From a virus, in IMG/VR virus record IMGVR_UViG_3300006917_000108, positions 1 to 28,739 of that record: a stretch of DNA of 28,739 nucleotides; one strand, 5' to 3'. This document shows positions 1 to 28,739 of this stretch, one piece after another. A model generated the notes under the pieces. The model saw only the letters and a program-made list of their open reading frames with translations. It did not search any database and was not told where the DNA came from. The position numbers and the translations under genes were made by a program. The stretch's first letter is position 1. Every line of letters begins with the position of its first letter.

Positions 1-200
1 CTTTCGATGACCCGGCGTGGCCCGGTCGCGTGGAGGAGACCTTCACTTGGTGGCGCGTGATCGACGCCCGCGCCCTCACTCCGACCTTCAACTTCAAGCT
101 CGGCGTCAAGGGCGTGAACCAGCGCGCGACGGGCAACAACACCTCGGACTGCCTACTGCCCAACGGGCACATCGGGTTCGTGAACCTGTACGGAGGCTGA
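1..200 (+). CDS. C-terminal end of a virion structural protein (partial)
   Basis: An open frame enters from the left edge (codons start at base 3) and ends with TGA at 198-200, leaving about 65 C-terminal residues. The fragment is rich in aromatic and beta-prone residues and ends in HIGFVNLYGG. I do not recognise a family. The next gene begins two bases after this stop, and its ribosome site (GGAGG, 192-196) lies inside this coding end, so the two are cotranscribed and probably translationally coupled. Its position just before structural and ejection genes suggests a head or tail component. That role is inferred from context only. Confidence 0.7.
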   Translation, partial: FDDPAWPGRVEETFTWWRVIDARALTPTFNFKLGVKGVNQRATGNNTSDCLLPNGHIGFVNLYGG

Positions 201-201
201 A

Positions 202-912
202 ATGGCGGACCTGAACCCCGTGTCGCTGACCTCGGCGCAGGTGGACGCGACGGAGCTGTACGACAAGATCATCTACGGGCCTTCCACGACCCTCCCGCAT
301 CAGACCTTCGAGGCGATGAACGGGGACATGGACGGCGGAAACTGGGCGGCCAACGAGAAGCTCCCCGCGTGGGGATGGCAGTACGGGGCGTTCGCGCAGG
401 GGAAGTGGCACGGCTTCGACCAGCACGAGTGGGTGTACGGACGCCAGCTCGGCGGAGGCGGCAAGAACGGAGACCTCATCTCGGAGCGCGCGGTCCTTGC
501 GCAGCACACCGCGACGGTGTTTCTCCCGTGGCCCGCCAGCGTGGTGCTGTTCGGCGTGCAGGCGTTCTTCCAGCAGGACGCGACCGTGTGGGACAACAAG
601 GTGACCCACGGCGGCCCGTTCTACGAATACTGGGACTACCGCATCGAGTTCGGAGGGAATGTCTTCCCGGGGCTGTACGGGCGCCTTCCGCATGCGCGCA
701 CGACGGAGCACATGCCGACGGACGGAGTAGACCCGGGCTATGCGGCAGAGCAGCGTTGGCGGTATGTCTCGAAGTTCGGGATGGTGAAGAGCGTCCCAAA
801 GGGGCACACCCGGGTTCGGATGAGCCTCTGGGCGGGTATCTTCGCCCCGGACGAGTGGAAGACCAAGGTTGCCATCCCCACGGGCGGGGTATGGGTACTC
901 GCACTTCGGTAG
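202..912 (+). CDS. Putative virion structural protein, 236 aa
   Basis: The start is ATG with GGAGG five bases upstream. The 236-residue product is soluble, rich in Trp, Tyr, Phe and Gly, and looks predominantly beta-stranded. It has no signal peptide, no membrane segment and no catalytic motif I can identify. It lies between a truncated structural gene and three ejection-protein candidates, in the same operon and nine bases before the next start. A capsid-decoration, portal-proximal or tail component is plausible, but I do not recognise the family. The gene is certain from its frame, ribosome site and packing; the structural role is inferred from its position. Confidence 0.8.
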   Translation: MADLNPVSLTSAQVDATELYDKIIYGPSTTLPHQTFEAMNGDMDGGNWAANEKLPAWGWQYGAFAQGKWHGFDQHEWVYGRQLGGGGKNGDLISERAVLAQHTATVFLPWPASVVLFGVQAFFQQDATVWDNKVTHGGPFYEYWDYRIEFGGNVFPGLYGRLPHARTTEHMPTDGVDPGYAAEQRWRYVSKFGMVKSVPKGHTRVRMSLWAGIFAPDEWKTKVAIPTGGVWVLALR

Positions 913-921
913 GAGGGACAG

Positions 922-1548
922 ATGGCGGACCCATTGACGATGGCAGCGGGTGCAGCGGGCGCGAGCGGCGCTGGGGCAGGCGCGTCCCCTCTCGCCGGGG
1001 GCCTTCCCGGGCTCTCGGGGTCCATCCCCGGGCTGGTCATGGCCGGGCTTTCGTACCTCCCCAGCAAGGAAGAGCAGGCGCTCCGGAAGCAGGTCGAGGC
1101 GGACCGCAAGCGACTGGCCGGCGGCGCGGGCGGGATGTCCGAAGGACTCCGCCAGCAGGCGCAGGCGAATCTCGCGAACACCGTGCAGGCCCAGCAGCAG
1201 CAGGCGCTCGCCCAGCTCGCGCGCGGAAGCGCCATGGGCGGAGGCGAAAGCGGCATCAGCACGGCGCGGCAGCTCGGCGTCATCGGCGCGGGCCAGCAGG
1301 CCATGATGCAGGGCGTGGGCCAGCTTCGCGAGCAGGATCTCATGGCCGCGCAGCAGCAGCGCGCGCTCAACACGCAGCAGCTTCAGTACCTCTCCCAGAT
1401 GGAGATGGCGCGCCGGCAGGCCGCGCTCCAGAAGGCACAGGAGGCCATCGGGCTCACCCCCGCGCAGCAGCAGGAAGCGATGCTCCGTGGGCAGACGGAA
1501 CGCGGCCAGCTCGCGCAGGGCGTGCAGGGCCTCGCAGGAACCATGTAA
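922..1548 (+). CDS. Putative internal virion (ejection) protein, 208 aa, gp14-like
   Basis: The start is ATG after a strong AGGAGGG site. The first 60 or so residues are Ala/Gly-rich with a hydrophobic stretch (LPGLSGSIPGLVMAGLSYL, about residues 28-46). The rest is Gln/Ala-rich, strongly helical and probably coiled coil (QAQQQQALAQLARG and following). A small helical protein with a hydrophobic N-terminal segment, encoded just before two larger helical proteins, matches the layout of T7-like internal virion proteins 14, 15 and 16. Those form the trans-envelope DNA conduit. The assignment rests on architecture and gene order, because no diagnostic motif is present. A scaffold-like protein is the main alternative. 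Confidence 0.55.
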   Translation: MADPLTMAAGAAGASGAGAGASPLAGGLPGLSGSIPGLVMAGLSYLPSKEEQALRKQVEADRKRLAGGAGGMSEGLRQQAQANLANTVQAQQQQALAQLARGSAMGGGESGISTARQLGVIGAGQQAMMQGVGQLREQDLMAAQQQRALNTQQLQYLSQMEMARRQAALQKAQEAIGLTPAQQQEAMLRGQTERGQLAQGVQGLAGTM

Positions 1549-1557
1549 GGAGGGGTC

Positions 1558-3348
1558 ATGGCGCAGCAGATTGCGGGGCGTGCCCCGAACATCCTCGACT
1601 ACTTCCAGATGCGGGCGCTCGCCCGGCGCACCCCGCGTACCATCGAGCGCGACATCGAGGGGGAGAACCGGCTGAAGATCGAGCTGGTCAAGGCCATCGC
1701 GGACTTGGAGAAGACCAAGGCGGACATCCAGAAGGCCACGCTCACGGGCATGACGGACATGTACACCAAGTTCGCAACCGCGCAGGCCAGTATGCTTGGT
1801 GCCCTCGCAGACGAGGTCAAAGGGCAGGCCATGACGGCTGACGCCAAGGCGGCAATCGTCAAGACGATCACGGGAGAGTTCGAGCAGATCAACGGCATGA
1901 TCGCGGCAGGGCAGCCCGAGGCGTCGTTCATGCAGAACATCGCGAGCCCGGACAAAGGGATCGCGGCGATCCAGACGGCGTTCACGAGCGCGGTGGCGAA
2001 CCCGAACAACGAACGCGCCGCGCTCATCGCGGAGTTGAAGCCGCAAGAAGGAAGCCCCGCGCGCGTCGGGCGCGGGTTCGATGACCTCGTAAACACGCTC
2101 GACAAGGAGTTCGTCACTGGGTCTACGGGCATGGTGTCGAAGGTCAACGAGCAGCTCCGCACCAGCACCCCGTCCATGATGGCCACGAACGCGAACGGGG
2201 CCATGCGGCAAGTCGCGACCGGCATCGCTGCGGCGTTGCAGGCCATGCCGGATGTCCCGGACGATCAGAAGAACCTGCTGTACAACGAGCTGGTGGCGCG
2301 CGCGGCATCGTCCATCGAAGGCAACGCCATCGCAGCGTCTAGAAACCGCAACATCTTCACCGAGTACGCCGCGACCCAGAAGGACGCGCTCGATGGGATG
2401 AACGCGCGCCGGCAGGAAGTGTTCAAGCGTCTGTCCGTCGGAATCGACCCTACGCTGAAGAAGTCCATCATGGACAAGTTCGACGCGATCACGGGGGTCA
2501 TCACCGCGAATGACCCCATCGCGCAGCTTCAGGTCGCCCGTACGCGGCTCGCGGAGAAGGGGATCTCCCAGCCCGACGCCATGGCGACGGAGGAGCAGAA
2601 GAAGCAGTACGAATCGCTGCTCGCGCAGGAGTACAGCGCAACCACCCCGATGGAAGGGTTTGCGCAGCGCATCGCGACGCTCCCGGTCTCCCCGGAGATC
2701 GACAAGCAGATCGCATACCTGAAGACCCTGCTGGGCGGAGTCGGTGTCGAGCAGAAGGACGCGCTCACCATCGCGACCGCGCAGCTCCGCGAGAACATGG
2801 GCAACGAGCAGTTCGACGCGTGGCGCCGCATGGTGAACGCGGCGTCCGACGAAGACGCCGCCGTCGCTGCCGCGCAGGACCCCGGAAAGTTCGCGCAGTT
2901 CCGCGTTGTCGCGAAGGCTGTCCCGCAGGCGCCGCAGGCGCCGGAGGCGTTCCGTTCGCTCGTCGTGAACACGGCGATGAACGCGAACGCGCAGCAGCGC
3001 GAGGCCGCCCGGGAAGCGCTCCGGGTATACGACGCGCAGCAGAAGGCCAAGCCCGAACCGACGCCGCGCATGAAGGACCAGCTCCCGGAAGTGACGCCCC
3101 CGATGAAGCCGCTGGAGGTCCCGGGGCTGACCGACGCCGAAGCGTCTCCGTTTGCGGCCCCTCCCGCGCAGGCGGTGGCCCCCGCGCCCACCGGACAGGC
3201 GATGGCGATGCCCCAGCCCACCCCGTTCGGAGCGGCGGTCGCGCAGGTCGCAGCGCCACGCGCGCAGCTCTTCGGGACGGGCGGGCTCATGTCGCGAAAG
3301 GCGCAGGAAGCCATGGGACTCATCCCCCCGCAGCCGTATCGAGCGTAG
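1558..3348 (+). CDS. Putative internal virion (ejection) protein, 596 aa
   Basis: The start is ATG following AAGGAGGGG, nine bases after the previous stop. The 596-residue product is mostly alpha-helical, with charged heptad-like stretches at about residues 30-70 (IERDIEGENRLKIELVKAIA) and further helical segments to about residue 480. A Pro/Ala-rich, low-complexity C-terminal part follows (about 495-560). No enzyme motif or membrane segment is visible. Size, helicity and position between the 208-aa protein and the giant protein fit the middle component of a three-protein ejection apparatus, comparable to T7 gp15. That is an inference from organisation, not from recognisable homology. The gene uses the same reading frame as its upstream and downstream neighbours. 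Confidence 0.55.
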   Translation: MAQQIAGRAPNILDYFQMRALARRTPRTIERDIEGENRLKIELVKAIADLEKTKADIQKATLTGMTDMYTKFATAQASMLGALADEVKGQAMTADAKAAIVKTITGEFEQINGMIAAGQPEASFMQNIASPDKGIAAIQTAFTSAVANPNNERAALIAELKPQEGSPARVGRGFDDLVNTLDKEFVTGSTGMVSKVNEQLRTSTPSMMATNANGAMRQVATGIAAALQAMPDVPDDQKNLLYNELVARAASSIEGNAIAASRNRNIFTEYAATQKDALDGMNARRQEVFKRLSVGIDPTLKKSIMDKFDAITGVITANDPIAQLQVARTRLAEKGISQPDAMATEEQKKQYESLLAQEYSATTPMEGFAQRIATLPVSPEIDKQIAYLKTLLGGVGVEQKDALTIATAQLRENMGNEQFDAWRRMVNAASDEDAAVAAAQDPGKFAQFRVVAKAVPQAPQAPEAFRSLVVNTAMNANAQQREAAREALRVYDAQQKAKPEPTPRMKDQLPEVTPPMKPLEVPGLTDAEASPFAAPPAQAVAPAPTGQAMAMPQPTPFGAAVAQVAAPRAQLFGTGGLMSRKAQEAMGLIPPQPYRA

Positions 3349-3363
3349 GGTTAGAAGGGGGGC

Positions 3364-6300
3364 ATGGCCACGCCCCCCAAGCAGATCCTGACGGAGCCCC
3401 TCCCCTCGTTCTCCGAAGCTGCGAAGCAGGTACCCGTCCCGGCGGCGCCTGCGTTCGCGGCTCCGACTACACCGAGCGGGACGGAAGCACCGGCTCCTCG
3501 TGCGCCTACGATGGCGGAGGTCCCGGCGGGCGCCCAGTTCTTCCCGTACATCCCGCGCGCGTACGACACGCCCGCTGGCCCGGGCCTTGGCTATGCCCGC
3601 ATGAACCCGGCGGAGGCGTCCAAGGCGTTCGCGGGCACGAGCAAGATGGCGGCCCCGGAGCAGCTGGCGGCGCGCGAGATGATCTACACCTCGCTGACGG
3701 GCCGCCCCCCGCCGGTCACGGTGGAGCAGATCAAAGACGCGCAAGACACCCAGTGGTGGGAGCACCTCATCGGGTGGCTGGAACCCCTCGACCTCCCGCG
3801 ACGCGGCGCGTACTACCTCGCGGCGACGGCATCGGAGAAGGCGCTCCCTGACAGCGGCACCCCCATGGGAGACACGCTCGAAGGCATCGCGGGGAAGGGC
3901 GCGCGACTGTTCGGCGGGCTCCACGCCACCCTGTTTGGGGGCAGCCCCAGCGACGAGTACCTGAGCGGCATCGAAGAGATGGGCCGCAACATCTACAAGA
4001 CCGCGTCCAGCGACAAACTCGTCAACGAGTGGGCGAACACCCCCGGCTACTACTTCACGAGCCTCACCAACCCGACGGCCGAGAGCGCCCTCAACTATGT
4101 GATGCCGAAGGAGCTGGCCGCGCGGCTGGAAGCCTCGGCACCCACGCGGGCGCACCGGAAGGTCTACGAGTACCTCCAGTCGGACCTCGGGCGCCTCATC
4201 TTTGGCATGGGCGTGGACATCCTGTCGGACCCGCTGATGCTGTACGGCAGCGCGGGCAACTCCAGCAAGGTCATCCATGTCGGCGAAGACGCCTATCGGC
4301 TGAGCCGCACGGGGGTCGCCGCGTCGGAAGCCGTCGCGCGCAGCGCGGGCGTCACCGTGGACGACGCCATGCGCACGGTGATTCGTGCCTCCGGAGATGC
4401 CGCGTCGTCCGAGACGCAGGCGGCCCGGCAGGCGCTCGTAAAGGCGGAGCTGGATGCCGTGGCGCGTGCGGACAAGTTCGCATCCGACGCCGCGCACCTT
4501 CACGCGAACGCGGCGAACCCCACCGCCGCGCTCCAGCCGCTGCTGGACGAAGCCACGCAGGCGTTCGAGGCGGTCCGCGAAGCCGCCAAGACCCAGAGCA
4601 AGGCGGCGGCCCAGCTCCCCGCTGCGGAAGAAGCACTGGCGGCCATGCGTCGCCGCATGACGCAGGTGGCGGCGAACCCCCAGAAGGCGGCGCGGGCAAT
4701 CCGCAAGCTCGCCGTGCAGATGGAGCGGTCCTCCGCTGCGGAGCGCACCTTCGCGGACAACACGCGGCGCGTCCTCGATGCGGCCCAGAACGAGCGCCTG
4801 CTGACGCAGCCCCTCTTCTCGGCGGGGAAGACGCTCCGGACGGAGGGGTATGTCTCGAAGATGGGCACGCTGCCCGTCCATGTCCCCTTCGGGGAGGTGT
4901 CGTACAGCCTCCTGCCTGAGATCAAGCCGGTGACCAAGCTCGGCAAGGCGGCCGGAAACCTGCTCGCTCCCTACAAGTTCGCGACGCTCTCGGACCGGGT
5001 CGCCACGGCGAAGGCGGTGGGACGGTCTGCGTACGAGGTGCTCTCCCCCGGAGAGACCATCGCCTATGTCGGGCAGAACATGCTCCGGAAGGGCGTGACG
5101 CATCCGTACCGCGTGTTCCACGACATCATCGGACGCACCTTCGGCACGCGCTTCGTGCAGCCCATGCTCATGCGCCTGTCCGCCATGCAGAGCGTCGGCG
5201 GCCTGAAGGGAACGCAGGAGATGTTCCCCGCCGCCCGGGTCGTGTACGGCAAGTGGGTCGAGCTGCCGGAGGTCGCACCGGAGCTGTGGCAGAAGTACCA
5301 GAGCGCCGTCGAGCGGTTCTTCGAGATGACCGCGTCGCAGGACCAGTATCTGCGTAGCACCATGGCCAGTGTCGTGGAGCAGGCGCGGGCGGTCGCGAAG
5401 ACGCGCACGGCCATGGCCAAGGCGGGCAAGATCACGGACCCCGTGCTCTCCGCGCGCTACGCGGACAACGCGTACGGGACGCAGGATGTCATCAACGAGG
5501 TCATGGACGCGCTGGAGACGGGCGCCGATGTCCTGACCCCGGGCACCCAGCGGTACCGCGCGGACCTCGCCGCGCTGGCTCCCGTCATCTCGCAGATTCG
5601 CGACGACATCGTGAACACCTTCGGGAAGACCGTGGACGAGGTGAACCAGAGCCTCCCGGCGCTGGCGCGCTTCATCACGGGGGACGAGACCTTCGCGAAG
5701 CTGGCGAGCGAGGCGCTCGCCGAGACGGACCAGATGGCCGCGACGGTGGCGGCGCGCCAGTCCCGTGCGTCCAGCATCCTCGCGGCGCATATGCCGACGC
5801 TTCAGGCGCGCACCCAGTGGCTGCTCGGAGCCATGGACGAACTGGACCCCACGAAGCTCGGGACGGCGCTGGACCGCTACCTCGCGCGGACCGGCGGGAA
5901 AGAAGTGACCCCCGCGCTGCTCCGGACCGTCGTGCTCGACATGATGGGCGGAGACGCCAAGCGGTCGCAGGCGGTGCTCCGGCGCATCGCGCTGTCGTTC
6001 GGCAAGACGGCTCCGGCGGACGGCGTGCATGTCCTCGCGGGCATGCTCACGGGGCGCATCACGGCGTCCCCGGGCAAGACCATCCTTCAGGCCATGCGCG
6101 ACCTCGTGACCGAAGCGGACGAAACCATCCGGCTTGCGCAGGCCATGCGCGAAGGACGCCTGACGACCAAGCAGGAAGTGGACGCGCTCATGCAGCTGGC
6201 CACCCAGACCACGCGCATCGAGCTGGCGCAGGCGCGCTCGCTGCTCGGCGAGCAGGGGTTCATGCAGGGCATGGTCATGGTCGAGGCTCTGGAGGAGCCC

Positions 6301-9300
6301 AACCTCATCCCGGCGCTCGTGCGCACGACGGGGAAGGACGAGGCCACGGTGAAGATCGCCGTCGCCTCGCTCCTCCGTGCGCGGGAAGGCACGCGGGTCA
6401 TGGCGACGGCGGCGGACATGAACAAGGCCGCGCTGCTCGCGGCGATGGACAAGCTCCATCTGCCCCCCGGAGCGCTGGACGATGTGTGGATCAACGCGAC
6501 GCTGGACAGCAGCGTGGCGGAGCAGCGGATTCGCGGCGCCATCACGGCGGCGGGCCCGAACGCGGAGACCGCCATCTTCGAGCGGCTGAAGCTCTCCGCG
6601 CTCGGTGGCAACCGGGGCGGCGCGCTCGACGCGTTCACGGAGCAGCAGCTCCGGAACGCAGCGGCGGAGATCGTTCGCGCGAGCCAGCAGGCGACGACGC
6701 TCCCCGTGTTTCCGGACGCAGCGGTAGTTGCGGCGGCTCGGAACCAGCTGACGATTGACGAGGCGCATCTGGCCACGGTGAAGCAGGCGCTTGCCGATCT
6801 GGAAGCCGCCCGGGCGGCTGCGGCACCGGATGCTCCGGAGATCGTGAAGCTCTACACGCAGGCCGAGAAGGACGCCATCGCGGACGCCGAAGCGCGGGTC
6901 GCCGCTGCCCGGAAGGCGTACGAAGACGCGGTCCGCAACGCGCCGCCGCCTGCCCCACCCCCTCCGCCGCCCCCTCCCCCTCCCCCGCCTCCCCCTCCGC
7001 CCGCGCCGTCGCCGGTCCCGCCTCCTCCCCCTCCTCCGCCCCCGGTGCCGGCACCCCCCGTGCCGGCACCCCCGTCCACCGCCGCCATCGAAGCAGCGGG
7101 CCAGAAGATCGTGGCGGCGGACGCCGAAGTCGTCCGTGCGCGCCAAGTCATCGACGCCAAGGTCCTGCGTGGAGCCTCGCCGACGGTCCAAGAACGGCAG
7201 GATCTCATCAAAGCGATGTCCGCGCGCAAGGCGGCGCAAGAAGCGTACGCTGCGCTGGCGACGACCTTCGGCGAACTCCCGCAGGCGCAGTCCCCGCTCA
7301 TCAAGGCAGCGAGCCAAGGTCCCGCTGGGGACGGCGCGCGGCTGACTCCGGCGGAGCTACAGGTCCAGCGAGACCGCCTCGCAGCGGACCCGCTGCGTCG
7401 CGCCATCGAAGCCAAGTTTCCGCAGGGCGGGACGGTCAAGGATTTGATGGACTTCGCGGCGTCTCTGCGCAACGATCCGGGGCTCGCGGCGGCTGCCGGC
7501 GACAACAAGATGGAAGCGCTGGACTGGATGGTGCTGGACAAGCTCCGCGACATCGGCGGCGAGCTTGACCGTGCGACATTCTCGTGGTTCCAGCCCGGGG
7601 ATGTGTACAGGGACACCGCTTCTCCCGGCTGGGCGGGCGTCGCCGTCTACCCCACGAGCCCCGGGGAGCGGATTCAGGTCATCTTCCAAGACTCGGCGTA
7701 CGATGCGACGCGGCAGCCTACGATTGGGGTAGGACCACTTGCGGTCCACGAGCTGGTCCATGTCGGCACGCAGATCCGGCTCGAAGTTGGCCGCCTCGAC
7801 CCCTACGCGCCACTCGCGCTCCGAGAAGCCGCGCAGGAGATTTCGAGCCTGCACCGACTGGTGATGGACGAACTCCTCAATCTGCACCCACGGAATACGC
7901 CGAAGTACTACGGCCTGACCAACGAGCATGAGTTTCTCGCAGAGGCGCTGAGCGACCGCGCGTTCCAGACGCTGCTGAAGACCATCAAGGTCCCGTCCAC
8001 CGCCAAGAAGCCGACGACGGTGTGGGGGCGCTTCACGCGCGCCGTGGCCTCGCTGCTCGGGTTCGCCAAGAAGGATGAGAACGCGCTCACGCAGGCGTAC
8101 GCGCGCTTCGAGAAGCTCCTCGAAGCGTCGTCGGATCTCGAAGCGCGGACCGCGTACTGGGGGATGACGGGCAAGGGGTCGATCAAGACCCCCGCTGGCG
8201 TCGCGTCGATTCCGACCATGCCGGAGCAGATCGCACTGGACGAAGCCATCCGGAAGCTCCGCGAAGCCCAGCAGAGCGCCATGGACCGGGTGCGCGGGCG
8301 CTCCGAAGCGGCGCGGCTCGGGCGTCTCCGTAGCGACACAAGACGCGCGGAGCAGGCGATGACGGACACCAAGGCTGCGATTTCTTCTGCGGAGGCGAGT
8401 CTCCAGCAGGCGCAGACGGCGTGGAAGTCGCTGATGTCCCGGTATGTCTCGGAGACGACGGGAGATCTCCGCGACGCGTTCGATTCGCTGCTCCAGAACC
8501 TCCCGGAGTCCGGAAAGGTCCAGCGCGCGCAGCAGATCGCAACCACCGCCGAAGGCCAGCTCACCCAGCTTGCCGCCCAGCGGACGGCGCTGACCGAAGC
8601 CGAAGCCAAGCTCGGGCTCCGCATCCCGACGGCGCTCCCGCAGGGGTTCGCCGCGACGACGGACCTGCCCACGGTCAACCCGACGCGCGTGTTCTATGTC
8701 GCAGACGCCGACCTCGCGGGAGTCACCGCTGACAACATCGACAGCCTCGCCACGCTGACCCGCCCGAAAGACGGGTATGCGCTCGTCGCCATCGCGCCAG
8801 ACGGGACCGTGACCAAGGAAGCCGTGCGCCACACGCTCGGCCCCGTGTCGCCGCTCCGGAATGACGCCGTCGATGCGGCCATGGACTACCTGAAGTACAA
8901 CCCGCCCACGGAGCCCACGGGCAAGCTGAAGCTCCGCGAGCTGGACACATGGGAGCGGGCGCTGTGGACCCGGTTCCGCGCGGCGACGACGGGGCTCTCG
9001 GAGGAGAAGGTTCTCGAAGCCGCCATGCTCACGCTGCGGGATGCCCCCGTGGCGACGCGCGACACTTTCGGGAAGGCCATCCCGGGCGTCACCCCCCAGA
9101 CGCTCGGCAAGCGGTACGGGGACATCGACCCAGCCATCCGGCCGCTCGTGGAGGAGATGAACGGGCTGCTGAAGGCGTACGAGCGCATGTTCGTGCAGCA
9201 CGGTCTCGACTTCATCGCGGACCCGCTCCGCATGCTGAAGGATTGGGGCGTCAACCAGTACATCCCGCACATCCCGGTCTCGCGGAACATGGTCGCCGCC

Positions 9301-11955
9301 GGCAAGCTCTCGCCGGAGCTGCTGGCGCGCGGCGTCCGCAACCGGCCCGCCGGGTTCGCGTCGCTCGACAGCGCGCTCTCGACGGACATGCCCCAGCGGC
9401 ACGAGCGGCGGCTGGCGGGCACCGTGGCGGAGATCATGGCGGTCTCGAACGACCCGCTGAGTGCCCTGACGCTGGACCCGGCGAGCATCATCTCTCGGTA
9501 CACGAAGGCCAACGGTGCGCTCACGGCGCAGGACTTCCTCGTCATGATGCTTCGCGGGGGCGTGATCAAGGCGCTGAAGGCGACGCCGGACGAGAGCGTG
9601 GTGCAGATCGCCCTCCGGGAGCAGATGGTCCCGCTCTTCGCGCGTCCCAACCTGACGCGCGACCTCGACCTGCTGTTCGGCGCCGACGCGGCAGCGTGGG
9701 CGTCCGCGAATGTGGACCCGGCGGAGCTGGATGTCATCCGGGCCTCGATTCGCGCGTGGTCGGAAGGCGCGCGGGGCACCAAGCGCCTGAAGGACATCTC
9801 GCCGTTCGCCTCGTGGCTCGGCGAAGTCCCGGCGGTCCAGCAGGCCATCAACATCGAGGAGCTGCTCCTCGACATCCGGGCGGCCCAGTGGCGCAAGAAC
9901 GGGGCAGCCGCCACGCTGTTCAACATCCGGGACGAGTTCGACGCCGCGCACGCGGTCGCGAACGCAGCGGGGGCGCCCATCTCGGACGCCGAAGCATGGA
10001 AGACGGTGGCCTCCAAGGTCAACCGGCTGGCCTCGGAGGTCGGGTCGGAGATCCGGGTGGACCCGAAGATGCTCAACGCGTGGTTCGATGGCGGCCAGAC
10101 CAGCTGGCAGCTCTATGTCCCGGCGACCGTCGCGCAGAACATGCTCGACACGCTCGACTTCGCGTCCACCATGGAGCGTTCGCTCGAAGGCGCTGGCGGA
10201 ATGGTCAAGTCCGTCGCCGACAAGATCAACAACTTCTACAAGGGCTGGTACACCATCACCCAGATGATGCACCATGTCGGCAACGCCATCGGCAACATCT
10301 TCAACAACGCCATCGACCTCGGACCGCTCGGGGCGCTGAACCCGAAGACCAACCTCATCGCGACGCAGTTGACCCACGCCGCGTCCTACATGGACGAGTA
10401 CGGGTCGCTCATGAAGGCGGCGGAGGCGCTCGAAGCCCCGAAGCACGCGACGGAGTCCGTGTGGGACTTCACGCTGCGGAAGGCGCGCCTCCAGTCGTTC
10501 CGCACCATGGGCATCGCGAAGCTGCTGGACACGGGCATCGACCTCGGGGACGGCGTGTTCCGCGAGGCGGACACGGCCATGCGGCTGATGCGCGAACGCG
10601 GCGTGTTCACGGGTGGGCACAATGTCTACCTCGACCTCGACCGCTACGAGCAGGAGATGGCGGAGGTGTTCCGGCTCATGAACCAGCCGGAGGCCGTCCA
10701 GAAGCTCCAGCGCACGGCGGTCAACGCCCGCGACGCGATCATCCTGACCATGCCCGTGGCGTTCACGGGGGGCCTCTCGGGCTTGGGCATCGTCATCCCG
10801 CCCCGCATCGGGCGCATGATCTCCGGATTCGTGGAGAACCAAGCACGCGTCACGAACTTCGTGGCGAACATGCGCCGGTCGGGCAGCATCGACGCGTCGG
10901 TCCAGCACATGAACAAGTTCCTGTTCAACTACGCGGACCTGACGGCCGTGCAGAAGACATGGCTCCGCACCGTGTTCCCATTCTTCACATGGACCTTCAA
11001 GAACGCGTATCTCCAAGCGGGGATGATGCTCGAACAGCCCATGTTCTACCAGCTCTTTAGCCAGATGCTGCTGATCCATGGGCCCCGGGCGGTCGAAGCG
11101 TACGAGCGCGACATCGACTTCAAGGGTCGCTACCCCGCGCACCCGTGGAAGCGGTACTCGGTCAACTGGCGTCTCCCCCACGCGCGGTACCGTCTACGGC
11201 TTCCGGTCCCGGAGCACCCGACGCTCTTCCTCGAAGGCTTCCGCACGCCGTTCGAGAGCGCGGCAGAGACCATGGGGCAGGTCGCGTCGTTCGCGGCGGG
11301 CGTTCCCGGCATCCCGGAGACGCTGCTCGGACGCGGAACGGAAGCGGCAGGTGGCTCCATGAGCAAGTTCCGCATCATGAGCCAGATGCACTTCGCCGCG
11401 CGGTTCCTGTTCGAGAAGGCGTTCGACTACAACATCTACTACGACCGCCCGCTCTACCAGCTCGACAGCGCCAAGCCCGTCGGGCAGACCCTCGCCGCGC
11501 TCCACCGGACCTCCACTTCGGGGGTACCGTTTGTTGCGCCCATGGCCGCGCAGGTCCACAACGCGCTGGCCCGCGTGAGCGGCTACGGGGAGACCGTTCG
11601 CTACAACCCGAGCAAGAACATCTACGAGCCGGTTCAGGTTGCGAACCCCGGGTTCGCGCACACCTTCATGAACATGCCGTACAGCCAGCTGCTACGCACG
11701 CTGATTGGCGCCGCCGATGTCTACCAGTCCTCCATGGCGGAGTCGCTGACGAACGAGGCCGGCGTACAGCAGCTCTACGCCGTCCCGCAGGATGTGCGGT
11801 ACTTCGACGCGCTCACGGGCATCGGGCTCACGCAGGAAGACCCCATCGCGCGCATCCGGATGGTGGAGCGCGACGCGCGCGATATGCAGTTGCGAGCCAT
11901 GGAGGCAGGCGGAGGCGTGCTCTCCTACGACAAGCCCTTCATCTCCAAGAGGTAG
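3364..11955 (+). CDS. Giant polyvalent ejection protein with a zinc-metallopeptidase domain, 2863 aa
   Basis: The start is ATG after AAGGGGGG, 15 bases past the previous stop. An N-terminal helical region has a phage-typical segment VDILSDPLMLYG (about 284-295). Long helical and coiled regions follow to about 1190. Residues 1194-1237 form a proline tract with a few Ala, Val and Ser. Next comes a metallopeptidase-like domain: HELVH at 1462-1466 gives the HExxH pair, and NEHEFLAEAL at 1520-1529 supplies a likely third-ligand Glu. This pattern is known from peptidase domains of large polyvalent phage proteins. The C-terminal third has HHVGNAIGNIFNN (from 2303), FNYADLT (from 2521) and VFPFFTWTFKNA (from 2537), which resemble conserved motifs of giant phage proteins. 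Its length and place after two ejection-protein candidates suggest it is packaged and injected. Proteolysis of host or phage proteins is inferred. Confidence 0.8.
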   Translation: MATPPKQILTEPLPSFSEAAKQVPVPAAPAFAAPTTPSGTEAPAPRAPTMAEVPAGAQFFPYIPRAYDTPAGPGLGYARMNPAEASKAFAGTSKMAAPEQLAAREMIYTSLTGRPPPVTVEQIKDAQDTQWWEHLIGWLEPLDLPRRGAYYLAATASEKALPDSGTPMGDTLEGIAGKGARLFGGLHATLFGGSPSDEYLSGIEEMGRNIYKTASSDKLVNEWANTPGYYFTSLTNPTAESALNYVMPKELAARLEASAPTRAHRKVYEYLQSDLGRLIFGMGVDILSDPLMLYGSAGNSSKVIHVGEDAYRLSRTGVAASEAVARSAGVTVDDAMRTVIRASGDAASSETQAARQALVKAELDAVARADKFASDAAHLHANAANPTAALQPLLDEATQAFEAVREAAKTQSKAAAQLPAAEEALAAMRRRMTQVAANPQKAARAIRKLAVQMERSSAAERTFADNTRRVLDAAQNERLLTQPLFSAGKTLRTEGYVSKMGTLPVHVPFGEVSYSLLPEIKPVTKLGKAAGNLLAPYKFATLSDRVATAKAVGRSAYEVLSPGETIAYVGQNMLRKGVTHPYRVFHDIIGRTFGTRFVQPMLMRLSAMQSVGGLKGTQEMFPAARVVYGKWVELPEVAPELWQKYQSAVERFFEMTASQDQYLRSTMASVVEQARAVAKTRTAMAKAGKITDPVLSARYADNAYGTQDVINEVMDALETGADVLTPGTQRYRADLAALAPVISQIRDDIVNTFGKTVDEVNQSLPALARFITGDETFAKLASEALAETDQMAATVAARQSRASSILAAHMPTLQARTQWLLGAMDELDPTKLGTALDRYLARTGGKEVTPALLRTVVLDMMGGDAKRSQAVLRRIALSFGKTAPADGVHVLAGMLTGRITASPGKTILQAMRDLVTEADETIRLAQAMREGRLTTKQEVDALMQLATQTTRIELAQARSLLGEQGFMQGMVMVEALEEPNLIPALVRTTGKDEATVKIAVASLLRAREGTRVMATAADMNKAALLAAMDKLHLPPGALDDVWINATLDSSVAEQRIRGAITAAGPNAETAIFERLKLSALGGNRGGALDAFTEQQLRNAAAEIVRASQQATTLPVFPDAAVVAAARNQLTIDEAHLATVKQALADLEAARAAAAPDAPEIVKLYTQAEKDAIADAEARVAAARKAYEDAVRNAPPPAPPPPPPPPPPPPPPPPAPSPVPPPPPPPPPVPAPPVPAPPSTAAIEAAGQKIVAADAEVVRARQVIDAKVLRGASPTVQERQDLIKAMSARKAAQEAYAALATTFGELPQAQSPLIKAASQGPAGDGARLTPAELQVQRDRLAADPLRRAIEAKFPQGGTVKDLMDFAASLRNDPGLAAAAGDNKMEALDWMVLDKLRDIGGELDRATFSWFQPGDVYRDTASPGWAGVAVYPTSPGERIQVIFQDSAYDATRQPTIGVGPLAVHELVHVGTQIRLEVGRLDPYAPLALREAAQEISSLHRLVMDELLNLHPRNTPKYYGLTNEHEFLAEALSDRAFQTLLKTIKVPSTAKKPTTVWGRFTRAVASLLGFAKKDENALTQAYARFEKLLEASSDLEARTAYWGMTGKGSIKTPAGVASIPTMPEQIALDEAIRKLREAQQSAMDRVRGRSEAARLGRLRSDTRRAEQAMTDTKAAISSAEASLQQAQTAWKSLMSRYVSETTGDLRDAFDSLLQNLPESGKVQRAQQIATTAEGQLTQLAAQRTALTEAEAKLGLRIPTALPQGFAATTDLPTVNPTRVFYVADADLAGVTADNIDSLATLTRPKDGYALVAIAPDGTVTKEAVRHTLGPVSPLRNDAVDAAMDYLKYNPPTEPTGKLKLRELDTWERALWTRFRAATTGLSEEKVLEAAMLTLRDAPVATRDTFGKAIPGVTPQTLGKRYGDIDPAIRPLVEEMNGLLKAYERMFVQHGLDFIADPLRMLKDWGVNQYIPHIPVSRNMVAAGKLSPELLARGVRNRPAGFASLDSALSTDMPQRHERRLAGTVAEIMAVSNDPLSALTLDPASIISRYTKANGALTAQDFLVMMLRGGVIKALKATPDESVVQIALREQMVPLFARPNLTRDLDLLFGADAAAWASANVDPAELDVIRASIRAWSEGARGTKRLKDISPFASWLGEVPAVQQAINIEELLLDIRAAQWRKNGAAATLFNIRDEFDAAHAVANAAGAPISDAEAWKTVASKVNRLASEVGSEIRVDPKMLNAWFDGGQTSWQLYVPATVAQNMLDTLDFASTMERSLEGAGGMVKSVADKINNFYKGWYTITQMMHHVGNAIGNIFNNAIDLGPLGALNPKTNLIATQLTHAASYMDEYGSLMKAAEALEAPKHATESVWDFTLRKARLQSFRTMGIAKLLDTGIDLGDGVFREADTAMRLMRERGVFTGGHNVYLDLDRYEQEMAEVFRLMNQPEAVQKLQRTAVNARDAIILTMPVAFTGGLSGLGIVIPPRIGRMISGFVENQARVTNFVANMRRSGSIDASVQHMNKFLFNYADLTAVQKTWLRTVFPFFTWTFKNAYLQAGMMLEQPMFYQLFSQMLLIHGPRAVEAYERDIDFKGRYPAHPWKRYSVNWRLPHARYRLRLPVPEHPTLFLEGFRTPFESAAETMGQVASFAAGVPGIPETLLGRGTEAAGGSMSKFRIMSQMHFAARFLFEKAFDYNIYYDRPLYQLDSAKPVGQTLAALHRTSTSGVPFVAPMAAQVHNALARVSGYGETVRYNPSKNIYEPVQVANPGFAHTFMNMPYSQLLRTLIGAADVYQSSMAESLTNEAGVQQLYAVPQDVRYFDALTGIGLTQEDPIARIRMVERDARDMQLRAMEAGGGVLSYDKPFISKR

Positions 11956-11959
11956 GTCC

Positions 11960-12364
11960 ATGCCGGACGCACAAGGTTTCTCCTACGCGCACTGGACGGC
12001 GGTAAACGCCGCCGGCTACACGCTGCTTCTGGCGGGCGAGAGCACCAGCGACGCCTCCAGCTCGTACTTTCCGTCGAAGGGGACGATCTCGCATGTCGAG
12101 GTCGAGTTCCGCAACATCGCGGGCGCAGCGACCGCCACGGTCATCGGGACTTGGGACTCGGCGGGTGCCTTCGTCGCGCTCCCATCGGCGGCGGCATCCA
12201 TCACGCCCAGCCCCACGGACGCGACCAAGGGCGGCGTCATCCTGTCGGCCTCCCAGATCCAGTTCAAGCAGGGGGCGGACGCCACCAAGAAGCAGTTCGG
12301 CGTGTGGGTCAAGCTCGACGCCGGGACCGCTGACGCGCGCACGCGCGTCTACTGGAGGCGCTGA
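11960..12364 (+). CDS. Putative tail/fibre-associated structural protein, 134 aa
   Basis: The start is ATG (MPDAQGFSYAHW), four bases after the giant gene's stop, with an AGGTAGG ribosome site overlapping that stop. The product is Ala/Ser/Thr/Gly-rich with alternating hydrophobic stretches typical of a beta-sandwich (ISHVEVEFRNIAGAATATVI). No catalytic motif, signal peptide or membrane segment is seen. Its stop overlaps the start of the glycine-rich fibre gene by one base, so the two are probably translated together. A fibre-proximal, collar or receptor-binding accessory role is plausible from position. I do not recognise a family. Confidence 0.75.
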   Translation: MPDAQGFSYAHWTAVNAAGYTLLLAGESTSDASSSYFPSKGTISHVEVEFRNIAGAATATVIGTWDSAGAFVALPSAAASITPSPTDATKGGVILSASQIQFKQGADATKKQFGVWVKLDAGTADARTRVYWRR

Positions 12365-13437
12365 TGAACGGGTTCTTCGATTCGGGTGGGGTGACCACCC
12401 CCGTCTCCATCTCGGACGGCGGAACGGGGGCTACCTCGGCGGCCGGGGCCCGCACCGCGCTGAATGTCCCCAGCATCCCTGTCTCCGTGGCGAACGGCGG
12501 CACGGGTGCGACGAACGCCACGACGGCGCGCAGCAACCTCGGCATCACGGGCACGGGTGGCTGGCCGTCTGGCGTGTTCGGCGCCGGAACGGACGGCACC
12601 GTTGACTTCGACGGTACGAACACCTTTGCGTTCGCCACGAAGTCTGGCAGCATCTACACCCTGAGCCGCAGCGTGTGGGCGCAGAATGTGACCGTGCGTG
12701 CCGGCGTCACGGTCAACAAGCCGTGGACCCTGTATGTCCGGGGCACCCTGACCATCGAGGCCACGGGCGTCCTCGCCGACAACGGCAACAACGCCAGCGG
12801 TTCGGCGGCCGGCGGGCAATCGGGCGCGACCCGTATCCCGGAAAGCGTGGGCTCCCTCGCGGGTGCGGGGCGTGTCGCCGCAGGAACGGGGACGGGCGGA
12901 ACGAACCTCACCAACGCCTACGGCGGCGTCGGTGGCCTCGGTGGCGACCCCAACACCGTGCAGAACGGCGGACCGGGCGGGACCGTGACGGCTCCCGGAA
13001 CGGCTGCGAATCGCATCCGTGACGGCTTCTCGTACCTCGTCACGAACACGCTCCAGAGCGGCGCAACGCAGGTGGTCGCGAACGGCGGCACGGGTGGCGG
13101 CGGTGGCGGTCTGTTCCTCGGAACGGGCACGGGCACCACGGGTGGCGGCGGTGGGGGCGCTCCGATCTCGATGCTGGTCGCCGCGACCATCGCCAACTCC
13201 GGAAAGATCACCAACAACGGCGGCAACGGTGCGAACGCCGTGTCGGCCACCAACGACGCACAGTCGGGCGGTGGCGGTGGCGGCGGTGGCGGCTACCTCA
13301 TTATCGTCTCGAACACACCGCAGGCGTCCGCCGGGACCATCGAAGTCCTCGGCGGCACGGGCGGGACCAGCCTCGGCGTGGGCTGCGCGGACGCGCTCGC
13401 TGGCGGCGCCGGAACCCTCGACTACCGGGGACCCTGA
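12364..13437 (+). CDS. Glycine-rich tail fibre / adhesin, 357 aa
   Basis: The start is ATG overlapping the previous TGA by one base, with TGGAGG six bases upstream. Two copies of the phage fibre motif, DGGTGATSAAGARTALNV (18-35) and NGGTGATNATTARSNLGI (44-61), are typical of fibre shaft or attachment segments. Residues from about 75 to 130 read like beta-helix strands (WTLYVRGTLTIEATGVLADN). From about 131 to the end the chain is dominated by Gly runs (NGGTGGGGGG and GGGGGGGGGY) alternating with short hydrophobic strands such as YLIIVSN. This resembles polyglycine-sandwich adhesins and glycine-rich beta-helix fibre tips, which bind host surface receptors. Identification as a fibre is good; the receptor is unknown. 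Confidence 0.8.
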   Translation: MNGFFDSGGVTTPVSISDGGTGATSAAGARTALNVPSIPVSVANGGTGATNATTARSNLGITGTGGWPSGVFGAGTDGTVDFDGTNTFAFATKSGSIYTLSRSVWAQNVTVRAGVTVNKPWTLYVRGTLTIEATGVLADNGNNASGSAAGGQSGATRIPESVGSLAGAGRVAAGTGTGGTNLTNAYGGVGGLGGDPNTVQNGGPGGTVTAPGTAANRIRDGFSYLVTNTLQSGATQVVANGGTGGGGGGLFLGTGTGTTGGGGGGAPISMLVAATIANSGKITNNGGNGANAVSATNDAQSGGGGGGGGGYLIIVSNTPQASAGTIEVLGGTGGTSLGVGCADALAGGAGTLDYRGP

Positions 13438-13438
13438 C

Positions 13439-13681
13439 ATGTTGAACCAGTATTTCTACCTGCACGCGATCCTCAACGCGAACCCGACCATCGTGTACAT
13501 GCACCTGCCGGCTGCGATCTACGCCATCGCGAACGGCCCGGTGCCGCAGGGCGCTCCTCCGCTGAAGGACCGCGTCACGCTGGTCGAGATGCCGCTCGGC
13601 TCGGACCCCACCATCGGGAAGGGCTACGACGAGAACCAGACCTTCGTGGCTGAGTTCGTCGCCGTGGCGCCTGACCTGTAG
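13439..13681 (+). CDS. Small protein after the tail fibre, 80 aa
   Basis: The start is ATG (MLNQYFYLHAIL), one base after the fibre stop, with only a weak GGGGA ribosome site, so translation probably depends on the upstream gene. The 80-residue product has a hydrophobic, Tyr-rich N-terminal half with no clear membrane segment, and a central APPLKDRVTLVEMPLG stretch. I do not recognise it. A fibre chaperone or small tip protein would fit this position, since such genes often follow fibre genes. That is speculation from neighbourhood only. An AGGAG site overlapping its stop serves the next gene. Confidence 0.7.
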   Translation: MLNQYFYLHAILNANPTIVYMHLPAAIYAIANGPVPQGAPPLKDRVTLVEMPLGSDPTIGKGYDENQTFVAEFVAVAPDL

Positions 13682-13689
13682 GAGACGCC

Positions 13690-13929
13690 ATGCCCCCCTC
13701 GTCGTTTGACACGCTGAGCCCGCTGGAGAAGGCGCTCGTAGAGACGCTCCAAGGGATGCACCACGATGTCATCAAGGAGCTGCGCATCTTTCGGTGGCAG
13801 ACCATCGCGTTGATCGTGTTCCTCATCGGCATCGTCGCGCTGCTGAAGGGTGTGGACCCGACCATCGCGGCCAAGACCGTCCCCGTCGTCACCATGCCCC
13901 ATGCGCCCATGCAGGAGCCGACCCCATGA
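13690..13929 (+). CDS. Putative holin or single-TM lysis protein, 79 aa
   Basis: The start is ATG after AGGAG with six-base spacing. The protein has one clear hydrophobic transmembrane segment (WQTIALIVFLIGIVALL, 37-53). A charged amphipathic helix precedes it (about 10-35) and a short Pro-rich tail follows. It is encoded two genes upstream of the M15 endolysin, and its stop overlaps the next start (ATGA). One TM, small size and this position point to a lysis-cassette membrane protein, most simply a holin (a one-TM or pinholin type) that triggers endolysin action. A spanin component is the alternative, but no lipobox or signal peptide is visible. Confidence 0.6.
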   Translation: MPPSSFDTLSPLEKALVETLQGMHHDVIKELRIFRWQTIALIVFLIGIVALLKGVDPTIAAKTVPVVTMPHAPMQEPTP

Positions 13930-14087
13930 ACGACAAGCTCATCGCCACTCTCCCTCTTCCGGCCATCCTTCGGATCATCGGCAAGCTGATTCGCTACGCG
14001 AAGGGCGGCATCGACAAGGACGAGGCTGCGGACCTCGCGGAAGACCTGCTGCTCATCGTGGCGCACCTCGCGGAAGGGCACAAGTAG
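13926..14087 (+). CDS. Small amphipathic protein in the lysis cassette, 53 aa
   Basis: The start is ATG at 13926, overlapping the previous TGA (ATGA), with AGGAG nine bases upstream. The 53-residue product has two amphipathic helices: LPAILRIIGKLIRYAKGG, and an acidic one (DKDEAADLAEDLLLIVAHLAE). Neither is long or hydrophobic enough to be a confident membrane span. It sits between the holin-like gene and the endolysin, whose start lies three bases after this stop. A role in lysis, such as an accessory or antiholin-like protein, is inferred from location. I recognise no family. Confidence 0.65.
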   Translation: MNDKLIATLPLPAILRIIGKLIRYAKGGIDKDEAADLAEDLLLIVAHLAEGHK

Positions 14088-14089
14088 AC

Positions 14090-14479
14090 ATGCCCGTCCT
14101 CGGCACCAAGTCCAAGGAGCGTCTGGCTACCTGCCACCCGCTCCTCCAGCGCGTCCTGAAGTCGGCCATCTTGGACTTCGACTTCTCGGTCATCTGCGGT
14201 GTCCGCACCGCCGAAGAGCAGAACCGCGCGTACGACATCGGCGCCTCCCGGCTGCGCTACCCCCAGTCGAAGCACAACTCCACCCCCTCCATGGCGGTGG
14301 ACATCACGCCCTTCCCGCTCGACTGGAACGACACGCTCGCGTTCCGCGCGCTGGCCGTCGTCGTCAAGCGCCACTGGGACGCCATCCCCCTCGCAGAGCG
14401 CGAAGGGTTTCGCCTCGTGTGGGGCGGAGACTGGGCGCGGTTCGTAGACATGCCCCACTGGGAGCTGTCGAAGGCTTAG
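14090..14479 (+). CDS. Endolysin, M15-family L-Ala-D-Glu / D-Ala-D-Ala peptidase, 129 aa
   Basis: The start is ATG at 14090, two bases after the previous stop, with only a weak ribosome site, so coupling is likely. The fold is recognisable as the small M15/LAS zinc peptidase seen in T5-type endolysins. It has a Q/R-rich entry (VICGVRTAEEQNRAYDIGAS), then SKH with H62, MAVDI with D71, and DMPHWEL with D120 and H123. H62, D71 and H123 are the expected zinc ligands and D120 the acidic catalytic position. The spacing between the first two ligands is a few residues longer than usual (KHNSTPSMAVD). It cleaves peptide stems of peptidoglycan. The 129-residue length is normal for the family. There is no signal peptide, so release depends on a holin. 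Confidence 0.88.
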   Translation: MPVLGTKSKERLATCHPLLQRVLKSAILDFDFSVICGVRTAEEQNRAYDIGASRLRYPQSKHNSTPSMAVDITPFPLDWNDTLAFRALAVVVKRHWDAIPLAEREGFRLVWGGDWARFVDMPHWELSKA

Positions 14480-14487
14480 CGAACCGT

Positions 14488-14506
14488 CGTCGGCTTCCCG
14501 CCGACG
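14488..14506. terminator. Putative bidirectional terminator hairpin between convergent genes
   Basis: A perfect 7-bp inverted repeat (CGTCGGC / GCCGACG) with a five-base loop lies nine bases after the endolysin stop and 21 bases before the stop of the converging leftward gene. There is no T-run on either side, so intrinsic termination is possible but not certain. It marks the meeting point of the rightward late module and the leftward replication module. Confidence 0.35.
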
Positions 14507-14527
14507 CCCTGCGGCTTCGCGCGCTTC

Positions 14528-14770
14528 CTACCAGTTCTTGCACGACCAGTACTTGGCCGTGGTCTTGTCCTTCGCCTTCGGGTCCGTGTCGCAGCCATGG
14601 CGAGCGCGGAAGTTCGAGCGGCGCTCCGGGTTGTCCCGCTTGATCTCCATGTTGGGGTCGCCGAAGCGCACGGTCTTGGTGTTGCCGGTGCTCGGGTCCT
14701 TGACATAGACCTTGAACTTCTTGCTCTCACCCGGGGTGCGGATCGGCTTGTTGAGCGGCTTTCCGGCCAT
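14528..14770 (-). CDS. Conserved small phage protein (MAGKPLNKPIRTPG family), 80 aa
   Basis: The start is ATG with AGGAG seven bases upstream. The sequence (MAGKPLNKPIRTPGESKKF, then GDPNMEIKRDNPERRSNF and KYWSCKNW) belongs to a compact, basic family I recognise from many tailed phages. Its best-known feature is the near-invariant PNMEIKRDNPERRxNFRARHxCD block, here with Cys and a C-terminal WSCK motif that could bind metal. Function is unknown to me. In other phages relatives are often found near structural or replication genes. Here it is the last gene of the leftward module, and its start lies 44 bases inside the end of the HTH gene upstream. Confidence 0.8.
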   Translation of the reverse strand: MAGKPLNKPIRTPGESKKFKVYVKDPSTGNTKTVRFGDPNMEIKRDNPERRSNFRARHGCDTDPKAKDKTTAKYWSCKNW

Positions 14771-15125
14771 GGCGTATCTCCTGAACGGGTCCCGGTAGTG
14801 GTATCCCGTTGCGCGCGCAGTAGCGGCGCATCGCCATGGAGAGCCGGTTCAGGTGCCGCTGATCCGATGGCCACCCCAGCTTGATGCAGCACTGGGAAAG
14901 CGTTGCGCCCGCATGCAGCCATCCCCAGACCCGCATGGAGCGGGCGGAGACGGATGACATGCGGGCGCAGATGGTCTTGGCGCTGAACCCGATGTGCTTA
15001 CGCCATCGGTATCGCAGGTTGTTCGCCGTCGTTCCAACAGACGCCGCGATGGACTCGGTGCTCTCTCCGGCTTCTCGGCGAGCTGCCAGTTGCCGAAGCT
15101 GCTTCCGTGTCCACACCCTCGGCAT
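14727..15125 (-). CDS. Helix-turn-helix DNA-binding protein, 132 aa
   Basis: The start is ATG (MPRVWTRKQLRQLAARR) with GGAG six bases upstream. The frame stays open further upstream, but this start has the ribosome site and lies just after the previous gene's stop. An N-terminal HTH is readable as LAARREAGESTESIAASVGT followed by a basic recognition-like helix NLRYRWRKHIG. A second HTH-like segment occupies about residues 60-105 (LHAGATLSQCCIKLGWPSDQ). The product is probably a sequence-specific regulator or a terminase-small-subunit-like binder. Without a large terminase nearby, a regulator is more likely. The C-terminal 14 codons overlap the next gene in another frame. Confidence 0.65.
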   Translation of the reverse strand: MPRVWTRKQLRQLAARREAGESTESIAASVGTTANNLRYRWRKHIGFSAKTICARMSSVSARSMRVWGWLHAGATLSQCCIKLGWPSDQRHLNRLSMAMRRYCARNGIPLPGPVQEIRHGRKAAQQADPHPG

Positions 15126-15127
15126 CT

Positions 15128-15322
15128 CTACTCCAGAAGTCTCGCCGTTTCCGCGCACTTATCGCGGAGTTCTTCAACTACCAGATCCACCTTCTCGATG
15201 TATTCGAGACACTGGGCGAGCGCTTCACGCGTTTCTTCAGGGGTCAGTCCGTCCAGCGACAGCTTGGCGGACAGGGTCTCGATGTCGGGGCGGCGAGCGA
15301 GCGCCGCGACGAGGGGCCTCAC
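15128..15322 (-). CDS. Small helical protein coupled to the SbcC-like gene, 64 aa
   Basis: GTG at 15322 overlaps the TGA of the SbcC-like gene (GTGA), giving a 64-residue product. Its sequence RRPDIETLSAKLSLDGLTPEETREALAQCLEYIEKVDLVVEELRDKC is cleanly protein-like and helical, probably coiled coil in the second half. The upstream extension of the same frame is low-complexity antisense-like sequence, which is why I chose the overlapping GTG. No family is recognised. Tight coupling to an SMC-type ATPase suggests a small partner or modulator, which is inference from operon structure. Confidence 0.6.
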   Translation of the reverse strand: MRPLVAALARRPDIETLSAKLSLDGLTPEETREALAQCLEYIEKVDLVVEELRDKCAETARLLE

Positions 15323-17004
15323 AGCTCCACCACCGTCCACCCGGCGGGCGTCTTGCCGTGGGGAGGGATGGGAGAGGTGAGGATGACCTGCCCCGGCGCG
15401 GAGGATAGCGCGCGCATGACCGCTGCCAGCGTCTTGGGGTCGAACGCGCGCTCCTCCGGAGTGAGCACCGCGAGCGTCGCATCCATGGGGAGGATGGCGG
15501 CGCTCATGGCCAGCGTGAGTCGGGCCCACTCGGCGCCGGACAGCGCCGTGTGCAGCGCGCCGCTCCGGTCGAAGCCCGCGTGGAACACTTCACGGGCGCC
15601 CTCGGACAGCGCCATGCCGAAGATGTCCGTGCTCGGGAGGAAGCTCTGGACCTTGCCGGTGAACGCCGCCAGCGCGTCGGTGAGCAGCAGTCGCCCCGCC
15701 TGCGACAGCGCGTCTTCGAGCGACTTCCACGACGAGGCATCCGTGCGCGCCGTGTCCAGCTGGGTCATCAGCGTGCGGTACGAGCGCCACGCGGCCTGCG
15801 CGCTCTGGAGCTGCCGGAGCGCGTTCTCCGCAGCGTCGCACGCAGCCGCCGCCGTGGCGAAGTCCACCCCGCCGCCTTCGTCTTCGTCGCCCTCGGTGGC
15901 GGCGCTGTACGCGTTGCGGGCGTACGCCAGCTTCGACTGCGCCGACTCCATCTGGACCTTGGCCATGTTGAGGTTGGTCACGGCCCCGGCGTAGTCGCTC
16001 GCCGCCTTCATCTTGGCACCGAGAGCGGCGTTCACCGCCGCGTGCCGCTGGCGAAGGTGCTCCACCCCCGGCTGCGCCCCGCACATGATGCAGTCCGCGT
16101 CACCGCCGGAGATGGTGAACGCGAGCAGCTCCAGCAGCGACTGCGCGGTCGTCGTGCTCCCGGAGGGCTTCTCCAAGGTCGCGACATGGTCGCGCCACTG
16201 GGCGAACACGCCCTCGGCCGTCGCGGCGTCGGACTCCAGCACGGAGATGGTCTGGGCCAGCTGCTCCTTGCGCTGCGCGGCGTTGCGGCGGAACTGCGCG
16301 GCCTGCGCCGCGACCAGCACCTTGCGCGCGGCGGAAGCGGTCTCCTGCGCCGCCGCGATGTCCGCGTCGGACGGAGCCGCCTGCGTCACCCCACCAGAGG
16401 CCAGCGTGGCCTCCAGTGCCTTCACAGAGGCGTTGGCCTCCAGCTTCTTCTTGCGCGCGGCGGCTTCCAGCCCGTCCACCCCCACCCCCGGGTTCAGCAC
16501 CGTGAGCCGCTGGTAGTGCCCGTGGAGGCTCGGGGAGAGCATGTCGGTCAGGTTGCGCTGCGCGCTCGCACCCGCCCACTTCAGGAACTGCCGGCACGCC
16601 GTGTCGGCGCTGCCCAGCATGGCCTCCCGCACGGAGCGCACGGGGAGCAGCTCCTGCTTGGCGAACCACACGGGGACATCGTGGTCCGCCTTCCGCGCCT
16701 TGCCGTCGCCGACATACTCGACGGCGAAGACCGCCTTCTCCCCCGTGGAGAGCGTCGCCTCCGCGAACAGGTTGGCGCGACGCCCCGGCGCGAGCGCCAG
16801 AAGGTCCGCCTCCCGCGCGACATCGGCGCGCCCCGCGAGGTCGCTGGCGCGACCCGTCAGCGCCAGCTCGACCGCGTTGACGACGCGGGACTTGCCCTTG
16901 CCGTTCGCCCCGACGATGAGCGTCTTCTCGCCCAGCTCGACTTCCCAGAGCAGCCCGTCACCCGACTTCACATTCGACCGCACGCGATGCACATGCACAG
17001 ACAC
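15319..17004 (-). CDS. SbcC/Rad50-like ATPase with a CxxC zinc hook, 561 aa
   Basis: The start is GTG with AAGGAGG five bases upstream. The Walker A P-loop GANGKGKS is at 32-39, in the typical RecF/SbcC N-terminal setting. Two short helical arms (about 180-280 and 320-440) flank CIMC at 305-308, the CxxC zinc hook by which Rad50/SbcC dimers join. The ABC-type signature LSGAEW is at 488-493. The Walker B region is atypical (LAVLTPEERAFD, 511-522) and ends in a D-loop-like AFDP. The whole is about half the length of bacterial SbcC, so the coiled-coil arms are miniature. These proteins tether or process DNA ends, usually with the SbcD/Mre11 nuclease, which is absent from the window. A dedicated promoter lies just upstream at 17029-17057. 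Confidence 0.8.
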   Translation of the reverse strand: MSVHVHRVRSNVKSGDGLLWEVELGEKTLIVGANGKGKSRVVNAVELALTGRASDLAGRADVAREADLLALAPGRRANLFAEATLSTGEKAVFAVEYVGDGKARKADHDVPVWFAKQELLPVRSVREAMLGSADTACRQFLKWAGASAQRNLTDMLSPSLHGHYQRLTVLNPGVGVDGLEAAARKKKLEANASVKALEATLASGGVTQAAPSDADIAAAQETASAARKVLVAAQAAQFRRNAAQRKEQLAQTISVLESDAATAEGVFAQWRDHVATLEKPSGSTTTAQSLLELLAFTISGGDADCIMCGAQPGVEHLRQRHAAVNAALGAKMKAASDYAGAVTNLNMAKVQMESAQSKLAYARNAYSAATEGDEDEGGGVDFATAAAACDAAENALRQLQSAQAAWRSYRTLMTQLDTARTDASSWKSLEDALSQAGRLLLTDALAAFTGKVQSFLPSTDIFGMALSEGAREVFHAGFDRSGALHTALSGAEWARLTLAMSAAILPMDATLAVLTPEERAFDPKTLAAVMRALSSAPGQVILTSPIPPHGKTPAGWTVVEL

Positions 17005-17028
17005 CTCGACCTCCTTGGTCTGGGTCGA

Positions 17029-17057
17029 ATCTAACGCCGTGTGTTGCCGCGTGTCAA
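17029..17057 (-). promoter_or_regulatory. Leftward promoter P1 with conserved spacer element
   Basis: Read leftward: TTGACA (17057-17052), a 17-base spacer, then TTAGAT (17034-17029). This is close to the sigma70 consensus and 25 bases before the GTG of the SbcC-like gene. The spacer contains CGGCAACACACGGCG, which recurs almost unchanged in two other leftward promoters of the window (22119-22145 and 25119-25146). The -35 hexamer overlaps the stop of the upstream HTH gene. Confidence 0.65.
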
Positions 17058-17245
17058 CTGGAGAGCGACAACCCGTCGTGCAGCGCCATCAACCGCCGCA
17101 GGTTCTCCGGGTGCGGGACGCGCTCGGCGCGCATCCACCGGAGGACCGTCCACCAGCTCGCGCCGCACTCGACGGCGATCTCGTCCAGCGACACGCCTCG
17201 TGCGCGCAGCGCGTGAACCATCTGCGAAGTCTCGGTGAGCCTCAC
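17054..17245 (-). CDS. Small Cro/XRE-like HTH protein, 63 aa
   Basis: GTG at 17245 overlaps the previous gene's TGA (GTGA) and yields 63 residues. The core VSLDEIAVECGASWWTVLRW has the helix-turn-helix spacing of small lambda-repressor-type domains, and WMRAERVPHPENLRRLMAL forms the following helices. No oligomerisation or cleavage domain is present, so it resembles Cro more than CI. It is encoded immediately before promoter P1, which overlaps its stop codon, and could regulate the leftward promoters. That link is inference. Confidence 0.68.
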   Translation of the reverse strand: MRLTETSQMVHALRARGVSLDEIAVECGASWWTVLRWMRAERVPHPENLRRLMALHDGLSLSS

Positions 17246-17661
17246 GGCCCGAACATCAGCGCCCATCCGTCCCTCCACCGGTCCTGCCCCTTGTCCTCGA
17301 CACCCGCCACCTCGGCGAACTGGTCGCCGCCGTCCCAGTAGACGACCTTCTTGCCCGCGCCCCGCGCGTACCGAAGGATGTCCGCCGTCGCCTTGCCCAC
17401 CGAGAGCCCGTCCGTCACGATGGCGTGGAAGCGCGGCTGCCCCTCGTGGTCGCACCCGCAGCCCACGGAGTAGGTCCACCCGGCCCACCCGCCCTCGGCC
17501 TTGGCTCGCGAGGCGTAGTCGTCGCGCCCCGTCAGCACCTCGATCTTCGCGCCCGGGAACGACGCCGCAGCGAGATGCCGCAGCGCCTCCGCGCGCTCGT
17601 TGATCGTGTTGTCCGGCGTGCCCTTGGCGTGCGCGTAGAACAGCCGCATGGTCTTGCTCAC
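17242..17661 (-). CDS. Conserved phage protein of possible Rossmann-like fold, 139 aa
   Basis: GTG at 17661 overlaps the preceding TGA (GTGA). ATG four codons later is an alternative start. The N-terminus [10 protein letters not shown], a central [18 protein letters not shown] and a later [20 protein letters not shown] resemble a phage family I know only as uncharacterised. The alternating strands and helices, with small-residue turns, suggest a compact nucleotide-binding or deoxyribosyltransferase-like fold. No catalytic residue can be asserted. It sits in a run of small coupled genes downstream of DNA polymerase, so a nucleotide-metabolism role is possible. Confidence 0.68.
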
Positions 17662-17798
17662 TTGCCCCTCGCCTTCTTGGAGATCTCCACCGCCGCGAGC
17701 TGCTTCAGCGCCGCCGCCTTGGACTTCGGCTTCTTGCTCAGGGGACGGCCCGACGAGGAAGTCGCCTTGTACCCACCCGCAACCTTCTTGATGGCCAT
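17658..17798 (-). CDS. Small basic conserved phage protein, 46 aa
   Basis: A short leftward gene of 46 residues starts at ATG 17798 with GGAGG five bases upstream and ends by overlapping the next GTG. It reads [20 protein letters not shown], then [20 protein letters not shown] and a basic tail. This strongly Lys-rich pattern ([23 protein letters not shown]) is a small family I recognise from many tailed phages, with no function known to me. It lies directly downstream of the DNA polymerase gene. The positive charge would suit nucleic-acid or virion association. Confidence 0.75.
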
Positions 17799-17811
17799 GT
17801 TGCCTCCGTGA

Positions 17812-20340
17812 TTAGGCATCTACCCATGTATCGCCGAAGGTGCCAGTCGCCGTGAAGGGCACATCCAGCCCCGGGACGCGGCGCGTGAGGCTCGCAGCCA
17901 CGACTTCGGAGGCCCACTGGCCCATGCCCCTTGGGACCTCGACCGTGATGGAGTCATGGACCTGCGCGATGATGCCTGTCCCCGGACCCCACTTGTCCCA
18001 TGGGATCTCCGTCAGTAGGTCTTGCACCGCGAGGTGCATGATGGCGCTCTCCGTCATGATGATGGGCGCGTTCGTGATCTCGTTGCGCTCATCTTCGACG
18101 CCGTTCGGGTAGTCACGGCGGCGCCCGGCGACGGGATCGCTGCCCCACGGGTCGCACTTCCCCTTGCGCGCGTTGGTCTCCGCGATGGTCAGCTCCATGT
18201 TCCAGCCCTTCTCGAACTCCGGCATGGCCTCCAGCCACTTCTCACGCATGGCCGTGACCTGCCGCACCGTGAGCCCAAGGTTGATCAGCTCCCCACGGTC
18301 GTTCTCCGCCTTCGTGAGCACGCTCTGGATGGTGCTGGGCTCCGCGCCGTACGCAGCGGCGTACTGGAAGGTCTTGGCGATCTGGCGCATGGACTTCGCC
18401 TGCCCCGACCACTTGCCCCCGGGCTTGTCCGGATGTCCCGTCGCCTTCAGGAATCGCTCCCCGAAGATGGACTCCGCTGCCAGTGCGTGCGGGTCGCCCC
18501 CCTTCTGGAACACTTCGAGCAGCCGGGCCACCCCCCAGCGCGCCGCGATGATGCGAAGGTGGATCTGGTCTGCGTCCGCGCCCGCCAGCTCGTGCCCCGG
18601 CGCCCCTTGGAAGAGGTACCGGAACAGCGGAGGGATGGTCTGGAGGTTGGGGTCCGAGCACGAGAGACGCCCGACCAGCGTTCCGTGCGCGTTCCACGAG
18701 GCCCGGATGCGCCCGTCCCGGTCCCACGCCTTGCCGCCGAAGCGTGCCTGCTTCAACGGTGAAACATAGGTCCCAAGCCACTTGTTGCGCACCTTACGGA
18801 AGCGCCGCAGCAGCATGAGGAACGACTTCTGCTCCTTGCTCAGCGACTTCAACGCCACGAACCCGCGCAGCGCGTCGTCATTGACCGACGGGTCCCCCGT
18901 CTCGGTGAACTCCTCCGGCACGAGCTTCCACTTGGTGTACAGCAGGTCCCGCATCTGGGGTCCGCTGTTGGGGTTGAAGCTCTTCATGCCGAAGGCTTCC
19001 CCCACCTCGACGCACTGGAGACGCAAGAACTCCGACTCGTGCGTGAGCCACTCCTCCGTGCGCTCCCGCCACGACTGGTTCACATACATCCCGACCCGGT
19101 GAAGCCCGACGCACATGCCCTGTGCCCAGTGATCGAGGTCCAGCAGCGTCTGGGCGGGCGCCGCAGGGAGCGGCTCCGCCTGTCCGCGCTCCAGCACGCG
19201 CCGCGCCAGCGGGGCCGCCACGCGTGCCGTCACGACGCAGTCGAGCGCGCAGTAGTGGTGCAGCTCGCGGTCCGTCCGCGCCGCGTTCGCCAGCTTCTTG
19301 CCCTCGTTGTCCGCCTTCCACGAGTGCACATCGGTCCATGTCGAACCCACGAACCCGAGGTCATGGGGCAGCCCGGGCTCCGCCAGCCGGTGGAGCAGGA
19401 TGGTGTCCATGAGCGGGGCAGGCGTGACTCCGAGATAGCGCTCCATGGCCAGCCGGTCGTAGTACCCCGCGTTGTGGCCCACCCACTGGCGGCCGTCGGT
19501 GAAGGCGGCAGCGAGGACCTGCTTCACCCGGGCCAGATCTCCCTCGCTGTACCAGCGGGTCATGCCGTCCATGCCGAGCAGCGGCACCACGATGGCAGCG
19601 TCCTTGGTGGCGATGCCCACGCACCGCACCTGCGCGGTCAGGGGTTCCAGCCCGTCCGTCTCGATGTCGTACGACCAGAACGCCGCTGGCTGCGAGAGGA
19701 ACGCCTCCACCTCCGCCACACTGGGGAAGAGGTGGATGGTGGGGTCCTGCCAGTCGAGACTCCCCCGCATGAACCAGCGCGCGGCCCGGCCAAGATCCTT
19801 GGCCATGACGGGCAACCACTTCCGCGCCTTGATGGCCATGCCCGGAGAGACCGTCGGCAGGACCATGGTGCCGTTGGGTAGCGTCCGTGGACCCCCGCGC
19901 ACGGACAGGATGCCCATGGCCGTCCCCGTCACGGACTTCGTGGCGCTGTCGCCCAGCGTCACAATCTTACGCTGGCCCTCCAGCTCGCGCTTCAGGCGCG
20001 GCGCGCAGCACGCGACGGGGTCCAGCATCTTGGCCTTGCGCGCCTTGGCCTGAGCCAGCTTCAGGTCGTTGTTCATCGGCTGGCACGCCACGGCCAGATG
20101 CACGCTGGCCATGGACCGCGAGAGCCCCGCCGTGTCGAGCGCGTCGTTCAGGGCCATGCCGCCCGCGCTGGCGAGCGGGCGGTTCACGCGGACATCCTCG
20201 TACACCGGGAAGTCTGCGACCAGCGCGAACTGCGCGCCCGTCTTCAGGTCCGGTGCGACGGGACCGCCCATCCGGTCGGTCTTCAGGGGGCACACGGAGC
20301 ACAACGCCCCGCACGCTTCGGGGTTGTAGGTCTCGCCCAC
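17812..20340 (-). CDS. Family-A DNA polymerase with N-terminal UDG-like and 3'-5' exonuclease domains, 842 aa
   Basis: I place the start at GTG 20340, five bases after GGAGG. TTG at 20367 is in frame but lacks a ribosome site. Residues 1-185 resemble family-4 uracil-DNA glycosylases, with cysteines C10, C14, C17, C86, C111 and C112 that could hold an Fe-S cluster, and [18 protein letters not shown] in motif-A position. A similar fusion is known in SPO1-type phage polymerases. The exonuclease follows: DIETDGL (D225, E227), HNAGYYD (D295) and YCALD (Y363, D367). The polymerase has [13 protein letters not shown], motif [10 protein letters not shown] (D589), motif [15 protein letters not shown] (R652, K656, Y660) and motif C VHDS (D796). 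H594 replaces the usual motif A Glu. It is the replicative polymerase of the phage. Confidence 0.93.
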
Positions 20341-20375
20341 GGCGACCTCCACATGCGGCAGGTACAAATAGAGAG

Positions 20376-20431
20376 GCCCCGCCTGCTGGGCACCCGGGGA
20401 GCATGGACCCGGATGGGGGCGCAGGCGGGGC
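20376..20431 (-). terminator. Long-stem hairpin between the ssDNA-binding and polymerase genes
   Basis: An 11-bp perfect inverted repeat (GCCCCGCCTGC / GCAGGCGGGGC; arms 20376-20386 and 20421-20431) encloses a 34-base loop. Read leftward, the second arm is followed by CTCTCTATTTG, a weak pyrimidine/T tract. It fits a partial terminator or attenuator that lowers polymerase expression relative to the upstream ssDNA-binding gene. Confidence 0.4.
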
Positions 20432-20473
20432 GAGGAACGCCCCAGAGCACACGATGTCGTCTATCCCGGGGTA

Positions 20474-21082
20474 CTACCCGAGGATGCGGGCCATGGCGCC
20501 GCCGGCCTTGGGGGGCGCGGGAGGGGTCGGGACCGGAGCGGCGGCGCGGAGCGCCGGAGCGGGGGCCGCCGGAGCGGGCGCGGGGATGACCGGCGCCGGG
20601 ATGGCGGGGGCCTCCGCCGTCGTCGCCGCCGGGCGGGGCTTCCACTTGCCGGACTTCACCGCCTCGTACTTCTCGGAGGTGATGAACATGGTGTCATCGA
20701 AGGAGCCCTTCTCGCCCGCGCGGCGCGGGGTGAAGTAGACGAACGCCTCGCGGTTGAGGAGCCACTCCTCGCTGATGTTGACCTGCGTCTCGATCTGGCT
20801 CGCGTCGTAGCCGATGGAGAGGAGGAGGGACTTCCACTTCGCGAGGAAGATCTTGTCCTTCTTCTCGTCCATGCCGTTCGGGAGCGGGAAGATGTCGGAG
20901 ACCTCGTACCCGTCGTCGGCGATGGTCGCGACCACCTTGATGTTGGTGAGGCCCGCCTGCTTCTTGGACTCCATCGCCTCCGTCTTGACGATGGTGACGA
21001 TGTAGGCGCCCTCCTCCGGGGCGACGGAGCCCGAGCCCATGGCCCGGATGTTGGCGAAGTTGGCGTTGATGTTCCAGCTCAT
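20474..21082 (-). CDS. Putative ssDNA-binding / DUF669-like replication protein, 202 aa
   Basis: The start is ATG with AGGAG ten bases upstream. Residues 1-135 form a compact beta-rich domain (EEGAYIVTIVKTEAMESKK, then KVVATIADDGYEVSDIFPL). It resembles phage proteins encoded next to DNA polymerase and annotated as DUF669 or ssDNA-binding. Residues 148-192 are a flexible Ala/Pro tail, and the C-terminus is GGAMARILG. SSBs usually end in an acidic tail that contacts partners; here the tail is Pro-rich with a short conserved-looking tip. Its place between a RecA-like ATPase and the polymerase supports a role in protecting ssDNA at the fork. Family assignment is moderate. Confidence 0.6.
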   Translation of the reverse strand: MSWNINANFANIRAMGSGSVAPEEGAYIVTIVKTEAMESKKQAGLTNIKVVATIADDGYEVSDIFPLPNGMDEKKDKIFLAKWKSLLLSIGYDASQIETQVNISEEWLLNREAFVYFTPRRAGEKGSFDDTMFITSEKYEAVKSGKWKPRPAATTAEAPAIPAPVIPAPAPAAPAPALRAAAPVPTPPAPPKAGGAMARILG

Positions 21083-21119
21083 GATGGCTGCACTCCTGAC
21101 TGCTGTTGACCGGGCCGCA

Positions 21120-21149
21120 TAGATAGCCCCCGTGAGCGCGCGGCCCTAA
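21120..21149 (-). promoter_or_regulatory. Weak leftward promoter candidate upstream of the ssDNA-binding gene
   Basis: Read leftward, TATCTA (21125-21120) is preceded by CACGG and, 18 bases from the -10, by TTAGGG (21149-21144). The CACGG-to-TATCT part matches the spacer end of promoter P2, but the CGGCAAC half is missing. It may be a degenerate fourth copy of the shared promoter or chance. Confidence 0.25.
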
Positions 21150-21175
21150 GAAACGCGCACGGGGCTTGGGAAGGG

Positions 21176-21209
21176 TGGGGGCGTTCGGCTTCCTGCCACG
21201 CCGCCCCCA
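21176..21209 (-). terminator. Hairpin downstream of the RecA-like ATPase gene
   Basis: An 8-bp inverted repeat (TGGGGGCG / CGCCCCCA; arms 21176-21183 and 21202-21209) with an 18-base loop starts seven bases after the leftward stop at 21216. It is followed by ACCCTTCCC with no T-run. It is a possible terminator in this high-GC genome, separating the ATPase gene from the ssDNA-binding gene. Confidence 0.35.
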
Positions 21210-21215
21210 GTGGCG

Positions 21216-22100
21216 TCAGTCGTTCATGACCATGGCGTTGTACGCCTTGCGAAGCAGGAAGCGGTGCCGCCCGTCGCGGCGCACCCAGCGCAGGTGAAGC
21301 GGGTCCGCTTCCGCGAACTGGGCGTTCAGCTCCTCCATGACCTTCTTCTCCGGTGCACCCGACGCGAGCTGCGTGGCGACCCACTCCACCCAGTCCTCCT
21401 GCCACTCCAGCTCCGGGCGGCGCCGGATGGTGTAGCCGGCCATGCGCAGGATCTCACCAAGGTTCTGGGGGCAGGTCGGGGGGCAGCAGCCGTGGCGGTC
21501 CTTCATGACCCACTGGGGGTTCGCGGGCTCGCACTTGTACACGCCCTTCCACGCGCCCGGAGCGGTGGGGTCCGCAGCGGCGCGCAGCACGGTGTCGGCG
21601 ATATGCGGGATACGCTCCGTCAGCGTCTTGCTGGGCAGCGCAGGCCCCCCACGGAAGAAGGTGCCGTCGTGCGTCTCCGGCTGGCGCTCGTGCGTGTTCA
21701 GGATGACATGGAGCCCACACTCACGGGCCGCCTCGCGGAACCGGATGACGGTGTCCCGAAGCTCGTCCCACATGGCGAACTTGTTGCGGCTACCCGCGTG
21801 CTTGCTCTCCAGCTGCTGCATCGTGCGCTCCGCGAGCAGCGAGAGATCGTCCACGACGACGGCGTCGAACACGCCCGGCTTGACCTGACGGAGCGCCTGC
21901 ACGGCCGTCCCGAGGTCGTTCACGGCGACCACCTGCCCCGCTGCGTGCGGGTCCCACCCGACAACTCGCAGCGATGGCTTCAGCGCTCCGGGGAGCGCGA
22001 AGAAGAGACCCATCGGAAAGGAGAAGAGCGTGTCCGTCGTCTTGCCCATCCCGGATGGACCATACGCAACGACGACGGCGGGCTCACTGAACTGCGACAT
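21216..22100 (-). CDS. RecA/Sak4-like P-loop ATPase, 294 aa
   Basis: The start is ATG (MSQFSEPAVVVAYGPSGMGK) with GAGGT four bases upstream and promoter P2 just before it. Walker A GPSGMGKT lies at about residues 14-21 and the Walker B-like VFDAVVVDDLSLL at about 80-92. VILNTHERQPETHDG follows where RecA-type ATPases have a sensor strand. A Cys-rich GCCPPTCPQN appears in the second half. Length, an almost N-terminal P-loop and one ATPase core fit Sak4-type phage annealing ATPases, often labelled nucleotide-binding or AAA. These load or anneal ssDNA during replication-linked recombination. The nuclease and helicase genes upstream support that. A different RecA-fold ATPase role cannot be excluded. 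Confidence 0.72.
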   Translation of the reverse strand: MSQFSEPAVVVAYGPSGMGKTTDTLFSFPMGLFFALPGALKPSLRVVGWDPHAAGQVVAVNDLGTAVQALRQVKPGVFDAVVVDDLSLLAERTMQQLESKHAGSRNKFAMWDELRDTVIRFREAARECGLHVILNTHERQPETHDGTFFRGGPALPSKTLTERIPHIADTVLRAAADPTAPGAWKGVYKCEPANPQWVMKDRHGCCPPTCPQNLGEILRMAGYTIRRRPELEWQEDWVEWVATQLASGAPEKKVMEELNAQFAEADPLHLRWVRRDGRHRFLLRKAYNAMVMND

Positions 22101-22118
22101 CAACACCTCGCCCCACTT

Positions 22119-22145
22119 AGATAACACCGTGGGTTGCCGTGTCGA
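22119..22145 (-). promoter_or_regulatory. Leftward promoter P2 with conserved spacer element
   Basis: Read leftward: TCGACA (22145-22140), a 15-base spacer CGGCAACCCACGGTG, then TTATCT (22124-22119), 18 bases before the ATPase start codon. The spacer is nearly identical to those of P1 and P3 and ends directly at the -10. A short palindrome, GCAAAG-AAT-CTTTGC (22154-22168), lies immediately upstream of the -35. Confidence 0.6.
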
Positions 22146-22153
22146 GTCCTTCC

Positions 22154-22168
22154 GCAAAGAATCTTTGC
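22154..22168. promoter_or_regulatory. 15-base palindrome upstream of P2
   Basis: GCAAAG-AAT-CTTTGC is a 6-bp inverted repeat around three bases, located between the stop of the leftward gene at 22175 and the -35 of P2. It is too small and too AT-rich to be a strong terminator here. An operator for a dimeric HTH protein is a reasonable alternative. It has no second copy at P1 or P3. Confidence 0.35.
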
Positions 22169-22174
22169 CGCGCG

Positions 22175-22468
22175 TCACGAGTAGACGGGTTCTTCCACGA
22201 TGATCGAGACGAAGATCGGCGTCGTCTCCCCCATCCACGCGCCCAGCATGTTGAACGCGATGTGCTCGTCGGCTTCTTCTTCCGACATCCCGCGCTCGCG
22301 CACCAGCGCGGCGTGAATCCCGCCGAGGTCGTAGGCGAGGACGGTCGCGCTCGCACAGCGGTCGGCGAGCCCGAGGATGAAGCGGTCGAAGAAGGCGCGC
22401 GGCTCCAGCCGCGTCACCTCGATGCCGGCCTCTTCGCACGCGCGGATCACAGGGTGCACCGGAATCAC
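22175..22468 (-). CDS. Conserved small phage protein of unknown function, 97 aa
   Basis: GTG at 22468 overlaps the TGA of the nuclease gene (GTGA), giving 97 residues. The pattern FFDRFILGLADRCASATVLA, YDLGGIHAALVRERGMSEEEADEHIAFNMLGAW and TPIFVSIIVEE matches a small family found widely in tailed phages. The family typically has FD.AI.G...R, a YD strand and 'GM..EEA.E.F.FN.LGA..G..TP.F'. I know no function for it. It is probably a compact alpha/beta domain. Its place between a Cas4-like nuclease and a RecA-like ATPase fits an early gene. Confidence 0.75.
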   Translation of the reverse strand: MIPVHPVIRACEEAGIEVTRLEPRAFFDRFILGLADRCASATVLAYDLGGIHAALVRERGMSEEEADEHIAFNMLGAWMGETTPIFVSIIVEEPVYS

Positions 22469-23367
22469 GAGCCACCCCACGAGCACCAGTCGAACGCCGA
22501 GCACTTGCCGTAGCGTCCGACGCACGAGGTCTCGGTGAGGGACTTCGGCCACTCGTCCGGGCGCAGTCGCCCGGCCAGCGTCTCCGCCTCCAGCTTCGCC
22601 ATCTCGTGCCGGACGCGCAGGATGTTGCGCGGCCACTGGGCGTCCGCGTGCGGCGCAGCTTCGAGCGGCGGGCGCGCGAACTTCGGGGGCGGCGTCGTCT
22701 GGATGAAGTTGAGGATGACGCCCTTGAAGTCACCCCCGAAGAAGGCTCGCCCGAGGTGCTTCATCCCGATGAACTGCCCGTGCACCGAGTACCCGGACAC
22801 GCTGTCGCCCTTCATCACGCTCGTCGTCTTGTGGTCCCAGAACCACACGCCACCGCTGGCGTCGCGGGTCACGAGGTCCACACGCGGCGCGTAGTAGATG
22901 GGCTCCCCGTGCTTCGGGTGGCCCGGGGCGTCCAGCGTCCCCAGCTCCGCCTTCCACACTTCCTCGACGGCGATGATGGTGTGCTTCTCCTCGCCCCACC
23001 ACGCTCGGTAGTAGTCCAGCATCTTGCACGCCATGGAGACATGGTCCATGGAGTACTCGCCTGCCCGCGCTCCCGCTTCCGCTGCGGCGTACGGGTCCAG
23101 CCACTTGTTGGGGTCGTCCCCCATCTGCTCCGCCTGAAGCCGGCGGTAGTGGTGCGCCAGCACGAGGTGGACGGCCCTCCCCCGCGCCTGCGCTTCGGAC
23201 CCTCCCCCGACGACGCGCGTGTCGCCACCGGACGAGGTGCCCTTGCGCATGTACTTGAAGGCGTACTCGCTGGGACAGTGGAGGAACGCGCCGTGCGGGG
23301 ACCACCCGAAGTCGGAGGGCCCCGCGTTCAGCAGGATGGGTTCGGAAGGAAGAGCGTCGGTCGTCAT
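22465..23367 (-). CDS. Cas4-like PD-(D/E)XK nuclease with candidate Fe-S cluster, 300 aa
   Basis: ATG at 23367 overlaps the TGA of the helicase gene (ATGA). Nuclease motifs are in the RecB/Cas4 order: H67 (GRAVHLVLAHHY), Glu135/136, D164 (RVDLV), the D-x-K core D178-H-K180 (WFWDHKT), and Q198. C31 near the N-terminus together with C282, C289 and C295 at the C-terminus gives the one-plus-three cysteine arrangement that holds a 4Fe-4S cluster in Cas4 and AddB. These nucleases resect DNA ends to 3' single strands. The coupled SNF2-like helicase and the RecA-like ATPase downstream suggest an end-resection and annealing pathway for recombination-dependent replication. Confidence 0.82.
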   Translation of the reverse strand: MTTDALPSEPILLNAGPSDFGWSPHGAFLHCPSEYAFKYMRKGTSSGGDTRVVGGGSEAQARGRAVHLVLAHHYRRLQAEQMGDDPNKWLDPYAAAEAGARAGEYSMDHVSMACKMLDYYRAWWGEEKHTIIAVEEVWKAELGTLDAPGHPKHGEPIYYAPRVDLVTRDASGGVWFWDHKTTSVMKGDSVSGYSVHGQFIGMKHLGRAFFGGDFKGVILNFIQTTPPPKFARPPLEAAPHADAQWPRNILRVRHEMAKLEAETLAGRLRPDEWPKSLTETSCVGRYGKCSAFDWCSWGGS

Positions 23368-25100
23368 TCGTCCCCGTCTATCACGATGTCAGAGATGTCA
23401 AGCTGGTCGAGCATGGCCGCGACCTCGTCCACCAGCCCGTCCTTGTCGTCCATCCCCGTCAGCGACTGGCGGAGCATGGCGACATCGTTGTCGCCCGTGA
23501 GCTGCGCGACGCTGGGCAGCTTGTTGAGCAGCATCTCGGCGACGCGCTCGTCCACGGTCTCCTCCGCGATGATGTACTGGATGAGCACCGGGCGCTGCTG
23601 GCCAAGACGCGCCACGCGCCCCTCGTACTGCATGACCTGCCCCGGGGTCCAAGGGAGCATGGCCACGATCATGAGGTCCGCGTCCTGAAGGTTGAGGCTC
23701 TCCCCGATGCTGTCGCCCGTGGCGATGAGGAACGCGGGCCCCGGGCTCGTCAACCACGCTTGGCAGGTCTCGTCCCGGTCCGCCGGGGAGTCGTCCCCGT
23801 GCGTGTGCCAGATGGTCGCCGTGTGCTCCGGCATGGCCTTCTTCGCGGCAGCCCCCAGCACATCGACATCGTTGCGGCGCCCCGTGAGGATGACGACCTT
23901 GTGCCCCGCACTGGCGGCCTCCTGCATGGCGTCCACCATCCACGCGCGCTTCCGGCTGGCGGCTTCGGCCAGCCGCACCTCCAGCGCGCTTTCCTTGCCT
24001 TCCTTGGTGGCCCGCTTGATGGCGTTGACCCACGAGCCGGCGGCCTTGTTCTGCTCCGCCACGGGCAGGAACACGCACTGGCGGCGCTTCGCGGGGAGCA
24101 TGGCGGCGACCTGTTCCGGCAGCACTCGGTGCACGACATACCGCAGCCGGTACTCCAGTTCTTCGAGGTTGCTGCTGCCCTTGTCGTCCATGCCCCCGAA
24201 GGTGCCGGGGCGCGCCGCGCAGTAACGGGTCGCCCAGTCCCAGTAGCGCCCCCATGTCCCGGGCTCCACGAGGTCGAGCTGGGCCCACAGGTCGCGCACC
24301 CGGTCGCGAATCGGGGTCGCCGTGAGCGCGAGACGGAACAAGACGAGCTTGCTCAGGTCGGCCGCGCTGGCGGCGATGTTCTCCAGCTTCTCGAAGTCGA
24401 GCGTGCCGTCGCTGTTCGGGACGGCCTTCCACCGCTTGTGGCTCTTCGAGCGGTGGATCTCATCGAACGCGACCGTGTGCGGGCGCAGGATGGCCAGCTC
24501 GTTGATCGCCGCCGGAAGGCTCTCCCAGCTCACGATGACCAGCGGGCGCGACACGCGCTTCGCGTAGTCGAGCAGGTCTTCGTGCTTCTTCTTCCGGGCA
24601 CTCGGCGGGAGCCACACATGCGGTTCAACCGTCGTGCGGGCCCGCGCCTCGCGGTACCAAGTGAAGAGCGCCGCGCTCCGCGTGACGACGACATGCGGAC
24701 CCTCGTGGCACAGCGACCACAGCAACCCGGCGAGCGTCTTCCCGGAACCGCACGGCCACCAGAGGTGCGACCCCGCGCGCTCCACCGCGCGGGTCAGACC
24801 CTCGCGCTGGTACTCGGTGAGCAGCCCGGGGATGTCGGGGCGCACCAGACCTTCTTCTACGCGTCGCGCGAGACGCGCGGAGAAGTCGAGCGTCGGTCGG
24901 GGTGCCGGCGGTCGCTGCCACTCGAACCGCATCCCGGACTCGGCCAACCGTTCGGCCAGCGTATTCGCGCCGTGGTCGGGCACGATGATCTCGACCCGCC
25001 CCGAGCGGTCGAGAAGCCTCGCACCGGGTACGAGGGTCTTCACCGCCTTCACGAACTCACCATCTCCCGCCTTCGGCCACACACTACACACGAGCTGCAC
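23364..25100 (-). CDS. SF2 (SNF2-like) DNA helicase/translocase, 578 aa
   Basis: The start is GTG with GGAGG six bases upstream and promoter P3 ahead of it. The N-terminal 90 residues are a separate small domain, possibly HARP- or DNA-binding-like. Motif I CGSGKT is at 117-122, motif II DEIH at 213-216 and motif III TATP at 260-263. Motif V is GESLNLQDAD and motif VI QYEGRVARLGQ at 491-501. The final acidic tail is short. This is the DEAD-like two-RecA-lobe core found in phage helicases next to Cas4-like nucleases. It would unwind or remodel forks and recombination intermediates. The length and motif order are normal. It overlaps the nuclease gene by four bases. Confidence 0.9.
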   Translation of the reverse strand: MQLVCSVWPKAGDGEFVKAVKTLVPGARLLDRSGRVEIIVPDHGANTLAERLAESGMRFEWQRPPAPRPTLDFSARLARRVEEGLVRPDIPGLLTEYQREGLTRAVERAGSHLWWPCGSGKTLAGLLWSLCHEGPHVVVTRSAALFTWYREARARTTVEPHVWLPPSARKKKHEDLLDYAKRVSRPLVIVSWESLPAAINELAILRPHTVAFDEIHRSKSHKRWKAVPNSDGTLDFEKLENIAASAADLSKLVLFRLALTATPIRDRVRDLWAQLDLVEPGTWGRYWDWATRYCAARPGTFGGMDDKGSSNLEELEYRLRYVVHRVLPEQVAAMLPAKRRQCVFLPVAEQNKAAGSWVNAIKRATKEGKESALEVRLAEAASRKRAWMVDAMQEAASAGHKVVILTGRRNDVDVLGAAAKKAMPEHTATIWHTHGDDSPADRDETCQAWLTSPGPAFLIATGDSIGESLNLQDADLMIVAMLPWTPGQVMQYEGRVARLGQQRPVLIQYIIAEETVDERVAEMLLNKLPSVAQLTGDNDVAMLRQSLTGMDDKDGLVDEVAAMLDQLDISDIVIDGDE

Positions 25101-25118
25101 TGGGAACCTCCGCGAGAA

Positions 25119-25146
25119 GTCTTACCCGGTGGGTTGCCGTTTGCAA
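25119..25146 (-). promoter_or_regulatory. Leftward promoter P3 with conserved spacer element
   Basis: Read leftward: TTGCAA (25146-25141), a 16-base spacer containing CGGCAACCCACCGGG, then TAAGAC (25124-25119), 18 bases before the helicase GTG. The spacer repeats that of P1 and P2. The divergent rightward gene starts 52 bases on the other side, so any protein bound here could affect both directions. Confidence 0.6.
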
Positions 25147-25197
25147 GCTCCGCCGATAGTCGAAGGTGGCGGGTCCTTCCCCCGCTGGAGCACACGA

Positions 25198-26484
25198 ATG
25201 GAAACCGTGACCGAGAATGAAGTCGCCGAGCTGGTGGACCAGCTCCCCGACGAGAGCTGGCTGAAGCAGTACCTCTACTACGCCGTCCGGCAGTCCGACG
25301 CGTCCATCGCCTACCATGTCGGGGTCGGCCTCGGCGTGCTGGCAGCGGTCGCGCCCCCCACGCTGAGCATCGACACGCTCCCCGGCGGCAAGGTGAGCGC
25401 CAACCTCTGGGTGCTCATCGTCGGGCGCCCCGCCGTGGACCACAAGTCCACCAGCATCCGTGTGGGGCGCGAGCTGCTCGCGTGGGCGAACCCGCTGTCC
25501 ATCGGCGAGGACCCCGCTTCGTACGAGGGGCTGCTGGAGTCGCTGGGCCAGCAGCCCAGCCAGCTGCTCGTCATGGGCGAGTTCGGGGACTTCCTGTCGA
25601 AGACGGAGGGCGGCTCGAACAACTACATGTCGAAGATCAAGGCGGGGCTCACCCGCATCTTCGACGGCGACCCCATCGAGCGCCGTCTGGCCAAGCGCAC
25701 GGTCCGCATCCCGCAGCCCCGGCTGTCCATCCTCGCTGCCGTCAACCCGTCGTTCCTCGAAACGCACGCGGAGATGCAGGACTGGGAGGGCGGGTTCATG
25801 TCGCGCTGGATGCTCGTCCACGCGCACCGCGAGCGGGAGCTGTTCGCGGCGTCCCCGGACGACGCGCGCCGCGACTGGCTCGTCCAGTGGCTCGTCAACG
25901 CCGGCAACTCGCAGGTCGGTCGGTGCATGGGGCTCGACGCCGGGGCCAGCCAGCTCTGGTACGACTGGAGCAAGGATCTGTCCGAGCGACTGGAGAAGGA
26001 CCAGTCCCTCGCCCGCGTCGCGGCCCACGGGCGCACGGCGACCCACGCCGCGAAGGTCGCGCTGCTCGCCGCGTTCGACTACGGGGCGGCCCGGACCAGC
26101 GGTCAGTGGCTCATCACGGAAGACGCGCTGCGCTTCGCCATCGGGCTCGCGGAGCTTCACTATCGTTCGGCCATGGGGCTGGCCGAGCTGGCATGCGCTG
26201 GTCGCGACATGCGAGAGCGACGGAATGTCCTGAAGGTCATCGGGTCGGACTGGACCAGCTACGGGCAGGTGCTGCGCGGCGCCGAGCTGCTCCGGTCGCG
26301 GTGCGACCGCATCATCGAGACGCTCGTGGAAGAGGGCGCCATCGAGTCGCACCTCATCGGGTCGAAGATGCACTTCCGGCGTCGGCAGGACGACACCGTC
26401 GAAGAGCCCGAGTGGGCGTCGAATGTCTCCAACCTCATGCGCGTCGCTCGCGGCATGACGACGGACGCCGACGACCTCAACTAA
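25198..26484 (+). CDS. DUF3987-like replicative ATPase/helicase, 428 aa
   Basis: The start is ATG (METVTENEVAELVDQLPDES) with TGGAG eight bases upstream. The frame continues upstream into sequence antisense to the helicase gene, which I reject. The pattern follows DUF3987 P-loop proteins: WVLIVGRPAVDHKSTSI places a degenerate Walker A at 76-84, LLVMGEFGDFL (E128) replaces the usual DE-type Walker B, and DWEGGFMSRWM supplies a likely arginine finger. The last 100 residues have helical, winged-helix-like character. Relatives act as phage primase-helicase or helicase-like initiators. It is the only rightward gene in the right half, divergent from the SNF2-like helicase and followed by two hairpins. 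Confidence 0.72.
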   Translation: METVTENEVAELVDQLPDESWLKQYLYYAVRQSDASIAYHVGVGLGVLAAVAPPTLSIDTLPGGKVSANLWVLIVGRPAVDHKSTSIRVGRELLAWANPLSIGEDPASYEGLLESLGQQPSQLLVMGEFGDFLSKTEGGSNNYMSKIKAGLTRIFDGDPIERRLAKRTVRIPQPRLSILAAVNPSFLETHAEMQDWEGGFMSRWMLVHAHRERELFAASPDDARRDWLVQWLVNAGNSQVGRCMGLDAGASQLWYDWSKDLSERLEKDQSLARVAAHGRTATHAAKVALLAAFDYGAARTSGQWLITEDALRFAIGLAELHYRSAMGLAELACAGRDMRERRNVLKVIGSDWTSYGQVLRGAELLRSRCDRIIETLVEEGAIESHLIGSKMHFRRRQDDTVEEPEWASNVSNLMRVARGMTTDADDLN

Positions 26485-26490
26485 CGAGAA

Positions 26491-26521
26491 GGCCGGACGG
26501 GAGACCATCCCCCGTCCGGCC
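26491..26521. terminator. First of two tandem terminator hairpins
   Basis: A perfect 11-bp stem (GGCCGGACGGG / CCCGTCCGGCC) with a nine-base loop begins six bases after the stop of the DUF3987-like gene. It has no T-run, but the stem is very stable. Confidence 0.6.
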
Positions 26522-26539
26522 GACACCCTGAACCTATGA

Positions 26540-26570
26540 AGGGGCCCGATGGTTCTACCACCGGGCCCCT
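26540..26570. terminator. Second, bidirectional terminator hairpin
   Basis: A 13-bp stem with one mismatch (AGGGGCCCGATGG / CCACCGGGCCCCT) has a five-base loop TTCTA and is followed rightward by CGTGTTT. Its position between two converging genes (stops at 26484 and 26577) suggests it ends transcription from both sides. Confidence 0.65.
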
Positions 26571-26576
26571 CGTGTT

Positions 26577-26912
26577 TCAAGGTGCGAACTCCAGCGCGGC
26601 GACGAGGGCCTCGGCTTCGGTGTCGTAGTCAACACGGGACTGCTTCTTCGCGAACCACGACCAGCGGTTGCCTGACTTCCAGTATTCGTCGTCATACCAA
26701 ACGCTCGCGTGCGGGTCGCCCCACGCCTCTCGCACCAGCGCGAGGAGGCAACCCAGCGTTGCGGGATCGCTGAGGTCGGGAAGGCACCCGTGCTCAATGG
26801 CGAGCGTGTGCTCGGTGATGCGGTCACCCCCGAGCACCCGCATCCCCGGCATCCATTCCCACCCTGTACAGGCGACGGCGCGGCGGGCGAGGGCGATCAT
26901 TTCGTCGGTCAT
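26577..26912 (-). CDS. Conserved phage protein of unknown function, 111 aa
   Basis: ATG at 26912 overlaps the TGA of the DUF3310 gene (ATGA) and has GGAGGAG just upstream. MTDEMIALARRAVACTGWEW, MPGM, and LPDLSDPATLGCLLALVREA are hallmarks of a small family common in phages and prophages. The C-terminal TEAEALVAALEFAP is also conserved there. No function is known to me. The central variable segment with WYDDEYWKSGNRW is a short beta stretch. It is the last gene of a three-gene leftward operon ending at the tandem hairpins. Confidence 0.78.
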   Translation of the reverse strand: MTDEMIALARRAVACTGWEWMPGMRVLGGDRITEHTLAIEHGCLPDLSDPATLGCLLALVREAWGDPHASVWYDDEYWKSGNRWSWFAKKQSRVDYDTEAEALVAALEFAP

Positions 26913-27238
26913 CGGCTCCTCCGCTCGATCTCGAAGTCGAGGTACTGCTTGGCCTTGCGGAGATCCTCGACGGCGCGGGCCGGGTCCTTCTTGCCGGCGC
27001 GCGAGATGTACTTCAGCGCGTTGCCAAGGTTGAACCCAAGGTCCCACGCTTCAATCACCTTGATGCACTCATAGGGGTTGTCCGCCCCACCATAGTGGTC
27101 CGGGTGGTTGACCGCCGCGTCCTGCTCCGGGAAGCGGTGTGTCAGGCAGCGTTCGCCCTCGCGCGCGACGGGGCGGCGGCACGCGCGTCCGTTGGCCACC
27201 ATGCCGCACCGGGCACGGATCGTGTAGACCCGGCTCAC
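26909..27238 (-). CDS. DUF3310 protein with an N-terminal Cys/His cluster, 109 aa
   Basis: GTG at 27238 overlaps the previous TGA (GTGA). The DUF3310 domain occupies 43-106: VNHPDHYGGADNPYECIKVI, then AWDLGFNLGNALKYISRAGK and AVEDLRKAKQYLDFEIE. This small helical domain is common in phages, sometimes labelled nucleotide kinase, but its activity is not established. Residues 11-34 add C11, C20, C31 and H34 in a spacing that could bind one zinc, an unusual front part that may recruit DNA or a partner. The operon context is early and regulatory. Confidence 0.8.
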   Translation of the reverse strand: MSRVYTIRARCGMVANGRACRRPVAREGERCLTHRFPEQDAAVNHPDHYGGADNPYECIKVIEAWDLGFNLGNALKYISRAGKKDPARAVEDLRKAKQYLDFEIERRSR

Positions 27239-27888
27239 TGGAACACCGGCATGGAAGAGATGGCGTCGAGCGCGTTCTCGTACCCCGCGTCGTCCTCCGG
27301 GAGCGGGCCCCCGTGCGCGGCTTCGAGGAGGACCCGCAGATGCGCGAGGCGCGCGTCCGACGCGACCCACAGCCACTCCGTCTTGCCGTCCGCGAGACTG
27401 AAGTGCTGCACCCCGTCGAGGACGAGCAGCTTCATGCTGCGCCACTTCGCCATGCGGAGGTCCGCGAGCGTCGGCTTGTTGCGCCCCTTCGCGGTGCTGC
27501 ACAGACCTGACGCGGCGCGTCGCGTGGCGGCAACGGCGTCCGCCGTGGCGAGGACCCCCGTGAACCGCAGCCAGTTGCGCCACGCCCGCGTGTAGAGCGC
27601 CTGCGACGACGGGGTGAGGTCCAGCGCGAGAAGATCCGTCTCCGGCGCGTCGGCGGGGACGCCACGGCGGAGGATGGCGGAGACCGCCGCACTGTAGCTG
27701 CCGACCGTCATCACGGACCGGTTGTTGTCCATCATCCACTTCGCGAAGTCGGGAAGCCGGTCGTCCGGCGGAGCGACGGGGGGCCGCCCCTTCCGGGCGG
27801 TATCGACGGTGGGGCCGACGGGTTCGCGCGGGGTGGCCGGCGCCGCCGGCATCGGCGGGAGAGGTAGGGTGTCGTTGAAGAGTTTCAT
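27235..27888 (-). CDS. Protein with a tyrosine-recombinase-like SAM domain, no catalytic domain, 217 aa
   Basis: The start is ATG (MKLFNDTLPLPPMPAAP) with AAGGAG five bases upstream. The frame opens 19 codons earlier, but that start lacks a ribosome site. After a Pro-rich leader, residues from about 45 to 110 (LPDFAKWMMDNNRSVMTVGS, then SQALYTRAWRNWLRF) look like the SAM-like core-binding domain of tyrosine recombinases. The rest does not contain the R..HxxR..Y residues, so strand exchange is unlikely. A DNA-binding or architectural role is inferred. It heads a three-gene leftward operon served by the promoter at 27943-27970. Confidence 0.55.
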   Translation of the reverse strand: MKLFNDTLPLPPMPAAPATPREPVGPTVDTARKGRPPVAPPDDRLPDFAKWMMDNNRSVMTVGSYSAAVSAILRRGVPADAPETDLLALDLTPSSQALYTRAWRNWLRFTGVLATADAVAATRRAASGLCSTAKGRNKPTLADLRMAKWRSMKLLVLDGVQHFSLADGKTEWLWVASDARLAHLRVLLEAAHGGPLPEDDAGYENALDAISSMPVFQ

Positions 27889-27936
27889 CTCGCTCCTTCT
27901 GGTGGGTGAGGTGCTGCTCCCTATATGGCGGGAACG

Positions 27937-28084
27937 AGTATTCATTTACATATCTTCTTCTGGTTGTCAAGGATGGGGACGACCGTACAGGGGGTATTGT
28001 GAACTCTGTCACCGTGTAATGTATAAGTGTATATAGAATAATAAATCACAATATTTCATGTAAGAAGATATGAAAGTGAATACT
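27937..28084. repeat. 23-bp inverted repeat (21/23) around a 102-base spacer
   Basis: Arm 1 (27937-27959) and arm 2 (28062-28084) are reverse complements except at two positions. Each contains AAGAAGATATG followed by TGAATACT, pointing leftward in arm 1 and rightward in arm 2. Arm 1 overlaps the leftward promoter at 27943-27970; arm 2 has no matching -35. The spacer is AT-rich. Confidence 0.7.
27943..27970 (-). promoter_or_regulatory. Leftward promoter for the three-gene operon 27888-26577
   Basis: Read leftward: a perfect TTGACA (27970-27965), a 16-base spacer, then TAAATG (27948-27943) in an AT-rich context, 55 bases before the start codon. It lacks the CGGCAAC spacer element of P1-P3, so it is probably regulated differently. 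Its -10 half lies within the inverted-repeat arm. Confidence 0.55.
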
Positions 28085-28184
28085 AATCCACGGGTATATA
28101 TAGGAGTGAACTGTACGGCATTAGGAGCATAAAGGAACGACTTTCGAGAAACCGGAATAATCGTCGCGCCTCTTTCCTCCGCGC

Positions 28185-28421
28185 CCATGGCGCGGGCGCG
28201 GGGGGGCGGCCGGGGCCGCTGGCCCATGGGGCCTCGGGCCATGGGCCATGGGGCCGGGGGCCCCCGGGGCCATGCCCCATCCGGCCCCGCCCCCCGGGGC
28301 GGGGGGCCTTGCGCCCCACGGGGGCGGGGGGCCATGGCCCCGAACGCAAGAAGCCCCCCGTGGCCATGGACCACGGGGGGCGGAGGATGCGAGAGGGGCC
28401 CCCGGGGAGGGGGCCCCATGG
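28185..28421. repeat. Cluster of seven CCATGG palindromes in a G/C block
   Basis: CCATGG occurs at 28185, 28224, 28239, 28246, 28332, 28364 and 28416, usually extended by GG and CC on both sides, with GGGCCC and CCCGGG runs between. Spacing is irregular. The block is not plausibly coding. It directly follows the AT-rich island. Confidence 0.65.
28353..28381 (-). terminator. Strong terminator hairpin of the right-edge gene
   Basis: A perfect 11-bp stem (GCCCCCCGTGG / CCACGGGGGGC) with a seven-base loop CCATGGA, itself containing a CCATGG palindrome, is followed leftward by TTCTTGCG. It lies 52 bases after the stop at 28433. Confidence 0.65.
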
Positions 28422-28432
28422 GGCCGGCTACG

Positions 28433-28739
28433 CTACGGGAGCGTCGCGCTCCATGCCCCGTTGGCGAACACGCTGTAGGCGCGTCCGTCGGCCAGCATGG
28501 CCCGGGCCGTGGCCATGTCCACGGACTGGACTCCCGCCGCCGTGGCGACATGCACGGGGGCCGGGGCCGGGGGCGGCGGGGGCGGGGGCGGGGCCATGGG
28601 GGCCGGAGGAGCGGGGGGCGCGGGGATGGGGGCCGTCGGGGCCACGGTCGGGGCGGGGGCGCTGATGGCGGCCACGGGGGCCGTGACAGCCGCCACGGTC
28701 GCACGGTCCGCCCATTCGCCCGACGGAAGCTTGACGAAC
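28433..28739 (-). CDS. C-terminal part of a protein with an Ala/Pro-rich linker (partial)
   Basis: The frame is open to the right edge and ends at 28433. It reads FVKLPSGEWADRAT at the edge, then an Ala/Pro/Val linker with an eight-proline run, and a C-terminal domain VHVATAAGVQSVDMATARAM with YSVFANGAWSATLP. A GTG at 28696 could start an 87-residue protein, but the frame upstream of it is also protein-like (GEWADRAT), so I read the gene as entering from outside. The linker resembles the proline linkers of the giant protein and the ssDNA-binding protein. Function is unknown. The downstream hairpin at 28353-28381 supports this stop. Confidence 0.6.
   Translation of the reverse strand, partial: FVKLPSGEWADRATVAAVTAPVAAISAPAPTVAPTAPIPAPPAPPAPMAPPPPPPPPAPAPVHVATAAGVQSVDMATARAMLADGRAYSVFANGAWSATLP

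Follow-up and report, generated by a model that had tools for sequence, protein, structure and literature searches.

Two of the described systems closest to the locus analysed here serve as background. The virion RNA polymerase of phage N4, the founding member of the polyvalent metallopeptidases, is a giant protein with a zincin-like metallopeptidase domain, C1, of the type found in polyvalent proteins by Iyer et al. (2017). It is packaged unprocessed (PMC5512222), with no degradation seen (PMC12633501), and an N4 preprint notes the HExxH motif, there only in C1 (PMC12633501). The other system is the ejection complex of phiM1, in which residues 268-528 of the tetrameric ejection protein (TEP, gp48) were assigned as an 'endolysin/exotransglycosidase-like domain' on the basis of BLASTP and DALI (PMC11440229). 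The words protease, peptidase and HEXXH are absent from the text of that paper (PMC11440229).

The window, by which we mean the whole stretch of 28,739 bases analysed, is a linear IMG/VR virus record with a G+C content of 64-72% in 1-kb intervals along its length. The open reading frame at 3364..11955 on the plus strand is a real gene encoding a protein of 2863 aa. It starts with ATG, with the Shine-Dalgarno-like sequence AAGGGGGG upstream, and its G+C content by codon position is 0.675/0.484/0.892. Long minus-strand frames lying over the gene were rejected as GC shadows, since their codon-position pattern mirrors that of the plus-strand gene. The N-terminal part of the protein (residues 1-1193; 3364..6942) is rich in alanine and has no convincing family; a tape-measure PHROG matches residues 260-475 weakly, and this is probably compositional. 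There follow a proline-rich tract (residues 1194-1238; 6943..7077), a zincin-like metallopeptidase domain (residues about 1381-1605; 7504..8178) and a C-terminal body (residues 1606-2863; 8179..11952).

Upstream of the giant gene on the same strand lie genes for a 208-aa Gly/Ala/Gln-rich protein (922..1548) and a 596-aa protein (1558..3348), and downstream a gene for a tail fibre-like protein (12364..13437; phrog_5481, E=0.0016; phrog_13336, 4e-5). By size and order this is the T7 arrangement gp14-gp15-gp16-gp17, with the two upstream genes placed in the gp14 and gp15 positions by order and size only; profile tests of both against gp14 and gp15 were negative. The same order is found in Limnohabitans phage YIMV22061 and in relatives of phiKMV, and in these phages the gene in the gp16 slot carries the metallopeptidase domain. 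The giant gene thus occupies the position of an ejection protein within a T7-like arrangement, in agreement with the initial annotation, which had called it ejection-type from the sequence. The core body has no profile match to the ejection proteins T7 gp16 or phiKMV gp37. We therefore regard the giant as a putative ejection protein because of its slot and the company its domain keeps, and not through descent of the whole chain; together these suggest that it is an ejected virion protein. No portal, capsid or terminase gene is recognised in the 28.7-kb fragment, so the short-tailed virion is something that we infer.

The remainder of the window contains replication genes at 15319-28012, mostly on the minus strand. 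These encode a SMC/RecN-like ATPase (15319-17004), DNA polymerase A (17812-20367), a Sak4-like protein (region 21216-22733), a PD-(D/E)XK nuclease (22465-23367) and a helicase (23364-25100), with a DUF3987 primase-like gene on the plus strand (25150-26484). Four IMG/VR contigs (L029-L032) encode a DNA polymerase 71-100% identical to that of the window, and no match to the giant protein is found in them. One of these, L032, is 99.7% identical to window positions 19009-28553, so that nearly the same phage has been sampled twice. Searches of IMG/VR with the whole giant protein or its C-terminal part found no close relatives of the gene, nor did searches with a PFFTWT DNA pattern or the gene at 202-912. 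A plasmid search found nothing.

When the whole protein was searched against phage genomes, the matches were confined to around residues 1460-1604. The domain alone matched proteins of Limnohabitans phage YIMV22061, Serratia phage Parlo, Variovorax phage VAC_51 and a crAss-like phage, together with phiKMV-type and related Autographiviridae (SPCB, phiNV3, Bertil, C171, BF25/12 and VPv81). Matching IMG/VR loci (L015-L027) encode giant proteins of about 1400-3100 aa, each with one or two such domains. In the crAss-like record cr10_1 (MT774382.1) an unannotated open frame of 1206 codons at the end of the record (6303-9920) carries two metallopeptidase domains of the window group, with HEIVH at 568 and HEIAH at 809. 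Among bacterial genomes a four-sequence profile of the domain found one locus, at 10001-10351 of NZ_JAFVUX010000041.1, a contig binned as a sheep-colon Helicobacter MAG that is probably phage.

We compared profiles of the domain with solved structures. A profile of 14 domains (alignment A1) matches 9sfn, an internal virion protein, at 4e-57 and 8vb2, phiM1 gp48, at 8e-37, values inflated by the phiKMV-type members within the profile. It also matches 23sg (gp10) at 1e-9 and, at 4e-5, residues 2148-2321 of the N4 virion RNA polymerase. A profile of the window and IMG/VR proteins only, excluding phiKMV-type members, matches 8vb2 at 3e-15, 23sg at 1e-11 and 9sfn at 5e-11, the two profiles overlapping in membership. 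The next match of the latter is anthrax lethal factor (0.004), a distant zincin to which the search of Iyer et al. from N4 had also led (PMC5512222). In the opposite direction, a profile built from phiKMV-type domains alone recovers the window domain (2.5e-21), that of Parlo (1e-18) and further giants with E-values reaching 1e-5. About 1,000 decoys, made by shuffling or reversal, gave no hit at E<=10.

Among the PHROGs, phrog_37402 matches the window domain at 1e-10, and the virion RNA polymerase family is matched by 10 of the 14 domain members. A comparison with the known polyvalent peptidase domains, as the initial annotation had proposed, thus succeeds for the N4 region but not for Pfam MPTase-PolyVal (PF18818), which leaves the window unmatched at E<=10; three control genomes also score only below the cut-off of that model. 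The matches in both directions support the region at about 1381-1605 being a zincin-like metallopeptidase of the polyvalent-protein kind of Iyer et al. (2017), and the first reading had named the kind correctly. No second domain is recognised in the giant protein by Pfam, PHROGs or NCBIfam, so that it falls outside the strict sense of polyvalent, with several activities per chain. LPD38 was sought in the C-terminal part, including with hmmscan, and gave no match there or in the control genomes. A tree of the domain family did not resolve the branching.

The putative active site is made up of two short motifs. HELVH occurs exactly as previously placed in the translation, at residues 1462-1466 (7747..7761), and provides two predicted zinc-ligand histidines and the predicted general-base glutamate. 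NEHE (residues 1520-1523; 7921..7932) provides a conserved asparagine and the predicted third zinc ligand, E1523. The EFLAEAL motif invoked earlier as the source of the partner glutamate is present at 1523-1529; its first residue, E1523, is the conserved partner, while E1527 is conserved in a subset only. In alignment A1, in which the other domains are 15-29% identical to that of the window, the invariant columns are H1462, E1463, H1466, N1520 and E1523, and H, E, H and the E1523 column are also invariant in alignment A3. The position of N1520 is occupied by D in 8vb2. The N4 virion RNA polymerase retains HELVH (residues 2228-2232) and the downstream glutamate. An HExxH alone occurs in about 2% of composition shuffles of the giant protein, and the retention of H-E-H-N-E in homologs at 15-29% identity rules out chance. 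The invariance of H, E, H and E despite such drift is a sign of an enzyme kept active. Invariant catalytic residues amid wide divergence argue for a working enzyme.

The domain was modeled with AlphaFold2 on an alignment of 11 rows, giving a mean pLDDT of 58. A helical core is confident (pLDDT 73-92, model residues 121-160), and about half of the segment is low. HELVH lies in a predicted helix (112-134), with moderate confidence in the HELVH block, and E1523 lies in another (177-186). Where polyvalent zincins have a three-stranded sheet, before the active-site helix, the model shows two short strands of low confidence. In BFVD the model matched an internal core protein of the phiKMV type at 7e-5, along with further giant proteins of phages. 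A fold search of the PDB gave no significant match, likely because half of the model has low confidence.

About 140 residues separate the end of the proline tract from the homologous domain, and about 220 separate it from HELVH. The tract had been proposed as a linker that might release the protease. It is present but is absent from all 20 other carriers compared, so no role in domain release can be argued from it, and we rejected a functional release linker as unsupported. The motifs of the C-terminal body that had been likened to giant phage proteins lie at residues 2303-2315, 2521-2527 and 2539-2547, but no profile confirms a family. The segment FNYADLT...PFFTWTFKN (residues 2521-2547; 10924..11004) resembles by eye, with no statistical support, FNY...P...QFKK in two IMG/VR giants (L023 and L024) at a similar distance from the C-terminus. 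Compared with polyvalent bodies, phiKMV bodies and N4 C2, the C-terminal body showed no homology, and a structure predicted for it from the single sequence was unusable (pLDDT 33). A Gly/Ala-rich N-terminal domain recurs in Parlo, in several giant proteins from IMG/VR and at residues about 240-470 of the N4 virion RNA polymerase (loci L015, L017, L020, L023, L024, L003 and L028); it was not detected in the window protein. At detection limits neither the N- nor the C-terminal body has sequence homology to any ejection protein. An all-against-all comparison gives at least three types of carrier with different bodies: phiKMV-type, DarB/PLxRFG-type (L015, L017, L020, L023, L024, L027 and Parlo) and the window protein. 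The metallopeptidase domain therefore appears, from these comparisons, to behave as a mobile module.

This bears on the naming of the domain in the phiKMV-type proteins. The 14-domain profile covers residues 294-511 of the phiM1 TEP, where HEAAH and the glutamate are intact; the equivalent region of phiKMV gp37 spans residues about 330-560. Matched proteins are named in the databases 'internal virion protein with endolysin domain' or 'peptidoglycan lytic exotransglycosylase' (L007-L012 and others). A zincin-domain protein of Pectobacterium phage Lelidair is named 'diguanylate cyclase/phosphodiesterase'. No match to SLT, lysozyme or other lytic-enzyme Pfam families was found in five phiKMV-type proteins scanned. 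The likeliest origin of the endolysin and exotransglycosylase names would be transfer of the name of T7 gp16, and the cell-wall-enzyme label of the phiKMV/phiM1 domain is apparently wrong. Our literature search, with subscription papers and bioRxiv preprints outside it, found no link between zincins and phiKMV-type ejection proteins, and priority cannot be claimed.

The explanation that we favor, and consider fairly probable, is that the giant is carried inside the virion as an ejection protein, in a T7-like or other short-tailed phage, and has an embedded, latent zincin protease that acts after ejection. H1462, H1466 and E1523 would hold a zinc ion, and E1463 would activate water. The protein would be packed intact and leave through the tail alongside the other ejection proteins, and the protease would act subsequently in the newly infected cell, either in its envelope or in its cytoplasm. 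Its target would be a host protein or, as a second choice, the ejection protein itself; we prefer the former only mildly. An earlier suggestion that the protein disarms host defences is not supported, and Iyer et al. (2017) discuss self-processing first. In the literature surveyed no protease activity has been shown for these relatives.

Cutting of the giant chain by its own protease, before packaging or after entry, would free its other parts. This is a common role proposed by Iyer et al., and DdrB of P1 is processed before packaging (PMC5512222); the chain here is also unusually long. However, the N4 virion RNA polymerase has a homologous domain and yet enters the particle uncut, which disfavours cleavage ahead of packaging for that relative, and the proline tract, the only obvious linker, lacks conservation. 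We regard self-processing as unlikely. Less likely still is a structural role, in which the zincin fold is retained as part of the ejection complex and catalyses little or nothing. In the phiM1 complex the domain forms an insertion in the hub, where it gives shape to a groove that has been suggested to guide DNA (PMC11440229), yet a purely structural role requires no invariance of four catalytic residues across very diverged proteins with unrelated bodies.

The reading published for the phiM1 homolog, that the domain breaches the cell wall to make way for the ejection channel, draws on the assignment of residues 268-528 (PMC11440229) and the matching database names. It is weakened by the zincin residues in that same region and by the absence of SLT and lysozyme matches in the five phiKMV-type proteins. 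Moreover, zincins are not, to our knowledge, a usual fold for peptidoglycan hydrolases. Several relatives have another source of peptidoglycan cutting: the proteins of the Limnohabitans phage and Parlo contain an SLT domain as well, and in phiM1 a different ejection protein bears a lysozyme-like domain (PMC11440229). These separate lytic domains speak against peptidoglycan being the main substrate, and we consider the cell-wall role very improbable. With cutting before packaging and peptidoglycan both argued against, action after ejection remains, on host proteins or on the protein itself.

It is quite possible, if rather less probable than the reading we favor for the window protein, that the 'endolysin/exotransglycosylase' domain of phiKMV- and phiM1-type ejectosomes is an ejected zinc protease homologous to N4 C1, a module moving between unrelated ejection proteins including that of the window. 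If so, short-tailed phages would commonly use ejected zinc proteolysis early in infection. The solved ejection complexes 8vb2 and 9sfn hold an intact zincin signature hitherto read as a cell-wall enzyme. If the domain cuts proteins, the enzymatic role of phiKMV-type ejectosomes changes, as do about two hundred database records, and N4 C1 gains a family of simpler homologs.

The window protein resembles N4 C1 and the polyvalent zincins in its HExxH with a downstream glutamate, embedded in a giant protein that is probably virion-associated; unlike the N4 virion RNA polymerase it contains no RNA polymerase or other recognised enzyme. It shares the metallopeptidase domain with phiKMV-type gp37 and phiM1 gp48 (8vb2; 9sfn; 2.5e-21 to 3e-15), and their slot, before the tail fibre gene, matches its own. 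Those proteins are 1260-1340 aa in length, however, compared with 2863 here, and the bodies are not homologous at detection limits. The best single-sequence match of the domain (33%) is to XLZ15560.1 of Limnohabitans phage YIMV22061, which has a T7-like gene order; this protein is 1576 aa and has its own SLT domain at 16-118. The DarB-like antirestriction protein of Serratia phage Parlo (QBQ72230.1) has a metallopeptidase domain of 31% identity, with SLT, helicase, methylase and LPD39 domains in addition. The window protein is thus a new member of a known group and has diverged strongly; the consequence of wider interest is found beyond the window, in the solved ejectosomes.

Follow-up and report, generated by a model that had tools for sequence, protein, structure and literature searches.

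Results

The window analysed here is the entire IMG/VR record IMGVR_UViG_3300006917_000108 (28,739 bases), which is viral, may be a fragment, and contains no detectable terminal repeat. Its GC content is 68%, and close to its right-hand end lies a single AT-rich island (27915–28154) with 40% GC, where a sequence-only reading of this DNA had described about 250 strikingly AT-rich bases; the lowest stretch of the same size elsewhere in the window has 57%. For 27937–28084 the GC content is 34%, against a lowest value of 53% for same-size stretches elsewhere. Leftward of the island, on the minus strand, follow the gene for a 217-aa protein (27235–27888, 217 codons), which has a good ribosome-binding site, AGAAGGAG (27893–27900, minus strand), a DUF3310 protein gene (26909–27217; PF11753) and a small gene of 111 codons without an assigned family (26580–26912). 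These three converge with a plus-strand DUF3987 gene (25198–26484), from which the gene for an SNF2-type helicase (23364–25100) diverges; the helicase forms a phage replication block together with PolA, exonuclease and Sak4 genes further leftward. Rightward of the island, a Pro-rich gene on the minus strand ends at 28433 and is cut by the window end (28433–28739). The genes that flank the island have the same direction, so that it is not a strand switch, and the only gene start between the island and the right window end is that of the Pro-rich gene itself, at the very end. Elsewhere in the window, 3364–11955 on the plus strand is a single 2863-aa ORF that probably encodes a tape measure protein (weak PHROG match, E 0.0018), and a tRNA scan of the window gave no hit.

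Within the island are two 23-nt arms, one gene-proximal (27937–27959, minus strand; AAGAAGATATGTAAATGAATACT in the outward, leftward reading) and one gene-distal (28062–28084, plus strand; AAGAAGATATGAAAGTGAATACT in the outward, rightward reading). They are complementary at 21 of 23 positions (91%) and lie 102 nt apart, which reproduces both figures of the sequence-only reading; its remark that the distal arm points rightward toward no gene is also borne out within the window, where the next gene is the minus-strand one that ends at 28433. Among 12 inverted repeats in the whole window (at least 18 nt, within 300 nt), the arm pair has the highest percentage complementarity. The best ungapped inverted repeat of 27890–28180 scores 17, and the maximum in 1000 dinucleotide shuffles was 12; shuffling was performed on the island itself, so that the test allows for its AT-richness. 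No third copy of the arm with at most 3 mismatches was found in the window, and 100 shuffles gave 0 matches. The mirror symmetry continues for about 15 bases outward of the arms and ends on each side in TATAGG, the proximal module being bounded outward by TATAGGG (27919–27925, minus strand) and the distal one by TATAGG (28099–28104, plus strand).

Scans of viral contigs revealed one near-identical contig (L004/L006, 99.6% identical to the window), which was treated as the same virus and left out of the independent count, and five more diverged contigs with the helicase at 69–86% identity. Two of these five, L014 and L011, reach the island, while L010, L012 and L015 end before it, giving three independent genomes at the island (the window, L014 and L011). 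The viral contig scans yielded no additional genome that reaches it, and profile searches of genome contigs with the alignments of the 217-aa protein and of the DUF3987 protein gave no relative. Contigs L005, L007 and L008 (28–38% GC), which had come up as arm-pattern matches, were dropped; L008 has a 22-nt exact arm match and L005 and L007 have none in the comparison, and all three were put down to chance, the collection being very large. L014 and L011 each have one AT island, in the same place (L014 317–495; L011 776–937), upstream of a 217-aa gene that is 56% (L014) and 51% (L011) identical to that of the window. The DUF3987 protein is 91–94% identical to the window's in four contigs. Since the 217-aa protein shows only 51–56% identity in two of them, this putative control gene evolves much faster.

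The inverted pair is present upstream of the same gene in both L014 and L011. The sequence-only reading had proposed looking for the two arms in related phages, where flanking genes kept without the arms would speak against it; flanking gene and arms are both kept in the two relatives, an outcome in favour of the arms. Although the arm sequence differs from one genome to another, the partners of each pair have remained alike: those of L011 agree at 20 of 24 positions with each other and at 16–17 of 24 with the arms of the window. When the proximal arm with about 18 further nucleotides was aligned to the mirrored distal half, the mirror scores were 41 (window), 35 (L014) and 44 (L011), values reached by 0, 1 and 0 of 2000 shuffles per genome, respectively. 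Beyond the arms, each of the three genomes keeps the mirrored match as far as TATAGG on either side, with TATAGGG on the proximal side in L014, CATAGGG on the proximal side in L011 and TATAGG on the distal side in both. Changes on both sides occur in 8 of 35 mirror pairs, a count that none of 500 shuffles reached and that compares with 0–3 in slid controls. This covariation was counted on an alignment made without structure and comprises three sequences only, and we regard it as suggestive rather than final. L014 is the weak case: its distal arm has a 3-nt shift, and its ungapped inverted repeat, taken by itself, is not significant, as 45 of 1000 shuffles equalled or exceeded its score of 10; in L011, 0 of 1000 shuffles were as good. 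No other place in the window, L014, L011, L010, L012 or L015 came near the scores that the arm and inner-block motifs have at these sites. From its persistence with covariation, the arm pair is probably functional in some way.

Between the arms lies a conserved inner block, GTGACAGAGTTCACAATACCCC (27991–28012, minus strand), within which GTGACAGA and CAATACCCC are invariant in the three genomes. The distance from CAATACCCC to the distal arm is 63 nt in the window, 65 nt in L014 and 36 nt in L011, and that to the proximal arm is 40, 42 and 66 nt, respectively; in L011 the inner block is shifted by about 27 bases. The gap between the arms is 102 (window), 106 or, in the ungapped register, 109 (L014) and 101 (L011). 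Because the gaps are near-constant and the CAATACCCC distances differ, the arm spacing, at 101–109, was kept while the inner block moved. Strict 12-turn phasing of the arms was considered and dropped owing to the ambiguous register of L014: in the ungapped register the spacing is off by 7–8 bp, and the helical phase depends on the register chosen. An inner inverted repeat, TATTGTGA (27995–28053; copies at 27995–28002 on the plus strand and 28046–28053 on the minus strand), is a perfect 10-bp repeat in L014, and its distal copy was not seen in L011.

Directly before the proximal arm stands TTGACA (27965–27970, minus strand), a possible −35 hexamer of a leftward promoter; TTGAC is invariant at this place in the three genomes and is absent before the distal arm. 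Sixteen nucleotides past it, within the arm, the candidate −10 hexamer is the weak TAAATG (27943–27948, minus strand). The sequence-only reading had called this a good leftward promoter. Its −35 (27970–27965) stands, whereas the pair of near-consensus hexamers 16–18 nt apart that is typical of sigma-70 promoters is not complete here, and a scan for consensus promoters and terminators returned 0 of each. TTGACA and TAAATG constitute a half-good putative promoter, the spacer of which is the proximal arm. At the edge of the island, a G+C hairpin, CCGCGCCC-ATGGCGC-GGGCGCGG (28179–28201, plus strand), overlaps a 27-nt non-coding run (28180–28206) that is invariant in the three genomes; among viral contigs, a 23-nt part of it was found only in the window and the three contigs that also span the island. 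The run could serve as a protein site or as a terminator that has no T-tract. An Rfam search of 27880–28450 gave no match at E up to 1, and RNA folds of three minus-strand stretches had z values of 0.53 to −1.98.

Searches of Pfam and NCBIfam with the three 217-aa homologues (both at E up to 10) gave no match, nor was there a PHROG match, and a tblastn query of 50,697 phage records with the 217-aa protein returned nothing. The one profile match, to a XerA chain, is weak (E 0.065). AlphaFold models were obtained for the window protein (pLDDT 79) and for the L011 homologue with its own sequence first (pLDDT 68). Foldseek alone gave nothing significant (best E 0.51 in PDB and 0.082 in BFVD), and the superpositions reported here are of the models re-aligned to its top chains. 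For the window model, the best rows are tyrosine recombinases: XerA matches with Z 9.6 over 147 aligned residues at an rmsd of 13.0, which is taken to reflect a differing domain orientation; residues 40–114 superpose on XerD with Z 8.3 and an rmsd of 2.8 over 74 residues; and SroF of phage phi3T is also listed (Z 5.5). Residues 41–114 of the L011 model superpose on XerA with Z 10.2, an rmsd of 2.2 over 74 residues and 31% identity, and recombinases are among its first 20 rows. Assignment of residues 41–114 as the core-binding domain of a tyrosine recombinase (N-terminal, SAM-like, four helices) is well supported by the models, on the basis of the re-alignment and of the weak profile match, which is to the same XerA chain. 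This support does not extend past residue 115, where the window model is Cre-like (rmsd 3.0 over 82 residues) and the L011 model gives PH-like rows. An HxxR motif occurs in none of the three homologues, which end after beta-strands and two helices and do not have the HxxR and catalytic tyrosine box of active recombinases; judged from its sequence, the 217-aa protein is not an active recombinase. An R-x-G-R-P motif at residues 32–36 is invariant in the three homologues, and we take it to resemble an AT-hook core, for which there was no database match. The protein is tied to the arms by its position and fold alone.

Discussion

We propose that the island is a control region with paired operators, bridged by the 217-aa protein or another regulator, and put the probability of this reading at about 0.5. 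It draws on what computation gave for the sequence at hand, namely the arms, their extension to TATAGG, their covariation, their near-constant spacing and no further sites, and on the modelled core-binding domain of the 217-aa protein. The island would control the short leftward operon that comprises the 217-aa protein, the DUF3310 protein and the small gene. One binding site would be present in two mirror copies about 100–110 bp apart, flanking a flexible AT-rich spacer; the proximal copy would overlap the −35/−10 spacer of the operon promoter, at its predicted position, and the distal copy would act as an auxiliary partner of this proximal operator. A regulator, most likely the 217-aa protein with its recombinase fold and no catalytic C-terminus, could then bind both sites and bridge them, looping the DNA, and one product of the operon would presumably switch it off or adjust its expression. 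As is typical of looped operators, the locus has a site in two copies close to a putative promoter, their role as operators being putative too. Among the interpretations offered by the sequence-only reading, a looping operator or control hub is consistent with the kept pair, its covariation and its spacing, whereas a replication origin gained no specific support. Points against paired operators are the conservation of the mirrored TATAGG, which a plain operator does not account for, the weak −10, and the small number of independent genomes, which is three.

MrpR (YopR) of the Bacillus phage SPbeta is a recombinase-fold repressor without recombinase activity that binds a short repeated element (PMC10516654). 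The present locus resembles MrpR, and SroF of phi3T (9rd5/9rgl), in combining a phage recombinase-fold protein without recombinase function and a small conserved DNA element at promoters (PMC10516654; PMC8612738). MrpR is longer, with domains to residue 320, and its 15-bp binding element recurs at several places in the SPbeta genome (PMC10516654). Here, in contrast, the protein has 217 aa with an AT-hook-like N-terminus, there is one mirror pair beside its own gene, and binding is putative. Of the features of an MrpR-type repressor, which binds a conserved short element and represses promoters, candidate sites and a modelled fold are present here. A second relevant system is RcoLS20 of plasmid pLS20, a regulator that bridges a pair of operators 75 bp apart in the vicinity of divergent promoters (PMC4207663). 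The likeness lies in two sites, one of them overlapping a promoter, a short spacer and a single regulator, which here would do the bridging (PMC4207663). The 75-bp spacer of RcoLS20 has a static bend, its sites are repeats of an 8-bp motif and the regulator is a helix-turn-helix tetramer (PMC4207663); here the spacing is 101–109 bp, there is one 23-bp site on each side and the candidate protein is of recombinase type. If binding and bridging hold, the locus would work like a cross of MrpR and RcoLS20.

General-term searching of the open literature found no paper on this locus. Recombinase-fold repressors are known from SPbeta-like Bacillus phages, and the MrpR authors suspect a wider distribution (PMC10516654). 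The example proposed here, from a lineage of GC-rich phages, would be shorter and looks unrelated. The hypothesis of binding and bridging is easy to test, because the site pair is visible, covarying and in one place, and arms that change together offer a way to spot such switches in unannotated phages.

A bolder proposal, speculative and in our view doubtful, gives the fold a more direct part: a recombinase-fold protein without its catalytic end, tethered by its AT-hook, would still pair two inverted sites as recombinases do and use this synapsis as a regulatory switch; the closed complex formed by the mirror sites across the AT-rich tract would control both outward promoters and possibly the opening of an origin. 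If true, a synapse of the recombination type would have become a regulatory loop in an uncultured phage lineage.

The mirrored TATAGG could also mean that each mirror module (AAGnAGATnnGTAAGTAAGTACT ... TATAGGG) is a promoter for an RNA polymerase that is specific to the phage or modified by it. The leftward module would then drive the operon and the rightward one an untranslated RNA of about 100 nt that ends near the hairpin at 28179–28201. Symmetry reaching TATAGG on both sides in three genomes (CATAGG on the L011 proximal side) fits such a divergent pair, as does the invariant 27-nt run with the hairpin, which follows the rightward module. We nevertheless consider it rather unlikely: the offset from arm to TATAGG varies from 32 to 37 nt, more than one contiguous promoter would allow, TTGAC occurs at one side only, and no RNA polymerase gene was recognised in the window, a record that may be incomplete. 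The rightward RNA predicted on this reading, moreover, folds no better than its shuffles (z −0.24) and has no Rfam match.

In some replication origins, for example herpes simplex oriS, inverted sites for the initiator surround a tract rich in AT, and the arms could likewise be initiator sites that flank an unwinding element, the initiator being the 217-aa protein or another phage protein. An easily unwound AT-rich tract is present (34–40% GC against 68%) and is the sole such island in the window, L014 and L011 alike; near-identical inverted sites surround it, and the phage replication block with PolA, the SNF2-type helicase, the exonuclease and Sak4 lies leftward. AT-rich, easily unwound tracts are, however, expected of promoters too. 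The cumulative GC skew, put forward in the sequence-only reading as a check, does have its minimum in the window near 27.5 kb, but this is accounted for by gene strand and falls where the record ends, and the minimum of L014 lies 2–3 kb off the island. The genes on either side run in the same direction, there are no iterons, and TTGAC beside one arm fits transcription better. The mirror sites around an AT-rich spacer are as in oriS-type origins, whereas the lack of an initiator and the presence of two sites only are not. An origin is unlikely on this balance.

It is improbable that the arms act by pairing with each other, as a long-range stem in a transcript or as extruded single strands of a DNA cruciform. 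Folded as DNA, a single strand of the island is indeed more stable than its shuffles (z −2.63; 2 of 200 equally stable), which is expected of any inverted repeat, and the arms covary, but two copies of one protein site would yield covariation equally. RNA pairing would favour G-U over A-C. Mismatched cells of the arms comprise 4 G-U and 5 A-C, equally common and without an RNA bias, which points to copies of a double-stranded protein site in DNA rather than to an RNA stem. The length of a loop of about 100 nt would, furthermore, be free to vary, whereas the arm spacing has been maintained.

The 148-bp non-coding stretch between near-perfect inverted repeats could suggest the remnant of a MITE-like mobile element with 23-bp terminal inverted repeats; this is very improbable, given flanks without a target-site duplication (GGAACG and AATCCA), no second copy, the same place in diverged relatives with covarying arms, and symmetry that continues past the arms. 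A chance repeat is scarcely credible even in AT-rich DNA, where match odds are raised, as none of 1000 island shuffles was as good in either the window or L011 and the pair is kept in relatives. Two further candidates were rejected, an attachment site (no integrase was recognised, and the locus is single) and a protelomerase site (the arms are non-contiguous and catalytic residues are missing).

Several observations concern the surroundings of the island. The four contigs that span it (the window, L006, L014 and L011) all end 0.4–0.8 kb rightward of it, either within the Pro-rich gene or shortly before it, the window end coinciding approximately with the start codon of that gene; either GC-rich Pro-coding repeats break the assemblies, or the genome end is near. 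A DUF3310-like stretch in L015 (10177–10289) lies beyond the replication genes, on their far side, which indicates that gene order is rearranged there. CCATGG occurs at 40 sites in the window, where base composition predicts about 10, and L014 (29 against 5.5) and L011 (15 against 2.4) likewise have more than expected; its sites crowd in the GC-rich DNA to the right of the island, with 8 in 28185–28594.
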